A DNA stretch of 64,000 bases from Bradyrhizobium monzae (GTDB lineage: Bacteria; Pseudomonadota; Alphaproteobacteria; Rhizobiales; Xanthobacteraceae): the NCBI RefSeq assembly GCF_021458635.1, contig NZ_JAIRDQ010000002.1, positions 744,001-808,000 on the forward strand, in the 5' to 3' direction. Shown here one piece after another: positions 1 to 64,000 of this stretch. Made by a program: the position numbers and the translations under genes. The notes beneath the pieces are model-generated. The model was not told the DNA's origin. It searched no databases and worked only from the letters and a program-made list of their open reading frames with translations. Numbering within the stretch: the stretch's first letter is position 1; every line of letters starts with the position of its first letter.

Positions 1-373
1 TTTGGGCATGGCCGGCGGAGCGGCGCAGCAGCGCACGGAGGCGCGCCAGCACCTCCTCCAGATGGAACGGCTTTGGCACGTAATCGTCGGCGCCGGCGTC
101 AAAGCCCTGGACCTTGTCGCTCCAGCGGTCGCGCGCGGTCAGGATCAGCACCGGCATGGTGCGGCCGTTGCGGCGCCAAGCCTCCAGCACCGAGATGCCG
201 TCCTTCTTCGGCAGGCCGATATCGAGCACCACGGCGTCGTACGGCTCGTTGTCGCCGAGATAATGCCCCTCCTCTCCGTCGAAGGCGCGGTCGACGACAT
301 AACCGGCGTCCGTCAGCGCCTTGGTGAGCTGACGATTGAGATCGGGGTCGTCCTCAACAACGAGCAGGCGCAC
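1..373 (-). CDS. OmpR/PhoB-family response regulator, N-terminal part (cut by window edge)
   Basis: Reading leftward from a GTG at 371-373, the frame is open to the window edge and begins VRLLVVEDDPDLNRQL. It shows the complete receiver-domain signature: the acidic pair EDD near residues 8-10, the phosphoacceptor Asp in VVLDIGLPKKDG, the Thr of LILTARD, and the Lys of YVPKPFHLEE. It runs on into the LLRRSAGHA linker, which in this family leads to a winged-helix DNA-binding domain; that domain lies outside the window. A GGAGAGAA ribosome binding site precedes the GTG. The partner kinase is presumably further left. It acts as a cytoplasmic transcription factor of a two-component system; the signal is unknown. 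Confidence 0.93.
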   Translation of the reverse strand, partial: MRLLVVEDDPDLNRQLTKALTDAGYVVDRAFDGEEGHYLGDNEPYDAVVLDIGLPKKDGISVLEAWRRNGRTMPVLILTARDRWSDKVQGFDAGADDYVPKPFHLEEVLARLRALLRRSAGHAQ

Positions 374-601
374 GCTTCTCTCCGAGATGGCTGCATCAAC
401 TACGCCAGAGATGAGCAATTCCGGCGTGAACTGAGTATGAACGCGGGGAACCGACCGCGTTACTTTTTGGTCATATACGATCTGTCCGGGCTAAACGCGA
501 CTGCGCCCGCCGCGCCACCGGATGAGCCGGGGGCATGGCGGGCGCAATCTGCCGCGGCACGCCGTGAGTCGGAAGGTCCGCCCTTCCCGTCGATTTAGCC
601 G

Positions 602-757
602 TCAGGTCCGAAAGAACACGAACCAGATGACGGCGAGAATCAGGATCGCAAGCCCGGTCGAGATGGCAAGCAGCGCGGCCACCGACGGCCCCGGTTCGCC
701 CTGGCGCGCCTCGGTTGCGGTTTCAACGATCTGATGCTGGTCTCGCGTGGTTGCCAT
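602..757 (-). CDS. small single-pass membrane protein, hypothetical (51 aa)
   Basis: The ATG at 757 opens a 51-codon frame beginning MATTRDQHQIVET. A Gly/Pro hinge (QGEPGPS) is followed by one strongly hydrophobic segment, VAALLAISTGLAILILAVIW, and a short FVFFRT end. The layout (polar N-terminus, single C-terminal membrane anchor) fits a small inner-membrane protein. It stands alone between the response regulator and ku and no function can be assigned. The coding call rests on the clean hydrophobic pattern and GC-rich third positions. The stretch 374-601 to its left shows no further gene. Confidence 0.6.
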   Translation of the reverse strand: MATTRDQHQIVETATEARQGEPGPSVAALLAISTGLAILILAVIWFVFFRT

Positions 758-827
758 GGTGGCCTCAATCTCTGAACGTCGCCTCCGACGACCGCGACCT
801 CATCACGGCCCTGTGTCCGGAGCCAAC

Positions 828-872
828 GCCCGATCCGATATGATGTTCCGGCCTTTTGCCGCCGGATCGGGC
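828..872. repeat. inverted repeat between the divergent small membrane gene and ku
   Basis: GCCCGATCCG at 828-837 is the exact reverse complement of CGGATCGGGC at 863-872, with a 25-base spacer. There is no T run, so it is not a classical terminator. It could be an operator or a transcript hairpin in the 235-base spacer ahead of ku. Nothing else was recognised in 758-992. Confidence 0.5.
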
Positions 873-992
873 AGAACCGCGGGGTCAGCGACTGGTTAAC
901 GCAGTTGCAAGAATCCGCGCTGAGCCGTGTATGATTCGGTGTTCCCCGATGGTATCTTCATAAGTCTGTCCCTGTTGCGTTTGGAGTAACCC

Positions 993-1991
993 ATGGCCCC
1001 CCGTGCCAATTGGAAGGGTTTTTTGCGCCTCTCGCTCGTGACCTGCCCGGTCGCGCTGTATCCGGCCACATCGGATACCGAGAAGGTCTCGTTCAACCAG
1101 ATCAATCGCAAGACCGGCCACCGGATCAAGTATCTCAAGGTCGACGCCGAGACCGGGGACGAGGTGACCTCCGAGGACATCGTCAAGGGCTACAAGGTCG
1201 ACACCGACACCTACATCGAGGTCACCAAGGACGAGCTCGACGACATCGCGCTGGACTCGACCCATACGATCGACATCGACGAGTTCGTGCCGAAGGCCGA
1301 CATCGACAACCGTTATCTGATCCGCCCCTACTACCTCGTTCCGGACGGCAAGGTCGGCCACGACGCCTACGCGGTGATCCGCGAGACCATCCGCAGCATG
1401 GACAAGGTCGCGATCGGCCGCGTGGTGCTGACCAATCGCGAGCACATCATCGCACTCGAGCCGCTCGAGAGCGGGCTGATGGGCACGCTGCTGCGCTATC
1501 CCTACGAGGTACGCAGCGAGAGCGAATATTTCGACGACATTCAGGACGTCAAGCTGACAGAGGACATGCTCGACCTCGCCAAGCACATCGTGGAGAAGAA
1601 GTCTGGCGCGTTCGAACCCGAGCTGTTCGAAGACCATTACGAGAGCGCGCTGATCGACCTCATCAACAAGAAGCGCGCGGGCGCGCCGATCGCAGCCAAG
1701 ACCACACCGAAGAGCGGCGGCAACGTCATCAACCTGATGGACGCGCTGAAGAAGAGCCTCGCGAGCGAGAAGGACGCGGCGCCCAGGGCGAAGGTTGCCA
1801 AGGAGACGGTCAAGGAGACCGCCAGGGAAGCCGTCAAGGCCAAGAAGCCGAAGAAGCGCGTCGAGGGCCAGCGCGAGATGCTGCTGCCGATCTCGGGCAA
1901 GGGCGGCAAGGACGCAGCGGCCAAGGAAGCTGCACCGAAGAAGGCCGAAAAGCCGGTGCGCGCCACGACACGGACGAAGAAGGCCGGCTGA
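993..1991 (+). CDS. ku: Ku protein, non-homologous end joining
   Basis: A bacterial Ku homodimer subunit that binds DNA double-strand ends and recruits ligase D. The start MAPRANWKGFLRLSLVTCPVAL and the downstream blocks FNQINRKTGHRIKY, TIDIDEFVPKADID and PYYLVPDGKVG are the Ku beta-barrel core (about residues 8-190). LTEDMLDLAKHIVEKKSGAFEPELFEDHYESAL is the conserved C-terminal core helix region, split here only by description. After residue 240 follows a long Lys/Ala/Glu-rich tail, making the protein 332 residues, longer than the usual 260-290. Such basic tails are known to help DNA binding. The ATG at 993 gives the standard N-terminus. No ligD is visible within 64 kb on the right, so its ligase must be elsewhere. 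Confidence 0.95.
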   Translation: MAPRANWKGFLRLSLVTCPVALYPATSDTEKVSFNQINRKTGHRIKYLKVDAETGDEVTSEDIVKGYKVDTDTYIEVTKDELDDIALDSTHTIDIDEFVPKADIDNRYLIRPYYLVPDGKVGHDAYAVIRETIRSMDKVAIGRVVLTNREHIIALEPLESGLMGTLLRYPYEVRSESEYFDDIQDVKLTEDMLDLAKHIVEKKSGAFEPELFEDHYESALIDLINKKRAGAPIAAKTTPKSGGNVINLMDALKKSLASEKDAAPRAKVAKETVKETAREAVKAKKPKKRVEGQREMLLPISGKGGKDAAAKEAAPKKAEKPVRATTRTKKAG

Positions 1992-2049
1992 CGACCTCGC
2001 GCCACCGATCGCGCCGTGACGTTTCCCCTCACCGATCGGGCAGCCTGAC

Positions 2050-2286
2050 ATGCCCTGGTCGACGCCGTTCGACGATCCGATCGACCTGCGCGGCGGACGC
2101 CGGCTCCGTACGCTGCAAGAGGCCGCCGACTTCATCATGAAGCTGCCCGAAGCCGAGCAGCAGGAGCCGCGCTGGCAAACCGCAATCGAGATGCTGATCA
2201 ACGCGGCGGAGGCCGGCGGCGGCTGGCTGATGTTCGCGCGCGTCGGGATGCTGCGGGCGTTGAACGCGGACGGCCGCCGTGGATGA
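2050..2286 (+). CDS. conserved hypothetical protein downstream of ku (78 aa)
   Basis: The ATG at 2050 gives MPWSTPFDDPIDL, then GRRLRTLQEAADFIMKLP and TAIEMLINAAEAGGGWLMF. The sequence is soluble-looking and partly helical, with no signal peptide or membrane segment. Codon usage matches the neighbours. It starts 58 bases after ku on the same strand, so it may share its transcript, although no functional link is shown. I do not recognise a named domain, though proteins with a GG-RLRTLQEAA-type start are familiar to me from rhizobial genomes. Confidence 0.75.
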   Translation: MPWSTPFDDPIDLRGGRRLRTLQEAADFIMKLPEAEQQEPRWQTAIEMLINAAEAGGGWLMFARVGMLRALNADGRRG

Positions 2287-2474
2287 GCCGCGATCGGTAT
2301 GCTTGCCGATAGGTTGACGAACAGCCTCAAAAATCCCTTAAGCGAGGCGCGCACCTTTCGCACCATCATGTCATCGTGTCGCACTGAGTATTCCTACGGA
2401 AGCCAAAATTAACTTCCGATTCCCCTTACGCGCACCATGGTCTGGCCATCGATCGAGCCAGGGTTCGCAGCTTC

Positions 2475-2657
2475 GTGCCGCAGCAGGACGCCAGAAAGAA
2501 CTACATCGGCATCGTGAATGACACGACCGAGGACGAGCGCATCGCCGACGGTGCGGCACGCCTGCAGCCGCATGCGGTGGGCTATCTGGTCAGCCGTCTC
2601 GCGGCCATGCTGGGACGCGCTCGCAAGGATGCGCCGGGACGCACCACCACGGGTTGA
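2475..2657 (+). CDS. possible small hypothetical protein (60 aa)
   Basis: A GTG-started frame (MPQQDARKNYIGIVND...) of 60 codons has strongly G/C-rich third positions and a plausible soluble composition ending GRARKDAPGRTTTG. There is no convincing ribosome binding site before the GTG, and no in-frame ATG. It lies alone in the spacer between the previous gene and the pilin, so it is either a genuine small gene or a chance frame. No domain was recognised. Confidence 0.4.
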   Translation: MPQQDARKNYIGIVNDTTEDERIADGAARLQPHAVGYLVSRLAAMLGRARKDAPGRTTTG

Positions 2658-2703
2658 GCCGGGCCAGCTTTCCTTCATTTCAATTGGATAATGAAACCTT
2701 CGT

Positions 2704-2722
2704 TTAACGGCTGTTACGTTAA
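2704..2722. promoter_or_regulatory. TTAACG-N7-CGTTAA palindrome upstream of the pilin gene
   Basis: TTAACG at 2704-2709 and CGTTAA at 2717-2722 form an exact 6-base inverted repeat with a 7-base spacer, about 120 bases upstream of the pilin start. Its TTAA ends recall CtrA half-sites, but the spacing between them is 11 rather than the canonical 7, so assignment to CtrA is doubtful. Confidence 0.35.
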
Positions 2723-2843
2723 GACACAGCGGGCAAGGTTCGGCTGAGCCTTGCATATTTGACGCGCGCAAATGCCCGTCGATCGCTTTACCAGTTTCAT
2801 AACGCCGCGCGCTTACATTGGACCGGATGATGAGGAGTTGGCG

Positions 2844-3008
2844 ATGATTTTGCTCAGGTCTTTTCTTGCCGATGAGAAAGCCGCCACCGCGATCGAGTAT
2901 GGCCTGATCGCCGCCGGCGTCGCTCTTGCCATCGTGACGGTCGTGACCAACACGGGCAGTGTCCTCCTCAGCAACAAGTTCAACTCGATCAGCGCGGCCG
3001 CGAAGTAA
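2844..3008 (+). CDS. Flp/Fap-type pilin (54 aa prepilin)
   Basis: The product begins MILLRSFLADEKAATAIEYGLIAAGVALAIV, described here in two parts: a short basic leader with polar residues, then the class IVb pilin signature ATAIEYGLIAAG with the conserved Glu-Tyr. CpaA-type prepilin peptidase would cleave ahead of the hydrophobic helix. The helix (about residues 17-38) mediates assembly of Tad/Flp pili. I prefer the ATG at 2844, which has GAGGAG 7 bases upstream; a longer in-frame start at 2772 would add a non-pilin leader. No tad or cpa assembly gene is in the window, so this is an isolated pilin copy. A perfect palindrome lies 12 bases after the stop. Confidence 0.92.
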   Translation: MILLRSFLADEKAATAIEYGLIAAGVALAIVTVVTNTGSVLLSNKFNSISAAAK

Positions 3009-3019
3009 GGCCGTCCCCT

Positions 3020-3099
3020 CGTCATTGCGAGCGCAGCGAAGCAATCCAGAGTCTTTCCGCGGAGGGACTCTGGATTGCTTCGCTGCGCTCGCAATGACG
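3020..3099. repeat. REP-like palindrome, copy 1 (GTCATTGCGAG type)
   Basis: Two exact 34-base complementary arms, 3020-3053 and 3066-3099, flank a 12-base loop containing TCCGCGGA. The outer end reads CGTCATTGCGAGCGCAGCG. Related copies lie at 36684-36770 and 45613-45697. Just after the pilin stop it could stop transcription or protect the 3' end. Confidence 0.95.
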
Positions 3100-3176
3100 G
3101 AATTCCAGGCCACAGCACTTCCCTTTCACTCGCACTTTCATCCCTAGACACACCTTCGCGCTCTCGCGGATGGTTT

Positions 3177-3640
3177 TCACGGTGTCCTTCGTGCTCTCCC
3201 CGGGGAGCGATGCACTATTGCCCCCGTCGCCATGCAGATGACTGATGCGCGTGCCCGGTCGGGCCGCCACATCACCGCAGGACTTGACGCACAGGCTCCG
3301 GGCGCCAAGACCACACGACTTCTCCGTCCGCGCACATCTTCGTCTGCATCCCCCACGGCTGGCGTGCGCTCGCCATGAAGGCCATCCGAAGACGCAGTCA
3401 GCGCCGTGTCGTGCCACGCGAAGCGCTGCTCACGGTTTCCCGCCCTGCAGTCACCCCTGCGCGCCGACGCCGTCGCGGCCACCGCATCCCTGCCCCGTCT
3501 CGTGACGATCGCGAAACGCCCTTGTGGCGGGCGGGATGTTTCGGGTTTTACGCCAAAACGAAATTTCTGTAAATACGAATATCCTGGTGACCGGCGATTG
3601 ACCCAGCGCTGGCGTATTTTGCCCGTCGGGCAACACAAGG
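3177..3640 (-). repeat. degenerate dispersed intergenic repeat (probable)
   Basis: No gene can be supported in 3100-3776. The minus strand of this stretch resembles a degenerate intergenic element that I recall occurring repeatedly in Bradyrhizobium genomes, with a GGGCAA-bounded end (the palindrome TTGCCCGTCGGGCAA at 3619-3633), a GATCGTGACGA block with its GGGATG...GCGGTG neighbour, and a CCGGGGAGAGCACGAAGGAC block at the other end. A 168-codon frame across it encodes Arg/Ala-rich sequence without domain character and is probably not a protein. The assignment rests on memory of the pattern. Confidence 0.5.
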
Positions 3641-3776
3641 GGTCGTGGCCCATCGGCGGCCGTCCGAACCCCATTTCCGTCAACTTTGACGCCCATGCGA
3701 GTGCTGATATTCTTCACGGGGTGGCGCGACGAGCCATGCGGTCAATCATTGAACCAGAACTGTTTGAAGGACGCAG

Positions 3777-4166
3777 ATGAGACGCGCGACGCTCCTGGCT
3801 TTCTGCCTCATGTTGGTCGGCGTCGGGCTGCAGGACAGCGCGAGGGCACAGAGTTCGGCCGCGCCACCGGTTTCGCTGACCCCGCCCAAGGCATCGCCAC
3901 CGCGCGCGGGCACGAAAAATCCGCCGCCTGCGTCCGACAGGATGTCGTCGACACCGGCGACCAGCGGATCTCCACAATTGCCGAATCCTGCTCCCGCCGC
4001 CGATTACGATGGCTTCAGCGCCAGTACCGACGACAATGACGCACCAAGCCAGCTGCCGCCGCCTGTGAGGTCGCGCGCGGCGAAAGATTCCGACGCGCAG
4101 TCATCGATTGATCAGGAAGACGAGGCGTTGAAGCGAAAACTGACCATTTGTAAAAACTGCAAATAA
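3777..4166 (+). CDS. small secreted Pro/Ala/Ser-rich protein, hypothetical (129 aa)
   Basis: The ATG at 3777 follows AAGGA at good spacing. A Sec signal peptide (MRRATLLAFCLMLVGVGLQ, cleavage likely near ARAQ-SS, residue 24-25) leads into a low-complexity, Pro/Ser/Ala-rich chain without domains. The end, LKRKLTICKNCK, has two Cys three residues apart, suggesting a disulfide or metal site. It is probably periplasmic and disordered. It is monocistronic; the next gene starts 130 bases on, behind its own leader hairpin. Confidence 0.72.
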   Translation: MRRATLLAFCLMLVGVGLQDSARAQSSAAPPVSLTPPKASPPRAGTKNPPPASDRMSSTPATSGSPQLPNPAPAADYDGFSASTDDNDAPSQLPPPVRSRAAKDSDAQSSIDQEDEALKRKLTICKNCK

Positions 4167-4245
4167 GCTCCATCCGCGCTACGAGAGCTCGCTGCATAGC
4201 TGACTGTCACTTGCTCACGCTTTACCCTCCCGGCATTTCCTGATC

Positions 4246-4290
4246 CTCTCTCCGTAACGGCCGGAGCAACCGGCCTCGCCAGGGAGAGAG
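4246..4290 (+). promoter_or_regulatory. leader hairpin that can pair the ribosome binding site of the ThDP enzyme gene
   Basis: CTCTCTCC at 4246-4253 is complementary to GGAGAGAG at 4283-4290, which is the Shine-Dalgarno stretch five bases before the ATG at 4296. Nested inside, GGCCGG at 4259-4264 pairs with CCGGCC at 4270-4275. The folded form would hide the ribosome binding site. It could be a thermosensor, protein-binding or ligand-sensing element; the conserved core of a TPP riboswitch is not present. Confidence 0.5.
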
Positions 4291-4295
4291 ACGCC

Positions 4296-5930
4296 ATGAA
4301 GCTCGGCACCGCCATTGCGGAAATCATGCGGCGCGAGGGGATCGAGATCCTCTGCGGCTATCCCGTCAATCATCTGATCGAGCACGCGGCGAAGGCCGAG
4401 ATCCGTCCCGTGATGGTGCGGCAGGAACGCGTCGGCGTGCACATGGCGGATGCGATCTCACGGGTCACGTCGGGACGCACGATCGGCGCGTTCTGCATGC
4501 AGCACGGACCCGGCGCGGAGAACGCGATGGGCGGCGTCGCACAGTGTTTTGGTGAATCCGTGCCCGTGCTGGTGCTGCCGATGGGCTATCAGCGCAGGCT
4601 TGCGCATATCGAGCCGAACTTCAATTCCAGCGAGGCGATGAAGCCGTTTTCGAAATCGTCCGAGCCGATCATCCTGGCGGCCGAGGTCACCAATATCTTT
4701 CGGCGCGCCTTCACCAAGCTGAAGAACGGCCGCGGCGGGCCGGTGATCGTGGAAATTCCCGCCGACATGTGGAACGAGGAGGTACCGGAACCGCTGAACT
4801 ACACGCCGGTGCTGCGCACCCGATACGGCGCCGACCCCGTGCATGTGAAGGAAGCGGCCGCCCTGCTGGTCAACGCCAGGCGTCCCTTGATCTATGCCGG
4901 CCAGGGCGTGCACTACGCGCAGGCGTGGCCGCAGCTGAAGCGGCTTGCGGAGCGGCTCGCCATTCCCGTCACCACCAGCCTCGGTGGCAAATCGTCATTC
5001 CCGGAAACCCATCCGCTCTCGCTCGGCTCCGGCGGGCTTGCGGTGCCGCGCGCGGTGCCGAAATTCCTCGCCGAGGCCGACGTCATCTTCGGCATCGGCT
5101 GCTCCTTCACCGAGACCAGCTTTGGCATCGCCATGCCGAAGGGCAAGACCGTCATCCATTCGACGCTCGATCCGAACCATCTCAACAAGGACGTCGAAGC
5201 CAAGATCGGCCTCGTCGGCGACGCCGGCCTCGTGCTCGATGCGCTGCTGAAGGAAATCGGCAAGACGGTTACCGCCGATCGCGATGCCTCGGCCGTCGCC
5301 GCCGAGATCGCGGCCTCGCACCGGGAGTGGCTGGCGAAATGGATGCCGAAGCTCACCAGCAACGATGCGCCGCTCAATCCCTACCGGGTGCTGTGGGACC
5401 TGCAACACACCGTCGATATCGACAACACCATCATCACCCATGATGCCGGCAGCCCGCGCGACCAGCTCTCGCCGTTCTGGAAGGCGGTGACGCCCCTCTC
5501 CTATCTTGGCTGGGGCAAGACGACGCAGCTCGGCTACGGCCTCGGGCTGGCCATGGGCGCAAAACTCGCAAAACCCGACAAGCTCTGCATCAATGTCTGG
5601 GGCGATGCGGCCATCGGCTTTACGGGCATGGATTTCGAGACCGCGGTGCGCGAGCGCATCCCGATCATGTCGATCCTGCTCAACAATTTCTCGATGGCGA
5701 TCGAATTAAAGGTGATGCCGATCTCGACCGAGAAATATCGCTCCACCGACATTTCGGGCGACTATGCCGCGATGGCGCGCGCCTTCGGCGGCTACGGCGA
5801 ACGGGTGACCAAGCCGGAAGACATCATCCCCGCGATCAAGCGCGGCATCCAGAAGACGCAGGAAGGCATCCCTGTGCTGCTGGAGTTCATCACCAGCAAG
5901 GAGACCGAGGTGTCGCGACCGGGGACTTGA
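4296..5930 (+). CDS. thiamine-diphosphate-dependent enzyme, acetolactate synthase/benzoylformate decarboxylase-like
   Basis: A 544-residue protein with the three-domain ThDP fold. The N-terminal PYR domain (about 1-170) has LCGYPVNHLIEHA and a conserved activating Glu44 in VRQERVGVHMAD. The central domain (about 180-310) has LLVNARRPLIYAGQG. The C-terminal PP domain (about 350-530) carries the cofactor motif GDAAIGFTGMDFETAV followed by LLNN. Members of the family decarboxylate or condense 2-oxo acids; the substrate is not evident. It lacks the usual GDGS core (GDAA instead), which is seen in divergent members. It sits alone and is preceded by a hairpin containing its ribosome binding site. 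It is not a typical IlvB and no small subunit is nearby. Confidence 0.9.
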   Translation: MKLGTAIAEIMRREGIEILCGYPVNHLIEHAAKAEIRPVMVRQERVGVHMADAISRVTSGRTIGAFCMQHGPGAENAMGGVAQCFGESVPVLVLPMGYQRRLAHIEPNFNSSEAMKPFSKSSEPIILAAEVTNIFRRAFTKLKNGRGGPVIVEIPADMWNEEVPEPLNYTPVLRTRYGADPVHVKEAAALLVNARRPLIYAGQGVHYAQAWPQLKRLAERLAIPVTTSLGGKSSFPETHPLSLGSGGLAVPRAVPKFLAEADVIFGIGCSFTETSFGIAMPKGKTVIHSTLDPNHLNKDVEAKIGLVGDAGLVLDALLKEIGKTVTADRDASAVAAEIAASHREWLAKWMPKLTSNDAPLNPYRVLWDLQHTVDIDNTIITHDAGSPRDQLSPFWKAVTPLSYLGWGKTTQLGYGLGLAMGAKLAKPDKLCINVWGDAAIGFTGMDFETAVRERIPIMSILLNNFSMAIELKVMPISTEKYRSTDISGDYAAMARAFGGYGERVTKPEDIIPAIKRGIQKTQEGIPVLLEFITSKETEVSRPGT

Positions 5931-6019
5931 GGCAGCTGCAGGGCCGCGAGCGCTGGCTCCGGCCGCAGGAGATGTGATAATCCGGCCTGGTGCCGCGCCT
6001 GTCGCGGCATTCAGCCGGA

Positions 6020-9000
6020 ATGCAAATGACCACCCTTTCCAACGATGCTGCCGGGATCGACGAGCTCAAGCGGCAATTGCAGTCCGCCACAGCCGAGAAT
6101 GCGCGGCTGCGCGATCGGCAAAACGCCAGCGCCGAGATCTTGCGCACCATCGCCGCCTCTCCCTCCGATGCCCGGCCGGTCTTCGCGGCGATCGCATCCA
6201 GCTCAAAACGCCTGCTCGGCGGCTTCTCCGCCACTGTGCTCCAGTTCATCGGCGATGAGCTGCACCTCGTGGCGTTTACGCCGACCAGCCCGGAAGGCGA
6301 CGAAGGGCTGAAGGCGTCGTTCCCGCGACGGATCGAGGATTTTCCGACCTTCGCGCTGGTTCGCGGCGGCGAGACGATCCAGTTTCCCGACAGCGAAGCC
6401 AGTGACGTGCCGGAGCTGAACCGCGATCTCGCGCGGCTGCGTGGCTTCCGCAGCGTGCTGTTCATGCCGCTGATGAACTGCGGCACGGCGGTCGGCATGA
6501 TCAGCGTCACGCGCACCGAGACCGGTGCGTTTGCGCCCGACCTCGTGGAACTGCTCCAGACCTTTGCCGACCAGGCGGTGATCGCGATCGAGAATGCTCG
6601 GCTGTTCAACGAGACGCGCGAGGCGCTGGAACGCCAGACCGCCACGGCCGACATCTTGAGAGTGATGGCGGCGTCGCCCTCGGACGTGCAGCCGGTGTTC
6701 GACGCCATCGCCGCCAATGCCAACCGGCTGATCGGCGGCTTTTCCACCGCCGTGCTGCGCTACATCGACGGCGCGGCGCATCTTGCGGCCTTCACGCCGG
6801 GCGATCCGGAAGGCGATCGCGTGCTGCAGGCGTCGTTCCCGGTGCCGTTCGCCCAGTTCCCGGCCTACCAGCTCACCGCTCATGGTGAATCCGCTCAGCT
6901 GCCCGACACCGAGCTCGAGCCCGCGGCGCGCGACGTCGCCCGCGCGCGTGGCTTTCGCAGCATGCTGTTCACGCCGCTGATGAGCGAGGGAGAGGCCAAA
7001 GGCGTCATCATCGCCACGCGGCGGGCAACCGGCGCGTTCGCCGAGCATCATGTGCGGCTGTTGCAAACCTTCGCCGACCAGGCCGTGATCGCAGTCAAGA
7101 ATGTCAGCCTGTTCAATGCGACCAGGGAAGCGCTGGAACGGCAGACCGCGACAGCCGACATCCTCAAGGTGATCGCCGCCTCGCCCGCCGACGTTACGCC
7201 GGTGTTCCAGGCGATCTCCGACAGCGCCAAGGCGCTGGTCGGCGGCCATTCCTCCACCGTCACCCGCGTCATCGACGGCCTGCTGCATCTGGCGGCGTTC
7301 ACCACCGACAACGAGGCGGGCAATGCCGAGCTGCTCAGCACGTTCCCGGCGCCGCTGTCGTCGTCAGGCATTCACAGCCGGGTCGCGACCAGCGGCGCAT
7401 ACGCGTTCCGCAGCGACATGCAGAACGAGGCAGACCTGACCGAGGCGATGCGGGAGCTGGCGCGGACGCGCGGCTACCGCAGCATCCTCGTGATCCCGAT
7501 GCTGCGCGATGGCGTTGCGATCGGCACCATCGGCGTGACACGCCCCGAAGCCGGTCATTTCCCCGACAAGGCAATCAACCTGCTCAAGACCTTTGCCGAC
7601 CAGGCCGTGATCGCGATCGAGAACACGCGCCTGTTCAACGAGGTGCAGGACCGCACGCGCGAGCTTACCGAATCCCTGGAGCAACAAACCGCGACATCGG
7701 AGGTGCTCGCTGTCATCAGCCGATCGAATGGCGATCTCGCGCCGGTCTTCGAGGCGATGCTCGGCAAGGCAATGCAGCTCTGCGGTGCCAGTTTCGGCGT
7801 GCTCAATACCTACGATGGCACGCAGTTCCACACAGCCGCGACTTACGGCCTGCCCCCCGCCTACGATGAATTCCGGCGCAAGGCGCCCCTCAACTATGGT
7901 CCGGCCACCGCGCCCGCGCGCCTTTTGAGGGGCGAACCGTTCGTCGAAATGGTCGACCTTCTGGAGTCGGACGTCTATCGCAGCGGAGAGCCGAACCGCC
8001 GGGCCTTGGTCGATCTCGGCGGCGCGCGCTGTCTGCTCGCCGTGCCGTTGCTCCAGGACGAGCGCGTGGTCGGCAACGTCATGATCTTCAGACAGGAGAA
8101 CCGGCGCTTCTCGCGGAAGCAGATCACCTTGCTAAGCCAGTTCGCGGCGCAAGCCGTGATCGCCATCGAGAACGCGCGGCTGCTCAGCGAATTGCGTCAG
8201 CGCACCGAGAATTTGACCGAGTCGCTGCAACAGCAGACGGCGACTGCCGACGTGCTCAAGGTTATCAGCCGCTCGGCGTTCGACTTGCAGGCCGTGCTCG
8301 ATACGCTGGTCGAATCGGCGGCGCGACTATGCGAAGCCGATATGGCGGCGATTACCCGCAAGACCGGCAGCACCTATTTTCGGGCTGGCTCCCACGGCTT
8401 CCCGGCCAAGTTCGTCGAATATGTAAGAGATCTCCCGGTCCGGCCAGACAGGCGCACCATCACAGGCCGGACTTTGCTCGGCGACAAGGTCGTCCATGTC
8501 ACCGACGTGCTCGAAGACCCCGATTACTTCTTTGAAGGCCAGGAATTGAGCGGCAATCCGCGCAGCTTCCTCGGTGTGCCCTTGCTGCGCGAAGGCAGCA
8601 CGGTTGGCGCTATCGTTCTCGCGCGTCGCGCAATCCGGCCGTTCAGCGAAAAGCAGATCGAACTCGTTACCAGCTTCGCCGACCAAGCCGTCATCGCGAT
8701 CGAGAATGTGCGCCTCTTCGACGAGGTGCAGGCCCGCACCAGCGAGCTCGCCAGGTCGCTCGACGATCTTCGCGCGGCGCAGGACCGGCTGATCCAGACC
8801 GAGAAGCTGGCCTCGCTCGGCCAACTCACCGCCGGCATCGCGCACGAGATCAAGAACCCGCTCAACTTCGTCAACAATTTCGCCGCGCTCTCCGCCGAGC
8901 TGACGGACGAGCTGAACGAGGTGCTGGGGCCCGTTTCGCTCGGCGACGACATCCGCAACGACGTCGACGAGCTGACCGGGATGCTGAAGGACAATCTGCA

Positions 9001-9595
9001 GAAGGTCGTGCAACACGGCAAGCGCGCCGATTCCATCGTCAAGAACATGCTGCTGCATTCGCGCGAGGGCGGCGGCGAATACGGCTTGAGCGAGATCAAT
9101 GCACTGGTCGAGGAGAGCCTCAACCTCGCCTATCATGGCGCACGTGCCGAGAAGCCGCAGTTCGACGTGACGCTGAAGCGCGAGCTCGATCCGGCGGCGG
9201 GGTTCGCAAATTTGTTTCCGCAGGAGATCTCGCGGGTGCTGCTGAACCTGATCTCGAACGGGTTTTATGCGGTGGCAAAGCGCCAGGCGGAAAGCAGCGC
9301 CGGCACATTCGAGCCGGTGGTGACCGCCACGACCCGCGACCGCGGCGACACTATCGAGATCCGTATCCGCGACAACGGCACCGGCATTCCCGATGACGTG
9401 AAGGCAAAAATGTTCAATCCGTTCTTCACGACAAAACCGGCCGGCGAAGGCACTGGCCTCGGACTGTCGATGAGCCACGACATCGTGGTGAAGCAGCACG
9501 GCGGCACGATCGAGGTCGCGACGGAGCCGGGCCAGTTCACGGAGTTCACGATCCTGCTGCCGCGGAAGAGCGGCCTTGCGGACGACAAAGGATAA
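6020..9595 (+). CDS. hybrid-free sensor histidine kinase with five tandem GAF domains
   Basis: About 1191 residues. Five GAF repeats follow a short N-terminal coiled segment. Each ends in a near-identical block such as [14 protein letters not shown], near residues 182, 352, 527, 709 and 887, and each is followed by a Gln/Thr-rich helix such as [12 protein letters not shown]. The kinase core has H-box [17 protein letters not shown] (His942), N-box [13 protein letters not shown]1 DNGTGIPDD and G2 [11 protein letters not shown]. No membrane segment or receiver domain is visible, so it is probably a cytoplasmic sensor of small ligands or redox signals. ATG codons at 6020 and 6026 are both possible starts. 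No response regulator adjoins it, so its partner is unknown. Confidence 0.93.
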
Positions 9596-9613
9596 CGTCG
9601 CCAGGGGGATATC

Positions 9614-11317
9614 TTGACTGGTCTCGCGCGGTTCATTCGGCGGCAATTGCTTTCGTTGTCAGGCGTCGGTCTCATGCTGGGCGCGCTGTTCTTCGCGGCC
9701 GCGCTGACGCCGACGCTGATCCCGCGCAGCTATCTCACGCAAGGGGCGCTGGCCGGCGGCTGCTTTGCGATCGGCTATTTCGCCGGCGTGCTGTGGCGCC
9801 GGCTGTGGCACTATCTCGAACTGCCCGAACCTTCAGCGCGCCTGCGATCGAGCGCCAATGCGCTTGCCGCGGCCTTCTGCCTGTTTATCGTCATCCTCTT
9901 CCTATGGCGGACCACCGAATGGCAGAATTCGATCCGCACTGTGATGAAGATGACGCCGGTGGAGACCGCGCATCCGCTCAAGGTCTGTGCCATCGCCCTG
10001 ACCGCGTTCGTGGTGCTACTTGTGCTGGGGCGGCTGTTTGCCCTGATCGCCAGCTTTCTGGCTGCGCGCATACGACGCGTCATTCCGCGAAAGGTCGCGA
10101 ACGTCATCGGCGTGCTGGTCGCGGGCCTGCTGTTCTGGTCGATCGCCAGCAATGTCCTGATCCGCACCGCCTTCAACGCGCTCGATTCCTCCTTCCGCGA
10201 GCTCGATGTCCTGCTCGAGCCCGAACGCCCGCAGCCGACCGCAGCCGATCGGACCGGAAGCCCGGCGTCGCTGGTGAAGTGGAAGGAGCTCGGGCGCATG
10301 GGACGCCGGTTCATTGCCTCGGGCCCGACCGCAGCCGAGATCGGTGCCGTGACGGGACGGCCCGCACAGGAGCCGGTGCGCGTCTATGTCGGCCTCGCGG
10401 CCCGCGACACGGCGCAGGCACGTGCCAGGCTTGCACTCGATGAGCTCAAGCGCCAGCACGGTTTTGAGCGCAAACTCCTGATCGTCATCACGCCGACAGG
10501 CACCGGCTGGATCGATCCGGCCGCGATGGATACCGTCGAATATCTCCATCATGGCGACGTCGCCAGCGTCGCGATGCAGTATTCCTATCTCAACAGCCCG
10601 CTGTCGCTGCTGTTTCAGCCCGAATACGGCGCGGAAGCGGCGCGCGCTCTATTTGTGGAAATCTACGGCTACTGGACGACGCTGCCGAAGGACAAGCGGC
10701 CAAAGCTGTATCTGCACGGACTCAGTCTCGGCGCCCTGAACTCGGAAAAATCCGCCGAGCTGTTCGAGATGATCGGCGATCCCATCGCGGGTGCACTGTG
10801 GAGCGGACCTCCGTTCGAGAGCCGCAACTGGCGCTCGATCACCGACAACCGCAATCCCGGCACGCCGGCGTGGCTGCCGGAATTTCGCGACGGCCGCTTC
10901 GTGCGCTTCATGAACCAGAGCGGGCCGACGGTGCCCGCAGATGCGCCCTGGGGCGCGATGCGCGTCGTCTATCTGCAATATGCGAGCGACGCGATCACGT
11001 TCTTCGCCTATCGCGACGCCTACCAGCCCCCGGCCTGGATGAATGCGCCGCGCGGGCCTGACGTGTCACCGGAGCTGCGATGGTATCCGATCGTGACGAT
11101 GCTGCAGCTCGCGCTCGACATGGCGGTAGCGACCGGCACGCCGATGGGCTTCGGTCATGTCTACGCGCCCGAGCATTATGTCGATGCCTGGGTCGCGGTG
11201 ACCGATGTCGGCGATTGGTCGGCTGAGGCGCTGGCGAAGCTCAAGGAGCGGCTTGCGGCAAAGGCGCGGAAGACGACGACAGGCAATGCCGACGACGATC
11301 CCGATCGCGGCGGCTAA
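9614..11317 (+). CDS. membrane-anchored alpha/beta-hydrolase family protein (Abhydrolase_9 type)
   Basis: 567 residues. The N-terminal third is a membrane domain with several hydrophobic segments (LSGVGLMLGALFFAAAL, AAFCLFIVILFLW, AIALTAFVVLLVLGRLFALI, VIGVLVAGLLFWSIA). The C-terminal catalytic domain (about 250-540) has the nucleophile elbow HGLSLGALNSE with Ser371 and a late GFGHVYAPEHYVDAW block typical of this family. The substrate is unknown, possibly an ester at the membrane. The TTG at 9614 is supported by AGGGGGA five bases upstream. It follows the GAF kinase by 18 bases and may be cotranscribed with it. It ends three bases from the convergent exporter gene. Confidence 0.85.
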   Translation: MTGLARFIRRQLLSLSGVGLMLGALFFAAALTPTLIPRSYLTQGALAGGCFAIGYFAGVLWRRLWHYLELPEPSARLRSSANALAAAFCLFIVILFLWRTTEWQNSIRTVMKMTPVETAHPLKVCAIALTAFVVLLVLGRLFALIASFLAARIRRVIPRKVANVIGVLVAGLLFWSIASNVLIRTAFNALDSSFRELDVLLEPERPQPTAADRTGSPASLVKWKELGRMGRRFIASGPTAAEIGAVTGRPAQEPVRVYVGLAARDTAQARARLALDELKRQHGFERKLLIVITPTGTGWIDPAAMDTVEYLHHGDVASVAMQYSYLNSPLSLLFQPEYGAEAARALFVEIYGYWTTLPKDKRPKLYLHGLSLGALNSEKSAELFEMIGDPIAGALWSGPPFESRNWRSITDNRNPGTPAWLPEFRDGRFVRFMNQSGPTVPADAPWGAMRVVYLQYASDAITFFAYRDAYQPPAWMNAPRGPDVSPELRWYPIVTMLQLALDMAVATGTPMGFGHVYAPEHYVDAWVAVTDVGDWSAEALAKLKERLAAKARKTTTGNADDDPDRGG

Positions 11318-11320
11318 GCT

Positions 11321-12910
11321 CTACTCCGCCATCTCGACGGGCTGCGTGGTGGTGGGACCGGCCAGCGGCCGCTCCTCCATCATAATCAGGCAGAGCGCGG
11401 CGGTGGTCATCAACGCGGTCGCAGCCGCAAAGACGTAGCGGAACGCATGCCGCATGTCTTCAGCGGGGATCGCCGGGATGCTGCTCGCGGCGTGATGCTC
11501 GCCGGCGAGCGGGATGTCGGCGCCAAGCGCAATCAGCAAAATGGCGGCGAACGCGGCGACGGTGAACGAGGACATCAGCGAGCGGAAGAAGTTCATCGCG
11601 CCGGTGATGGTGCCGACCAGCGGACGGGCGACCGAATTCTGCAGCGAGACCACGCAGACCGGGAAAGTCGTGCCGAGACCGAGCGCGAACGCGGCCATCA
11701 GCGACAGCAGGGCCCACAGCGGCAGCGTCGTGACCGTGAGGCCGAGCGCGCACAGCGCGGCCCAGGACGTGCCGATGATCGCAACGCGCTTGTAATGCTT
11801 GGCGCGCGCCATGGTGCGGCCGGCAACAGCCGCGCCTACGGTCGAGACCGCCGCGAGCGGAATCAGTGCAAGCCCCGCCTCGCTGGCGCTGAGGTGATAG
11901 ACCGACTCGTAATAGAGCGGCAGTTGCACGGTGAGGCCGGTGATGGCCCCTAGCCCGCAGCCGCCGGCGGTCAGCGCGAACGGCGCGACCGATCCGGTCA
12001 GCAGCTTCAACGGCAGGAACGGCTCGTCCGAGCGGCGCGCGTGCCAGACGAAGGTGACCGCGAGCGCAACGGCGCCGCCCACCATCGACAGCACGGTCGG
12101 CGACAGCCAGGGATAACGCGTGCCGCCCCAGGTCAGCACCAGCATGAAGACGACGGCGGAGGCCATCAGCAACACGCCACCGAGCCAGTCGACCTTGCGG
12201 TGGCGGTGGAACACCGGGATCTTCTTCATCTTCGGCAGCAGCAGTGCGAGCGCCGCGGCTGCGAGCGGCAGGTTGATCCAGAAGATCATCGACCAGTGCA
12301 GATGCTCGGCGAACACGCCACCGATGACGGGGCCCAAAATGCCGCCGACCATCCAGACGCTGGAGAAATAGGCCTGGTACTGGCCGCGTTCACGCGGCGA
12401 GACGACGTCGGAGATCACGGTCTGCACGACAGGCATGATGCCGCCGCCGCCGAGCCCCTGCAGGCCGCGCGCCAAAATCAGCATCGGCATGCTCGGCGCG
12501 ATCGCGCACAGCACTGAGCCCGCTATGAACAGGCTGAGCGAGACGATGATCATGACCTTGCGGCCGTAGATGTCGCTCAGCGTCCCGAATACCGGCGCAA
12601 CCGCGGTCGACGCCAGCAGATAGGCGGTGATGACCCAGGAGAGATTCGAGACGTCCTGGAACTGGCGCCCGATGGTCGGCAGCGCGGTGGCGACGATGGT
12701 CTGATCGAGGGCGGCCAAAAACATCGTCAGCATCAGGCTGATGACGATGGTGCGGACCTCGTCCGAGGTCAGCGGTGTCGGCGGCGAGATCGGCGGTGCG
12801 TCGCTGACGCTCATGACCTCGCCCGGAAGGCGGGTCAGTTCCTCGGCGAGGTCGTCGGGCAATGTCTGGATGTCGGCAGACTGGCTGCTCTGCCGTGCGA
12901 ACTGGTTCAT
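11321..12910 (-). CDS. MFS drug exporter, DHA2 (EmrB/QacA-like) family
   Basis: A 14-segment proton-driven antiporter of the inner membrane. It shows the family blocks LDQTIVATALPTIGRQF, SDIYGRKVMI (the conserved loop 2-3 motif), ILARGLQGLGGGGIMPV and the motif C-like LGPVIGGVFAEHLHW. About 60-100 extra N-terminal polar residues precede the first helix. In-frame starts exist at 12943, 12910 and 12814; none has a strong ribosome binding site, so 12910 is a compromise. No membrane-fusion (EmrA-like) or outer-membrane partner is adjacent, and no regulator. The substrate is unknown. Confidence 0.88.
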   Translation of the reverse strand: MNQFARQSSQSADIQTLPDDLAEELTRLPGEVMSVSDAPPISPPTPLTSDEVRTIVISLMLTMFLAALDQTIVATALPTIGRQFQDVSNLSWVITAYLLASTAVAPVFGTLSDIYGRKVMIIVSLSLFIAGSVLCAIAPSMPMLILARGLQGLGGGGIMPVVQTVISDVVSPRERGQYQAYFSSVWMVGGILGPVIGGVFAEHLHWSMIFWINLPLAAAALALLLPKMKKIPVFHRHRKVDWLGGVLLMASAVVFMLVLTWGGTRYPWLSPTVLSMVGGAVALAVTFVWHARRSDEPFLPLKLLTGSVAPFALTAGGCGLGAITGLTVQLPLYYESVYHLSASEAGLALIPLAAVSTVGAAVAGRTMARAKHYKRVAIIGTSWAALCALGLTVTTLPLWALLSLMAAFALGLGTTFPVCVVSLQNSVARPLVGTITGAMNFFRSLMSSFTVAAFAAILLIALGADIPLAGEHHAASSIPAIPAEDMRHAFRYVFAAATALMTTAALCLIMMEERPLAGPTTTQPVEMAE

Positions 12911-13070
12911 TTCGGGCGTGTCAGACGTCTTGCTGCGGCGCAAAGCCGCGAAGGATTCGTTCTATGAAGCCAATCTAGACAGCAAAGTTCTTCTCAGGCA
13001 GGCACCGCGGCGCATGGGTGCATCCCGCACCGCGGTCATCCCGAACAATTGATCCGGCGCTGCGGGTAGA

Positions 13071-13586
13071 TCAGTCCTTGGGGCGTCGCTTCAGGCGCGC
13101 CCGTTTCGGGATCTGCCCCGGCCATTGCACCAAGTAGTTTTCGAGCTCGTCGTCAGGAACATCGTCCTCGGTGCCCGAGACCCGGCCGCGCACGGAGACG
13201 CCGGCCTCGTGCACCGTATTGGGGTCGCCCGAGATCAGCGGGTGCCACCAATAGAGATCGCGGCCCTGGGCGACGAGCCTGTAGCCGCAGCTCGGCGGCA
13301 GCCAAGGCAGGGTGCGGACCTTCTCGGGGGTCATGACAACGCAGTCCGGGACGAAGTCGAAGCGATTCGCGTAGTCCTTGCAGCCGCTGGTGCAGGAATC
13401 GAGCATCTTGCAGCTGACGTCGGTGAAATAGATCTCGCCGGTATCCTCGTCTTCGAGCTTGCTCAGGCAGCAGCGGCCGCAGCCGTCGCACAGGCTCTCC
13501 CATTCGGCCGGCGACATGTCTTCCATCTTCTTGGTTTTCCAGAAGAATCCATCCTGATCTGAAGGTCGTTTCGGAGCTGCGGTCAT
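13071..13586 (-). CDS. YcgN/UPF0260-family cysteine cluster protein
   Basis: A 171-residue soluble protein with the family signature [16 protein letters not shown] (Cys33, 36, 39, 40), then [15 protein letters not shown] and [11 protein letters not shown], and an aromatic [10 protein letters not shown] block. The Cys pattern suggests a metal or Fe-S site; the biochemical role is unproven in the family. I use the ATG at 13586 ([16 protein letters not shown]). An in-frame ATG at 13625 would add 13 residues. It is transcribed toward the MFS gene, about 160 bases away. Confidence 0.9.
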
Positions 13587-13878
13587 AGGCCTGATACGAT
13601 TCCCAAGAGGTGCAGCCAGCGCCATCTAGAGCGCGTGGCCGGTAAGCTGCAAGCAATGCCCGCGCAAGGCCCGTAATGAACCGGGGTTCAATTAGGCCTG
13701 TTGTTCAAAATTGCGAGCCTGACCATTGGTTTATAGGCCCCGCTCGGCTAGAAGAACAGCAAGTCCCCACGGACGCGAAACGGGCGCCTTGGGTTTGCCG
13801 CAACAATCCCGCAAGACGTCTCGATGCCGCCCCGGCCGGGTGCTTGAACGCTTTCGAAGCGAGCCTCAAGGGTTCTAG

Positions 13879-16167
13879 GTGGTCCAGAACACACCATCCA
13901 ACTGGAAGAGTCGGATCAGGAACTTCTTCCTGGACCTCGATGCGCGCATCGACTCCTCGCTGTTCTCCTCGGCCAAGGGCATCCGCGAGCTCTACGAGCG
14001 TTACTCAACCTTCATGGACCGCTTCTATGTCGGGCGGTGGAAGCGCTGGGTGTTCATCGAGCCGCTGTCGGAAGCCGCAACCCTCGGCCTCGGCGGCATG
14101 GTGCTGATGCTGATCCTCGCCATCCCCGCCTTCCGTGAGACCGCGGACGAGGACTGGCTGAAGAAGTCCGACCTCGCGGTGACGTTCCTCGACCGCTACG
14201 GCAATCCGATCGGCAGCCGCGGCATCAAGCACAACGACTCGATCCCGCTGGAAGATTTTCCGGATGTCCTGATCAAGGCGACACTCGCGACCGAAGACCG
14301 CCGCTTCTATGAGCATTTCGGCATCGACATCGCCGGCACCGCGCGCGCGCTGGTCACCAACGCCCAGGCCGGCGGCGTCCGCCAGGGCGGCTCCTCGATC
14401 ACGCAGCAGCTCGCCAAGAATTTGTTCCTGAGCAACGAGCGCACCATCGAGCGCAAGATCAACGAGGCCTTCCTCGCGGTCTGGCTGGAATGGCGCCTGA
14501 CCAAGAACGAGATCCTCAAGCTCTATCTCGACCGCGCCTATATGGGCGGCGGCACGTTCGGCGTCGATGGCGCCGCGCATTTCTATTTCAACAAGTCGGC
14601 GCGCGACGTCACGCTGGCCGAGGCCGCGATGCTCGCCGGTCTGTTCAAGGCGCCCACGAAATACGCCCCCCACATCAACCTGCCCGCCGCGCGCGCCCGC
14701 GCCAACGTTGTGCTCGACAATCTCGTCGATGCCGGCTTCATGACCGAGGGCCAGGTGTTCGGCGCCCGCCGCAACCCCGCCTTCGCGGTCGACCGCCGCG
14801 ACGAGGCGTCGCCAAACTACTATCTCGACTATGCCTTCGACGAAATGCGCAAGCTGGTCGACACCTTCCCGAAATCCTACACGGAGCGCGTCTTCGTGGT
14901 CCGCACCGCGATCGACATGAACGTACAGAAGGGTGCGGAGGACGCGATCGAGAACCAGCTGCGCCAGTTCGGCCGCGACTATCACGCGACCCAGGCCGCA
15001 ACCGTCGTCTCCGATCTCGACGGCGGCATCCGCGCCATGGTCGGCGGCCGCGATTACGGCGCGAGCCAGTTCAACCGCGCCACCGACGCCTATCGCCAGC
15101 CCGGCTCGTCGTTCAAGCCTTACGTCTACACCACGGCCCTCCTCAACGGCTTCACGCCGAACTCGATCGTGGTCGACGGCCCGGTCTGCATCGGCAATTG
15201 GTGTCCGCAGAACTATGGCCATTCCTATTCCGGCGCGGTGACGCTGACGCAGGCGATCACGCGCTCGATCAACGTGGTGCCGGTCAAGCTGTCGATCGCG
15301 ATCGGCCAGAAGGAACAGCCGAAGGCGCCCAACCCGGCCAAGATCGGCCGCGCCAAGATCGTCGAGGTCGCGCGCCGCTTCGGCCTCAAGGCGCCCCTGC
15401 CCGACACGCCGTCGCTGCCGATCGGCTCGGACGAAGTCACCGTGCTCGAACACGCCGTGGCGTATGCGACCTTCCCCAACCGCGGCAAGTCGGTGACGCC
15501 GCATTCCGTGCTGGAGGTGCGCACCGGCGCCGGCGATCTGGTCTGGCGCTGGGACCGCGACGGCCCGAAGCCGAAGCAGGCCATTCCGCCGAACATCGCC
15601 GCCGACATGGCCGGCATGATGAGCCACGTCGTCAGCGAAGGCACCGCGCGCCGCGCGGCGCTCGACGGCATTCCGACCGCCGGCAAGACCGGCACGACGA
15701 ATGCATATCGCGACGCCTGGTTCGTCGGCTACACCGGCAATTTCACCTGCGCGGTCTGGTACGGCAATGACGACTATTCGCCGACCAACCGCATGACCGG
15801 CGGCTCGCTGCCGGCGCAGACCTGGCACGACATCATGGTCGCGGCGCATCAGGGCGTCGAGGTCCGCGAAATTCCCGGCGTCGGCATGGGCCAGAAGCTG
15901 CCGCGCGAGCAGGTCGCGAATGCGCAGGCCAATGCGGCGCCGAAAGTGCTGGAGACCAAGCCCGGTCCGCCGCCGGTGCTGACCAAGCGCGGCGCCGACA
16001 TCCTGGTGCGCGTCGAGAAGCTGCTCGACGACGCGGCCAAGACTGCGAACAAATCGACGGCCAACGACAGCCAGCCGGCCAAGCCGGCGGCAGCGAGCGC
16101 GCTCGCCTTCCCGCAGAACTATGCGGCGGAGGACAACGCGAACGCATCCACCCCGCGCAAGAACTGA
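13879..16167 (+). CDS. class A penicillin-binding protein (transglycosylase-transpeptidase)
   Basis: Peptidoglycan polymerase of the inner membrane, 762 residues. One membrane segment (about 73-88, LGGMVLMLILAIPAF) anchors it. The GT51 domain has ATEDRRFYEHFGID with catalytic Glu139, QGGSSITQQLAKNLFLS and LKLYLDRAYMGGG. The transpeptidase domain has SSFK with nucleophile Ser410, Ser463-Ile-Asn465 and Lys603-TGTT. After about residue 680 there is an Ala/Pro/Lys-rich tail. The GTG at 13879 gives the expected N-terminus. Ahead of it, 13626-13878 shows no gene. The next two genes follow at 9 bases and a 4-base overlap, suggesting a three-gene envelope operon. Exact subclass (PBP1a or 1c-like) is not settled. 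Confidence 0.93.
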   Translation: MVQNTPSNWKSRIRNFFLDLDARIDSSLFSSAKGIRELYERYSTFMDRFYVGRWKRWVFIEPLSEAATLGLGGMVLMLILAIPAFRETADEDWLKKSDLAVTFLDRYGNPIGSRGIKHNDSIPLEDFPDVLIKATLATEDRRFYEHFGIDIAGTARALVTNAQAGGVRQGGSSITQQLAKNLFLSNERTIERKINEAFLAVWLEWRLTKNEILKLYLDRAYMGGGTFGVDGAAHFYFNKSARDVTLAEAAMLAGLFKAPTKYAPHINLPAARARANVVLDNLVDAGFMTEGQVFGARRNPAFAVDRRDEASPNYYLDYAFDEMRKLVDTFPKSYTERVFVVRTAIDMNVQKGAEDAIENQLRQFGRDYHATQAATVVSDLDGGIRAMVGGRDYGASQFNRATDAYRQPGSSFKPYVYTTALLNGFTPNSIVVDGPVCIGNWCPQNYGHSYSGAVTLTQAITRSINVVPVKLSIAIGQKEQPKAPNPAKIGRAKIVEVARRFGLKAPLPDTPSLPIGSDEVTVLEHAVAYATFPNRGKSVTPHSVLEVRTGAGDLVWRWDRDGPKPKQAIPPNIAADMAGMMSHVVSEGTARRAALDGIPTAGKTGTTNAYRDAWFVGYTGNFTCAVWYGNDDYSPTNRMTGGSLPAQTWHDIMVAAHQGVEVREIPGVGMGQKLPREQVANAQANAAPKVLETKPGPPPVLTKRGADILVRVEKLLDDAAKTANKSTANDSQPAKPAAASALAFPQNYAAEDNANASTPRKN

Positions 16168-16176
16168 CCTGATCCC

Positions 16177-16755
16177 GTGCGGCTGATCCTGATCACATTG
16201 ACGGCCCTTCTGCTCGCGACCGTGGTCGGCCTGGGCGCGACCTGGATGACGACGACGCGCGGCACCGAGATCGGCGCACTGACCATCGGCCCCTGGACCG
16301 CCCGCCCCCGCACCGGCACCGCCGACGTCGATCCCTATTCGCGCGCCACCATCGTGCGCAACGGCGAGCTGCCGATCGGCACCGGCGACGGCGTCGCCTT
16401 CACCGCGACCGCCGACGGCAAGAAGAAGGCGCTCGACGGCCGCTGCGACGTCGTCGTCTCCGGCGTGACGCCGCCGGCGCGGTTCTGGACGCTGACGCTG
16501 TACGACCGCAAGGGTCATCTCGTCGCCAACTCGCTGCAGCGCTACGGCTTCACCAGCCAGGAGATCATCCGCCAGTCCGACGGCTCGTTCGAGATCCACA
16601 TCGCCGCGCGCTCGCGCGCCGGCAACTGGCTGCCGACCGGCGGCATCGAGCGCTACGCGCTGATGTTCCGCCTCTACGACACGCCGGTCGGGGTTGCGAC
16701 GCGCACCCAGCGTGACGCGCCGATGCCCACCATCTCGACGGTGGGCTGCTCATGA
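16177..16755 (+). CDS. DUF1214-domain envelope protein
   Basis: A 192-residue exported or anchored protein. The N-terminus (RLILITLTALLLATVVGLG) is a signal anchor. The body shows the DUF1214-type core: DVDPYSRATIVRNGELPIG, then RCDVVVSGVTPPARFWTLTLYD and SDGSFEIHIAA, with a beta-rich pattern. The GTG at 16177 follows the penicillin-binding protein by 9 bases. It overlaps the next gene by 4 bases (ATGA), so they are translationally coupled. DUF1214 and DUF1254 proteins often occur together; the function is unknown, but coupling to a peptidoglycan synthase suggests an envelope role. Confidence 0.85.
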   Translation: MRLILITLTALLLATVVGLGATWMTTTRGTEIGALTIGPWTARPRTGTADVDPYSRATIVRNGELPIGTGDGVAFTATADGKKKALDGRCDVVVSGVTPPARFWTLTLYDRKGHLVANSLQRYGFTSQEIIRQSDGSFEIHIAARSRAGNWLPTGGIERYALMFRLYDTPVGVATRTQRDAPMPTISTVGCS

Positions 16756-17336
16756 TCCGGCTGCTGTTCACGATACTTGCCGGCGTGGTGCTGGGCCTCG
16801 TGGTCCATCTCGTCAGCGTGCTGGCCTTGCCGCGCATCGCAACGCAGGACGCCTATTCGCGGCTGACGCCGATGACGAAGCTCAACGGCGTCACGCAGCT
16901 TCCGCTCGCCGATCCCAACACCTCGCCGATGCCGTTCATGGATCCGGCCTTTGCACTGGCGATCTGCCGCTACGATCTTTCGGGCGGACCGATCAAGCTC
17001 ACCGTGCCGGTGAGCCAGGCCTATACCTCGGTGTCGTTCTATACCCGCAACGAGATCGCCTATTACGCCATCAACGACCGCTCGGCCGGCAAGAAGGTCA
17101 TCGAGCTCGACCTGATGACGCAGGCCCAGCACGACGCCCTGCCCGAGGACGAAGAGATCACGGCGGCCGACCGCCTGATCATTGACTCCCCGAGCGCCAC
17201 CGGCCTGATCGTGATGAAGGCGCTGGCCGCCGAGCCCGGCCTGATGCCGCAGGCGCAGGCCACGCTGGCGGCCGCGAGTTGCGGACCACAGACCGAAGCG
17301 CCGGCGAAGGCCGAAGCGCCGCGCGGCCGGCGCTGA
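16752..17336 (+). CDS. DUF1254-type envelope protein, coupled to the DUF1214 gene
   Basis: 194 residues with a signal anchor (LLFTILAGVVLGLVVHLVSVLA) followed by QDAYSRLTPM, FALAICRYDLSGGPIKLTVP and VSFYTRNEIAYYAIND, the pattern of the DUF1254 family. The tail is Ala/Pro/Glu-rich. It starts inside the stop of the previous gene and is the last gene of the penicillin-binding-protein operon. A terminator-like hairpin lies about 210 bases downstream. Its partner relationship with DUF1214 is inferred from coupling. Confidence 0.8.
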   Translation: MIRLLFTILAGVVLGLVVHLVSVLALPRIATQDAYSRLTPMTKLNGVTQLPLADPNTSPMPFMDPAFALAICRYDLSGGPIKLTVPVSQAYTSVSFYTRNEIAYYAINDRSAGKKVIELDLMTQAQHDALPEDEEITAADRLIIDSPSATGLIVMKALAAEPGLMPQAQATLAAASCGPQTEAPAKAEAPRGRR

Positions 17337-17545
17337 AGCGCGGCCGTTTCGACGAGCCGCAAGATCAGGAGCGCGAAAACAACCCCATGCACAGTAGCCG
17401 GAGTCTTGAAATCGTTCGCTTAAGCGCAGCAGCCAACCCGATCAGCGGAATCATCGTTCTCGCCGCCTCGTCCGCCGCCCCCGGACCGGTTTGACACGTC
17501 GGGCAAAACACTGGCAAACTGGCATCATCGAAAAGTTCGTAAACA

Positions 17546-17575
17546 CCCGCGCGGAGAAATCCGTCGCGGGTTTTT
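17546..17575 (+). terminator. rho-independent terminator-like hairpin
   Basis: CCCGCG at 17546-17551 pairs with CGCGGG at 17565-17570 and is followed by TTTTT. It lies downstream of the envelope operon. The rest of 17337-17606 carries no gene; a GGGCAAAACACTGG stretch near 17510 recalls the end of the dispersed repeat at 3177-3640. Confidence 0.7.
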
Positions 17576-17606
17576 CATGCCTGGCAGCACCGGCAGCCAG
17601 CGCACG

Positions 17607-17975
17607 TCAAACGTCACCTCTGCGCGGCGGGCGAGCCAATGGGAGAGCTCCGGGCGCTTCGATCGATTCTTCCACCGACTGGATGTCGGCGTCGCCCCGG
17701 CTGGCTTCGACCGCGGCTTCCGGTGCGGTCAAGGATACCGGCTGAGATGCAAGGCCCGCAGCGTGGGCGGAGTTTCGGGACATGTGATCAAACAAGTCCG
17801 CCCAACCCTGCTCCCTCGCGCGCGCCGCCCCCCTCCTGCGCGCCTCGCACTCGCGACGCCTCATCCGCTCTTTCCGCTGCTTGTGGAGTGCGCAAACAAG
17901 TTTGAACGGATTGCCCATCATCATCATATCGTCCACCTCAAATACGGCAGCTCTCGGCCAGCGGCGCCGGGCCAT
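17607..17975 (-). CDS. hypothetical basic protein (122 aa)
   Basis: The ATG at 17975 is preceded by GGGAGG at 9 bases, a strong ribosome binding site, giving MARRRWPRAAVFEVDDMMMMG. The middle is very basic and helical (KQRKERMRRRECEARRRGAARAR), followed by an acidic Ser/Glu/Ala tail. No membrane segment or known domain is seen. The Arg-rich helix could bind nucleic acid or phospholipid. ATGs at 17984 and 17979 are too close to the ribosome binding site. Confidence is limited because GC-rich DNA produces Arg-rich frames by chance. Confidence 0.55.
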   Translation of the reverse strand: MARRRWPRAAVFEVDDMMMMGNPFKLVCALHKQRKERMRRRECEARRRGAARAREQGWADLFDHMSRNSAHAAGLASQPVSLTAPEAAVEASRGDADIQSVEESIEAPGALPLARPPRRGDV

Positions 17976-18148
17976 CCATGGCATCCTCCCTGGATCTTGC
18001 TTCGCACATTCCTTTGCGAAAATTTGCCTTTGCGAAAATTTGAACCCGCAACAACCACCTTTGTTCCCGCGCCAGCTTTACGCGAGCAAGTCGGGAGTTG
18101 GAGAGCGGTATACACCTTCGTCGCGGCGCTTAAGATCCGGATCATGCT

Positions 18149-18574
18149 CTAACGCTCCTCGGTCGGATGCACCCATTTGTACGGCGTGATGCTCCGCGTT
18201 TCCGTCAGCTTGATCATGTGGACCGGCGGTGCGGATCGTCCCTTCCGGCATGACCGGCACTTCAGCGACGCTTCCAGCTTCCAGATCGACGTATCGCGCG
18301 GACGGCGGATCGCATCGAGCGGCAGGCTCGCGCGCGCCTTGCACCTGTTGCACTCGACCTCGAGCCAGCCCATGCCGCCGTTGAGGCATTGCGCGATGGT
18401 CGGCGACGGCTGCGAGGGACCACCGTAACCTTCCATGCGGACCGACCAGGCCTCGGCCTCCGCACGATCGGCCTCGCGCACGGCCTTCCGGGCTTCCTCG
18501 CGGGCGTGCTTGGCGGAAATCTCCGCGCCCATGATCCGCCCACTCCAGATGACCTCGCGTGATTTGGTACCCAT
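18149..18574 (-). CDS. conserved hypothetical protein with a C-terminal zinc-ribbon-like Cys4 motif
   Basis: 141 residues. The N-terminal half is helical and charged (AKHAREEARKAVREADRAEA). The C-terminal half has CNRCKARASLPLDAI and, about 30 residues on, LKCRSCRKGRSAPP, giving two CxxC pairs spaced as in a zinc ribbon. It then ends with VHMIKLTETRS. I recall proteins of this shape from Bradyrhizobium but no function. The 170 bases to its left (17976-18148) carry nothing recognisable. It may bind DNA, RNA or another protein. Confidence 0.72.
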   Translation of the reverse strand: MGTKSREVIWSGRIMGAEISAKHAREEARKAVREADRAEAEAWSVRMEGYGGPSQPSPTIAQCLNGGMGWLEVECNRCKARASLPLDAIRRPRDTSIWKLEASLKCRSCRKGRSAPPVHMIKLTETRSITPYKWVHPTEER

Positions 18575-18739
18575 GCCGGCATCAAAGCGATGCGGACGCG
18601 CGTTGGCAAATTATCGATGGCTAGTAGGCCTGATCCGCAATTCGACACTGCGGGTCGTGGGTGTGGACAATCCGACGGTACAGGCTACGCGGCGAAGCGG
18701 CGCGCTAGAATTGAAACGGCGTGACTGAGACGGAGAGTT

Positions 18740-18800
18740 TGCCTGGCAAGCTCCCTGATCCAGTCAGCGTCATATCCACGATCGGCAAGTGCAAAGTTCG
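18740..18800 (-). mobile_element. IS5-type transposase remnant
   Basis: On the minus strand the frame reads FALADRGYDADWIREL, closely matching the conserved ADRGYDADWIR block of IS5-family DDE transposases. No start, catalytic remainder or terminal repeats were found in 18575-18872, so it is a fossil of an insertion. It abuts the 3' end of the AstE/AspA-like gene. Confidence is limited because only about 16 residues are diagnostic. Confidence 0.5.
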
Positions 18801-18872
18801 TTGTGGGCTTCTCAGTCGCCAGGAAAGGGAGGTCACAGGCGTTACATTCGTTCTGGAACGTGTTCGGGCGAA

Positions 18873-20048
18873 CTACTCGGGATAAGACTCCATGCCCTCC
18901 CGCGTCGGCTTCTCGAAAAGAATAAACAGCAGAGGATTGCCGGGCTCAGATGTCACGTCAGTACGCAGTGCAAAGACCTCCCCCGTGACGCTGCTCATGT
19001 ATTCGGCAACAATCTCGCCAAAGCTGTTGCGCTGTACAGCGACCTTCTGCCCAGGGTTGACCCTGTCGTGAAGCTTAACCAGAGGCTCGACGAAGCCGGC
19101 TTCGGTCGCAATAATCGGGAAGCCACTGTTGCCAATGAAAACAGTCACGTCCTTGCCGGTTTTGCCCATCGGGCCGGATACGATACCGTGGTGTTTGAGT
19201 ACGTTCATCGTACCCCCAACGAACAGATCGATCATATCAGGAGTGAGTACCCGACCGGGGCCGATCTCTGAGCAGAACGCCGGAATGCCCACGTCGATCA
19301 GAGCGTTATGGAGAACAACCGGATACACCGGATTATTGAAGATCTGGGTAACGGGAAAGAGTTCCAGCATCGCCTTGACCTCCGGAATATTCATATCGCC
19401 GAGATTGAAGGCACTGGCACTAAAGCCGGTTGCTCCGGTGTGGAAATCGATGGCGAAGTCGGCGTTCGGCCGCAGCAGACGATTGAACAGCAACCCCGCA
19501 TGTCGGCTGGTCGGGGTGGGGCCGTTTTCGTCTCCCGGCCATACTCGGTTCATGTCTATGAGGTCGGCACCCAACCCCACGTTGGGCCATCGCCGCTGCA
19601 TGCTTTCCAAGGCGGGGCGAGACACATCGGTGACCGCCATCACCGTGCCCGACATACTTTTGGGGTCGAGCTGGTTCATCACGGTCATGACCGTATGGAT
19701 CGAGCTCATCTCGTCGCCGTGCACACCACTGATCAGAAGGGCGCGCTTGCCTGGCCTTACCCCCTTCGCGACCACCACCGACACATTCCAGTGTTTGCCC
19801 GTAGGCATCTGCACGCCCTGAAAATAGAAGAGATGCTTCTGCCCGGGCTCAAGGTCGTTGACGTCCAGCGCGCTGATGACCTTCTTCCCCTGGATCACAT
19901 CGCCGGTATAGACGGTTCCCCCCGACGCAGCCGGCGCTTCGCCAGCAGCGTTAGCGTTGACAGCGAAGGCGGCCGAGGCTCCAGCGGTGGCGATAGATGC
20001 AATCAAGAAGTTGCGGCGATCGAGACCTTTTTCGGAATTGTCCGGCAT
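18873..20048 (-). CDS. Tat-exported succinylglutamate desuccinylase/aspartoacylase-family protein
   Basis: 391 residues. The Tat signal DRRNFLIASIATAGASAAFA starts near residue 10. The mature part belongs to the AstE/AspA zinc carboxypeptidase-like family: zinc ligands in GVHGDEMSS and later the FAIDFHTGATG block, with LIDMNRVWPGDE between. Relatives hydrolyse N-acyl amino acids; this exported version probably acts on an acylated amino acid or peptide in the periplasm. A strong AAAAAGGAG ribosome binding site lies before the ATG at 20048. It is flanked by a transposase remnant and is less G/C-biased than its neighbours, which suggests transfer. No transporter is adjacent. Confidence 0.85.
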   Translation of the reverse strand: MPDNSEKGLDRRNFLIASIATAGASAAFAVNANAAGEAPAASGGTVYTGDVIQGKKVISALDVNDLEPGQKHLFYFQGVQMPTGKHWNVSVVVAKGVRPGKRALLISGVHGDEMSSIHTVMTVMNQLDPKSMSGTVMAVTDVSRPALESMQRRWPNVGLGADLIDMNRVWPGDENGPTPTSRHAGLLFNRLLRPNADFAIDFHTGATGFSASAFNLGDMNIPEVKAMLELFPVTQIFNNPVYPVVLHNALIDVGIPAFCSEIGPGRVLTPDMIDLFVGGTMNVLKHHGIVSGPMGKTGKDVTVFIGNSGFPIIATEAGFVEPLVKLHDRVNPGQKVAVQRNSFGEIVAEYMSSVTGEVFALRTDVTSEPGNPLLFILFEKPTREGMESYPE

Positions 20049-20380
20049 GGTGTCAATTCTCCTTTTTTATGATGGTACGATCAGAGAATGAAACGCATAA
20101 TGGTCGCGACATCCGCGACTGCAGCGCACCGAGTCTGCTACTGATCTCATCAGGGTGCAAGATTGTTGCGCCGAGTAGTTGCCGCATCGACCTCCAGGGC
20201 CGGTGACGCGATTTTCATCCTGCCCGTTCACGCGGCTCAATCGTCCTTGGTCAAGTCTCTCACTGGTCCATAACGACATTTGCTGCGGTTGTGGACAGCG
20301 GCGCAAAGCCCCATCGCGGATGGCCGGGTTGGGGCGTACCGATCATGACATTCCAATCGGCACCGACTTGTTTGGTTCCG
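20049..20380. other. non-coding spacer between the AstE/AspA-like gene and the LuxR-type gene
   Basis: No convincing frame or RNA gene. It presumably holds the promoter of the leftward hydrolase gene. The minus strand between about 20280 and 20390 reads as NVMIGTPQPGHPRWGFAPL, which looks protein-like but lacks a start and could be a gene fragment. Confidence 0.4.
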
Positions 20381-21178
20381 CTATCGCAGCTTGCCGAGCC
20401 AGAGCGCCGTGAGCGCCGCGCGATTGCGTACGCCGAACTTGGCGTAGATCGACTTGACATGGAAGTGCGTGGTGTTCGGACTCTGCCCGAGCGTCTGCGC
20501 GATCTCCTTTTCGGTGCGCCCGTCGAGCAATGCGAGCAACACCCTGCGTTCAGCGGGTGTCAGGGCCGCGTTGGCGATGAGCAGGCCGTGGCTGAGCAGT
20601 TGTTGACGGTGAAACCATCTCAAGGCGCGCATCACGAAGCCGAGACGCTGGCCGTCCTGCGCAGTGAAGCGGGGTGCCTGCGCATCGCGGAATACGAACA
20701 GGCGAATCCGCAAATCGTCATTGAGCGCAATTCGCACGGAAATGCTGTCGGCGAAGCCGACGTCCAAATAGTGCCGCCGATAGTGTTCGCCCTCGAACCA
20801 TTCCGGCGGTAACGTTTCGAACAGCAGACGGACGCGGAACGGTTCATCGCCCGACATGGACAAGATCTGAGACAGGTCGACGTTGTCGGACCAAAGCTTA
20901 TCGTATTGCTTCTGCACGGATGCAGCCACCGCCGGTATTGGGTCCAGCACCCGGACGAGGCGCGGACGCCAGCCGAGCAAGGGATCCGCACGCTTCGGTG
21001 AAGGCAATCGCACGAGCACGCCCCATAGCACGTTGCGTGCCGACAACATGGTCCCTAGTGAGGCCAGCAGGTGTGTCAGTGCGGCGTCGCTGTCGCCGAC
21101 GGAGAACTCGGCCAGCCGATCCCAGAGTGCATAGACTTCTTGATTTTGCGGATCGATGGGATCCGTGGATGGATGCAT
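20381..21178 (-). CDS. LuxR-type transcriptional regulator
   Basis: 265 residues from the ATG at 21178 (MHPSTDPIDPQNQEVYALWD). The C-terminal 60 residues form a LuxR/GerE helix-turn-helix: LTPAERRVLLALLDGRTEKEI, then QSPNTTHFHVKSIYAKFGV with NRAALTALWL. The N-terminal 200 residues are unclassified; they lack the aspartate pocket of receivers and the autoinducer-binding consensus I can recognise. An in-frame start at 21247 would add 23 residues, but the shorter form has GGGA upstream. It is divergent from the next regulator across about 200 bases, so the two may share a control region. Confidence 0.85.
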   Translation of the reverse strand: MHPSTDPIDPQNQEVYALWDRLAEFSVGDSDAALTHLLASLGTMLSARNVLWGVLVRLPSPKRADPLLGWRPRLVRVLDPIPAVAASVQKQYDKLWSDNVDLSQILSMSGDEPFRVRLLFETLPPEWFEGEHYRRHYLDVGFADSISVRIALNDDLRIRLFVFRDAQAPRFTAQDGQRLGFVMRALRWFHRQQLLSHGLLIANAALTPAERRVLLALLDGRTEKEIAQTLGQSPNTTHFHVKSIYAKFGVRNRAALTALWLGKLR

Positions 21179-21381
21179 GTCATTCCCAACGCGTGTGCAG
21201 AGGCTACCGACCTCAGAAGTCCCCCGCCGACCTGCGCGGGCATACATAAAGGACAGCGAACCACCTTTCTAGGTAGTAGTCAGACCCGTCAAGTGGCGCG
21301 ATATTCGGCAGGGGGTGCTGGGAAGACGGGTCCTCTCGCGACCCGGCGACCGGTGAGGCCCCTCCTTCAAGCGAGGGTGCC

Positions 21382-22536
21382 GTGATCGGTTTGGATGGCG
21401 TTTCCGCCCAGGCATTGTCCGACGTGATCGGCGCGGTCTACGACTGCGCGCTCAACCCACAGCTCTGGGCGGCCACCTGCCGCAAGATCGCCGATCTCTG
21501 CGAGAGCACGGCGGGCGGCATTTGCGTGCACGACATGCGGCATGTGCAGAACGACCAGCTGTTCGTGTTCGGTTACGAGCAGACCTTCCTGGAAAAGCTC
21601 GGCACGAATTACGCCCAAACGCCGATGGCCGCGGCCGACGTCGTCGCGGACGTCGGCCAGGTCAACGCGCTGTCGATGAACGATCCCGACGAGCTGCTCG
21701 AAAGCCGGTTCTACCGGGAAGTTCTCCAGCCCTACGGACTTCAGGACATCATCTGGTTTCCGGCCTTGCGGACCGGTGCCCGCATGGCCTCGATGCATGC
21801 CTCCCGCACCGAGAAGGCGCCGCGCTATCAGCAGCTCGATGTCAATCTGTTCAAACTGCTGTCTCCGCATGTCTGCCGCACGCTGACCATCTCCGATGCA
21901 CTCGATCTCAGAACTTTGAGATCGGAAATCCTGGAGAAGACGTTCGACATGTTGGCCGTTGGCGTATTCCTCACGTCCCGTGACGGTCGCGTTGTCTACA
22001 TGAACGAAGTTGCCGAGCGCCAGATCAAGACCGGCAACGCCGTTCGCATCGTAGGCAACCGGATCTTTCCGGTCGATTTGGCGGCGCGCGCCGCTCTCGC
22101 CAAGGCGATCGACGAAGCGTCCGGCATTGACGCGGATTTGAGCGGACAGTCGCTGGCCATCCCCGATATCGACGGCGCCGGCTACATCGCAACGCTGCTG
22201 CCCGTGGATCGCGGCCAGCGCAGCGGAATTCTCGCCCCGTTTGCCGCATCCGTCGCCGTCTTCATGAAGGATCCGGCCGAAGCACCGATGATGCCCGGCG
22301 AGGCCTTTGCCAGGCTCTACAAGCTGACCGGAGGCGAGCTCCGCGTGCTGATGACGCTTGCCCAGGGCCTCGGCGCCAAGGAAACGGCCGACATGCTCGG
22401 CATCGGTGAACCGACGGTACGCTCACACTTGCAGCGAATCTTTTCCAAGACGAATACGACTCGGCAGGCCGATCTGTTGCGCCTGCTCCAGAGCTCCACG
22501 CCACCGCTTTTGTCGGCACAAAGCGCGGTCGGTTAA
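21382..22536 (+). CDS. LuxR-type regulator with PAS-like sensory domain
   Basis: 384 residues from a GTG. The N-terminal domain (ALSDVIGAVYDCALNPQLW) matches a family of LuxR regulators with an uncharacterised helical sensor. A middle PAS-like segment is visible in DMLAVGVFLTSRDGRVVYMNEVAERQI, presented here as one block for orientation. The C-terminal helix-turn-helix has LTGGELRVLMTLAQGLGAKE and IGEPTVRSHLQRIFSKTNT. It is divergent from the previous LuxR gene and followed on the same strand by five very small genes, which it might control; that is inference from position. Confidence 0.87.
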   Translation: MIGLDGVSAQALSDVIGAVYDCALNPQLWAATCRKIADLCESTAGGICVHDMRHVQNDQLFVFGYEQTFLEKLGTNYAQTPMAAADVVADVGQVNALSMNDPDELLESRFYREVLQPYGLQDIIWFPALRTGARMASMHASRTEKAPRYQQLDVNLFKLLSPHVCRTLTISDALDLRTLRSEILEKTFDMLAVGVFLTSRDGRVVYMNEVAERQIKTGNAVRIVGNRIFPVDLAARAALAKAIDEASGIDADLSGQSLAIPDIDGAGYIATLLPVDRGQRSGILAPFAASVAVFMKDPAEAPMMPGEAFARLYKLTGGELRVLMTLAQGLGAKETADMLGIGEPTVRSHLQRIFSKTNTTRQADLLRLLQSSTPPLLSAQSAVG

Positions 22537-22726
22537 TCCATCATCCGAGAAACGGCCAGATCGTCACGACATGCCCGCGCAAGCTGCTGGCGCGGCGCTG
22601 CGCATTGCCCGGCGAGAGACTTCAGACATGAAAATCCGTGCCGCAGCAGCCGCGCCTCATTGGTTCCGATGATGCGGCAATGCGGGAAGACTGGTGTTGT
22701 CGCGTCACGACAACAGGAGAATGACG

Positions 22727-22912
22727 ATGACCAAGACGACAGGCCGGCGCCGCCTCGAGACGCCCGACGACCGAGCGGACTCCAGGCGATGGCAGCTCGT
22801 ATCCTCCTTCTTTCTGGTCGGGCTGGTCGTCCTGGCGATCTTCACACAGAAGCAGCTCCCCGATGACCCAATCCGTCCCACTGGCCCGCTGCCGGCGGTC
22901 GACATTCCCTGA
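22727..22912 (+). CDS. small membrane protein, hypothetical (61 aa)
   Basis: An AGGAGA ribosome binding site at 22715-22720 lies 6 bases ahead of the ATG at 22727 (another ATG at 22721 is too close). The product starts MTKTTGRRRLETPDDRAD, has one hydrophobic span (LVSSFFLVGLVVLAIFT) and a short polar Pro-rich end. It is a probable single-pass inner-membrane protein with a basic cytoplasmic N-terminus, first of a run of small genes. Confidence 0.65.
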   Translation: MTKTTGRRRLETPDDRADSRRWQLVSSFFLVGLVVLAIFTQKQLPDDPIRPTGPLPAVDIP

Positions 22913-22971
22913 GCGAGGCACGTTGGCGCATCGTTTGCATCAATCTGATTCTTATTTGCATTGGACGTTTC

Positions 22972-23139
22972 ATGATTCAGACCGCGAGCGATCAAGCATT
23001 TCTGCTCATTTCGATTTCAGTTTGCCTCGGCGCCTGTTTCGTCCGGGCGTTCCGGGAATTCGAGGAGGCTCGCCGGGGATGGCAGCAAAACCGCGAGTTC
23101 ATGCACGAAGCGCGACGCTCCGTGAAGCCCGGCCACTAG
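22972..23139 (+). CDS. small membrane protein, hypothetical (55 aa)
   Basis: The ATG at 22972 begins MIQTASDQAFLLISISVCLG, an N-terminal hydrophobic segment with two Cys, followed by the charged helix FREFEEARRGWQQNREFMHE and the end ARRSVKPGH. No good ribosome binding site is visible. The layout, anchor then amphipathic helix, repeats in neighbouring small genes. Confidence 0.5.
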   Translation: MIQTASDQAFLLISISVCLGACFVRAFREFEEARRGWQQNREFMHEARRSVKPGH

Positions 23140-23158
23140 GCGACCTCCGGAGATCATC

Positions 23159-23329
23159 ATGCGAGCCCTCGCTGCTGCCGCCCTCGCGAACGCTTTCGTT
23201 CGCATATTCCCTGCCTCGTCGCTGCGGGCAAGATTTCTGAAGCAGCTCGCGATGTTCTGCGGCGCCATCCTGTTCGTGTGGCTGTTGACGCTGACTTGCG
23301 GGCTCGATCTGAGCGCCGGCCTGTTCTGA
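23159..23329 (+). CDS. small membrane protein, hypothetical (56 aa)
   Basis: CGGAGA lies 5 to 7 bases before the ATG at 23159. The product is MRALAAAALANAFVRIFP, a basic linker SLRARFLKQLA, then one membrane segment MFCGAILFVWLLTLTCGL and a short end. It lies 19 bases after the preceding small gene and 16 before the next, consistent with one transcript. Confidence 0.55.
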   Translation: MRALAAAALANAFVRIFPASSLRARFLKQLAMFCGAILFVWLLTLTCGLDLSAGLF

Positions 23330-23345
23330 CCGATCGGGTTCGAAC

Positions 23346-23576
23346 ATGAGCATCATGCGGTATTCTTCCGAGGCCGCCTCTCCCGTTTCAGACCGTGGCG
23401 TCGAACCGAAGGCGCGAGGCCTTGTCGCTTTCATCATGTCCGCGCTGCATGCGTCGCGACGCCGCCAGGCGCGTCGCGTCATGCGCCAGTACGAGCACCT
23501 GCTCACAAGCAAACCCAAACCGAATTCCGGAGAACGCGAATGGTCGTTACGAACGGGGCGGCACGAACGGGATTGA
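23346..23576 (+). CDS. small basic protein, hypothetical (76 aa)
   Basis: The ATG at 23346 gives MSIMRYSSEAASPVSD and then a basic helix, LVAFIMSALHASRRRQARR followed by VMRQYEHLLTSKPKP. The SALHASRRRQARRV...QYEHLL pattern recalls DUF1127-like small rhizobial proteins but is not a clear match. It ends inside the next gene (37-base overlap). Confidence 0.55.
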   Translation: MSIMRYSSEAASPVSDRGVEPKARGLVAFIMSALHASRRRQARRVMRQYEHLLTSKPKPNSGEREWSLRTGRHERD

Positions 23577-23734
23577 CGACCCGATCCCGGGCCCAGGACG
23601 AGATGGGCTGGCTTCTGGCAGTCGCCGCCGCGTTTCTCCTCGTGCACGTCGTCGCCTGGAACATCTGCGGACGTGCTTCGGGATCTGAGCCCGCGAAATC
23701 CTCGCCTGAGACGATCTGCCTGTCGTGCGATTAG
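23540..23734 (+). CDS. small membrane protein, hypothetical (64 aa)
   Basis: CCGGAGAA precedes the ATG at 23540 at 7 bases. The product begins MVVTNGAARTGLTTRSRAQD, has one membrane segment WLLAVAAAFLLVHVVAWNI and a Cys-containing end (CGRASG...ETICLSCD with CxxC at the C-terminus). It overlaps the previous gene and is the last gene before the convergent CHAT operon, 100 bases away. Confidence 0.55.
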   Translation: MVVTNGAARTGLTTRSRAQDEMGWLLAVAAAFLLVHVVAWNICGRASGSEPAKSSPETICLSCD

Positions 23735-23834
23735 TTGAACGGGCAAAACAGCAACACGTTGCCACGGTGACAGTTCATTTGCGTCGCCAATCGGAGGATT
23801 TGGGCCATGGCGCTGCCGCGCTTGCGCGCCGCCG

Positions 23835-24599
23835 CTATCCGAGCAAACCCTTCAGGCCGGCATAGATGGAGCCCACGGCCGTCGCGGCGACCCCGACCAG
23901 CGGGCCGACGGTCTGCATCAGGTCCTGAATCAAACGGGCGCGGCGGCGGAGCTGCTCCTCCCCAACATGCTGCCCGAGCAGGCGCGCCATCCTGAAGGCG
24001 AAAGCGTTGGGTTTCCCGCCCTGGCCCAAAACGCGCGGCAAGACCTGGAAGATGACGACTCCCAATATGTTTCCGGAAACGAAGGCGAGCAGGATGCTCG
24101 CACCGTATTCGAACACTTCGCGCCACTCGATCCACACCGTCGGAAGGATCGGAACGCCATCGTGGATGCCGGTGACCGTCAGCATTGCCTGGATGCTGAC
24201 GCTGGCGAGCAGCAACGCCAGCACGAACGCCCCCAATGCCGAGACCCGATGCAGAGGATAGGCAGCGAACCCGAACAGCAGCGGGACAACGATCGAGGCG
24301 ATCCGGAGCGGGATTGGAGAGAGGTTGAAGGTGATGGTGACCAGGAAATGGGTGATCGTCAGCAGGACGGCCGGAATGAACACGTAGAGAAGGACATGCG
24401 TCCCGAAATAGCGCAGCGGATTCTTGTGCCGCTCGAGCCGGACATTGACCCGGTCGAGGTCGCGCCTGAGCTTGTCGAGATCGGCAACGATCTCTTCGAT
24501 CTCGATGAGCGTCGGCCGCACCACACGCAAGTCGCGCGAGCAGTGCTTGCACGCGATGGCTTCGTCCTTGATCGTCTCGGCGCAGAACGGACACTCCAT
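23835..24599 (-). CDS. zinc-ribbon membrane protein, last gene of the CHAT operon (254 aa)
   Basis: The N-terminus is a rubredoxin-like zinc ribbon, MECPFCAETIKDEAIACKHC, followed by a charged coiled coil (IEEIVADLDKLRRDLDRVN). Then come about five membrane segments, including HVLLYVFIPAVLLTITHFL, IVVPLLFGFAAYPL, ALGAFVLALLLASVSIQA, FEYGASILLAFVSGNILGV and, at the end, LVGVAATAVGSIYAGLKG. It would sit in the inner membrane with its ribbon and coiled coil in the cytoplasm. It begins two bases after the preceding zinc-ribbon gene, so the two products may be related or interact through the same N-terminal module. No function is known. Confidence 0.82.
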   Translation of the reverse strand: MECPFCAETIKDEAIACKHCSRDLRVVRPTLIEIEEIVADLDKLRRDLDRVNVRLERHKNPLRYFGTHVLLYVFIPAVLLTITHFLVTITFNLSPIPLRIASIVVPLLFGFAAYPLHRVSALGAFVLALLLASVSIQAMLTVTGIHDGVPILPTVWIEWREVFEYGASILLAFVSGNILGVVIFQVLPRVLGQGGKPNAFAFRMARLLGQHVGEEQLRRRARLIQDLMQTVGPLVGVAATAVGSIYAGLKGLLG

Positions 24600-24601
24600 C
24601 G

Positions 24602-24796
24602 TCAGCGCGACTTCCTGCGTTGCATGATGGCTTCGACCTCGTTTCTGGCCCGCGTCAGCTCATCGCGCAGCTGGTCCCGCTTGCGCAGGAGATCGTCGCG
24701 CTCCGCAATCAGCGTCGCGGGCACGGCGATGTCGCGCGCACAGGATGCGCACACCAGCGCGTGATCCGCACTCTCGGCCTGGCAGTAAGGACACAT
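24602..24796 (-). CDS. small zinc-ribbon/coiled-coil protein (64 aa)
   Basis: MCPYCQAESADHALVCASC forms a two-CxxC zinc ribbon, then LIAERDDLLRKRDQLRDEL is a heptad-like coiled coil with a basic end (MQRRKSR). Its N-terminal module mirrors that of the following membrane protein, as if it were a soluble half of it. The ATG at 24796 overlaps the stop of the upstream gene (TGATG); a GTG three bases earlier is possible. It is cytoplasmic and its function is unknown. Confidence 0.78.
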   Translation of the reverse strand: MCPYCQAESADHALVCASCARDIAVPATLIAERDDLLRKRDQLRDELTRARNEVEAIMQRRKSR

Positions 24797-25242
24797 CACC
24801 TGGGTGCGACCTTGAGGGTAAAAACGGCCGTGCCAGGCCGCCCATCGCTGTCCTTGACGTCGACCCGCACGGTGTAATCGCCCGGCGGCAGTTCGGCGTC
24901 CTGTATGTTGATGCCGTCGGCCTGGATAAACGGTTTGACTCGCGCCGTCAGATCGACGTTCGGCGTCCTCAGAAACATCACCTTGACCGAATCCGGATCA
25001 ATCTTGGCTCCGCCAAAGGAATCGAACTTCAAGACCAGGTGCAATGGCGAGCTGACCGAGTCACTCGGCGAAACAAATTCGACCTTCGGTCCGCGCAAGA
25101 TGCCGCGTCGATCGGCAGCGACCGCGCCCTTCGGGGGCGGCAACTTCGCTTCCTCTTCCGTGATCAATTGTGTTGCCGCTCTCGCAGCTCCCGAAAACAG
25201 GAGGCCTGCCGCGATCAGCGCCGGCAAGAAATTCCGCTTCAT
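24796..25242 (-). CDS. small exported beta-sandwich protein of the CHAT operon (148 aa)
   Basis: A Sec signal peptide (MKRNFLPALIAAGLLFSGA, cleavage near ARA-AT) is followed by a Pro-rich linker and an Ig/cadherin-like beta domain: VEFVSPSDSVSSPLHLVLKF, KIDPDSVKVMFLRTPN and PPGDYTVRVDVKDSDGRPG. The GDYTVRVDVKDSDG stretch is typical of calcium-stabilised or fibronectin-like folds. I prefer the ATG at 25242; AGGAGG lies about 12 bases upstream, and an earlier GTG sits on that site. It lies 27 bases after the CHAT gene and probably acts with it in the periplasm. Confidence 0.8.
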   Translation of the reverse strand: MKRNFLPALIAAGLLFSGAARAATQLITEEEAKLPPPKGAVAADRRGILRGPKVEFVSPSDSVSSPLHLVLKFDSFGGAKIDPDSVKVMFLRTPNVDLTARVKPFIQADGINIQDAELPPGDYTVRVDVKDSDGRPGTAVFTLKVAPR

Positions 25243-25269
25243 TTCAATTCCACCCCTCCTCACCTGCCG

Positions 25270-28200
25270 TCAACGCACGCCGCCATCGCCAATGATTGTG
25301 TACGGCGCCCAGAACAGCGGATGTGCATAGGCAAACTCGGTCTTGCCCTCGCCGTTCAGGTAACCGGGACCGTCGACCAGGGCCATCATCGCCTGCCGCA
25401 GCGCTTCGCTCCGCGACAGTTTTGGATCGTCCGCCTGCCGCTTGAACAGATCGGTTACCAGCTGCCGCGCGGATTGCGAATGCACCGACCAGTTCGTCAC
25501 CAGCAGCGCGCGCGTTCCGGCGTAGAAGAAGGCACGACCAAGTCCGGACGCGGCCTCCGCGCCGGCACCGGCGCCGGCACCGGTGTTGCAAGCCGACAGG
25601 ATGACCCAGTCGGCGTCGAGCTTGAGGCCGAGAATCTCCTCCATGGTCAGGAGGCCGTCGCCGCCTTCGCCCGTCACCGTTGGCGATGACAGTGCGAGCG
25701 CCGGCTGTGTCAAACCGTTGAGCTCGCCCGGAACAAGGCCGTGCGTGGCAAATGCGAGGATCTTGAAGCCGGAGAGGTTCATCGTCTTGACCGCGCTCTC
25801 GGTCGCGCTCTTGCCGAGGAACAGCACCTTTGAGGGATCGGCCTGCAGCGCCAGCGCGATCGATTTGAGTTCGTCGGCCGTATCGGGAAGGCGCGGCAGG
25901 AGACCGAGTTCGGCGCTGTCGACGCCGTCGAGCTTCGGGCTGTTGCGACGCTTCAGCGGCATGCCGCGCGTGACGTTGCCACCGACATCGGCCACCTGCA
26001 CCTTTTCGCCGGCGCCTTCCGCCTCGCTCTCCTGGTCCTTGTTGAAATAGGGATCGCCAAACGCCACGAGATCGCCGCGGCCGGGCTTGCCGGGCGGCAA
26101 CTGCCGAAGCGTGCGCAAGGCCGCGGCCGACGGCACGGTCGAGACGGCGTGGGTTCGCGCCAGCCATGGCACGTTCCGATAGCCGACGAAGAGCGGATCT
26201 TCGTCCGCGGCCACCTCGGCCGGCGCCGTCGGCAGCAGGGACAGCGGCAGCAGGCCAAGCGCGCCATTCGTGACCACGATCAAATTCCTGGCCGGCTTCC
26301 AGCCACTCTCGACCGGCTTCAGCAACAGCTCGTAGAGCTCGTAACCAAGCTTGAGATCAAACGGCGGAATGTCCGAGATCATCGCAGCCTGCGGCTCGAG
26401 CGCCTCGCGCAGCTTGCGGATCTTCGTCTCGACGTCGCCGATGCTGGCCTTGACCGCCGCGAATGCCACCGGCCCCGACTTCGGCACGGCCCAGACGAAG
26501 CTGCCGTACTGACCGAAGTAGAATGACAGCATGGCCTCGTTGTCGGCCAGCGTCGCACGGATCTCTGCGACGCTCGGCGGCTTGGGCGAGACGAGATCGG
26601 CGTAGGTCGGAAATCGCCGGTTGATCTCCTGCCGTGCCTTGTCGCGCTCGCTACGCATGGACGCGATCGATGCCTGGATCTGCTGAACGCCCTTTTCGTC
26701 GCGATCCGCAGAGGGAATCGCCAGCACATTGTTCAGTGTGCCGAGCTGGGCGTTGACCTGCTTGGTGAGGTCCTGCTGCTTGCGCACGAGCTCGGCCAGC
26801 GCGGGATCCTTCGCCGCCGCACGCGCGCTGGAGGCGGCCAGCGCCTGCTGCACGGAGCGGCCGCGGATCGCGTCGGCCAGACCGAACGTCTCCTCGCCGA
26901 TGCCGCTTCCGGTGCCTTCGGCCCGCGCGAGCAGCAGAAGGTAGCTCTCGACGATGTTCTGGAGCCGCTGGCTGCGCGCGGCCACGACGGTCGTGTTCTC
27001 GTCGTCGGCGTTCTCGTTTGCGTTCGCCATCATGATCGGAATGGCGGCCTTGAACTCCCGGATCGCGTCGGCATCGCGCCGCGCGCGCATCAATCCGATC
27101 GCCAGCGTGCCGCGCGCCGACGCCGCATCGAAATGGTTCTCGCCGACCCGCCCGACCTGCTTCTTGACCAGCTGCTCCGCGGCGGCGATGCCGGCGTCGA
27201 GCTGCCCGGAATTGTAGAGCGCGAGAATGCGCGCCGGATTGAGCTCGATGACCTGGCGGCGCTGCGGATCCCAATTGGCGACCGCCTTGTCGATCCGCGC
27301 AAACATGTCGTTGGCCTCGGCATTCTTGCGCTGCAGGTTCAGGATGCCGGCGACCTGCGAAAGCAGCTGCACGGTCGATTGCGAGTCCTCGGGCACGCCA
27401 ACCGTCTTGTTGATCTCGAGCGCGACGCGGCCGAGCTGCTCGGCTTCGTCGTAACGGCCCTGGTCGACCAGAATGCCGGCCAATCCCATCACATAGCGCG
27501 GCGTCACCGGATTGTACTTGCCGGTGTCCTTCAGACGCGACAGCAGCGCCCGGCGCGCGTCGACCTCGGCTTCGGCGAGCCTGCCCTGCCGCGCCTTCAT
27601 GCGCGCCTGATTCAGGATGCTGCTGTCGACCGCCTGCAACAGAAGGGTTTCGGCCGGCGGATTGTCGCCCTCCAGAACCCCCTTGTTGCCAGCGCGCTTG
27701 CGCACCTCCGCGGTGCGATAAGCAGCCTCGGCCTCGGCGAACTGCCCGCGCGCCTCGAAGATCTGGCCGCGCGAAATCTCGATCTCGCCCTCCCAGTTCT
27801 GGCCGAGCCGGGCATAGGAGGCGCGCCAGCCCGGAAGTCCGCTGGTGCGTGCCTCCTGGATCGCGGTCAGACTCCGGCGCAGATAAGCTTCGGCCTGTGG
27901 GATGTCGCCCATCTGGATCAGGATGGCGGCAATCGAGCGATTGGCGCCAAACTGAAATCCCTTGGCAGTCGGCGTGCCGGCAAAGTCGCGCAGCATCTTC
28001 TGGAGGATTTCGAACGCGCGCTTGGGATCGCCCGCAGTCGCATATTGGAACGACTGGAGCTGCATCATCCGCGCCATCATGTTCGGGCTGGCGGCGCCGC
28101 GCCCGGTCTCCACGGCCTTGTTGGCATCGGCAGTGGCGTCGGCGAGGCGGCCGAGCTGGGCGCGCGCGTTGGCGCGGTCAAAGTAGAATTGCGCGAGATC

Positions 28201-28677
28201 CACGCGCGCTTCCTTCCCCGTCGGCACGGCGTCGGCGTCGGATTTCAGCTCAGCGATCAGCTTCTCGTCAGGCTTCTCGCCGTCGAGAATCGCGGTGATG
28301 TCGGAGATATTGCGCGGCGGCGCGACGAAGTCCTTTGGCAGGGCGGTGCCGGGATCGAGCTTGGGCGCCGCTTCCTTCGGCAACTCGACGGCGACATTGG
28401 CGCGGCCGTTGGCGGCGTTGAGCGCCGCCATCACGCAGGCCTTGACCTTGGGAGAGGCCGTGGCGCGGCACGCTTCCAGATTGGCGCCGCCGCCCGCACG
28501 CATGCAGGCTTGCACGATCGGCTTGCCCACGGTCATCCGGCAGTTCTCGATCGCCGCCTCCTTGGTCAGCGCGGCGGCCGAGCCGGTCGATCCGAGCAGG
28601 ATGGCAAGGGCCAGCAATTTTCGCAGGGGCGTGAAATTGCGACGGGCGTCAAGCGGCATCGCGGAATTGATGCTCAT
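25270..28677 (-). CDS. exported TPR-CHAT (caspase-like) protein
   Basis: 1135 residues. A signal peptide (LLALAILLGSTGSAAA, cleavage near residue 36) is followed by a Cys-containing segment (CRMTVGKPIVQACMRAGGG) and then a long run of TPR-like helices, about 140-620. The C-terminal third is a CHAT domain: a PARNLIVVTNGALGLLPLSL block, the catalytic His979 in LAFATHGLV, and catalytic Cys1030 in LSACNTGAG, 51 residues apart as in active CHAT proteases. The end TRALLVTNWSVHSQSA and AYAHPLFWAPYTIIGDGG fit the family. It is the first gene of a four-gene operon. CHAT relatives include separase-like and Craspase proteases; this one is exported, so its target should be periplasmic or secreted. Substrates are unknown. 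Confidence 0.88.
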   Translation of the reverse strand: MSINSAMPLDARRNFTPLRKLLALAILLGSTGSAAALTKEAAIENCRMTVGKPIVQACMRAGGGANLEACRATASPKVKACVMAALNAANGRANVAVELPKEAAPKLDPGTALPKDFVAPPRNISDITAILDGEKPDEKLIAELKSDADAVPTGKEARVDLAQFYFDRANARAQLGRLADATADANKAVETGRGAASPNMMARMMQLQSFQYATAGDPKRAFEILQKMLRDFAGTPTAKGFQFGANRSIAAILIQMGDIPQAEAYLRRSLTAIQEARTSGLPGWRASYARLGQNWEGEIEISRGQIFEARGQFAEAEAAYRTAEVRKRAGNKGVLEGDNPPAETLLLQAVDSSILNQARMKARQGRLAEAEVDARRALLSRLKDTGKYNPVTPRYVMGLAGILVDQGRYDEAEQLGRVALEINKTVGVPEDSQSTVQLLSQVAGILNLQRKNAEANDMFARIDKAVANWDPQRRQVIELNPARILALYNSGQLDAGIAAAEQLVKKQVGRVGENHFDAASARGTLAIGLMRARRDADAIREFKAAIPIMMANANENADDENTTVVAARSQRLQNIVESYLLLLARAEGTGSGIGEETFGLADAIRGRSVQQALAASSARAAAKDPALAELVRKQQDLTKQVNAQLGTLNNVLAIPSADRDEKGVQQIQASIASMRSERDKARQEINRRFPTYADLVSPKPPSVAEIRATLADNEAMLSFYFGQYGSFVWAVPKSGPVAFAAVKASIGDVETKIRKLREALEPQAAMISDIPPFDLKLGYELYELLLKPVESGWKPARNLIVVTNGALGLLPLSLLPTAPAEVAADEDPLFVGYRNVPWLARTHAVSTVPSAAALRTLRQLPPGKPGRGDLVAFGDPYFNKDQESEAEGAGEKVQVADVGGNVTRGMPLKRRNSPKLDGVDSAELGLLPRLPDTADELKSIALALQADPSKVLFLGKSATESAVKTMNLSGFKILAFATHGLVPGELNGLTQPALALSSPTVTGEGGDGLLTMEEILGLKLDADWVILSACNTGAGAGAGAEAASGLGRAFFYAGTRALLVTNWSVHSQSARQLVTDLFKRQADDPKLSRSEALRQAMMALVDGPGYLNGEGKTEFAYAHPLFWAPYTIIGDGGVR

Positions 28678-29080
28678 CTCAAAAGACCTTCGTGCAAAAT
28701 GACTTGGTATAACGGCGCAATCCTATCGATACGGCCCGGGAGAACAAGCGCCAATCGGCGCAGTCTCGGAATATGCCCAAGAGGGTTACCACCTGCGGCC
28801 AGGGCCGGGTTCCCCGGGCATCCTGGCGGGGGCACATCGGTTGGCCGGCCAACGCCCCTCGGTCGCCTCAGCGTCCGACGCCGCCGACCAGTCGTGGGCG
28901 ACGGTTTGCGCACGGGTTCTCAGCCGCCAGGGCTCGCAGCCACGCGCGAAGACTGACGGCCGGCGGCGCCAGTCACTGCAATTTCCGCTTCTCCCCGCTG
29001 TCCCGTGAAGATTGAATTCGCGCCACGCTTCGTCGCCGACTAGAGGTGTTGGCAAACAGGCAGAACGCCCTCACCGTCGA
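28678..29080. other. non-coding spacer between the CHAT operon and the catabolic island
   Basis: No supported gene. It holds the promoter side of the leftward CHAT operon; the first 60 bases are AT-richer. Frames seen here are Arg/Pro/Ala-rich shadows of GC-rich DNA without ribosome binding sites. Confidence 0.45.
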
Positions 29081-30057
29081 TCAGATCTTCGGGATCTTCG
29101 CCCGCTCCACCACGCCGGTCCATTTGGCGATCTCCGTCTCGATGAGCGCCTTCATCTCTCCCGGTGAGCTGCCGCGGACCTCACCGCCGACGGCCGTCTC
29201 CAGGCGCTGCTTGATGTCGGGGTCCCCCAGCACGTCGCGCGTCGCGGCATTGAGCGTCGCGATGATGGCGGGCGGCGTTCCCTTGGGGGCCAGCAGGCCG
29301 GCCCAGGGCGCACGTCGTATCCCCCAATGCCGGCCTCCTGAACCGTCGGAACGTCTGGCAGCAACGCAGTGCGCGCCGGCGAGGTCACCGCGAGACCGCG
29401 GATCGCGCCGCTCTGGATTTGCGGCGCGAGCAGGACGGGCGTGCCGACGATAACCGGAACCTCGCCACCGAGGAGCGCGGTAACGGATTGCGCATCGCCG
29501 CGATAGGGCACATGCACGATCTCGATACCTGCGGTTGCGTTCAGCAACTCTCCTGCCAGGTGATGCGTGCTGCCGAAACCGACCGACCCGAAGCTGAGCG
29601 CGCCGGGTTTCTCCTTAGCGATAGTGATGAGATCGCCCAGCGACTTCGCGGGGAAGTCGTTGCGCACGGCAATGACGAGCGCGTAGTAGACCAGCGTCGA
29701 GATCATGTCGAAACTCTCGGCCGGCTTATAGGCGAGGCTCTTGTAGGTCGCTGCGGAGATCGCATGGGCGCCGGTGACGAGCCCGAGCGTGTAGCCGTCG
29801 GGCGCAGCCTTGGCGATGGCATCCGCCGCGATGTTGCCGCCGGCGCCAGGCTTGGCTTCGACGATGATCGGTTGCCCGAGCTTCTTCGACAGTCCATCGG
29901 CGATGATGCGCGACAGCGTGTCGGCGGCGCCGCCCGCAGCGAAACCGTGCAGGAGGCGGATCGGGCGCGACGGATAATTGTCCGCCGACGCGGGGCCGGT
30001 CGCGAGACAACCACCAAGCAGAAAAATGGCCGGAGCAAGCCGCTTCATCCAGAGCAT
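29081..30057 (-). pseudogene. Bug/TctC-family solute receptor, frameshifted
   Basis: A periplasmic binding protein of the tripartite tricarboxylate/Bug family: signal peptide MKRLAPAIFLLGGCLATG, then YPSRPIRLLHGFAAGGAADT, PGAGGNIAADAIAKAAPDGY and FGSTHHLAGELL. The frame is intact to about GGYDVR (near 29310), then reads Arg/Pro-rich nonsense. One base lost from a C run (GTGCGCCCTGGGCC) explains it: shifting the frame restores WAGLLAPKGTPPAIIATLN and continues to VVERAKIPKI with a stop at 29081-29083. The start at 30057 has AAAGGGAGAA upstream. It may be a true pseudogene or a sequence error. In context it would supply the substrate receptor of the adjacent catabolic genes. Confidence 0.85.
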
Positions 30058-30126
30058 GGATGCTTCTCCCTTTTGACTTTTGTTTCGTTGGCCGCAGCGC
30101 GTGCGGCGTCTTCGTGATTGTGCTAG

Positions 30127-31020
30127 CTAACGCGCAAACTCAGTGCATTCAGGCGACGGCGGCATGCCCCAGACATCGCGCGGCAGGCCGACCCAGACTT
30201 TTGGCCGCTGCGGACGATCGCGATGCCAGGGACGCGGCTCGAAATAGCCGAGCGCCTCGTCGGTCATGCGGTCGAGATCGCAAAACAGCTCGACCAGATG
30301 CCCGTCGGGATTGCGATGATAGATCGCCGTGTTGTGCCCGGGGCCGTGACGAACCGGGCCCCATAGAACGGGGAGCTTGTGCCGCGCGAGATGGTCGCAG
30401 GCCTGGTGCATGTGGGTCGGGCCCCGCAGCTCGAAGGCGAAGTGATGCAGGCCGCGGCCGGGCGCGCGGGCAAAATTCAGCGTGTGATGCTCGAAGCCGC
30501 TGCGCATGAAGACGAAGCGATCCTCGATCCAGTCGGAGACCCGCAGGCCCATGACGTTGGCATAGAACTCCGATGCCGCATGCGGATCGGGCGTGCGCAG
30601 GGCGACGTGGCCGAGCTTGGTGACGGCGAGCGCACCGATCCGCTCCTGCGCGGGCGTCGGCGTCCAGCCCTGGATCAGCTCGAAGCGCGTGCCTTCGGGA
30701 TCGCTGAATGAAACACCAGGCAGGGGATCACTCTGGAGTTCGGGCCGCAGATCGGCCTGCTTGAGCGCAACGCCCAGCGCCTCGATCTGGACATCAGGCG
30801 ATATTTCGAAGGCGATGCTCGTCAGCGCGGCCTCGCCGGGCTCGATTACCAGCGACAGCTGCTCGGAATCGTTGGCGAGGAAGATGCGGTTTCCGTCGCG
30901 GGCGACGAGGCCGAGGCCGATCACCGCCCGGTAATAGTCGAGCAGCCGCTCGGGATCGGGCGAAGCAAAGGTCGCGTGCCTGAGGCGGGTGAAGCGTGCG
31001 ATGGGTGCTCGTGTCGTCAT
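30127..31020 (-). CDS. VOC-superfamily extradiol dioxygenase-like protein
   Basis: 297 residues with two vicinal-oxygen-chelate domains. The first has LRHATFASPDPERLLDYYRA, the second LGHVALRTPDPHAASEFYAN, with metal-ligand candidates His in GHVAL, His in LHHFAFEL and Glu in DGHLVELF. The pattern is that of catechol 2,3-dioxygenase-like ring-cleavage enzymes. The ATG at 31020 follows GGGGATGG. It sits between the frameshifted receptor and an oxidoreductase on the same strand, in a cluster with a fumarylacetoacetate-hydrolase-family enzyme, which fits degradation of an aromatic compound. The exact substrate is unknown. Confidence 0.85.
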   Translation of the reverse strand: MTTRAPIARFTRLRHATFASPDPERLLDYYRAVIGLGLVARDGNRIFLANDSEQLSLVIEPGEAALTSIAFEISPDVQIEALGVALKQADLRPELQSDPLPGVSFSDPEGTRFELIQGWTPTPAQERIGALAVTKLGHVALRTPDPHAASEFYANVMGLRVSDWIEDRFVFMRSGFEHHTLNFARAPGRGLHHFAFELRGPTHMHQACDHLARHKLPVLWGPVRHGPGHNTAIYHRNPDGHLVELFCDLDRMTDEALGYFEPRPWHRDRPQRPKVWVGLPRDVWGMPPSPECTEFAR

Positions 31021-31036
31021 CGTGCGGTCCATCCCC

Positions 31037-32029
31037 TTATGGCGTCATGATGATCTTGCCGAGCGCGGAGCCCTGCTCCAGCAGCGTATGGGCTTTTCTG
31101 ACCTCGTCGAGCTTCAGGACCGCCGAGATCGCCGGCTTGATGGCATTGCGGCTCAGCGCCTCGATCACGTTGCGCATCAGGGCACGGCGCCCGTCGCGAT
31201 CGTGGTCGTAGATGTGGAAGGAGAAGCAGCGCACAGCCGGGCAGATATCGAGATGGTTGCGCATCGCCGCCATTAAATTCTCTTCCGGCAGTCCGGCGAA
31301 GGCGTTGTACGACAACAGCGTCCCCCACTTGCCGAGCGCGCCGAGATAGCCTGTGAATTCCGGCCCGCAGACATGATCGAGCACGAGGCCGACGCCCTCG
31401 CCGTTCGTCAATTCGCGGGTCCGCGTCACCACGTCCTCGTGGCGATAGAAGATGGTGTAATCGGCGCCGTTCGCCTTCGCGAACGCAGCCTTCTCGTCGG
31501 TCGAGACCGTGCCGATGACGTTCAGCTGCGCGAGTTTTGCCAGTTGTACCAGCGCCGTGCCGACGCCGCCGGCAGCCCCAATCACCAGCACGCTTGTGGG
31601 TGCGCGCGGATGGCGGCACTCATGCAGGAGTGCGTAGGCGACCTGGTAGTTCGAGAGGCACACCGCCGCTTGCAGATCGACATTGCCGGGCAGCGCATGA
31701 ACGGCATCCGCGGGCGCGACCACATAATCGGCGTAACAGCCGCCGCGCTGGGACAGATCGCGCGCGCTCAGCAGCACCTTCTGGCCGATTGCAAACCCCT
31801 CGACATCGGGGCCCATCGCAGAGATGCGGCCCGCGACGTCATTGCCGGGATTGGCCGGCAGCGGCGGCATCCATTTGTAGACGCCGCGCCGGATCAGCAC
31901 GTCGGGCTGTCCGACCCCGAACGCCTCGGCCCGGATCTGCACTTGGCCTGCGCCCGGCACGGGTACCGGAAGCTCGACCACTTCAAGCGCGTCCGACCCA
32001 CCCGGCTGACGCACCAGCACTGCCCTCAT
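31037..32029 (-). CDS. MDR-family zinc-less alcohol dehydrogenase/quinone oxidoreductase
   Basis: 330 residues from the ATG at 32029 (MRAVLVRQPGGSDALEVVEL). It has the GroES-like N-domain (PDVLIRRGVYKWMPPLPANP then GNDVAGRI) and a Rossmann NADPH site VLVIGAAGGVGTALVQLAKL. Structural zinc Cys clusters of classic alcohol dehydrogenases are absent, which fits the quinone oxidoreductase branch. GGGGAGC lies about 10 bases before the start; a longer frame begins at 32110 but would run through the regulatory palindrome. It is divergent from the GntR gene. Confidence 0.88.
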   Translation of the reverse strand: MRAVLVRQPGGSDALEVVELPVPVPGAGQVQIRAEAFGVGQPDVLIRRGVYKWMPPLPANPGNDVAGRISAMGPDVEGFAIGQKVLLSARDLSQRGGCYADYVVAPADAVHALPGNVDLQAAVCLSNYQVAYALLHECRHPRAPTSVLVIGAAGGVGTALVQLAKLAQLNVIGTVSTDEKAAFAKANGADYTIFYRHEDVVTRTRELTNGEGVGLVLDHVCGPEFTGYLGALGKWGTLLSYNAFAGLPEENLMAAMRNHLDICPAVRCFSFHIYDHDRDGRRALMRNVIEALSRNAIKPAISAVLKLDEVRKAHTLLEQGSALGKIIMTP

Positions 32030-32052
32030 GTCTTCACGTGCTCCCCAGACAT

Positions 32053-32064
32053 ATTTTCGAAAAT
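32053..32064. promoter_or_regulatory. palindromic operator candidate ATTTTCGAAAAT (site 1)
   Basis: An exact 12-base palindrome in the control region between the leftward oxidoreductase gene and the rightward GntR gene. A second, imperfect CGAAAA half lies about 11 bases further (TTTACGAAAAT). The same 12-mer recurs at 32888-32899, before the hydrolase gene, so it is the likely binding site of the adjacent GntR regulator. Confidence 0.65.
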
Positions 32065-32139
32065 CATACCGTTTACGAAAATTATTGCAAGATGGTCGTT
32101 GGCGCGGCATCTTGAGCCATCGATTCAGCGGCAGAACCC

Positions 32140-32841
32140 ATGCCTGACAGCGCCATTCGCCCCCGCAAGGAATTCGGCAAGACCATTGCCGCCGACATCA
32201 CGCATCGGCTGCGCGAGGAGATCGTGACCTGCGGTCTGGCCCCCGGCGAGCCGTTGAGGTTCGACGTATTGCGCGAGCGTTTCGGCGCGAGCTTCACCAC
32301 TTTGCGCGAGGCGCTGACCGCCCTCGCCGCCGAGGGCCTGGTCGACGCCCAGGAGCAGCGCGGATTTCGCGTTGCGCCGGTCAGCCGGCAGGATCTTGTG
32401 GAGGTCACCGACGCCCGGGTCCTCATCGAAGTGGAATTGATGCGCCGCGCGATCCAGAAGGGCGATGACGACTGGGAGATTGCCGTCATCTCGACGCTTC
32501 ACAGGCTGAAACGCATCGAACAACGTGATCCCGAGCATCCGCTGCGCGATCCCGAATGGAAGATCGCCCACCGGCAATTTCACCAGGCGCTGGTCTCCGC
32601 CTGCGGCTCTGCGACCCTGCTCGCGATCCGCGCCGAGCTGTTCGATCGCGCCGAGCGATACCGGCTTCTGTCGGCCAATTTCCGGCCACGCCCCCGCGAC
32701 AAGGCCGGCGAGCACCAGGCGATCATGCAAGCCGCCATATCGCGCAATGCCGATCTCGCCGTGCAGCTGATCGAGACGCATATCCGCACCACCGCGGACA
32801 ACGTCGCGAAGTACGCCGGGCACCTGCTCGATCCCGAATAG
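32140..32841 (+). CDS. GntR/FadR-family transcriptional regulator
   Basis: 233 residues. The N-terminal winged helix (about 15-80) shows TIAADITHRLREEIVTCGLA, LRERFGASFTTLREALTALA and AAEGLVDAQEQRGFRVAPV. The C-terminal helical FCD domain (about 90-220) has the metal-ligand-type pattern of LHRLKRIEQRD...HRQFHQALVSACGS and GEHQAIMQAAISRN. FCD regulators usually respond to organic acids and repress catabolic genes. It stands between the divergent oxidoreductase gene and the downstream hydrolase genes, and the repeated palindrome before both units fits its control of the cluster and of itself. Confidence 0.9.
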   Translation: MPDSAIRPRKEFGKTIAADITHRLREEIVTCGLAPGEPLRFDVLRERFGASFTTLREALTALAAEGLVDAQEQRGFRVAPVSRQDLVEVTDARVLIEVELMRRAIQKGDDDWEIAVISTLHRLKRIEQRDPEHPLRDPEWKIAHRQFHQALVSACGSATLLAIRAELFDRAERYRLLSANFRPRPRDKAGEHQAIMQAAISRNADLAVQLIETHIRTTADNVAKYAGHLLDPE

Positions 32842-32887
32842 GGCGCTCTCCGCATTTTTCGTTCGCGTCAGGCTTGCGCCGCCGATG

Positions 32888-32899
32888 ATTTTCGAAAAT
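32888..32899. promoter_or_regulatory. palindromic operator candidate ATTTTCGAAAAT (site 2)
   Basis: The same 12-base palindrome as at 32053-32064, here in the 99-base spacer before the hydrolase gene at 32941. It is followed by an imperfect TATCGAAAAA half. The repeat in the two control regions of one cluster supports a shared regulator. Confidence 0.65.
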
Positions 32900-32940
32900 A
32901 ATAACCAATATCGAAAAACGCGAACTTTCGGGGTAAAGCC

Positions 32941-33804
32941 ATGAAGCTGCTGTCGTTCTTGGATGGGAATCGGGAAAGCTGGGGAGCCGTCGTCGAAAAT
33001 GGCGTGGTCGATCTTGGCCGCGCCCTGCCCCAATATCCGACGCTCGCCGACTTCCTCGGCAGCAACGACTACGCGCGCCGCGAGGCCATTGTCGCCGAAC
33101 ACAAGCCGACGAGGGCGCTGGCCGACGTCAAATACCTCCCCGTGATCCCCCGTCCCGAAAAGATCGTCTGCGCCGTGCGCAATTATCTCGACCACCATAA
33201 CGAGGCGGTGGCGTTCGGCATGAAGCGCGATATCACCGAGTTTCCGCCGATCTTCCTGCGGGTCTGGCGCTCGCAGGTCGGCCACAACGCGCCGGTGATC
33301 CGGCCGAAAGTCTCCGACAATTTCGACTGGGAAGGCGAGCTTGCCGTCGTCATTGGCAAGGGCGGTCGCCACATCAGCCAGGCCGATGCCTGGAATCACG
33401 TGGCGGGCTACTCGATCTACAACGACGTCAGCGTGCGCGACTGGCAGCGCCATGCCGGCCAAATCGCCTCCGGCAAGAATTTCGTCGGTACAGGTCCGTT
33501 CGGACCATGGCTCGTTACGCCGGACGAGATCGGCGATCCCGCCAAGCTAAAGCTCGAGACACGCGTTAATGGCGCGGTGGTGCAGTCGTCCGACACCTCG
33601 ATGCTGATCTTTTCGATCCCGAAGCTAATCGAGTACTGCTCGACCATCTTCGACCTCGTTCCCGGCGACGTGATCGCAACCGGAACGCCCGCCGGTGTCG
33701 GCTTCACCCGCAAGCCGCCGATCTTCCTCAAGCCCGGCGACGTGGTCGAGGTGGAGATCGAAAACATCGGTGTGCTGCGCAATCCGGTCGTCGACGAAGC
33801 ATAG
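32941..33804 (+). CDS. fumarylacetoacetate hydrolase-family protein
   Basis: 287 residues. The FAH fold spans about 70-285, with KIVCAVRNYLDHHNEAVAFG, the metal site in DWEGELAVVIGKGGRHIS, GYSIYNDVSVRDWQRH, and FDLVPGDVIATGTPAGVGFT followed by LKPGDVVEVEIENIG. Relatives act on 2-oxo acids or ring-cleavage products (acylpyruvate hydrolase, hydratase, decarboxylase). It would process the product of the neighbouring extradiol-type enzyme. The ATG at 32941 has GGGGTAAAG before it. It is followed 8 bases on by the AA_synth gene. Confidence 0.9.
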   Translation: MKLLSFLDGNRESWGAVVENGVVDLGRALPQYPTLADFLGSNDYARREAIVAEHKPTRALADVKYLPVIPRPEKIVCAVRNYLDHHNEAVAFGMKRDITEFPPIFLRVWRSQVGHNAPVIRPKVSDNFDWEGELAVVIGKGGRHISQADAWNHVAGYSIYNDVSVRDWQRHAGQIASGKNFVGTGPFGPWLVTPDEIGDPAKLKLETRVNGAVVQSSDTSMLIFSIPKLIEYCSTIFDLVPGDVIATGTPAGVGFTRKPPIFLKPGDVVEVEIENIGVLRNPVVDEA

Positions 33805-33812
33805 GGCCGCGC

Positions 33813-34391
33813 ATGTCCTACGATGTTCGCAAGACCGCGCTCAGTGTCGAGGAGATCTGGCATGAGCGCGGCCCTCGCCTGGAGAAGCCGCTGTTGGTCG
33901 GAACGGCAGCTGCGATCATCCGCAATCCCTTCGCCGGTCGCTACGAGCCCAACCTGATGCCGTTTCAGGCTTCCTTGCGTGAGCTCGGGCGCGAACTTGC
34001 AACGCGGCTGATTGCGCAGCTCGGAGGCGCCTCGCACATCGAAGCCTACGGCAAGGGCATCATCGTCGGCGAAGACGGCGAGCTCGAGCACGGCGCGGTC
34101 TGGCACGAAGCCGGCGGCCAGGGCATGCGTGAGGTGTTGGGGCAACCCAAGGCGATCGTCCCGGCCGCGAAGACCATCGGCGGGCCGGGCACGCGCCAGA
34201 TGGTGCCGCTCGGCCACATCCACGCCGCCTATGTTCGCAGCCATTTCGGAACGGCAGAGATGACGCTGTGGGATGCACCAAGGCGTGATGAGATCGCCTT
34301 CGGCCTGGTGATGGCAACCGGCGGCCGCCCTCACGCGCGCATCGGCGGCCTCAAGGCGTCCGACATCTCCGTGCATGACGGACAGCGCTGA
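33813..34391 (+). CDS. amino acid synthesis (AA_synth/DUF1185) family protein
   Basis: 192 residues: LVGTAAAIIRNPFAGRYEPN, LGGASHIEAYGKGIIVGEDG, ELEHGAVWHEAGGQGMREVL and GGPGTRQMVPLGHIHAAYVR, the blocks of the AA_synth family. Its reaction is not well defined. It starts 8 bases after the hydrolase gene and probably shares its transcript. In this setting it would act on a compound in the same pathway, but I cannot name the step. Confidence 0.85.
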   Translation: MSYDVRKTALSVEEIWHERGPRLEKPLLVGTAAAIIRNPFAGRYEPNLMPFQASLRELGRELATRLIAQLGGASHIEAYGKGIIVGEDGELEHGAVWHEAGGQGMREVLGQPKAIVPAAKTIGGPGTRQMVPLGHIHAAYVRSHFGTAEMTLWDAPRRDEIAFGLVMATGGRPHARIGGLKASDISVHDGQR

Positions 34392-34393
34392 CG

Positions 34394-34425
34394 GCGCGCG
34401 ATCAATGCCGGCGCGGATCGCGCGC
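34394..34425. terminator. strong inverted repeat between convergent genes
   Basis: GCGCGCGATC at 34394-34403 is the exact reverse complement of GATCGCGCGC at 34416-34425, with a 12-base loop. It lies between the ends of the rightward AA_synth gene and the leftward lipoprotein gene and could terminate both. There is no T run. Confidence 0.5.
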
Positions 34426-34432
34426 AGGACCG

Positions 34433-35194
34433 CTAGCCCTTCGAGACGACGGCGCGGCCGTAGGCCGGCTGCGACTGAACCGGCGGATTCGCGGTCTGGG
34501 CCGCGAGCTCACCGATCAGGCGATCGGCGTCGGCGGCCATGCCGTCGGGCGCCTGGATCACCAGCCGCTCAAGCGCCCAGCGATAGGACGAGACACGCTG
34601 CTCGAGCGACAGCTGCACCCACTGGATGATCAGCGAGTTCTCCTGCATGCGTGCGACGGCGTCGGCCTTCTCCCGCGGCGACAGCGCCGAGACGCGCGCC
34701 ATGCTGGCCTCGCGCTTCTTGTCGAGGTCGATGACGCGGATGGCTGAGGCAAAGAACGGTTCAAAACGCGTGATGTCGTTGCGCACGTCCTCGATCAACT
34801 GCGCGTAGCGCGAGGAATGCGAGCGATGCGGCTCGTCGATCAGCGTGCGGCCATACATGGTGCGATCGAACACGATCTTCTGCCGCCACGGCGACGGCAA
34901 CGCCTTGTAGTCGCCGAACACGCTCTTCCAGGCCGGGCGCGACAGTGGCGGCTCGATCATGGGATAGGCAAGGTCGCGGAGCTGACGTTCTTCGTCGGTG
35001 AGCTGGAATTGAGAGGCATTCAGGCCGAGGCTTCCGGTGACCTCGGCGCCGAGCCAGCGATGCATGTCGTCGCTGCGCATGTCGGCGCGGGTACGGCCGA
35101 AATCGCCGCCACTACAGGCGGCAAGCGTCGCGCCCACAGCCGCGAGCAGGATGGCCGTTACGATTGTGCGGATCTGGCGGATGGAGTCCGGCAT
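34433..35194 (-). CDS. putative lipoprotein, hypothetical (253 aa)
   Basis: The N-terminus has a hydrophobic segment ending in a lipobox: TIVTAILLAAVGATLAAC, with Cys27 as the lipidation site. The mature chain is helical and charged (LTDEERQLRDLAYPMIEPPL, RYAQLIEDVRNDITRFEPFF, EASMARVSALSPREKADAVA). No known catalytic motif was seen. It is probably an outer-membrane lipoprotein facing the periplasm. It follows the small gene at 35210-35398 by 15 bases on the same strand. Confidence 0.78.
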   Translation of the reverse strand: MPDSIRQIRTIVTAILLAAVGATLAACSGGDFGRTRADMRSDDMHRWLGAEVTGSLGLNASQFQLTDEERQLRDLAYPMIEPPLSRPAWKSVFGDYKALPSPWRQKIVFDRTMYGRTLIDEPHRSHSSRYAQLIEDVRNDITRFEPFFASAIRVIDLDKKREASMARVSALSPREKADAVARMQENSLIIQWVQLSLEQRVSSYRWALERLVIQAPDGMAADADRLIGELAAQTANPPVQSQPAYGRAVVSKG

Positions 35195-35209
35195 TGCAAA
35201 AGCCGGACC

Positions 35210-35398
35210 TTAGCGGCGACGACGACGGCGCCCCGGCGCTGTGCCCGCTTCCGGCCCGCGATCGCCGCTGGTTTCGTCCGCATCGCGCTCGATCCGGATG
35301 ACGGGAAGGATCAGAATCGTCCCCGTGTCCGCGCGCGGTGTGACGTCCCCCGACGAGCCCACCCGGCGACCGGCCGGAAATTCGATGATCGTCCCCAT
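35210..35398 (-). CDS. small hypothetical protein (62 aa)
   Basis: Begins MGTIIEFPAGRRVGSSGD, has a short beta-like segment TGTILILPVIRIERD and a strongly basic end (GRRRRRR). The MGTIIEFPAGR start is a pattern I recall from Bradyrhizobium small proteins. It lies upstream of the lipoprotein gene on the same strand, likely one transcript. Function unknown. Confidence 0.65.
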   Translation of the reverse strand: MGTIIEFPAGRRVGSSGDVTPRADTGTILILPVIRIERDADETSGDRGPEAGTAPGRRRRRR

Positions 35399-35582
35399 GT
35401 CAGCTCTCTCAATTGCCGCGCGACAAAATGCGCCCCTGCAACATGGGGGTCATTAGGATCAGTTTATGGTTAATGGGATGTAAACAAAGGTTTCGGACCG
35501 TAACCGCACGGGCCAGCCGGAGCGTCCCGCTGCGACACGAAATCGGCTGAAATGAGCGGGTTTGCTTCACACCTCGTTTTCC

Positions 35583-35597
35583 TTAACGAGCCTTTAA
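35583..35597 (+). promoter_or_regulatory. CtrA-like box TTAA-N7-TTAA
   Basis: TTAA at 35583-35586 and TTAA at 35594-35597 are separated by exactly seven bases, the full CtrA consensus of alphaproteobacteria. It is 53 bases upstream of the preferred start (35651) of the DUF2336 gene, a good place for promoter control. Confidence 0.5.
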
Positions 35598-35650
35598 AGG
35601 AACCGCTGATAGGCTGGGGCAACAGTCTTTTCCAAGTTGCGTACGCCTCC

Positions 35651-36628
35651 ATGACCAAGTCGCTGTTTCCCGGATTTGACGGGCTGATGACACTCTCCCG
35701 TCGCGAGGGCGTCGATGTGCGTCCGACGCTGCTGCGGGTGCTGACTGACCTCTATGTCCAGGCGCCCACCCACAGCGAGGACGAGCAGCGGCAATTCGTC
35801 GAGCTCGCCACGCGGCTGATCGACCAGGTCGACGATGCAACGCGCGCCGCCGTCAAGGCGCGGCTCGCGATCTATCCGCAGACGCCCATTCCAGTGCTGC
35901 AGAAGCTCGGGCTGGTCGCAGCGCAGGAAGGCCGCAGGGTGCCGCTCGCGCGCGAAATCCCGCGGCCTGCGTCCGCCCCCTCGCCCGCCCGCGCGCCGAC
36001 CGACGCCGAGCAGCGCATGGCCGCCAACATGGCGATGCAGCCGAAGGAAGCGGCCGAGATCCACGACATGTTCTTCGGCGCCGATGCGAGCCAGCGCGCG
36101 CTGATCCTGCATAATCTGGCGCAGACGCCGTTGAAGGCCGCACCGCGGATTCCGACCGTGCACAGCAAGCGCGCGATCCAGATCCTGGAGATGGCGGCGA
36201 TCGCGGGCGATATCGAGAGTTTCATCTACGAGCTCGGTGATACCCTGATCCTGCCCTCGCGCGTCGCAGCAGAGATCGTCGACGATGCCGGCGGCGAAGC
36301 GCTTGCGGTGGCCGCCCGCGCACTCGACATGCCGAGCCCGAACTTCCAGCGCATCCTCTTGTTCTTCAAGCCGGAGATCGGCAACTCGGTGGATTCGGTC
36401 TACCGGCTGTCGCGCCTCTACGACCGCCTCAGCGACCGCGCCGCGCTGGTGATGCTCGCCGCCTGGCGCGGCTCGACACTCGCCGTCACGCGCGCAAAAT
36501 ATCAGCCATCGCTGCATGACAGCGACCGCCAGCGCGCGCGCGGCGCGACCGGCCAGACGCGGCCAAACGTGCAGCCCGGCTCGAGCCCGGCCGTGCGCAC
36601 GGGCAGCGGCGGATCGACGGAGCGCTGA
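35651..36628 (+). CDS. DUF2336-domain protein
   Basis: 325 residues from the ATG at 35651 (MTKSLFPGFDGLMTLSRREG). DUF2336 is a helical repeat domain; here it covers most of the chain (VLTDLYVQAPTHSEDEQRQF, VELATRLIDQVDDATRAAVK, LGDTLILPSRVAAEIVDDAG). A Pro/Ala-rich linker near 120-140 and a Gly/Ser/Arg-rich tail frame it. The longer start at 35552 would put the CtrA-like box inside the gene. DUF2336 proteins are widespread in Rhizobiales and of unknown mechanism. It is monocistronic, ending before a REP-like palindrome. Confidence 0.83.
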   Translation: MTKSLFPGFDGLMTLSRREGVDVRPTLLRVLTDLYVQAPTHSEDEQRQFVELATRLIDQVDDATRAAVKARLAIYPQTPIPVLQKLGLVAAQEGRRVPLAREIPRPASAPSPARAPTDAEQRMAANMAMQPKEAAEIHDMFFGADASQRALILHNLAQTPLKAAPRIPTVHSKRAIQILEMAAIAGDIESFIYELGDTLILPSRVAAEIVDDAGGEALAVAARALDMPSPNFQRILLFFKPEIGNSVDSVYRLSRLYDRLSDRAALVMLAAWRGSTLAVTRAKYQPSLHDSDRQRARGATGQTRPNVQPGSSPAVRTGSGGSTER

Positions 36629-36683
36629 GGCACTCTCGTTCAAACGCTGACGCTGAGCGTGAGGCGCGCGACGCGCCCGAGCT

Positions 36684-36770
36684 CGTCATTGCGAGGAGCT
36701 CTTGCGACGAAGCAATCCAGAGTCCCTCCGCGGACAGAGCCTGGATTGCTTCGCTGCGCTCGCAACGACG
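36684..36770. repeat. REP-like palindrome, copy 2 (GAGGAGCTC variant)
   Basis: Begins CGTCATTGCGAGGAGCTCTT and ends GCTGCGCTCGCAACGACG. The left arm carries the extra GAGCTCTTGCGACG segment shared with copy 3, so the arms are only partly complementary. It lies between the convergent DUF2336 and DUF1491 genes. Confidence 0.93.
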
Positions 36771-36780
36771 GTGGCCCTGG

Positions 36781-37125
36781 TTACGTCTTCGCCAGTTCCA
36801 GAAAATGCCGGCCAGCGCGATCCTCGGTCTCGACGATCCAGGCATCCGGATCGAAGCGAAGCTCCTTGGTCAGGCGCTCTTCCACCGTAGGCTCCGGCAT
36901 CGGCTGCGCCGCCGCTGGCACAAAGAAGCGGTCGACCGGCCGGCCGTCGTCATAGACGGTCTGCGGCGCCGGCACGTAAAGCATCGCGTTGCCGTCGAGC
37001 AGCGACACCTTGACGAACACCGCCCCCGCCTCCTCGGCACCGCGATGACGCACGGCGCCGAACACACCCTCGGTCTGGCATCGGCGCAAGTAAGCTGAGA
37101 CCCAGATATTTGATTTCAAACGCAT
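36781..37125 (-). CDS. DUF1491-family protein
   Basis: 114 residues from the ATG at 37125 (MRLKSNIWVSAYLRRCQTEG). The family blocks are GAVFVKVSLLDGNAMLYVPA, DRFFVPAAA and FDPDAWIVETEDRAGRHFLE. It is a small soluble protein found mainly in alphaproteobacteria, with unknown function. It is convergent with the DUF2336 gene and follows the peptidoglycan-binding protein gene by 63 bases on the same strand. Confidence 0.88.
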   Translation of the reverse strand: MRLKSNIWVSAYLRRCQTEGVFGAVRHRGAEEAGAVFVKVSLLDGNAMLYVPAPQTVYDDGRPVDRFFVPAAAQPMPEPTVEERLTKELRFDPDAWIVETEDRAGRHFLELAKT

Positions 37126-37188
37126 GAGCACACGATAGGTCAGCGCCGCAAGCAGCGCCAGCCTTGAGGTCTCGCAAAGCGCCGACGC

Positions 37189-37908
37189 TTATTCGACGGG
37201 ATGGCCGATCGCGGCGGCGAGCTCGCGCAGCAGGCGGTCCGACACCTGGCCGGTGACGGGCATCTTGTGCTGGCGCTCGAACGTCTGGATCGCCGACTGG
37301 GTCTCGCCGCTCATCGAGCCAGTGATCTTCAAATTCCCGTAGCCGTATTCGGACAGCGCGCGCTGCACGCCGGAAAGGCGACGCGCCGCGGGACTTTGCT
37401 GCGCCGGGATCGGCGCCGGCGGCCGCGCGACGGCCACCGCGGACGGTGCCGGCGTGGGTGTCGTGGCCTTGATGACCAGATTGGTCATGGGATCACCCGC
37501 GCGCGGCGTCGAGGCCGTCGTCTCGGCGGGCTTCTCCGGCGCTTTCTCTGCCGGTTTCGGCTCGACGCGAAACTCGGTTGCTTTTGGTTCGAGCGGCGAG
37601 GTATCGGCGCCGACGGGACGCGGGCGCGGCATGAGGTTCGACAGCGACGCGGACGACGGCGCAGGAAGGTTGATCACGGTGCCGAACATCGGCGCCGGAT
37701 GCCGGCCGGTCTGCAGGAACAGTGCGTTCGCAACGATGGCGCTGATGGCGGCGGCGGCGACGAGGCCGGCCAGCGTGTCCTTGGGGCTGTGCAGGAGCAC
37801 GCGCATCACGAGATTGCGCTCGGTCTCGACATCCACGACCGCGGCCTTGACACCCTTGGCGCCACGGCGGCGCGGAACAGCTTCGTCCTTTGCAGACTTT
37901 CTAGGCAC
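37189..37908 (-). CDS. membrane-anchored peptidoglycan-binding-domain protein
   Basis: 239 residues. A basic cytoplasmic start (MPRKSAKDEAVPRRRGAKG), one membrane segment (TLAGLVAAAAISAIVANALF), a long Pro/Ala/Glu linker and a C-terminal peptidoglycan-binding domain (about 175-235): SGVQRALSEYGYGNLKITG, GETQSAIQTFERQHKMPVTG and VSDRLLRELAAAIG. It would tether the membrane to the wall. Its ATG overlaps the end of the PAS kinase gene by 8 bases, so the kinase and this wall-binding protein are translationally coupled, which hints at an envelope-linked signalling unit. Confidence 0.87.
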   Translation of the reverse strand: MPRKSAKDEAVPRRRGAKGVKAAVVDVETERNLVMRVLLHSPKDTLAGLVAAAAISAIVANALFLQTGRHPAPMFGTVINLPAPSSASLSNLMPRPRPVGADTSPLEPKATEFRVEPKPAEKAPEKPAETTASTPRAGDPMTNLVIKATTPTPAPSAVAVARPPAPIPAQQSPAARRLSGVQRALSEYGYGNLKITGSMSGETQSAIQTFERQHKMPVTGQVSDRLLRELAAAIGHPVE

Positions 37909-39763
37909 TTTTCTTCACCAGAGCAGGTTGGTCCTGAGGTCGGTCTTGAAGTTCCTGGCGCAGCACCGGCGTCAGCGTCGCGATCTTGCTCTCCGCGGGC
38001 TTTGCTTGCGGCGGCGTGTAGACCAGCGGCAGCTTGACCGTGATAGCGGTGCCCTCGCCGAGCTTGCTTTGTACCGTCAATTCGCCGAGATGCAACGCCA
38101 CAAGGCTCTTCACGATCGACAATCCGAGACCAGTGCCTTCGTGACGACGCTGATAGGTCTTGCCGCACTGGAAGAACGGCGAGCCGATGTGCTTGAGGTC
38201 GTCGGGCGCGATGCCGACCCCGGTGTCGCTGATGCGTAGCGTCAGCTGCGAGGCGGAGGCCGACGCAGTTACGGTGACCTGACCGCCACGCTCGGTGAAC
38301 TTGACGGCGTTGGCGACGAGGTTGAGCACGATCTGCTTGAAGGCCCTGGGATCGCCGGTCATCACAGGCAGATCCTGGGGCGCATCGGTGATGAGATCGA
38401 TGCCGTTCTCGCGCGCCTTGAGCGCCAGCAGGTTGCAGCAATGCGTCAGCGAGGCGCGTGGCGCGAACGGCTCCGACGCAATCTCGAAATTGCCCGACTC
38501 CATCTTCGACATGTCGAGGATGCCGTTGACGACCGACAGCAGATGCTGGCCGGACGCGTTGATCAGCTCGGCATATTCCTTGCGCTGGCTGGCTGCCAGC
38601 ATCAGGGTCTGCTCCTGCGCGATCATCTCCGAGAAGCCGATGATGGCGTTGAGCGGTGTGCGCAGCTCATGGCTCATGGTAGCGAGGAAGCGCGTCTTGG
38701 CGGCGTCAGCGGCTTCCGCCGCGCTGCGGGCCTGATCGAGCGCCTCCTCGGACAGCTTGCGATCGGTGACGTCGCGCATCACGCCGACGACTTCGGCCTC
38801 ACGCGTGAGATCGCGGCCCAGATCCTGATCGAGCGGCCGGCAGCGCATCTCGACCCAGATGAAATCGACCTGACCGCGCTCGGAACCGGTGGGCTCGCGC
38901 CGCAGCCGGAATTCGACGCTGCGCACGTCGCCGCGCGCGGCATCGGAAAGCGCCGTGAGATAGGCCGGGCGATCCGCGACATGGACGCGGTCGAACAGGC
39001 CATGGCCGAGCAATTGCGCCACCGGCATGCCGAGCATGGCTTCCGCGGCTTGCGAGATGAATTGCACCGCGCCGTTGCGCTGATGCCGCGAGATGACGTC
39101 GCTCATGTTGCGCGCGAGCAGGCGATAGCGCTCCTCCTCGCGCGACAGCAGGGTAACGCTGGTGCGTGCGAGCGACTCGGCGCCGAAGGCGAGGCCCGCG
39201 GCATAGAGCGTTGCGGAAGCGACGCCGAACGCCATCATCACACCGCGTTGCGCGGCGCCGACATGTTCGGACGGCAACCAGCCGAACTGGCTCACGAGGA
39301 TCAATATCGCGGCGCAGGACAGGGCCAGCAACGAGGCAAAGGCCGCGACGCGGCGCGACGCCGACAGCGCGGCTTCGAGGGGAACCACGACCAGCCAGAT
39401 CGCTGCGAATGATTCGATGCCGCCGGTCGTGCTCGCGATCGCCATGATCAGGCCGGCGAGCGCCAGCGACGATAGCACATGGGCACCTTCATAGCGTCCG
39501 GTGCGCGACAGGAACCAGGACAGCATGATCGGTGCGATCAGCCAGGCGAAAGCGGCGACCTCGATCGCGCTCGGCGCGCCACGCAGGACGAGATAAACCG
39601 GAAATGCGGCAAAAGCGGCCAGGCTTCCGAGAAGCCGCGGCGCCATGAAAGCTCGGTGGCGTGCACGCATCAGCGCATCGTAACGCGCGGAGGGATGCAG
39701 CAGTGCATCGAGACAATCGCGGATGATACTCAAAACTGTCACGGGTCTCGCGCTTCGGCTCAA
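37901..39763 (-). CDS. membrane PAS-domain sensor histidine kinase (PleC/DivJ-like layout)
   Basis: About 620 residues from a TTG at 39763 (a GTG at 39742 is also possible). About six membrane segments (FMAPRLLGSLAAFAAFPVYL, VAAFAWLIAPIMLSWFLS, VLSSLALAGLIMAIAST, FASLLALSCAAILILVS, GVMMAFGVASATLYAAGL) lead to a PAS domain (about 210-330, LLARNMSDVISRHQRNGAV, MRDVTDRK). The kinase core has FLATMSHELRTPLN with His365, N-box LVANAVKF, G1 DTGVGIAPDD and G2 GTGLGLSIV. The HELRTPLNAIIGFSEM block and multi-span sensor recall the cell-cycle kinases PleC and DivJ, but I do not assign a name. No response regulator adjoins it. Confidence 0.88.
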   Translation of the reverse strand: MSRSARPVTVLSIIRDCLDALLHPSARYDALMRARHRAFMAPRLLGSLAAFAAFPVYLVLRGAPSAIEVAAFAWLIAPIMLSWFLSRTGRYEGAHVLSSLALAGLIMAIASTTGGIESFAAIWLVVVPLEAALSASRRVAAFASLLALSCAAILILVSQFGWLPSEHVGAAQRGVMMAFGVASATLYAAGLAFGAESLARTSVTLLSREEERYRLLARNMSDVISRHQRNGAVQFISQAAEAMLGMPVAQLLGHGLFDRVHVADRPAYLTALSDAARGDVRSVEFRLRREPTGSERGQVDFIWVEMRCRPLDQDLGRDLTREAEVVGVMRDVTDRKLSEEALDQARSAAEAADAAKTRFLATMSHELRTPLNAIIGFSEMIAQEQTLMLAASQRKEYAELINASGQHLLSVVNGILDMSKMESGNFEIASEPFAPRASLTHCCNLLALKARENGIDLITDAPQDLPVMTGDPRAFKQIVLNLVANAVKFTERGGQVTVTASASASQLTLRISDTGVGIAPDDLKHIGSPFFQCGKTYQRRHEGTGLGLSIVKSLVALHLGELTVQSKLGEGTAITVKLPLVYTPPQAKPAESKIATLTPVLRQELQDRPQDQPALVKKSA

Positions 39764-39823
39764 TCGTCTTTGAAGACGTGCCGGAACGCCTCCTTGTCGT
39801 TAAGCCAACGTGTCAGAGCGACC

Positions 39824-39838
39824 TTAAACGAGTGCTAA
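39824..39838 (-). promoter_or_regulatory. weak CtrA-like box upstream of the PAS kinase
   Basis: TTAA at 39824-39827, seven bases, then CTAA at 39835-39838: one mismatch from TTAA-N7-TTAA, about 60 bases upstream of the leftward kinase gene. A second TTAA lies at 39800. Suggestive only. Confidence 0.3.
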
Positions 39839-40000
39839 GGCAATCCGGCCCGGGGCCCGACACCGCGTCATCGCGGAGATTTTTAGACGATTTGGCGATG
39901 TCATCATCGGGGATGGTGAACACAGGGTTTCGCCGTCCCCTTCATGGTTTCGAATTGGTGGACGAGCGGGGCCGGAGCATCGCGGGCGCCCGCATCAATC

Positions 40001-40047
40001 GAAAATTTACGAGACCGCAATGTTCGAAGATTATTGCGTAAATTTTC
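40001..40047. promoter_or_regulatory. 11-base inverted repeat GAAAATTTACG...CGTAAATTTTC
   Basis: GAAAATTTACG at 40001-40011 and CGTAAATTTTC at 40037-40047 are exact reverse complements, 25 bases apart. The AT-rich arms stand out in a GC-rich genome. It lies in the 390-base spacer between the PAS kinase and the DUF5330 gene; nothing else in that spacer looks coding. Confidence 0.55.
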
Positions 40048-40153
40048 CGCGAATTAAGCGGAAGGCAATCACTTGCGATTTATCGAGAGTTGCCAGGTCC
40101 GGCGCGTTCTGCGGGAATCGCCGCAGGCCAGATCTAACGTACAGGTTCGCAAG

Positions 40154-40582
40154 ATGCGCTTTCTGCTCCGCATCACATTCTGGCTCGGGCTGGTGCTGGT
40201 GCTCCTGCCACGGGACAAGACGCCCGAATCGGACAAGCTGCCGCAGATCGGCGCTGCCGACGCGGTGCAGGCTGCGACCGCGGCCGTCTCCGACATGACC
40301 CAATTCTGCAAGCGCCAGCCGGCGGCCTGCGAGGTCGGTGGACAGGCCGCGACCATCATTGGCCAGCGGGCCCAGGACGGCGCGAAGAAGATCTACCAGA
40401 TCATCAACGACAAAAAAGAGCAGATCGAGAAGAACGAAAAGACCGACAAGAAGGCGCCCGACCACACCGGCTCGATCACGGTCGCCGGTGAGGGCGATGC
40501 CGCCGCGGCGGAAGCGCCGCGGAACACGCTGACCCAGGACGATCTCGCGCTGGAATGGCGCGGTCCGGAAGCGGCGAATTAG
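40154..40582 (+). CDS. DUF5330-type membrane-anchored protein (142 aa)
   Basis: The ATG at 40154 opens MRFLLRITFWLGLVLVLLP, an N-terminal anchor, then a helical segment AADAVQAATAAVSDMTQFC with CKRQPAACEVGGQAATI and a Lys/Glu-rich stretch (DKKEQIEKNEKTDKK). The TQFCKRQP...AC pair of Cys is the mark of DUF5330. A longer start at 40073 would add 27 polar residues before the anchor. It is probably anchored in the inner membrane and faces the periplasm. Function unknown. It is upstream of sufE-like on the same strand by 70 bases. Confidence 0.78.
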   Translation: MRFLLRITFWLGLVLVLLPRDKTPESDKLPQIGAADAVQAATAAVSDMTQFCKRQPAACEVGGQAATIIGQRAQDGAKKIYQIINDKKEQIEKNEKTDKKAPDHTGSITVAGEGDAAAAEAPRNTLTQDDLALEWRGPEAAN

Positions 40583-40652
40583 GGCCCAAATCCTATCGAT
40601 TTCGGCAGCCTGCATCCCTATATTAACGGGAAGCGGGAACCACGGGCCATCA

Positions 40653-41081
40653 ATGACTGCGATTGACGAGATCAGGGACAATTTCGAGCTTCTGGACGAC
40701 TGGGACGACCGCTACCGGTACGTCATCGAGCTCGGCCGCACCCTGGAACCGATGCCCGAGGCGGAACACTCGGCCGAGAACAAGGTGAATGGCTGCGTCA
40801 GCCAGGTCTGGCTCCAGAAGCTGGTCGATCGCGGCGATGGCGCGCCGATCCTGAAGTACCGCGGCGACAGCGACGCGCATATCGTGCGCGGGCTGGTTGC
40901 GATCGTGCTCGCGCTGTATTCCGGCCGCACGCCGCAGGAGATTCTTGCGACCGATGCGCTATCGGTGTTCGACGAGTTCGGCTTCCGCGACCATCTGACG
41001 CCGCAGCGCTCCAACGGCCTGCGCTCGATGGTCGAGCGGATCAAGACCGACGCGAAAGAAGCGCTCGCGGAAGCTTCTTAG
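40653..41081 (+). CDS. sufE: SufE-family cysteine desulfuration protein
   Basis: 142 residues. SufE accepts persulfide sulfur from SufS and enhances Fe-S cluster assembly. The signature NKVNGCVSQVWL holds the acceptor Cys48, with DDWDDRYRYVIELGRTL and EHSAENKV ahead of it and LRSMVERIKTDA near the end. Length matches the family (about 140). No suf operon is around it, so it is a stand-alone copy, as often in Rhizobiales. It ends two bases before a dispersed repeat. Confidence 0.93.
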   Translation: MTAIDEIRDNFELLDDWDDRYRYVIELGRTLEPMPEAEHSAENKVNGCVSQVWLQKLVDRGDGAPILKYRGDSDAHIVRGLVAIVLALYSGRTPQEILATDALSVFDEFGFRDHLTPQRSNGLRSMVERIKTDAKEALAEAS

Positions 41082-41082
41082 A

Positions 41083-41187
41083 CCCTCATGGTGAGGAGCG
41101 CGAAGCGCGTCTCGAACCATGCAGGCCCGCACCGTGCCTGCAGCCATCCTTCGAGACGCCCGCGTTGCGGGCTCCTCAGGATGAGGG
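41083..41187. repeat. dispersed inverted repeat (CCCTCATGGTGAGGAGC type)
   Basis: The ends CCCTCATGGTGAGGAGCGCG and GGGCTCCTCAGGATGAGGG are imperfect complements, and the interior repeats GCGTCTCGAA with TTCGAGACGC. It fills the gap between the convergent sufE-like and mucR-like genes. I recall this pattern from Bradyrhizobium intergenic regions. Confidence 0.85.
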
Positions 41188-41199
41188 CGGAGCGCGGGA

Positions 41200-41613
41200 C
41201 TACTTCCGCTTCCGCTGCTGCTGTCCCAGGCCCATCTTCTTCGCCAGTTGCGAACGCGCCACGGCGTAGTTCGGCGCGACCATGGGATAATCGGCCGGCA
41301 GGCCCCACTTCTCGCGATATTGCTCGGGCGTCATGCTGTACTGGGTACGCAGATGGCGCTTCAGCGACTTGAAGCGCTTGCCGTCTTCCAGGCACACCAG
41401 ATAGTCCGGCGCGATCGACTTCTTCAGCGAGACCGCAGGCTTTGCCGGTTCGAGCGGCGCTTCGACGCGGCCCGACGATACCCGCGTCAATGCGCCGTGC
41501 ACCTGGCTGATCAGGTTCGGAATCTCGGCGGCCGGCGTCGGGTTGTTGCTGACATAGGCCGAGACGATGTTCGCCGTCAGCTCGATGAAATTTTTAGCCC
41601 CAACATCCGACAT
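41200..41613 (-). CDS. MucR/Ros-family transcriptional regulator
   Basis: 137 residues from the ATG at 41613 ([20 protein letters not shown]), supported by AAAGAGG. The family blocks are [20 protein letters not shown] and [20 protein letters not shown], ending [14 protein letters not shown]. MucR/Ros proteins are zinc-finger regulators of exopolysaccharide and host interaction. In this copy the finger reads Cys74...Asp77...His87 but Gln91-Tyr92 where relatives have HisTyr or HisHis, so a zinc ligand is lost. A longer start at 41808 is unlikely. It may autoregulate. Confidence 0.93.
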
Positions 41614-41773
41614 GGGCTCGACCTCTTTCCAACGACTCCGTCGCACTGCATTGGCGGCGGCGAAGTATTCTCTGTCAACAATACGTTTGGCCGAAATACG
41701 ACGACTGGAAAATATGAACCGATTACTGATCTCGCGGCAACAATTGCGAGATTTACTTAGATACGGCGGGTCT

Positions 41774-42640
41774 TCAGCCGCGCTGGTCGAGATGGGCGCG
41801 CAGCTCATCGATCGAGGCGAAGCGCATCATGCCCTCCGGCATCTGCGCCTCGATCGAGCCGTCTGAATAAAGCGAATAGGCCATGCCGTCGACGATGCCG
41901 GATTTGAGCACCGTCACCGGCGGCTGCTCGGCCGGCGGCGGCTCGGGTACGGGCGGAGGTGCGGCGGGAGGCTGAGGAGCAGCAGGCTCGAAGGTCGACG
42001 CCGGCCGCAGCGGCGATGGGCGACGCGGTGCCGGCGGCTCCGGCGGGCGTGCGCGGTCGGCCTTCGGCCAGGCATCGTCGAAGCTCGCGGGCGGAACCTC
42101 AGGCGCTGCAGGTTCCGTGGGCTCGTCGTGCGGCGGGCTATCGGCGGCTTTCGCCTCGGCGCGCTCGCGCTCCTTGCGCGAGCTCGAGGCGAACATCAGG
42201 TTGCGCCGGCGTGGTGCTTCCGGAGTTGCGGGCGGCGGCGGAGGCACTTCCGGCTCGGCGGGTGCCTCGGCCCGCGGGCGATCGCGTGCCGGCGCTTCGG
42301 CGTGCCATGGTGGCACGGCAGGCGATGGCGGCGGCTCGACCCGCATTGCAGGAGCGGGCTCCGCCACAGGCGCGCCAGGCGCGGCGAGGCCCGGCGGCAG
42401 CACCGGCCTCACGCGAACCTCCGACGACGCGGCGATTCCGGCCAGACGGCGGGCGATGCCTCGCAACTCGAGCAGCACGATGTAGAGGCCGACCAGTAAC
42501 ATTCCGGAGCAGACGCCAATCGTGCCGCTCGTTATGAGCGTGCTGCCGAGGCTGAAATCCCTGATCGAATAGCCAAAAGCGACCGCAAGGAGGCCCGCCA
42601 CCACGGCGAATATCCCTACAATCAACAAAGCAAAGCTCAT
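41774..42640 (-). CDS. membrane protein with long Pro/Ala/Glu-rich cytoplasmic tail, hypothetical (288 aa)
   Basis: The ATG at 42640 gives [20 protein letters not shown] and a second segment ([20 protein letters not shown]), a two-span anchor like DUF308-type proteins. The rest is low-complexity Pro/Ala/Glu/Arg chain, followed by a small C-terminal domain [20 protein letters not shown] then [20 protein letters not shown]. That terminal module looks like a conserved ligand- or protein-binding patch. A longer start at 42676 is possible. It is convergent-adjacent to mucR, with their ends 160 bases apart on the same strand, and divergent from the GT39-like gene. Confidence 0.78.
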
Positions 42641-42953
42641 CGAACACACCCCCGGCCGCGCATGCACGCGCGACACCCGTTACGCCACGATACCGTCATA
42701 CTGCGTTCCTCGCCAACGACCAATTGCCGGCGCCGTTCCTAAAGGGAGGGATATCAGAGACTTATTCACATTCCCTTCAGCAACGGTCCGCTAGCTCTAG
42801 TGTCACTCCGCGTTTCTGGAAATTGCTGCGTCGCATCAGGAATTTAGCCATAATGCCCAATTACTTGGTAATGGAACTGCGCTATAGGGATTCCGGGGAG
42901 CAGGCCCGCGCGCACCAGCAGGGCCAAGAGGGGATTCCGGGTCACCAATAGCC
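42641..42953. other. non-coding divergent control region
   Basis: The 313-base spacer between the leftward membrane protein gene and the rightward GT39-like gene. It is AT-richer than its surroundings (42770-42890) and presumably holds both promoters. No gene or clear repeat was seen. Confidence 0.45.
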
Positions 42954-44603
42954 ATGACATCCATCACAACTTCGGCGATCGACACGCCTTTCGGGCGCTC
43001 GGTTGAACGGACTTGCGACGACCTCGCCATGCTGGTGCTGGCTGCCGTCGCCGTCATCGCAGGCCTGACCTTCCGTGACTACGGGCTCGGCTGGGACGAC
43101 TACACCCATGCCGAATATGCCGACCTGCTGCTGCGCATGTACGGCTCCGGCTTCAGGGACACGTCTGCCCTCTCGTTCGCCAACCTCTATATGTATGGCG
43201 GTGGGTTCGACATGGTCGCGGCCCTGCTGCACAAGATTCTCCCGCTCGAGCTGTTCGAGACGCGACGCCTGGTCGGCGCGATCGTCGGCGTGATCGGGCT
43301 TGCGGTCACGTGGCGGCTCGGCCGTCGCATCGCCGGACCGCTGGCCGGTCTTGCCGCACTCCTGCTGCTCGCGCTCTGCCCGATCTTCTACGGCCACATG
43401 TTCATGAACCCGAAGGATGCGCCCTTCGCGGTGGCGATGATCATCCTGATGCTGGGCCTGGTCCGACTTGCCGAGGAATATCCGAACCCCTCGCCGCGCA
43501 CGATCCTGATCGTCGGCCTCGGTGCCGGCCTGTCGATCGGCTGCCGCGTCCTTGGCGGGCTCGCGCTGGTCTACGCGATGGCCGGCTTCATGCCGCTGTT
43601 CCTGGAAGAGTTGCGCACCGAGGGCGCGCGCGAGGCTATCAGGCGTTTCGCCCATGTCGTCTACGTGCTGCTGCCCGGCCTCGCGTTCGGCTATCTCGTG
43701 ATGGGCCTGATCTGGCCGTGGTCGATCATGGAGCCCGGCAATCCGTTCGAGGCCCTGACCTACTTCTCGCACTTCTTCGAGAAGCCCTGGAAGGAGATGT
43801 TCGACGGCGCGATCGTGTCCGTGCCCGACATGCCCTGGTCCTATCTGCCGACATTGTTCGCGCTGCAGCTGCCAGAAGTGATGCTGGTGCTGACGGCCGG
43901 CGCCGTGTTCAGCACCTTCGCGATGCTGACGCGTCGCGAAGTTCCGGCGCGACGCAAGACCATCATGCTGATGCTGACGCTGGCGGCCACCCTGCCGCTC
44001 GCGATCGCGATGGTGAAGCGTCCGGCGCTCTACAACGGCATCCGCCATTTCGTGTTCGTGATCCCGCCGATGGCGGTGCTCGGCGGCGTCGCCTTCGGCT
44101 GGACCATGGAGCGCCTGCGCGCCAACCACCGCGCCTGGCAGCCCGCCATGCTCGCCGTGTTCTGCTTCGGCCTGGCGCTGCCGCTCGCCGAGATGATCCG
44201 GCTGCACCCCTATCAATACACCCACTTCAACCACATCGCCGGCACCGTACGCGCCGCCGACGACCGCTTCATGCTGGACTATTGGGGCCTCGCGCTGAAG
44301 CAGGCCTCCGACGAACTGCGCGAGCAGCTGGTCGAGCGCCAGGAAGTGCCGCCGCGCAATCGCAAATGGAAGGTCGCGGTATGCGGTCCGCAGCGCCCGG
44401 CGCAGGTCGCGCTCGGCCCCGACTTCACCATCGGCTGGGATTCCAACGCGGCCGATTTCGCCATGACGCTCGGCGAATTCTACTGCAAGGGCCTGACCGC
44501 GCCCGTGCTGGTCGAGATCAAGCGCGACGACGTGGTGTTCGCCCGCGTCTACGACATCCGCGGCCGCAGCATTTCCAGCCTGCTGTCGATCCCGGCGCCG
44601 TAG
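42954..44603 (+). CDS. GT39/ArnT-like membrane glycosyltransferase
   Basis: 549 residues with around ten membrane segments and the GT-C layout: an early luminal acidic pair in DYGLGWDDYTHAEYADLL, then FYGHMFMNPKDAPFAVAMI, RTILIVGLGAGLSIGCRV and VMLVLTAGAVFSTFAML. It ends in a soluble domain (WKVAVCGPQRPAQVALGPDF). Such enzymes use polyprenyl-phosphate sugars to glycosylate lipids or proteins at the periplasmic face. The acceptor is unknown. The start has no clear ribosome binding site. It stands alone between two promoter regions. Confidence 0.85.
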   Translation: MTSITTSAIDTPFGRSVERTCDDLAMLVLAAVAVIAGLTFRDYGLGWDDYTHAEYADLLLRMYGSGFRDTSALSFANLYMYGGGFDMVAALLHKILPLELFETRRLVGAIVGVIGLAVTWRLGRRIAGPLAGLAALLLLALCPIFYGHMFMNPKDAPFAVAMIILMLGLVRLAEEYPNPSPRTILIVGLGAGLSIGCRVLGGLALVYAMAGFMPLFLEELRTEGAREAIRRFAHVVYVLLPGLAFGYLVMGLIWPWSIMEPGNPFEALTYFSHFFEKPWKEMFDGAIVSVPDMPWSYLPTLFALQLPEVMLVLTAGAVFSTFAMLTRREVPARRKTIMLMLTLAATLPLAIAMVKRPALYNGIRHFVFVIPPMAVLGGVAFGWTMERLRANHRAWQPAMLAVFCFGLALPLAEMIRLHPYQYTHFNHIAGTVRAADDRFMLDYWGLALKQASDELREQLVERQEVPPRNRKWKVAVCGPQRPAQVALGPDFTIGWDSNAADFAMTLGEFYCKGLTAPVLVEIKRDDVVFARVYDIRGRSISSLLSIPAP

Positions 44604-44734
44604 TCATTTTCTCCTGAAGCCGCAGCCCGCTCCATGCGGGCTACGCTGAACTGCCGCGCTTCATGCGCCTTGCTGCCGGCTTCACCCAAGACTAGGCTCC
44701 CTCCCCGCAACAACGAGGTTCGGAGAGATTTGCC

Positions 44735-45514
44735 ATGTCACCAGCGGAAGCGCGCCTGAAGGAAGTGCCGTCGAACATGACGGAGGCCGAGTGGCAGCAA
44801 CGGGTCAATCTCGCCGCCTGCTATCGTCTCGTCTCGCTGTACGGCTGGGACGATCTGGTCGACACTCACATCTCCGCGCGCGTGCCCGGCCCGGACCATC
44901 ACTTCCTGATCAACCCCTACGGGCTGATGTTCGACGAGATCACGGCCTCGAGCCTGGTCAAGGTCGACCTGCACGGCAACCAGCTCAGCGAGAGCGAATA
45001 CAGCATCAACCCCGCCGGCTTCACCATCCATTCGGCGATCCACGAGGTGCGTGAGGACGCGGCCTGCGTGCTGCATCTCCACACGCTGGACGGCACGGCG
45101 GTGTCGAGCAGCGCCGAAGGCCTGCTGCCGCTGAACCAGACCGCGCAGCTCGTCACCCACGACCTCGCCTATCACGACTATGAAGGCATCGCGCTCGATC
45201 ACGACGAGCGGCCGCGGCTGCAGAAGGATCTCGGCGACCACAACCACATGCTCCTGCGCAACCACGGTACGCTGACCGTCGGCCGCTCAGTCGCTTCCGC
45301 CTTCGAGCGCATGTACCACCTCGAGCGCGCCTGCTCGATGCAGGTGCGCACCCGCGCGCTGGGCACGCCGGTCTATCCGGTCGAGGAGATTGCGATCGAG
45401 AAGAACACCGAGCTGCTCGCCAACCGCGACCGCGCCGAGCTGCGCGCGACGAACCTGGTTTGGCCGCCGCTGCTGCGCAAGCTCGACCGCGAGCTCCCGG
45501 GCTACCGGTCTTGA
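44735..45514 (+). CDS. class II aldolase/adducin-family protein
   Basis: 259 residues. The zinc-binding His cluster is visible in CVLHLHTLDGTAV and MLLRNHGTLTVG, with SLYGWDDLVDTHISARVPG and LINPYGLMFDEITASSLVKV before it. Members include L-fuculose-phosphate aldolase and many uncharacterised enzymes; the substrate is unknown. It follows a GAGGTTCGGAGAGATTTGCC leader with GGAGA before the ATG. A strong terminator lies 60 bases after its stop, so it is monocistronic. Confidence 0.9.
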   Translation: MSPAEARLKEVPSNMTEAEWQQRVNLAACYRLVSLYGWDDLVDTHISARVPGPDHHFLINPYGLMFDEITASSLVKVDLHGNQLSESEYSINPAGFTIHSAIHEVREDAACVLHLHTLDGTAVSSSAEGLLPLNQTAQLVTHDLAYHDYEGIALDHDERPRLQKDLGDHNHMLLRNHGTLTVGRSVASAFERMYHLERACSMQVRTRALGTPVYPVEEIAIEKNTELLANRDRAELRATNLVWPPLLRKLDRELPGYRS

Positions 45515-45573
45515 GATTTACGGAGTTTGGTGTAGACTAGCGGTCAACACCCTCTACACATTTCGGAATGAAA

Positions 45574-45600
45574 CGCCGCCCAATTCCGGGCGGCGTTTTT
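45574..45600 (+). terminator. rho-independent terminator of the aldolase-family gene
   Basis: CGCCGCCC at 45574-45581 pairs with GGGCGGCG at 45588-45595 across a 6-base loop and is followed by TTTTT. Position and T run fit the end of the transcript from 44735. Confidence 0.9.
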
Positions 45601-45612
45601 ATTTGGCCCACT

Positions 45613-45697
45613 GTCATTGCGAGGAGCTCTTGCGACGAAGCAATCCAGAGTATTTCCGCGGAGGGATTCTGGATTGCTTCGCTTCGCTCGCAATGAC
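45613..45697. repeat. REP-like palindrome, copy 3 (GAGGAGCTC variant)
   Basis: Starts GTCATTGCGAGGAGCTCTTG and ends GCTTCGCTCGCAATGAC. The left arm matches copy 2 at 36684 and the right arm resembles copies 1 and 2. It lies between the convergent aldolase-type and M20 peptidase genes, just after a terminator. Confidence 0.93.
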
Positions 45698-45717
45698 GAG
45701 GATCGAGCGTTGGTGCC

Positions 45718-47124
45718 CTACTTCACGTCCGCCAACGCCGCGAGGATCCGCGCCCAGGAGCGGATGCCCTTCTGGAAGCTGCGCAGATCGTACTTCTCGT
45801 TCGGCGAGTGAATGTTGTCGTCATCCAGGCCAAAGCCGACAAGCAACGAATCCAGCCCAAGCGCGCGCTTGAAATCGGCGACGATCGGGATCGAGGCGCC
45901 GGAGCCCATCAGCACGGTCTCCTTGCCCCATTCCTCGGTCAGCGCCTGCCTCGCGGCGGCAAGCGGCTTCATGTTCCAGTCGAGCGCAACGGCGGGCGCG
46001 GCGGAATGGTCGCCGAACTCGACCTTGCAGTCGCCGGGAATTCGAGCGGTCACGTAGTCGCGGAAGGCCTTGCGGATCTTCTGGGGATCCTGCCCCTGGA
46101 CCAGCCGGAACGAGACCTTCGCCGAGGCATGCGACGGGATCACCGTCTTGGAGCCCTCACCGATATAGCCGCCCCAGATGCCGTTGACGTCGCAGGTCGG
46201 ACGCGTGGAAGCCTGCTCGACCATCAGCCGGCCCTTCTCGCCGGCCGGGATCGACAGACCGATCGGCTTGAGAAATGATTCCGGCGTGAAGTTGAGCTTC
46301 TTCCACTGCTCGAGGATCTCCGGCGGCGTGTCCGTCACGCCGTCATAGAAGCCCGGAATGGTGATGTGGTTGTCGTCGTCGAACAAGCCGCCGAGGATCC
46401 TGGTCAGCACCCGGATCGGGTTCATCGCCGTGCCGCCGAACACGCCGGAATGCAAATCGCGGCTGGCGGCGGTGATCTTCACCTCTTCATAGAGCAGGCC
46501 GCGCAGCGCCGTGGTGATCGCCGGCGTCTCCGGGTCCCACATGCCGGTGTCGCAGACCAGCACGTAATCGGCTTTGAACTCGTCCTTGTTGGCCTCGACG
46601 AACGGCACGAAGTTCTTGGAGCCGACCTCCTCCTCGCCTTCGATGAGGAAGGTGATGTCGATCGGCAGCGAGCCCGTGACTTTCTTCCAGGCGCGGCAGG
46701 CTTCGACGAAGGTCATCACCTGACCCTTGTCGTCCTCGGCACCGCGCGCGACGATGATCTTGCGGCCGTCGGCATGATCGGCGACGGCAGGCTCGAACGG
46801 CGGACGGTGCCAGAGCTCGAGCGGATCGACCGGCTGCACGTCGTAATGGCCGTAGAAGATCACATGCGGACGTCCACCCGCCTTGTCGTCCCCCTTGGCC
46901 TTGCCGACGACGGCGGGATGGCCGGCGGTCGGCCTGACCTCGGTCGCGACGCCGAGGCTCGCGATGTCCTTGGCCAGATGCTCGGCCGCCGCCTTGCAAT
47001 CCGCGGCATGGGCCGGATCTGCGGAAATCGACTTGATCCGCAGCAGCGAGAACAGGCGCTCGAGGCTGTTATCAAAGTCCTTGTCGATGTGGTCGAGCAC
47101 GGATTGAAGCTGCGCATTGGCCAT
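45718..47124 (-). CDS. M20-family metallopeptidase (dipeptidase)
   Basis: 468 residues from the ATG at 47124 (MANAQLQSVLDHIDKDFDNS). Zinc ligands are in FYGHYDVQPVDP (His, Asp) and the acid cluster FLIEGEEEVGSKNF. The dimerisation lid is marked by SRDLHSGVFGGTAMNPIRVL. The end has GSGASIPIVADFKRALGLD and DDDNIHSPNEKYDLRSFQKG. It resembles carnosinase-like or PepV-like M20/M25/M40 peptidases, and is cytoplasmic. It has no signal peptide. It is followed by the GT87-like gene on the same strand after 25 bases of spacing at its start side. Confidence 0.92.
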   Translation of the reverse strand: MANAQLQSVLDHIDKDFDNSLERLFSLLRIKSISADPAHAADCKAAAEHLAKDIASLGVATEVRPTAGHPAVVGKAKGDDKAGGRPHVIFYGHYDVQPVDPLELWHRPPFEPAVADHADGRKIIVARGAEDDKGQVMTFVEACRAWKKVTGSLPIDITFLIEGEEEVGSKNFVPFVEANKDEFKADYVLVCDTGMWDPETPAITTALRGLLYEEVKITAASRDLHSGVFGGTAMNPIRVLTRILGGLFDDDNHITIPGFYDGVTDTPPEILEQWKKLNFTPESFLKPIGLSIPAGEKGRLMVEQASTRPTCDVNGIWGGYIGEGSKTVIPSHASAKVSFRLVQGQDPQKIRKAFRDYVTARIPGDCKVEFGDHSAAPAVALDWNMKPLAAARQALTEEWGKETVLMGSGASIPIVADFKRALGLDSLLVGFGLDDDNIHSPNEKYDLRSFQKGIRSWARILAALADVK

Positions 47125-47149
47125 GGTCGGATGTCCCACTTTTCAAGTC

Positions 47150-48478
47150 TCAGGATGGTTGCGGTTTTAGCCCTGCCGCGGCGTCGGAGCTAGCCGCAAC
47201 CGGCGGATGCCGGATGTGCCAGCCGAGCGCAACGGCGAGGACCGCCGTGGCGACGAGATTGTTGCCCCAGGCCTGGATGGTGTTGGGGAACAGCGGCAGC
47301 GACAGCAGCATCAGGATGCCGGCTGCGGCAAGCGCGAGCCAGGTTCCCAGCCGCACATTCGGCCGCAGGTCGAAGGCGGCCCGATGCATCAGCACCGTGA
47401 ACGGCAGGAACAGCCACATGAAGTAATATTGCCGCGCCAACGGCGAGGCGACCGTCATCAGGCAGAACAGGATGGCGAGCTCCTCGGCGTCCGATCGCGC
47501 CGTTCTCTGCGCTTGCCGCGGCATGATTGCGACAAAGCCGAGCCCGAGCAACACCGATACCGCGAGCACGATCCAGTTCGCCGTCTTGTAATCGACGTCG
47601 ATGACATTCATCGTGCGCACCGGCTTGCTGGGATCCTCCAGATTGTAGTTGATCGGCCGGACCAGCCGGTGCGTCACCGCGATGATGGACTGGTTGACCC
47701 ACGACCAGTTCTGCTCGTCGCGCTGGCCAAAACCCTTTTCCGAGCTCGAGCCGACCATGCCCTGGTACCAGGTGCTGAGTTCGGCAGCGTTACGCTCGAA
47801 GCCACGGATCGGTGCCGGTACGACGTAGAGCAGGACGCCGATGAAGGCAATCATGCTGAGGACTGCGGCCCACTGCCTCCGCCAAACCAGATAAGGCAAC
47901 ACCGCGATCGGAAACACCTTGATGGCCGTGGCGAGCGCGAACATGAAGCCGGCGAGCCAGGACCGTCGATGCTGGAGGCTCCAGAAGCCGTAGAGCATCA
48001 TCGCCAACAGAACGAGATTCGGCTGACCGAGATCGAACATGTCGAACACGAAGGTCACGGTGGCAAACGCCGGCAGCGCTTCGAGCCACGGGCCCGGCTT
48101 GCGGTCCGAGCCGGTCATGGCATTGGAGAGAACGCCCGTGGAAAACCACGCCACCACGTTCAGGATCGACAGCACGAGGTAGAGCGGGATCTTACCGAAC
48201 CAGCTCGGGATCGCGAGCAGGATTGCCGGCAACGGCGGATAGATGAACTCGAACGGACGACCCAATTCGCTGGGATAGAGCGGCCCGCCATGCAGCACCT
48301 GCTGCCCGGCCCAGTACCACAGCGCGTAATCCTTGGTCTTGCCGCGGCCGAAAATCTCCGGCCCCAAGACATCCGCGGTCAGGATCAGGCAGCAGACCAG
48401 GAAGAGCAGGTCGAGCGGCGCGCGCAGCGAGAGAGCCCGGAGCGCGCCGGGTTTGTCTGATGAATTCAATAGCGTCAC
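47150..48478 (-). CDS. GT87/DUF2029-like membrane glycosyltransferase
   Basis: About 442 residues from a GTG at 48478 (VTLLNSSDKPGALRAL); an earlier start at 48622 is also open. Around ten membrane segments are visible (LDLLFLVCCLILTADVLG, FEFIYPPLPAILLAIPSWF, IPLYLVLSILNVVAWFSTG, WLALAAAGILMLLSLPLF). The motifs YALWYWAGQQVLHGGPLYP and FIYPPLPAILLAI match DUF2029 mannosyltransferase-type proteins. It may transfer a sugar from polyprenyl phosphate in the periplasm. The acceptor is unknown. Confidence 0.82.
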   Translation of the reverse strand: MTLLNSSDKPGALRALSLRAPLDLLFLVCCLILTADVLGPEIFGRGKTKDYALWYWAGQQVLHGGPLYPSELGRPFEFIYPPLPAILLAIPSWFGKIPLYLVLSILNVVAWFSTGVLSNAMTGSDRKPGPWLEALPAFATVTFVFDMFDLGQPNLVLLAMMLYGFWSLQHRRSWLAGFMFALATAIKVFPIAVLPYLVWRRQWAAVLSMIAFIGVLLYVVPAPIRGFERNAAELSTWYQGMVGSSSEKGFGQRDEQNWSWVNQSIIAVTHRLVRPINYNLEDPSKPVRTMNVIDVDYKTANWIVLAVSVLLGLGFVAIMPRQAQRTARSDAEELAILFCLMTVASPLARQYYFMWLFLPFTVLMHRAAFDLRPNVRLGTWLALAAAGILMLLSLPLFPNTIQAWGNNLVATAVLAVALGWHIRHPPVAASSDAAAGLKPQPS

Positions 48479-48627
48479 ATGATGTCCAGTCGGAAACAAA
48501 TAGCACGTAGCAGACCGACGGACGCTTGGAGAGCCCCCCTCACCCGAATTTGTATCCAGTAGAAATGCCGCCTCCCGCGCCACCGGACCGGCGGCGCGGA
48601 CCACTGGCCCGCAACCGGGCATTCTGC

Positions 48628-50253
48628 CTACCGTCGCAGCAATCCGCCGAGCGCGCCGCGGACGAGCGCGCGACCGACCGAACCGCCCAACTGGCCGCCG
48701 ACCGATTTGCCGAAATCGGCCACGACGCCGCCGACCACCTTGCCGGTGACCGTGCGCGTGACGTCGCGCGCGATGCGTTGTCCCGTCGTCAGCCGGTTAC
48801 GTCCGGTGTTGGTGCCGAAGATGGTGCCGACGATCGAGCCGATCTGGCCGAGGATGCCGCCGCCGCCTCCACCCGGCTGGCCATCGGCCGGCGCCGCGGT
48901 GCCGGCGATGCGCTTCTGGAGGATCTCATAGGCGGACTCGGGATCGATCGCGGTGTCGTATTTGCCCTTCACCGGGCTCGCATCCATGATCGCCTTGCGC
49001 TCCTCCGGGCTGATCGGCCCGATGCGGGCCGACGGCGGGCGGATCAGCACCCGCTCGACCATCGCCGGCGTGCCATTGCCTTCGAGAAACGACACCAGCG
49101 CCTCGCCCTTGCCGAGCTCCATGATCACCTTGGCGGTGTCGAGCTTCGGGTTGGGCCGGAAGGTCTGGGCCGCGGCGGCGACCGCCTTCTGGTCGCGCGG
49201 AGTGAAGGCGCGCAGCGCATGCTGCACCCGGTTGCCCATCTGCCCGAGCACACGGTCGGGTACGTCGATGGGGTTTTGCGTAACGAAATAGACTCCGACG
49301 CCCTTGGAGCGGATCAGACGGACCACCTGCTCGATCTTGTCCATCAGCGCCTTCGGCGCGTCGTTGAACAACAGATGCGCCTCGTCGAAGAAGAACACCA
49401 GCTTGGGCTTGGGCAGATCGCCGGCCTCGGGCAATTCCTCGAACAGCTCCGAGAGCATCCACAGCAGGAATGTCGCGTAAAGCCGCGGGCTCTGCATCAG
49501 CTTGTCGGCGACAAGGATGTTGACCATGCCGCGGCCGTCGCGGTCGGTCTTCATGAAGTCCTTCAAGGTCAGCGCCGGCTCGCCGAAGAATTTCGTGGCG
49601 CCCTGGTTCTCCAGCACCAGGAGCTGGCGCTGGATGGTGCCGACGGTGGCTTTGGTGACGTTGCCAAAACCCTGGGCGGCTTTGCGGATCGGCGCGAGTG
49701 GGTCATCACCTTCGTCCGGCCCCTTCTTGCCGCTGTCGGGCACGATGGCATCGAGCAACGCCCGCAGATCTTTCATGTCGATCAGAGCGAGGCCGTTATC
49801 GTCGGCGACGCGGAAGGCGACGTTGAGCACGCCCTCCTGCACGTCGTTGAGATCGAGCATGCGCGCCAGCAGCAGCGGCCCCATCTCGGTGATGGTGGCC
49901 CGCACCGGATGGCCCTGCTCGCCGAACACATCCCAGAACACGGTCGAGAACTGGTCGGGCTGGAACGTCAGCCCCATCTCGGTCGCGCGCTTGACGATGA
50001 AGTCCTTTGCCTCCCCGACCTCGGAGATGCCGGAGAGGTCGCCCTTGATGTCGGCGGCGAACACCGGAACACCGGCCCGCGCAAATCCTTCCGCCATCAC
50101 CTGCAGCGTGACCGTCTTGCCCGTTCCGGTCGCGCCGGTGACGAGGCCATGGCGATTGGCGAGCGCCAGCGTCAGCCAGGCCTGCTCGTCTCCCTTGCCG
50201 ACGAAGATCTTGTCGTCGGTATCGCCGAGCTTGTTGTCCTGCGCCGTCATCAT
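48628..50253 (-). CDS. HerA-like ATPase (DUF853 family)
   Basis: 541 residues. Walker [11 protein letters not shown] (Lys46) is followed by the conserved block [12 protein letters not shown], and Walker B is [33 protein letters not shown] is the sensor region. The C-terminal 100 residues are Gly-rich with hydrophobic patches ([35 protein letters not shown]). HerA-type ATPases move or process DNA with NurA in archaea; bacterial DUF853 proteins have no established role. It starts at the ATG 50253 and is divergent from the 50594 gene. A long frame on the other strand is a mirror of this gene and not real. Confidence 0.9.
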
Positions 50254-50593
50254 TCTCTCTATCGTTGGTTTCGCGTATTGAAACTCGAGCCCACCAGTTC
50301 CCCAGTTTAACGCATGTCGCGAGCCGATTGAAACCGTTCAAGGCGGTGTTGACATGCGACATTGTCGGAAACACCGCGCGCGGTATGGGCCGAAAGTCGG
50401 AGTGATACATTCGCACCGCGGCAATTTTTCAAGAATTCCTTCTCCGCTCTTGCATCGCTGCAACACTTTTGGCGTCTTCGCGAGTGAATCGGAGGTTGCG
50501 TGCGTTCATCGCTTGTATTTCACATCGCACCGGCTCAAGATCATTTTTCGAAAATAATCTCCGGCATGTGAACCGGCTGAGGGGCAGGCCCAT
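50254..50593. other. divergent control region with TTTTCGAAAATAAT at 50545-50558
   Basis: No gene is supported. The 340 bases hold promoters for the HerA-like ATPase (leftward) and the 50594 gene (rightward). The 14-mer TTTTCGAAAATAAT is identical to the one at 32889-32902, around GntR site 2, but the leading base is T not A, so the outer palindrome is incomplete. Confidence 0.4.
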
Positions 50594-50959
50594 ATGGACG
50601 AGCTGATCGGACGGCTGGCGACGAACGCCAGCATAGATAGTGCTGTGGCTGAAAAGACCGTCGGCATTATCCTGGGCTTCCTTCGCAACGAAGGTCCTTC
50701 CGACAGCGTGCAGGCCCTGATCGACCAGATCCCTGGTGCAGAAGGGGCGATCGAAGCGTCCAAGAGCGGCGGCGGGCTGTCGCGACTGATGGGCGGCGGC
50801 CTGATGGCCGTCGGCACGCGCCTGATGGGCCTTGGGCTTGGCATGTCCGACATCCAGACCGTTGCCCGTGAACTTTTCCGCTACGGCCGAGACAAAATCG
50901 GAGCGGATCAGATGGGCAAGATCATCGCGGGCACGCCGGGCCTCAGCCAGTTCGCCTGA
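50594..50959 (+). CDS. DUF2267-type small protein (121 aa)
   Basis: The ATG at 50594 gives MDELIGRLATNASIDSAVAE, KTVGIILGFLRNEGPSDSVQ and a Gly/Met-rich loop (RLMGGGLMAVGTRLMGLGLG), ending GKIIAGTPGLSQFA. This matches proteins annotated as DUF2267. The glycine-rich hydrophobic middle suggests self-assembly or membrane contact. Function unknown. It is followed by a DUF4332 gene 24 bases on, likely in one transcript. Confidence 0.75.
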   Translation: MDELIGRLATNASIDSAVAEKTVGIILGFLRNEGPSDSVQALIDQIPGAEGAIEASKSGGGLSRLMGGGLMAVGTRLMGLGLGMSDIQTVARELFRYGRDKIGADQMGKIIAGTPGLSQFA

Positions 50960-50983
50960 GCGACGCATTTCACATTGAGTATC

Positions 50984-51391
50984 ATGACATATCCGATCTC
51001 CGAGATTGAGGGCCTGCCAGCCTTTGCCGCCAACAAGTTGAAGGCGCAGGGAATCCGCACGACCGATGCGCTGCTGGAAGCCGCGAGCACCGCCAAGGGC
51101 CGCAAGGCGCTCTCGGCCAGGACCGGCATCAGCGAGCAGCAGCTCTTGGAGTGGGCCAACGTCTCCGACTACATGCGCATTCCCGGCATGGGCCGGGCCA
51201 AGGTCGGCCTGGTCCGCGCCGCCGGCGTCACCACCGTGCGCGAGCTGGCTTATCGGAATCCGGCAAGACTGGCGCAGAGCATGCGCGAGGCCAACGATCG
51301 CAGGAAGCTCGTCCGCATCCTTCCTTCCGAGAAGTCGGTCGGCGACATCATCGCCAAGGCCAGGAAGCTGTCGCCGAAGATTACGTATTGA
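50984..51391 (+). CDS. DUF4332-family helix-hairpin-helix protein
   Basis: 135 residues from the ATG at 50984 (MTYPISEIEGLPAFAANKLK). It has two helix-hairpin-helix-like units, EIEGLPAFAANKLKAQGIRT and MRIPGMGRAKVGLVRAAGVT, as in DNA-binding HhH proteins. No nuclease or other catalytic motif was found. DUF4332 is widespread but uncharacterised. A dispersed repeat lies between it and folP. Confidence 0.82.
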   Translation: MTYPISEIEGLPAFAANKLKAQGIRTTDALLEAASTAKGRKALSARTGISEQQLLEWANVSDYMRIPGMGRAKVGLVRAAGVTTVRELAYRNPARLAQSMREANDRRKLVRILPSEKSVGDIIAKARKLSPKITY

Positions 51392-51403
51392 TAATGGTAG
51401 TTC

Positions 51404-51570
51404 CGTCATCCCCGTGCAACCGCGAAGCGGTTGTCGCTGGAGGTGCGAGGCACGGGACGCAACGCGTCCCGTGGGGAGCCTCGAAGGATGGACGGCCACG
51501 CTGTTGCCACGGAGAGAGCCGGGCGTCGCCCTTCGAGGGCCGCCGAAGAGCGGCCACCTCAGGGTGACGA
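51404..51570. repeat. dispersed intergenic repeat with multiple short hairpins
   Basis: The unit opens with CGTCATCCCCGTGCAACCGC and closes CCACCTCAGGGTGACG. Inside are AACCGCGAAGCGGTT, GGGACGCAACGCGTCCC, and GGCCGCCGAAGAGCGGCC hairpins. A similar layout is familiar from Bradyrhizobium intergenic regions. It lies between DUF4332 and folP and may separate their transcripts. Confidence 0.75.
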
Positions 51571-51647
51571 TTGGAGAGCCGCGCGAGTAGCATATCCACC
51601 CCTCTCCCGTCTTGACTCCCCCTTCCCGACCGCGCAAAGCCACGCGC

Positions 51648-52508
51648 ATGAATGCCTCGCCCTCCCCATCCGTCCCGCAGGCCGGCTCGGCCGGGCCTGA
51701 CGTGCTGCGGACGCTCGTGGGCCGGCCTCTACCGGCGGTGATGGGCGTGCTCAACGTGACGCCGGATTCCTTTTCCGACGGCGGCGACTTCATCGCGCCG
51801 GACCAGGCGCTGGCACGGGCGCGGGCGATGATCGAGGCCGGCGTCGACATTATCGATATCGGCGCCGAATCCACCCGGCCCTACAAGGGCGCCCAGCCGG
51901 TCACCGCCGCAGACGAGCTTGCGCGGCTGAAGCCGGTGCTATCAGGCATCGTCGCGCTCGGCATCCCCGTCTCGATCGACAGCATGAAGGCGGAGGTCAC
52001 AGCCTTCGCGCTCAACCATGGCGTGGCCATCGCCAACGACGTCTGGGGATTGCAGCGCGACGCCGGCATGGCGCCCCTGGTCGCTGCAAGAGGAGTCTCC
52101 GTGATCGTCATGCACAACCGCGACAGCGTCGATTCCGCCATCGACATCGTCGCGGAGATGAAAGCGTTCTTCGTGCGCTCGCTGGACATCGCCGCGAAAG
52201 CCGGCATCGCGCGCGAAAAAATCGTGCTGGACCCCGGCATCGGCTTCGGCAAGACCGCCGAACAGAGCATGATCGCGCTGGCACGCTTGCGCGAGCTCGA
52301 CGTATTCGGCCTGCCAATCCTCGTTGGTGCCTCGCGAAAACGCTTCATCGCCTCGGTGTCGCCGTCGGAGCCGAAGGAGCGGCTCGCCGGCTCGATCGCC
52401 GCGCATCTGATCGCAGCCCAAAAGGGCGCGAAGATCATCCGGACCCATGACGTCGCCGAGACCTTGCAGGCCCTGCGGGTCGCCAACGCAATTGAGAGCA
52501 AGCAATGA
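51648..52508 (+). CDS. folP: dihydropteroate synthase
   Basis: Joins p-aminobenzoate and dihydropterin pyrophosphate in folate synthesis. The family signatures are VMGVLNVTPDSFSDGGDF, IDIGAESTRPYKGAQPV, IPVSIDSMKAEV and IVLDPGIGFGKTAEQS, then GASRKRFIASV. I start at the ATG 51648 (MNASPSPSVPQ), preceded by about 20 non-conserved residues before the core. It overlaps folB by 4 bases, and folK follows, so the three genes are translationally coupled. Confidence 0.95.
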   Translation: MNASPSPSVPQAGSAGPDVLRTLVGRPLPAVMGVLNVTPDSFSDGGDFIAPDQALARARAMIEAGVDIIDIGAESTRPYKGAQPVTAADELARLKPVLSGIVALGIPVSIDSMKAEVTAFALNHGVAIANDVWGLQRDAGMAPLVAARGVSVIVMHNRDSVDSAIDIVAEMKAFFVRSLDIAAKAGIAREKIVLDPGIGFGKTAEQSMIALARLRELDVFGLPILVGASRKRFIASVSPSEPKERLAGSIAAHLIAAQKGAKIIRTHDVAETLQALRVANAIESKQ

Positions 52509-52873
52509 CCGATACGATCTTCGTGACCGGCCTGTCGATCCATGCACGCCATGGCGTGATGGATCACGAAACCGAAGTCGGCCAGCGCTTCGTCATCGAC
52601 CTGGAGCTCTACACCGACCTGTCGGAGCCTTCGCGCAGCGACCGCCTCGCCGATACCGTCTCCTATGCCGACGTGGTGGCGACCACGACGGCGGCGTTCA
52701 AGAACACCAGCTACAAGCTGCTGGAACGCGCGGCGGGTGCAGTCGCCGACGCGATCCTGTCGCACTTCCCCCGCATCCGTGCGGTGAAGATCACCGTGCA
52801 CAAGCCGCACGCGCCGATCGCCGCGATCTTCGACGATGTCGGCATCATGCTGACCCGCTCGCGGCAACCTTGA
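52505..52873 (+). CDS. folB: dihydroneopterin aldolase
   Basis: 122 residues: DTIFVTGLSIHARHGVMDHE has the conserved His and acid, then GQRFVIDLELYTDLSEPSRS and LADTVSYADVVATTTAAF, and the catalytic-type Lys in VKITVHKPHAPI. It converts dihydroneopterin to 6-hydroxymethyldihydropterin. It overlaps folP by the ATGA start/stop and ends one base before folK. Confidence 0.94.
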   Translation: MTDTIFVTGLSIHARHGVMDHETEVGQRFVIDLELYTDLSEPSRSDRLADTVSYADVVATTTAAFKNTSYKLLERAAGAVADAILSHFPRIRAVKITVHKPHAPIAAIFDDVGIMLTRSRQP

Positions 52874-52874
52874 C

Positions 52875-53366
52875 ATGGCGAGCGTGCTGATCGCACTCGG
52901 CGGCAATGTCGGCGATGTCCGCGCGACGTTCCGCAAGGCGATCGCCCATATCTGCGGCATGGCGCAAGCCGCGGTGATCGCGCGTTCGTCGGACTACACC
53001 ACGCCACCCTGGGGCGACGAGGACCAGGATCCCTTCATCAATGCCTGCGTCGAGATCGAGACCGACCTCGATCCGCACGCGCTATTGTTCGTCATGCAGA
53101 AAGTCGAGCAGAAATTCGGCCGCACGCGCGACAAGGACCGCCGCTGGGGCCCCCGCACGCTCGATCTCGACATGATCGCCTATGACGATGTGTCGTTCAG
53201 GAAGCCCGACCTGACCCTGCCGCATCCGCGGCTGTTCGAGCGCGCTTTCGTGCTGGTGCCGCTGGCCGAGATCGCGCCGGACCGCGTGATCTCGGGCATT
53301 CGTGTTCGTGACGGCCTCGCCAGCGTCTCGACGCAAGGCATTGAGCGGCTTTCGGATACCGGTTAA
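52875..53366 (+). CDS. folK: HPPK, 2-amino-4-hydroxy-6-hydroxymethyldihydropteridine pyrophosphokinase
   Basis: 163 residues: SVLIALGGNVGDVRATFRKA is the standard opening, with FINACVEIETDLDPHALLFV and the signature RDKDRRWGPRTLDLDMIAYD, followed by LPHPRLFERAFVLVPLAEIAP. It transfers pyrophosphate from ATP to the pterin. It is the last gene of the folP-folB-folK unit; folP is in the same order as in many proteobacteria. Confidence 0.95.
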   Translation: MASVLIALGGNVGDVRATFRKAIAHICGMAQAAVIARSSDYTTPPWGDEDQDPFINACVEIETDLDPHALLFVMQKVEQKFGRTRDKDRRWGPRTLDLDMIAYDDVSFRKPDLTLPHPRLFERAFVLVPLAEIAPDRVISGIRVRDGLASVSTQGIERLSDTG

Positions 53367-53447
53367 CCAAAAACAACCGTTTGCAGGGAGGGCCGGCCGT
53401 GGCAATTTCGCCTGCGAATAACGAGACGTTTGGGAGCCCTTGGCCGT

Positions 53448-55322
53448 ATGACCTCCATGACTGACGATCTGCCGCTGGCGGCTGATTTTCCCAAGGCGAC
53501 GGACGCGGACTGGCGCAAGCTGGTCGACGGTGTGCTGAAGGGCGCGCCGTTCGAGAAGCTGGTCGGCAAGACCTATGACGGCGTGAGGATCGAGCCGCTC
53601 TATCCGCGCGCCAAGGGTGCTGCGCTGGTGACGGGGCGCGCGGCCGCTGCACCATGGCTGATCATGCAGCGGGTCGATCATCCCGATGCGGCGGCGGCGA
53701 ATGCGCAGGCGCTGCAGGATCTGGAGAATGGGGCGACGGGCCTCGATATCGAGTTCGCCGGGGGGCCCGGCGCACGCGGCTTCGGTGTCATCGACGCCGG
53801 TCCGGACACGCTGACGCGGCTGTTCGACGGCGTGTTCCTCGATGCCGGCGTCGCGATCTCGCTCAACCCGGTGGCCGGCCGGCAGGACGCCGGCACGCTG
53901 TTCGCCGATATGGTCGAGGCCAAAAAGCTCGATCCCGCAGGGATCGACGTGCGCTTCAACTACCAGGCCCTGAGCACGTTCGCCGTGCGCGGCGGCGCGG
54001 TCGCGCCATGGTCGGAGTACGAAGCGCCGTTCGCGCGCATCGTGTCGGGCTTGATCGGGCGCGGGTTCAAAGGTCCGTTCGTGCTCGCCGACGGCCGGCC
54101 CGTTCACGACGCCGGCGGTTCCGAGGCGCAGGAGCTGGCGTTCGTGCTGTCGCTCGGTGCAACCTATCTGCGCATGCTCGAGCGCGGCGGCATCGATCTC
54201 GATGTCGCGCGGCAAGCGGTTTCATTCCGGCTCAGCGCCGACGCCGACCAGTTCCTGACCATGGCCAAGTTCCGCGCATTGCGGCAGCTATGGGCCCGTG
54301 TCGAGCAGGCGTGCGGCCTCGCGCCTCACCCGGCTTTCATCGCCGCGGAAACCGCCTGGCGCATGCTGACGCAGCGCGACCCCTATGTGAACATGCTGCG
54401 CGCAACCATCGCGACATTCGCAGCCGGGCTCGCCGGCGCCAACGCGATCACCGTGCTACCGTACACGCTGGCGCGCGGGCTGCCCGATCCCTTTGCGCGG
54501 CGCGTGGCGCGCAACACGCAGCTTCTGCTGCTGGAAGAGAGCAACCTCGCAAAGGTCAGCGATCCCGCAGCGGGATCCGGCGGCATCGAGACGCTGACGT
54601 CGGAACTGTGCGCGGCGGCCTGGGCGCTGTTCCAGGAGGCCGAGAAAGCCGGCGGCGCCTTCGCCGCGCTTGAACAGGGCCTGTTCCAGAGCAAGGTCGC
54701 GGCCACGCGCAAAGCGCGCGAGGCCAACATCGCAAAGCGCCGCGATGTCCTGACCGGCGCCAGCGAGTTTCCCAATCTGCACGAGGCCGACGCCACCGTG
54801 CTCGACGTGAAGCCGACCACGCTGCCGTCCACGGGCGAGCCGACATGCAAGTTCGACGCGCTGGCGCCGACGCGCCTCGCCGCGCCGTTCGAGGCGCTGC
54901 GCGACAAATCCGATGCGACGCTGAAGGCGCGTGGCGCGCGGCCCAGCGTGTTCCTGGCCAATCTCGGGACGCCCGCCGATTTCACCGCGCGCGCGACCTT
55001 CGCAAAAAGCTTCTTCGAGGCCGGCGGCATCCAGGCCGTCGATAGCGAGGGATTTGCCGATCCCGCCAAGCTGGCGGCCGCCTTCAAGGCCTCCGGCGCC
55101 GTGCTCGCCTGCCTCTGTTCCAGCGACAAGGTCTATGCGGAACACGCAGAAGCTGCGGCGAAGGCCATGCAAACCGCCGGCGGCCGACATATTTATCTGG
55201 CAGGCCGTCCGGCTGGGGCCGAGGCGGCGCTGCGCGCGGCCGGCATCATCGGCTTTGTGTTTGCTGGCGGCGACGCGCTCGCCACGTTGCAAGACGCTTA
55301 TTTGCGGATGGAACAGGCATGA
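53448..55322 (+). CDS. mutA: methylmalonyl-CoA mutase, small (beta) subunit
   Basis: The non-catalytic partner chain of the B12 mutase heterodimer, 624 residues from the ATG at 53448 (another at 53457). It has TIM-barrel blocks of the family (MTDDLPLAADFPKATDADWR, AAPWLIMQRVDHPDAAAANA, FLTMAKFRALRQLWARVEQA, NMLRATIATFAAGLAGANAI) and an end domain ASGAVLACLCSSDKVYAEHA without the DxHxxG cobalamin motif. It overlaps the GFA gene by 4 bases, so translation is coupled. The pathway converts (R)-methylmalonyl-CoA to succinyl-CoA, in propionate and polyhydroxyalkanoate metabolism. Confidence 0.93.
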   Translation: MTSMTDDLPLAADFPKATDADWRKLVDGVLKGAPFEKLVGKTYDGVRIEPLYPRAKGAALVTGRAAAAPWLIMQRVDHPDAAAANAQALQDLENGATGLDIEFAGGPGARGFGVIDAGPDTLTRLFDGVFLDAGVAISLNPVAGRQDAGTLFADMVEAKKLDPAGIDVRFNYQALSTFAVRGGAVAPWSEYEAPFARIVSGLIGRGFKGPFVLADGRPVHDAGGSEAQELAFVLSLGATYLRMLERGGIDLDVARQAVSFRLSADADQFLTMAKFRALRQLWARVEQACGLAPHPAFIAAETAWRMLTQRDPYVNMLRATIATFAAGLAGANAITVLPYTLARGLPDPFARRVARNTQLLLLEESNLAKVSDPAAGSGGIETLTSELCAAAWALFQEAEKAGGAFAALEQGLFQSKVAATRKAREANIAKRRDVLTGASEFPNLHEADATVLDVKPTTLPSTGEPTCKFDALAPTRLAAPFEALRDKSDATLKARGARPSVFLANLGTPADFTARATFAKSFFEAGGIQAVDSEGFADPAKLAAAFKASGAVLACLCSSDKVYAEHAEAAAKAMQTAGGRHIYLAGRPAGAEAALRAAGIIGFVFAGGDALATLQDAYLRMEQA

Positions 55323-55783
55323 CCGACGCCAACAAACCCGTTCTCACCGGCGGCTGCCAATGCGGCGCGGTGCGCTTTGCGATTTCGGCCACACCGAACC
55401 GGGTTTCGATCTGCCACTGCCGGATGTGCCAGAAGGCCAGCGGCGCGCCGTTCGCCTCGTTCGCCGACGTCAACCGCACGGATTTCGCCTGGACCAAGGG
55501 CGAGCCGTCGTTCTTCCGCTCGTCCACGATCGCCGACCGCGGCTATTGCGCCGCCTGCGGCACGCCACTCAGTTTTGGGCGCATCGATGGCGAGCGGATC
55601 GAGATCATGACCGGCGCGTTCGACCGGCCCGACCGCCTGGTACCGACGCGGCAATACGGAACGGAATCCCGCCTCGGCTGGGTGGTCGGCATCTCCAACC
55701 TGCCGAGCCAGACCACGCAGCAGAACTACGGCCCGGAGAAGATGGCAACCATCGTCAGCCACCAGCATCCGGATCATGATTGA
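55319..55783 (+). CDS. GFA-family protein (glutathione-dependent formaldehyde-activating-like)
   Basis: 154 residues with the family Cys pattern: [39 protein letters not shown] and [16 protein letters not shown], which together bind zinc, ending in GVVGISN-like text ([13 protein letters not shown]). Gfa binds glutathione and S-hydroxymethylglutathione; many homologues are uncharacterised. It begins in the stop of mutA (ATGA) and ends just before mutB, so it is embedded in the mutase operon, an unusual place. A role in protecting the operon's enzymes or coping with formaldehyde is only speculation. Confidence 0.92.
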
Positions 55784-55805
55784 ACGCCCTGATATGGTTG
55801 AAGCC

Positions 55806-57962
<2,157 letters not shown>

Positions 57963-58000
57963 ATGGTACACTTGCCGGGGTAGCTGGTCAGGTTGTGTCC

Positions 58001-58297
58001 ATGACACGTGACGACATCATCGCTGCGATACGCAAGAACGCCGATGCCATCAAAGGCAGGGGCGTGTCGAAGCTTGCCATCTTTGGCTCGCGAGCCCGCG
58101 ACGATTATCGTCCGGACAGCGACATCGACGTCCTGGTCGAGATCGAACCAGACACCTCATTTTCGCTGCTCAACCTGATCGACGTCGAGCACATCATCGA
58201 GGATGCAACCGGCTTGCAAGCCCAGGCAACCGTCCGCCGCTCCATTTCCCCCCGCTTTGCGCAGCGCATCGCAGACGACATCCTCGAAGTATTTTGA
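58001..58297 (+). CDS. MNT-type minimal nucleotidyltransferase (antitoxin candidate)
   Basis: 98 residues. The motif GSRARDDYRPDSDIDVLVE has Gly29-Ser30 and the metal pair Asp41-x-Asp43, with the expected ten residues between. Such MNT proteins pair with HEPN (HepT) toxins and modify them by AMPylation. Its stop is one base before the GTG start of the neighbouring HEPN gene, the normal order for this module. It follows mutB by 40 bases on the same strand but is unrelated in function. Confidence 0.92.
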   Translation: MTRDDIIAAIRKNADAIKGRGVSKLAIFGSRARDDYRPDSDIDVLVEIEPDTSFSLLNLIDVEHIIEDATGLQAQATVRRSISPRFAQRIADDILEVF

Positions 58298-58298
58298 C

Positions 58299-58642
58299 GT
58301 GCGCCCGACGTTTCCTGACCGGATCGGCCATATCCTTGATGCAACCGACAAGATCAGGACGGCCGTAGCAGGCCGCACCCGAGATAGCTTCACCCAAGAT
58401 ATATTCATGCGCCTGGCGGTCGAGCGACTGTCCAGGTGGTGAGTGAAGCGTCGCGCTACATTCCAGACGACGTCAAAGCGAAGAACCCTGCCATCAATTG
58501 GAGAGGGCTGGCCGACTTGGGAAACTGGCTGCGCCATGCCTACCATCGGACCGACGCAGACTTGCTATGGGACATGATCGAGCACGATCTCCCGCCCCTT
58601 GAGACCTTCATCCAAACCATCGTCGAGGAGCGGAAGCCTTGA
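58299..58642 (+). pseudogene. HEPN/HepT-family toxin gene, frameshifted
   Basis: The HEPN frame begins at a GTG (58299) with MRPTFPDRIGHILDATDKIRT-like text and is open to FMRLAVERL, where it stops in frame at SRW-stop (58440). A one-base deletion near 58430 (CTGTCCAG for an expected CTGTTCCAG) explains it: the other frame reads [20 protein letters not shown], then WRGLADLGNWLRHAYHRTDA and finally ETFIQTIVEERKP. The LGNWLRHAYHR segment holds the RNase-type His-x-Tyr site. With the frameshift the RNase part would not be fused to its start, so the toxin is probably dead, leaving the MNT gene alone. Sequencing error is possible. Confidence 0.82.
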
Positions 58643-59418
58643 AGCTCGTCTTGAAACTAGCCGTGGCGCTGTTGCTAAGCGCAGTTAGCATTTGTTCCTC
58701 TCTCGCCGCCGACCCCAAGCCCGACGCCGTCGTCAAGAACAGGAACATCGACGCCCGAGTCTTCCTCGACGACAAGATCAAGGCCGACGCGGCGCTCGCC
58801 GCCGATTGCCTCGCTGACGGCAAGAAATGGCTCGACAAGAACGCAGCCGACGCTGCCGCCTCGCGCAAGCAGGATCCGCAATTCTTCAAGGATGGCGGCT
58901 GGGATTTCGAGCGCAAATATTCGATCCGCTCCGTCGTTGCCGACCGCTATGTCAGCGTCCTGCGTGACGACTATATGGACACCCATGGCGCCCATCCCAA
59001 TTCGGACGTGAACACGGTCTTGTGGGACAAGTCCGAGAACAAGCGCATCTCGATCCGCCCGTTCTTCACCGAGACCGCCGACAATGGCCCGACCATGAAG
59101 GCGATGGTGAAGGCCGTGATCGCCTCACTCCGAATCGAGAAGAAGAAGCGCGACACCAGCGAAACCGCGACCGAGGAATGGTTCAAGGGCGTCGCGCCGA
59201 GCCTGCTCAAGATCGGCGCTGCGACGCTCGCACCGTCGACCGAAACAGGCAAGAGCTCCGGCCTCACCTTCCACTACCCGCCCTATGCGGTCGGCCCCTA
59301 CGCCGAGGGCCAATATGTCGCATTCGTTCCGTGGGAGACGTTGAAGCCCTATCTCACGCCGGAGGGCGCACGCATCTTCGGCGGCGCGCGGCCAAAGGGC
59401 GATGCCGACGAACAGTAA
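58639..59418 (+). CDS. RsiV-type (DUF3298/DUF4163) secreted protein
   Basis: 259 residues from a TTG at 58639. A signal peptide (LKLAVALLLSAVSICSSLAA) is followed by a charged region and a domain of the RsiV C-terminal type: SIRSVVADRYVSVLRDDYMD, HGAHPNSDVNTVLWDKSENK, RISIRPFFTE and later VAFVPWETLKPYLTPEGARI. The DYMDTHGAHPNSD pattern with a His is characteristic. RsiV proteins are anti-sigma factors bound by lysozyme; here only the extracellular-type domain is present, so it is a stand-alone periplasmic version. It overlaps the end of the broken hepT gene by 4 bases. Confidence 0.82.
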   Translation: MKLVLKLAVALLLSAVSICSSLAADPKPDAVVKNRNIDARVFLDDKIKADAALAADCLADGKKWLDKNAADAAASRKQDPQFFKDGGWDFERKYSIRSVVADRYVSVLRDDYMDTHGAHPNSDVNTVLWDKSENKRISIRPFFTETADNGPTMKAMVKAVIASLRIEKKKRDTSETATEEWFKGVAPSLLKIGAATLAPSTETGKSSGLTFHYPPYAVGPYAEGQYVAFVPWETLKPYLTPEGARIFGGARPKGDADEQ

Positions 59419-59540
59419 TGGATTCTGACGGAACTCGCTGCTCGTCGCGCCGCGGAGCAGCCGCTTGCGACATCCATGCAAAGCCGCTTAGCATGTCGCA
59501 TTGACACGAGCCCGATTCCCGAGGGCCGCCGGGAATATTG

Positions 59541-60527
59541 ATGCCAAGAATTACGCGCCGCGCTTTCGCGGCCTCTTCAGTGGTTGCAGCCACGTCCGCT
59601 CTAGTGACGCCTGCGCGCGGACAAGCCTATCCGACTCGGCCGGTGAGCTTGGTCGTGCCGTGGGGCGCGGGCGGCGGCACGGATGCGACTGCGCGCATCG
59701 TCGCGGCGCTGCTGGAGAAGGAGCTCGGCCAACCGTTCAACGTCGTCAACCGCACCGGTGGATCCGGCGCCGTCGGCCATGCCGAGATCGCGGCCGCGTC
59801 TCCAGATGGCTACACGATCGGCATGCTGACCGTGGAAATCGCGATGCTGCATTGGCAAGCCCTGACGCATCTGACGCCGCGAAATTTCACGCCGCTGGCG
59901 CTGGTCAACGAGGACCCGCCGGGCATCCAGGTGTCCGCGTCCTCGCCATACAAGACGGTGAAGGAGCTCATGGACGCCATCAAGCTGGCGCCTCCGGGAC
60001 GGTTCAAGGCCTCGGGCACCGGACAAGGCGGCATCTGGCATCTCGCCCTCGTCGGCTGGATGCAGGCGATGGGATTGCCGGCAAACCAGGTGGCGTGGTT
60101 GGCGTCGAATGGCGCGGCACCGGCCATGCAGGATCTCGCCGCGGGCAGCCTCGATCTCACCACCTGCTCGGTGCCGGAGGCGCGCGCCACCATCGAGGCT
60201 GGCCAGGCCCGGAGCCTCGCGATCATGGCGCACGCGCGCAATCCGATTTTCCCCGACGTCCCGACGCTGAAGGAGATTCTCGGCATCGATTATTCCACCA
60301 GCTCATGGCGCGGCATCGGCGGCCCCAGGGGCTTGCCTCCGGACATCACCGCTACGCTGACCGCGGCCTTGAAGAAGGTGTACGATTCCTCCGCATTCAA
60401 GGACTTCATGACCGGACGCGGTTTCGGCACCGTCTGGCGCGATGCCGGCCAGTTCGAGACTTTCATGAACCAGGCAGATAGCCAGATGGGCCAGGCGATG
60501 AAAGCGGCAGGTTTTGCCAAGGCCTGA
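59541..60527 (+). CDS. Bug/TctC-family solute-binding receptor
   Basis: 328 residues from the ATG at 59541. A Tat-like N-terminus ITRRAFAASSVVAATSALV leads into the family blocks YPTRPVSLVVPWGAGGGTDA, NRTGGSGAVGHAEIAAASPD and LEKELGQPFNVV, then RGFGTVWRDAGQFETFMNQA. Bug receptors bind carboxylates or aromatic acids in the periplasm. No TctAB membrane components are near, which is common for this large family. Unlike the receptor at 29081-30057 it is intact. It lies between the RsiV-like gene and meaB, all on the same strand. Confidence 0.9.
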   Translation: MPRITRRAFAASSVVAATSALVTPARGQAYPTRPVSLVVPWGAGGGTDATARIVAALLEKELGQPFNVVNRTGGSGAVGHAEIAAASPDGYTIGMLTVEIAMLHWQALTHLTPRNFTPLALVNEDPPGIQVSASSPYKTVKELMDAIKLAPPGRFKASGTGQGGIWHLALVGWMQAMGLPANQVAWLASNGAAPAMQDLAAGSLDLTTCSVPEARATIEAGQARSLAIMAHARNPIFPDVPTLKEILGIDYSTSSWRGIGGPRGLPPDITATLTAALKKVYDSSAFKDFMTGRGFGTVWRDAGQFETFMNQADSQMGQAMKAAGFAKA

Positions 60528-60595
60528 TGTGACCGCGCGTGCGCTTCCCGCCCGGGGGCCCTCGCCTGCCTGCGTCCGTCGTTGTAAAGCAGGGC

Positions 60596-61585
60596 ATGAT
60601 TGAGAAGAAGAAGTCGCACGACATCACCGCCCTCACCCGCGACCTCCGTGCCGGCCATCGCGCGGCGCTGGCGCGCGCCATTACGCTCGTTGAGAGCCGG
60701 CGCGGCGATCATCAGGCGCAGGCGCGTGAGCTGGTGCAGATGCTCCTGCCCGATACCGGCAAGGCAGTTCGCGTCGGCATCACCGGTTCGCCCGGCGTCG
60801 GCAAATCCACCACCATCGATGCGCTCGGGACCTATCTGATCGAGCAGGGCAACAAGGTCGCGGTACTCGCGGTCGATCCGTCCTCGGCACGCAGCGGCGG
60901 CTCGATCCTCGGCGACAAGACGCGGATGGCGCAGCTGTCGGCGTCCGGCAATGCTTTCATCCGCCCCTCGCCGTCGTCAGGCACTCTCGGCGGCGTCGCT
61001 GCCAAGACGCGCGAGGCGATGCTGCTGTGCGAGGCCGCCGGTTTCGACGTCGTGTTGGTCGAGACCGTCGGCATCGGTCAGTCCGAGACCGCGGTCTGCG
61101 ACATGACCGATTTCTTCCTCGCGCTGATGCTGCCGGGCGGCGGCGACGAACTGCAAGGCATCAAGAAGGGCCTCGTCGAGCTTGCCGACATGATCGCAAT
61201 CAACAAGGCCGACGGCGACAATCTCAAGCGCGCCAACACCACCGCGGCCGACTATCGCGGTGCGCTACATATTCTGGCGCCGAGGTCCGAATATTGGCAC
61301 CCACCGGTCGTCACCTATTCGGCGCTGGCCGGCACCGGCATTGCCGAGCTTTGGCAGAAAATCCTCGAACACCGCACGGCAATGAACGCGTCCGGCGAGT
61401 TCGCCGCGCGCCGGCGCGACCAGCAGGTGAAATGGATGTGGTCGATGCTTGAGCAGCGCATGCTAGCGCGGCTGCGCAGCGAGGCATCGGTGCGGGCCAG
61501 GGTGAAGAAGATCGAGGCGGAGGTCGCCGGCGGTCATCTCACCCCGGCGCTTGCCGCCGAACAGATATTGGAGTTGCTGCAATGA
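60596..61585 (+). CDS. meaB: methylmalonyl-CoA mutase-associated GTPase MeaB
   Basis: 329 residues from the ATG at 60596. MeaB is a G3E-family GTPase chaperone that loads and protects the cobalamin mutase. P-loop GITGSPGVGKSTTI, VLAVDPSSARSGGSILGDKT, MLLCEAAGFDVVLVETVGIG and MIAINKADGD are the G motifs; the end has the dimerisation helix MLEQRMLARLRSEASVRARV. It lies downstream of mutAB as usual, but with the MNT/HEPN pair, RsiV-like and TctC genes in between. It overlaps pcp by 4 bases (ATGA). Confidence 0.95.
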   Translation: MIEKKKSHDITALTRDLRAGHRAALARAITLVESRRGDHQAQARELVQMLLPDTGKAVRVGITGSPGVGKSTTIDALGTYLIEQGNKVAVLAVDPSSARSGGSILGDKTRMAQLSASGNAFIRPSPSSGTLGGVAAKTREAMLLCEAAGFDVVLVETVGIGQSETAVCDMTDFFLALMLPGGGDELQGIKKGLVELADMIAINKADGDNLKRANTTAADYRGALHILAPRSEYWHPPVVTYSALAGTGIAELWQKILEHRTAMNASGEFAARRRDQQVKWMWSMLEQRMLARLRSEASVRARVKKIEAEVAGGHLTPALAAEQILELLQ

Positions 61586-62238
61586 GCGACAAGCTCCGCA
61601 TTCTCCTCACCGGCTTCGGCCCGTTTCCCGGCGCGCCGCATAACCCGACCCAGCCGCTGGTGGCACGGCTGGCGCAATTGCGCCGGCCAGCGCTCGATGA
61701 CGTCGCGCTGTCGCGCCATGTCTTTCCGGTGACTTACGCCGCGGTCGACCGGCAATTGCCGGAAGTGCTGGCGAAAGTGAAGCCGGATGCGCTGCTGATG
61801 TTCGGCCTCGCCGCGCGCACGCCGTATTTGCGGATCGAGAGCCGCGCGCGCAACGCCGTCACCATGCTCTGGCCCGATGCCGCCAACACCCGCTCGAGCA
61901 AACGCGGCATCGTCGGTCATGCGGACGCCATGACGTTCGGCCCGCACACGGCAAGACTGTTGCGCGCCGCGCGCCTCACCGGCATCGACGCGCGGCCCTC
62001 CCGCGATGCCGGTGCCTATCTCTGCAACTATCTGAGCTGGCGCGCGATCGAGAACGTCAAAGCGGGCGGGCCGCCGCTTGCGGCGTTCATCCACATTCCC
62101 CTGCTTGCGCGCAGCGGCGCCGTGCGGCGCAAGGGCGCGCCGCGGATTACGCTCGAGGAGCTGGTAGATGCGGGGGAAGCGATGCTGATGGAGATGGTGC
62201 AGCTCGCCAGGAAGCAGCGAAACGCAGAGATCTCGTAG
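61582..62238 (+). CDS. pcp: pyroglutamyl-peptidase I
   Basis: 218 residues. The C15 family removes N-terminal pyroglutamate. Catalytic Glu86 in LRIESRARN, Cys148 in GAYLCNYLSW and His171 in AFIHIPLLA are all in place. The opening ILLTGFGPFPGAPHNPTQPL is typical. It is translationally coupled to meaB by the ATGA overlap. Its stop codon lies inside the first bases of the repeat at 62235, so the C-terminus (KQRNAEIS) may have been set by the repeat insertion. Confidence 0.94.
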   Translation: MSDKLRILLTGFGPFPGAPHNPTQPLVARLAQLRRPALDDVALSRHVFPVTYAAVDRQLPEVLAKVKPDALLMFGLAARTPYLRIESRARNAVTMLWPDAANTRSSKRGIVGHADAMTFGPHTARLLRAARLTGIDARPSRDAGAYLCNYLSWRAIENVKAGGPPLAAFIHIPLLARSGAVRRKGAPRITLEELVDAGEAMLMEMVQLARKQRNAEIS

Positions 62239-62324
62239 GGTGGGCAAAGGCGCCGTTGCGCCATGCCCACCACCTATCAGATTCATGGCGAATGGTGGGC
62301 ACGCTTGCGCTTTGCCCACCCTAC
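62235..62324. repeat. palindromic dispersed repeat (GTAGGGTGGGCAAAG type)
   Basis: GTAGGGTGGGCAAAG at 62235-62249 and CTTTGCCCACCCTAC at 62310-62324 are exact reverse complements, with an inner imperfect ATGCCCACCA/TGGTGGGCA pair. The stop codon of pcp (62236-62238) is in the left arm. Familiar from Bradyrhizobium intergenic regions. Confidence 0.95.
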
Positions 62325-62435
62325 GGCACCGTCTCTGCGTAAACATTTAACCCTACCGCGAACAATCTTCACGGTGCCTCCCGCCCTGCGCTACCTAACT
62401 TCCGCGGACACCCCGCGTCCGCAGAAGGACGCGCC

Positions 62436-63806
62436 ATGAACCTCAATCGCCGTCATCTCATCGGAGCTTCGACCGCCGGCATCGCCGGTGCGCTCGCCAT
62501 GCCTGTTGACGCTGCGCGCGCAGCGCCGCTGACGTCGCTGCTTGGCCGCGATGCGACCCAATATGGCGTGCGCCCCGGTGCAGCCGAGGATCAGACGCGC
62601 GCGCTCCAGCGCGCGATCGACGAGGCCGCGCGCGCGCAGATGCCGCTTGCGCTTCCGCCCGGGATCTACCGAACCGGACTGCTGCGGCTGCCGAATGGCG
62701 CGCAACTGATCGGCGTGCGCGGCGCGACAAAGCTCATCTTCACCGGCGGCGCGTCTGCGATCCAGAGCGACGGATCCGATTCGATCGGTCTGACCGGCCT
62801 CACCTTCGACGGTGGCGGCATTCCGCTGCCGACGCGGCGCGGGCTGATCCAAATCCTCGGCGGCCGCGACGTCCGCATCACCGATTGCGAGATCACCGGT
62901 TCCGGCGGCAGCGGCATCTGGCTCGAGCAGGTGTCCGGCGACATCTCCGGCAACATCTTCACCAACATCGCCGTGACGGCGGTGGTTTCGTTCGATGCCA
63001 GGGGGCTGAGCGTATCCCGCAACACCATTGTCGGCACCAACGACAACGGCATCGAAATCCTGCGCACCGCGATTGGCGATGACGGCACGCTGGTCGCCGA
63101 CAACCGCATCGAGGACATCAAGGCCGGCCCCGGCGGCTCAGGCCAGTACGGCAACGCCATCAACGCCTTCCGCGCCGGCAACGTGATCGTGCGCGGCAAC
63201 CGCATCAGGAACTGCGACTACTCCGCCGTGCGCAGCAACTCGGCCTCGAACATCCAGATATCAGGCAACAGCGTCAGCGACGTGCGCGAGGTCGCGCTCT
63301 ATTCCGAGTTCGCGTTCGAAGCCGCGGTGATCGCCAACAACATTGTGGATGGCGCCGCCGTCGGCGTCTCCGTCTGCAATTTCAACGAAGGCGGCCGCAT
63401 CGCGGTGGTTCAGGGCAACGTCATCCGCAATTTGATCCCGAAGCGGCCGATCGGCACCGCGCCCGACGACGATGCCGGCGTCGGCATCTATATCGAGGCC
63501 GACACCTCGGTGACCGGCAATGTGATCGAGAACGCGCCATCCTACGGCATCGTCGCCGGCTGGGGCAAATATCTGCGCGACGTCGTGATCTCGGGCAATG
63601 TGATCCGCAAGGCGCTGGCCGGCGTCGGCGTCTCCGTGGTGCCCGGCGCGGGCACCGCGCTCGTCACCAACAACATGATCTCGGAAACCCCGCGCGGCGC
63701 TGTGGTCGGGCTGGACCATGCGCGAGCCGTGACGGCGGACCTGTCGGCGGACGGCGCGCAACGTTTCGCGCAGGTGCTGGTCGGCGGGAACGCGTTGCGG
63801 CAGTAG
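62436..63806 (+). CDS. TIGR03808-type Tat-exported parallel beta-helix protein
   Basis: 456 residues. The Tat signal NRRHLIGASTAGIAGALAM (twin Arg at 5-6) is followed by a right-handed parallel beta-helix with NosD/pectate-lyase-like repeats, each with a G-N-x-I or N-R-I turn: DISGNIFTNIAVTAVVSFD, VSRNTIVGTNDNGIEILRTA, GNVIVRGNRIRNCDYSAVRS and VTGNVIENAPSYGIVAGWGK. It fits the TIGR03808 family of Rhizobiales. No catalytic residues of pectate lyases were identified. It is likely a secreted or surface protein acting on a polysaccharide or wall. The 200 bases before it hold the palindrome and presumably its promoter. Confidence 0.9.
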   Translation: MNLNRRHLIGASTAGIAGALAMPVDAARAAPLTSLLGRDATQYGVRPGAAEDQTRALQRAIDEAARAQMPLALPPGIYRTGLLRLPNGAQLIGVRGATKLIFTGGASAIQSDGSDSIGLTGLTFDGGGIPLPTRRGLIQILGGRDVRITDCEITGSGGSGIWLEQVSGDISGNIFTNIAVTAVVSFDARGLSVSRNTIVGTNDNGIEILRTAIGDDGTLVADNRIEDIKAGPGGSGQYGNAINAFRAGNVIVRGNRIRNCDYSAVRSNSASNIQISGNSVSDVREVALYSEFAFEAAVIANNIVDGAAVGVSVCNFNEGGRIAVVQGNVIRNLIPKRPIGTAPDDDAGVGIYIEADTSVTGNVIENAPSYGIVAGWGKYLRDVVISGNVIRKALAGVGVSVVPGAGTALVTNNMISETPRGAVVGLDHARAVTADLSADGAQRFAQVLVGGNALRQ

Positions 63807-63835
63807 GTGCCGCCCTCGCCTCCGGCTCCCAGACC

Positions 63836-64000
63836 CTAGAAAGCGTTCCTGAGCAGCGGGTACCTTGCTTGCAGGCCGTCGAGGCTGAAGGTGAACTCGA
63901 CGACGCGCTCGGGCGATGCGACGATTTCCTCGGCCGGCGGGGCGAATTGCGGCAGCAGCGTCGCCATTGAAGCAGGTGTGACGACTGGTGGTCTCACCAC
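63836..64000 (-). CDS. unidentified gene, C-terminal part (cut by window edge)
   Basis: On the minus strand a frame is open from the edge to a TAG at 63836-63838, ending MATLLPQFAPPAEEIVASPE followed by RVVEFTFSLDGLQARYPLLR and NAF. It could start at the ATG 63967 (43 residues) or extend beyond the window. The composition is soluble and no domain is recognised. It is convergent with the beta-helix gene, 29 bases apart. Confidence 0.45.
   Translation of the reverse strand: MVRPPVVTPASMATLLPQFAPPAEEIVASPERVVEFTFSLDGLQARYPLLRNAF

Follow-up and report, generated by a model that had tools for sequence, protein, structure and literature searches.

A conserved IG-ZRTM gene pair with an exchangeable clan-CD protease, predicted to be exported, in Bradyrhizobium monzae and its relatives

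A cluster of four genes in Bradyrhizobium monzae belongs to a conserved gene set. Two of its genes, IG and ZRTM, occur together across genomes, and the protease gene beside them has been exchanged between two families, CHAT and Peptidase_C14 (C14). The Ig-like and zinc-ribbon membrane partners are kept when the protease is swapped, which suggests that the system is defined by these partners rather than by its catalytic domain, and points to an undescribed system for the control of envelope proteolysis.

The gene cluster

The cluster lies in a stretch of 64,000 nucleotides, the whole of which is referred to here as the window (Table 1). The original prediction, made from sequence alone, of four tightly spaced genes on one strand (28677-23835, minus strand) was right to the base, both in coordinates and in spacing: a 27-base gap between CHAT and IG, a 1-base overlap between IG and ZR (TGATG), and a 2-base gap between ZR and ZRTM. 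Purifying selection acts on all four genes, with dN/dS values (Nei-Gojobori) of 0.11-0.37 against three relatives; against a fourth relative the value was 0.10 for two genes, and the other two were saturated and gave no value. The four ORFs are real genes, not chance ORFs. Among the nearest neighbours, a Pfam scan found LuxR regulators, a TctC receptor, an aspartoacylase-like gene and a glyoxalase gene.

Table 1. Genes of the cluster and parts of the encoded proteins (positions within the window; residues within each protein)
Feature	Position	Strand	Length	Type	Parts
TPR-CHAT protease gene (CHAT)	25270-28677	-	1135 aa	ORF	signal-like start; 4-Cys N-terminal domain ~37-96 (C46, C58, C70, C81); TPR array; CHAT domain 777-1131
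IG gene	24796-25242, counted from ATG	-	148 aa	ORF	
ZR gene	24602-24796	-	64 aa	ORF	zinc ribbon C2, C5, C16, C19; probable coiled coil; no signal-like start
ZRTM gene	23835-24599	-	254 aa	ORF	N-terminal zinc ribbon C3, C6, C17, C20; long helix; four predicted TM helices; C-terminal helix

The encoded proteins

The CHAT protein matched the Pfam CHAT domain (PF12770) with an E-value of 3.4e-50 (171.6 bits; cut-off 24), and its TPRs were also matched. The catalytic residues are His979, within ATHG, and Cys1030, within LSACN; the motif positions and the Pfam match confirm the earlier assignment of this pair to a CHAT domain joined to TPRs. Both residues are invariant across 14 CHAT sequences. A sequence comparison with the PDB gave 14 distinct sequences as relatives of the protein; every one was a kinesin light chain TPR, and these were set aside.

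IG is predicted to fold as a beta-sandwich (mean pLDDT 82.9). Its best PDB fold matches were mixed beta-sandwich domains (a CelAly B1 domain, CopC, PKD and Ig-like). Only two of them reached E <= 0.001, and the query TM-scores were about 0.3-0.4, so "Ig-like" is used here as a general statement of fold. Taken in that sense, and with the signal-like start of the protein, the prediction of an exported Ig-type second gene held. The Pfam score for IG is under the curated cut-off, and the protein has a conserved N-terminal segment (LITxEEAxLP...RGITRGP). Distant IG homologues (L070-L073) were kept out of the module count. L070 and L071 are near a caspase-like ORF with no Pfam match, L073 is near a TPR-caspase gene, and L072 has neither of these nearby within the bases examined.

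ZR and ZRTM had been described as two ribbon proteins, one of them membrane-embedded. This agrees with the four predicted transmembrane helices of ZRTM and with the zinc-ribbon cysteines, which are invariant in 15 ZR and 15 ZRTM sequences; the ribbon pattern was seen in 87 of 87 loci, and the Pfam scores of both ribbons are under the curated cut-offs. The density of Lys and Arg in ZRTM is consistent with an N-in/C-in topology, and the ribbons are predicted to be on the cytoplasmic side. ZRTM may have a fifth membrane helix at its C-terminus. The third loop of ZRTM, between predicted transmembrane helices, is conserved. The structure model of ZRTM is weak (pLDDT 68.6, pTM 0.56) and helical after the ribbon, and it matches no fold in the PDB at E <= 0.001.

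Predicted export

Signal-like starts were scored by a lenient home-made rule, not by SignalP. A stricter form of the rule, with any in-frame start allowed, was used for the homologue counts; the laxer first form wrongly accepts Cys-rich ribbons (50 of 68 ZR). With the stricter form, signal-like starts were found in 75 of 78 CHAT, 12 of 14 C14 and 79 of 87 IG proteins, the failures being 3, 2 and 8, respectively. ZR had none (0/75, any in-frame start), ZRTM had one (1/87, first 58 residues), and 1 of 54 cytoplasmic controls was accepted. The protease and IG are thus predicted to be exported. The signal peptide originally proposed for CHAT is matched by a signal-like start both in this protein and in most of its module homologues, and a cytoplasmic CHAT protein is not what the rule predicts.

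Conservation and distribution

In a sample of 398 Pseudomonadota genomes, full-length ZRTM and full-length IG were found in the same 12 genomes, and all 12 have a protease gene within 6 kb (CHAT in 9, C14 in 3). In Burkholderiales, a CHAT or C14 gene lies beside IG-ZRTM in 8 of 9 loci, and the ninth locus is on a 7-kb contig. These are the fairer samples, with only the best few candidates per genome scored and one genome (G685) in both. The 80 named loci are the best 80 of 84 relatives from a search with an IG pattern, and their CHAT rate is therefore no unbiased estimate.

Of 87 IG-ZRTM loci, 78 have CHAT, 8 have C14 and 1 has neither, counting domains within 6 kb. Six exact duplicates were removed from this set. 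It omits 20 loci (L035-L054), mostly taken as repeats of named genomes, and loci with no intact IG-ZRTM pair are outside it, e.g. L147 (split ZRTM) and L150 and L245 (no ZRTM). The gene order CHAT-IG-(ZR)-ZRTM on one strand is found in 77 of the 87, two of these with two CHAT genes. The small ribbon paralogue ZR usually accompanies ZRTM in the wider family of the window, but 12 of the 87 loci showed no separate ZR gene. Of the four genes whose conserved co-occurrence had been proposed as a mark of a system, IG and ZRTM form the core, ZR is not found in every locus, and CHAT is exchangeable with C14. Conservation extends beyond close strains, as Burkholderiales and other alphaproteobacterial families hold the module. 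The idea of an envelope protease module is borne out to the extent that this is a conserved, co-occurring set with a protease and an IG protein that are predicted to be exported.

Within the genus, the module is present in 21 of 60 genomes, including that of the window, and one of the 21 is a remnant. This patchy presence is not what a housekeeping role in quality control would predict. Remnants and shortened copies were seen in L054, L058 and L053. Two plasmid copies were found among 72,556 plasmid records. A scan of viral contigs with ribbon-derived patterns listed 41 matches, all within ZRTM residues 1-48; such matches speak neither for nor against carriage by phages.

Exchange of the protease

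On a ZRTM tree built from 39 of the 87 loci, the protease type switched at least 4 times, and branches with good support require 3 of these switches. The placement of all C14 loci in one clade was rejected (p-AU 5e-11). These switches make IG-ZRTM the constant core and the clan-CD protease the exchangeable part. A C14 protein in L047 shares the 4-Cys N-terminal domain of CHAT.

Genomic setting

In 16 loci, from Afipia and related organisms, the module sits within the tig-clpP-clpX-lon cluster. The clpP-clpX location is limited to one bacterial group, and the genome of the window has clpP-clpX with no module there. Descent of this location as one inherited clade was rejected (AU p 0.0015), so that the module has either left an ancestral site several times or moved in several times; the location changes 4 times on the tree when loci with short flanks are counted as "not clp".

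Single-linkage clustering sorts the flanks of the loci into a few groups, and the largest group takes in 42 of 75 loci on the upstream side and 40 of 76 on the downstream side. This speaks against fast mobility with contexts that differ everywhere, and descent within Bradyrhizobium looks mostly vertical. The window locus is outside those clusters. The upstream flank of L074, a cluster member, aligns to 34435-39796 of the window, so the 5' side of the window locus looks locally rearranged.

Relation to known systems

Most discussion of bacterial caspase- and CHAT-type proteases treats them as effectors in the cytoplasm, and the module offers a handle on the role of exported bacterial caspase homologues. 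The gene set is not described among the literature matches listed, in a search that mostly did not cover subscription journals and preprints, and no paper joining "CHAT domain-containing" with "Bradyrhizobium" was found in the literature search.

Bacterial gasdermins are activated by caspase-like and CHAT proteases, and their small operons join one kind of membrane partner to proteases of different families. In contrast to these pairs, none of IG, ZR and ZRTM has a Pfam gasdermin match, IG is modelled as a small beta-sandwich, ZRTM as helical after its ribbon, and the protease is predicted to be exported.

Craspase, of type III-E CRISPR systems, contains Csx29, in which a TPR array is joined to a caspase-like CHAT domain, as described in PMC10028731 and PMC9729208. 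The CHAT protein shares this arrangement, with intact dyad motifs. Craspase is bound to the RNA-guided Cas7-11 effector, whereas the partners here are Ig-like and zinc-ribbon proteins. Cas7-11 was not among the nearest neighbours scanned, and a CRISPR association was dropped, as no array-like repeats were found in 14000-38000 of the window. Unlike cytoplasmic Craspase, CHAT proteins of the module mostly have a signal-like start by the home-made rule (75/78).

A further comparison is with bacterial orthocaspases (C14) and pseudo-orthocaspases, of which thousands have been reported in Alphaproteobacteria (PMC6426788). The alternative protease of the module is likewise a Peptidase_C14, with an intact His-Cys dyad. 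The main text of that paper does not contain "neighborhood", "transmembrane" or "Bradyrhizobium", and no set of partners was found there. Conflict systems with DGR-diversified sensors, as outlined in PMC10907252, combine caspase or CHAT domains with STAND or MoxR NTPases and adaptor domains. The likeness is in the CHAT or caspase-like peptidases as effectors and in some parts that are predicted to be extracytoplasmic; the difference is that Pfam finds no STAND or MoxR NTPase or adaptor domain in the four proteins.

The families of LapG and LapD differ from those of a clan-CD protease and a zinc-ribbon membrane protein, and the four proteins have no LapG (C93) or LapD domains, Pfam giving CHAT and TPR matches and weak zinc ribbons only. 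According to PMC4359373, the periplasmic protease of the LapD-LapG system is held under control by a receptor that spans the membrane and follows a cytoplasmic signal. The likeness is an analogy of mechanism only, and one that the predicted topology of the module fits.

Possible functions

The locus is tentatively read as a member of a conserved envelope proteolysis module, in which a variable exported clan-CD protease is docked on an IG-ZRTM core and gated across the membrane, although this is given slightly less than an even chance. The best mechanism, by analogy with LapD-LapG, would be one in which the inner membrane is the site of control over a cysteine protease in the periplasm. As for the contacts, IG would dock the protease onto the conserved periplasmic loop of ZRTM. 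The signal would concern a cytoplasmic state, read or reported by the ZRTM ribbon and coiled coil together with ZR, and a change across the membrane would release or activate the protease. The substrate would be an envelope protein, given a limited cut, and the most likely physiological role would be in envelope stress or protein quality control. A bolder form, possible but rather doubtful, makes IG-ZRTM the core of a new class of transmembrane protease control, an "envelope apoptosome-like" platform. Such a platform would have taken up CHAT-type and caspase-type proteases several times and, in Afipia and relatives, would be built into the trigger factor-ClpXP-Lon quality-control cluster. If true, cytoplasmic proteostasis would be linked through that cluster to periplasmic clan-CD proteolysis.

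A role in defence or programmed death is slightly more doubtful than this bolder form. Here the envelope protease would be an effector against phage or rivals and IG or ZRTM the sensor, and the swaps and patchiness would reflect conflict. Effector exchange on a constant core, the patchy distribution in the genus, the remnants and shortened copies, and the two plasmid copies all fit this. Against it, 16 loci have the module inside a core gene cluster, and the largest flank clusters are common to over half of the loci on either side. PADLOC-DB 2.0.0 gave best E-values of only 0.01-0.03 for CHAT and ZR and none for IG and ZRTM, and among 10 neighbours scanned its sole match was a LuxR regulator, over an HTH stretch; a known anti-phage system was dropped for want of any PADLOC score of weight. 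It is improbable that ZRTM (or IG) is instead the substrate, with a cut by CHAT or C14 turning ZRTM into an active membrane effector as in gasdermins. Two catalytic families do serve one membrane partner, as caspase-like and CHAT proteases do in gasdermin activation, and the last helix of ZRTM is hydrophobic, with basic residues close to the C-terminus. The helical model and the lack of a Pfam gasdermin match in ZRTM speak against such a role, however, and the predicted topology puts the protease across the membrane from most of ZRTM.

Even less probable is a structural complex with no regulated cleavage, in which the protease domains serve mainly as scaffold or binding domains. TPR and 4-Cys domains do make up most of the CHAT protein, but all 100 CHAT domain matches (some genomes repeated) and all 12 C14 domain matches (two genomes repeated, one match outside the module) keep both dyad motifs, and each exchange swaps one catalytic clan-CD domain for another. 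Least probable by far is an ordinary exported TPR-CHAT gene beside unrelated neighbours, although the same genome does carry a partnerless TPR-CHAT gene (L055) with a signal-like start, judged by eye. Members of the set are found in both Alphaproteobacteria and Burkholderiales, and chance adjacency is already contradicted by the co-occurrence of IG and ZRTM in the same 12 of 398 genomes, by the association with a protease, and by the one-strand gene order in 77 of 87 loci.

The four-gene set

The four genes lie on one strand, separated by a 27-base gap, a 1-base overlap and a 2-base gap; these ORF coordinates agree exactly with the original prediction. In the first, encoding the predicted exported cysteine protease CHAT, the CHAT domain scored 171.6 bits against a Pfam cut-off of 24, TPRs occupy the middle of the protein, and both catalytic residues that had been named, His979 and Cys1030, are present and unvarying across 14 aligned homologues. 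IG had no Pfam match above cut-off. Its model is a beta-sandwich (pLDDT 82.9, pTM 0.73), and the best PDB matches are mixed beta-sandwich domains, including CopC, PKD and Ig-like, with query TM-scores of about 0.3–0.4 and only two matches at E ≤ 0.001. The Ig-type domain claimed for this protein therefore stands as a predicted beta-sandwich, with 'Ig-like' as a general fold label only. ZR (64 aa) and ZRTM share a zinc ribbon, as had been claimed, with cysteines that do not vary in the aligned sequences of either. The ZRTM model, of low overall confidence (pLDDT 68.6), runs ribbon, long helix, four long helices, C-terminal helix. All four genes are under purifying selection, with dN/dS of 0.11–0.37 against three relatives; the comparison with a fourth is partly saturated.

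Features of the window
Feature	Position	Strand	Content
CHAT	28677–25270	-	CHAT domain and TPRs
IG	25242–24796	-	Predicted beta-sandwich
ZR	24796–24602	-	Zinc-ribbon cysteines
ZRTM	24599–23835	-	Zinc-ribbon cysteines and modelled helices
TctC-type receptor gene, upstream	29152–30057		Pfam match ends at profile position 200 of 274
Methylmalonyl-CoA mutase genes	53430–57962		Two neighbouring genes
Histidine kinase	5990–9595		Five GAF-domain stretches

Distribution and co-occurrence

The module is real and conserved. ZRTM matched 21 of 60 genomes of the same genus (the window's own counted; one, G052, a remnant) and none of 40 other genomes of the order. In the class sample IG matched 8 of 385 genomes, but four of these hits (L070–L073) are remote homologues that do not belong to the module. 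Searching named genomes with IG yielded 80 loci, the best of 84 relatives, spread over Bradyrhizobium, Afipia and further Nitrobacteraceae or Xanthobacteraceae, plus a single Burkholderiales MAG. CHAT lies within 6 kb of IG in 76 of them, the Peptidase_C14 caspase gene C14 in three and neither in one; ZRTM was found in 78, and one of the two loci without it (L144) stops at a contig edge. Among 398 genomes sampled over the phylum, full-length ZRTM and IG occur in the identical 12, with CHAT beside this core in nine and C14 in three (G142, G685 and G737). In 11 further genomes the ZRTM match covers only 21–81 positions, from the N-terminal ribbon.

In the order of G685, 9 of 300 genomes (G685 counted) have a long ZRTM match; all nine have IG, three CHAT and five C14, and in the ninth (L259) no protease was seen on its 6,952-base contig. 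This order is presumably Burkholderiales, since IG and ZRTM of L259 are identical to those of the named Burkholderiales locus L152. On a Variovorax paradoxus plasmid (CP063167), CHAT is divergent from IG-ZRTM. Conservation of the neighbourhood, proposed as a check, was thus found beyond Bradyrhizobium, including in Burkholderiales. As controls, two further CHAT genes in the window's genome that pass the cut-off (L055, L056) have no adjoining IG, ZR or ZRTM.

Two same-genus genomes hold remnants – an open IG with a stop-interrupted ZR (L058) and ZRTM fragments only (L054). On the conjugative Bradyrhizobium japonicum plasmid pS11L-1 (L245), there is a divergent CHAT gene, and IG is directly preceded by a CHAT-like remnant of 27 residues; ZRTM was not found on it. 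A record titled Frankia sp. RB7 (JAUEPE010000001.1) has the module with 89% IG identity in a Bradyrhizobium flanking context, and is probably mislabelled or contaminated.

Exchange of the protease

In 87 non-identical IG-ZRTM loci, the protease within 6 kb is CHAT in 78, C14 in eight and neither in one. The single-strand orders are CHAT-IG-ZR-ZRTM (71), CHAT-IG-ZRTM (4), CHAT-CHAT-IG-ZR-ZRTM (2) and IG-ZRTM-C14-C14 (4); the last six loci each have a unique order, including C14-C14-IG-ZR-ZRTM in G737 (L195), where two C14 genes occupy the position of CHAT. The co-occurrence of all four genes, originally proposed as a check, holds for the protease, IG and ZRTM; ZR was found in 75 loci but not in the other 12, every Burkholderiales locus among these, which suggests that it arose later as a paralogue of the ZRTM ribbon.

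Seven C14 proteins submitted to Pfam (L047, L195, a pair from L194, L147, L150 and L069) all matched Peptidase_C14, with E 6e-17 to 2e-38; L147 and L150 lie outside the 87 loci, and the seven include none from L263–L266. On a 39-row ZRTM tree with flagged long branches, the protease label needs four changes, three of which the starred branches make unavoidable, and a single C14 clade was rejected (p-AU 5e-11). The TPR-C14 protein of L047 (by name the same as L151, Bradyrhizobium sp. JYMT SZCCT0428) bears the 4-Cys N-terminal domain of the CHAT protein at 54% identity; part of the exported protease thus moved across the exchange. Every domain match keeps its dyad motifs: 100 of 100 for CHAT, where some genomes enter more than once, and 12 of 12 for C14, where two genomes do so and L059 comes from outside the module.

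The 4-Cys domain also occurs as two tandem copies, in L052 (8807–9130) and between CHAT and IG in L134, L136 and L141, as a separate small ORF (the ORF examined in L134 only).

Predicted export and topology

A simple rule, which asks for a positive start, an uncharged hydrophobic core and a small-x-small site and accepts any in-frame start, assigned signal-like starts to 75 of 78 CHAT, 12 of 14 C14 and 79 of 87 IG proteins. It did so for 1 of 87 ZRTM (first 58 residues), 0 of 75 ZR and, among 54 controls (ClpP, ClpX, trigger factor and Lon), one protein. Export of CHAT and IG, part of the original prediction, is accordingly favoured as a prediction. Across 15 ZRTM sequences the share of K+R is 16% in the N-terminal part, 1% in loop 1, 15% in loop 2, 7% in loop 3 and 17% in the C-terminal part, a distribution consistent with a protein that has both ends inside and loops 1 and 3 outside. 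Together these patterns predict a periplasmic protease and IG, and cytoplasmic ribbons. D147, P153, W159 and E161, which span loop 3 and the beginning of helix 4, are unvarying in an alignment of the 15 sequences, made before the Burkholderiales loci were known; two of those loci, L263 and L265, lack the W.

Genomic context and possible function

In 16 loci from Afipia, other Nitrobacteraceae and Xanthobacteraceae (L120, L123, L125, L127–L130, L132, L133, L135, L137 and L142–L146), the module is embedded in a tig, clpP, clpX and lon cluster, all on one strand, these genes being identified by Pfam on one example each. It separates clpP from clpX in the 13 loci covering both genes; in L135, L137, L143 and L144 the contig or the stretch examined stops short. 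In the window's genome clpP adjoins clpX, about 470 bases apart, without the module. The clp location needs four changes on the ZRTM tree, ruling out a single clade. Most Bradyrhizobium loci have one other context in common, of which the 5' side of the window looks like a rearranged form.

IG may be an adaptor that joins loop 3 of ZRTM to the exported protease, perhaps by way of its 4-Cys domain; ZR would pair with ZRTM through the common ribbon and helix. The protease would be controlled across the membrane, with limited proteolysis in the envelope as the outcome. The clp cluster favours stress or quality control; the patchy distribution and protease exchange favour conflict. The leading reading, slightly less likely than not, is regulated proteolysis of the envelope as part of a stress response or quality control. 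A role in defence is rather unlikely.

The proposed working principle resembles that of LapD-LapG (PMC4359373), though the module is not a member of that system. Unlike Craspase, its CHAT has a signal-like start, window 14000–38000 holds no CRISPR-like array, and none of the tested neighbours is a Cas gene, which rules out that identity; a gasdermin pair was ruled out by Pfam. No description of the module was among the matches listed in literature searches. As far as these reach, the conserved module is undescribed, as originally claimed. It is a new form of clan-CD protease module and could, less probably, be categorically new.

The remote IG homologues of L070–L073 have about 24% identity. 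L070 and L071 are close to an ORF that is caspase-like but has no Pfam match, and L073 is near a TPR-caspase gene that also matches the Ig-like Glucodextran_B; exported caspase-like proteins may have IG-family partners more widely. Elsewhere in the window, the C-terminus of the TctC-type receptor continues by eye in a different frame, and the gene looks frameshifted. The two mutase genes probably encode the two subunits.
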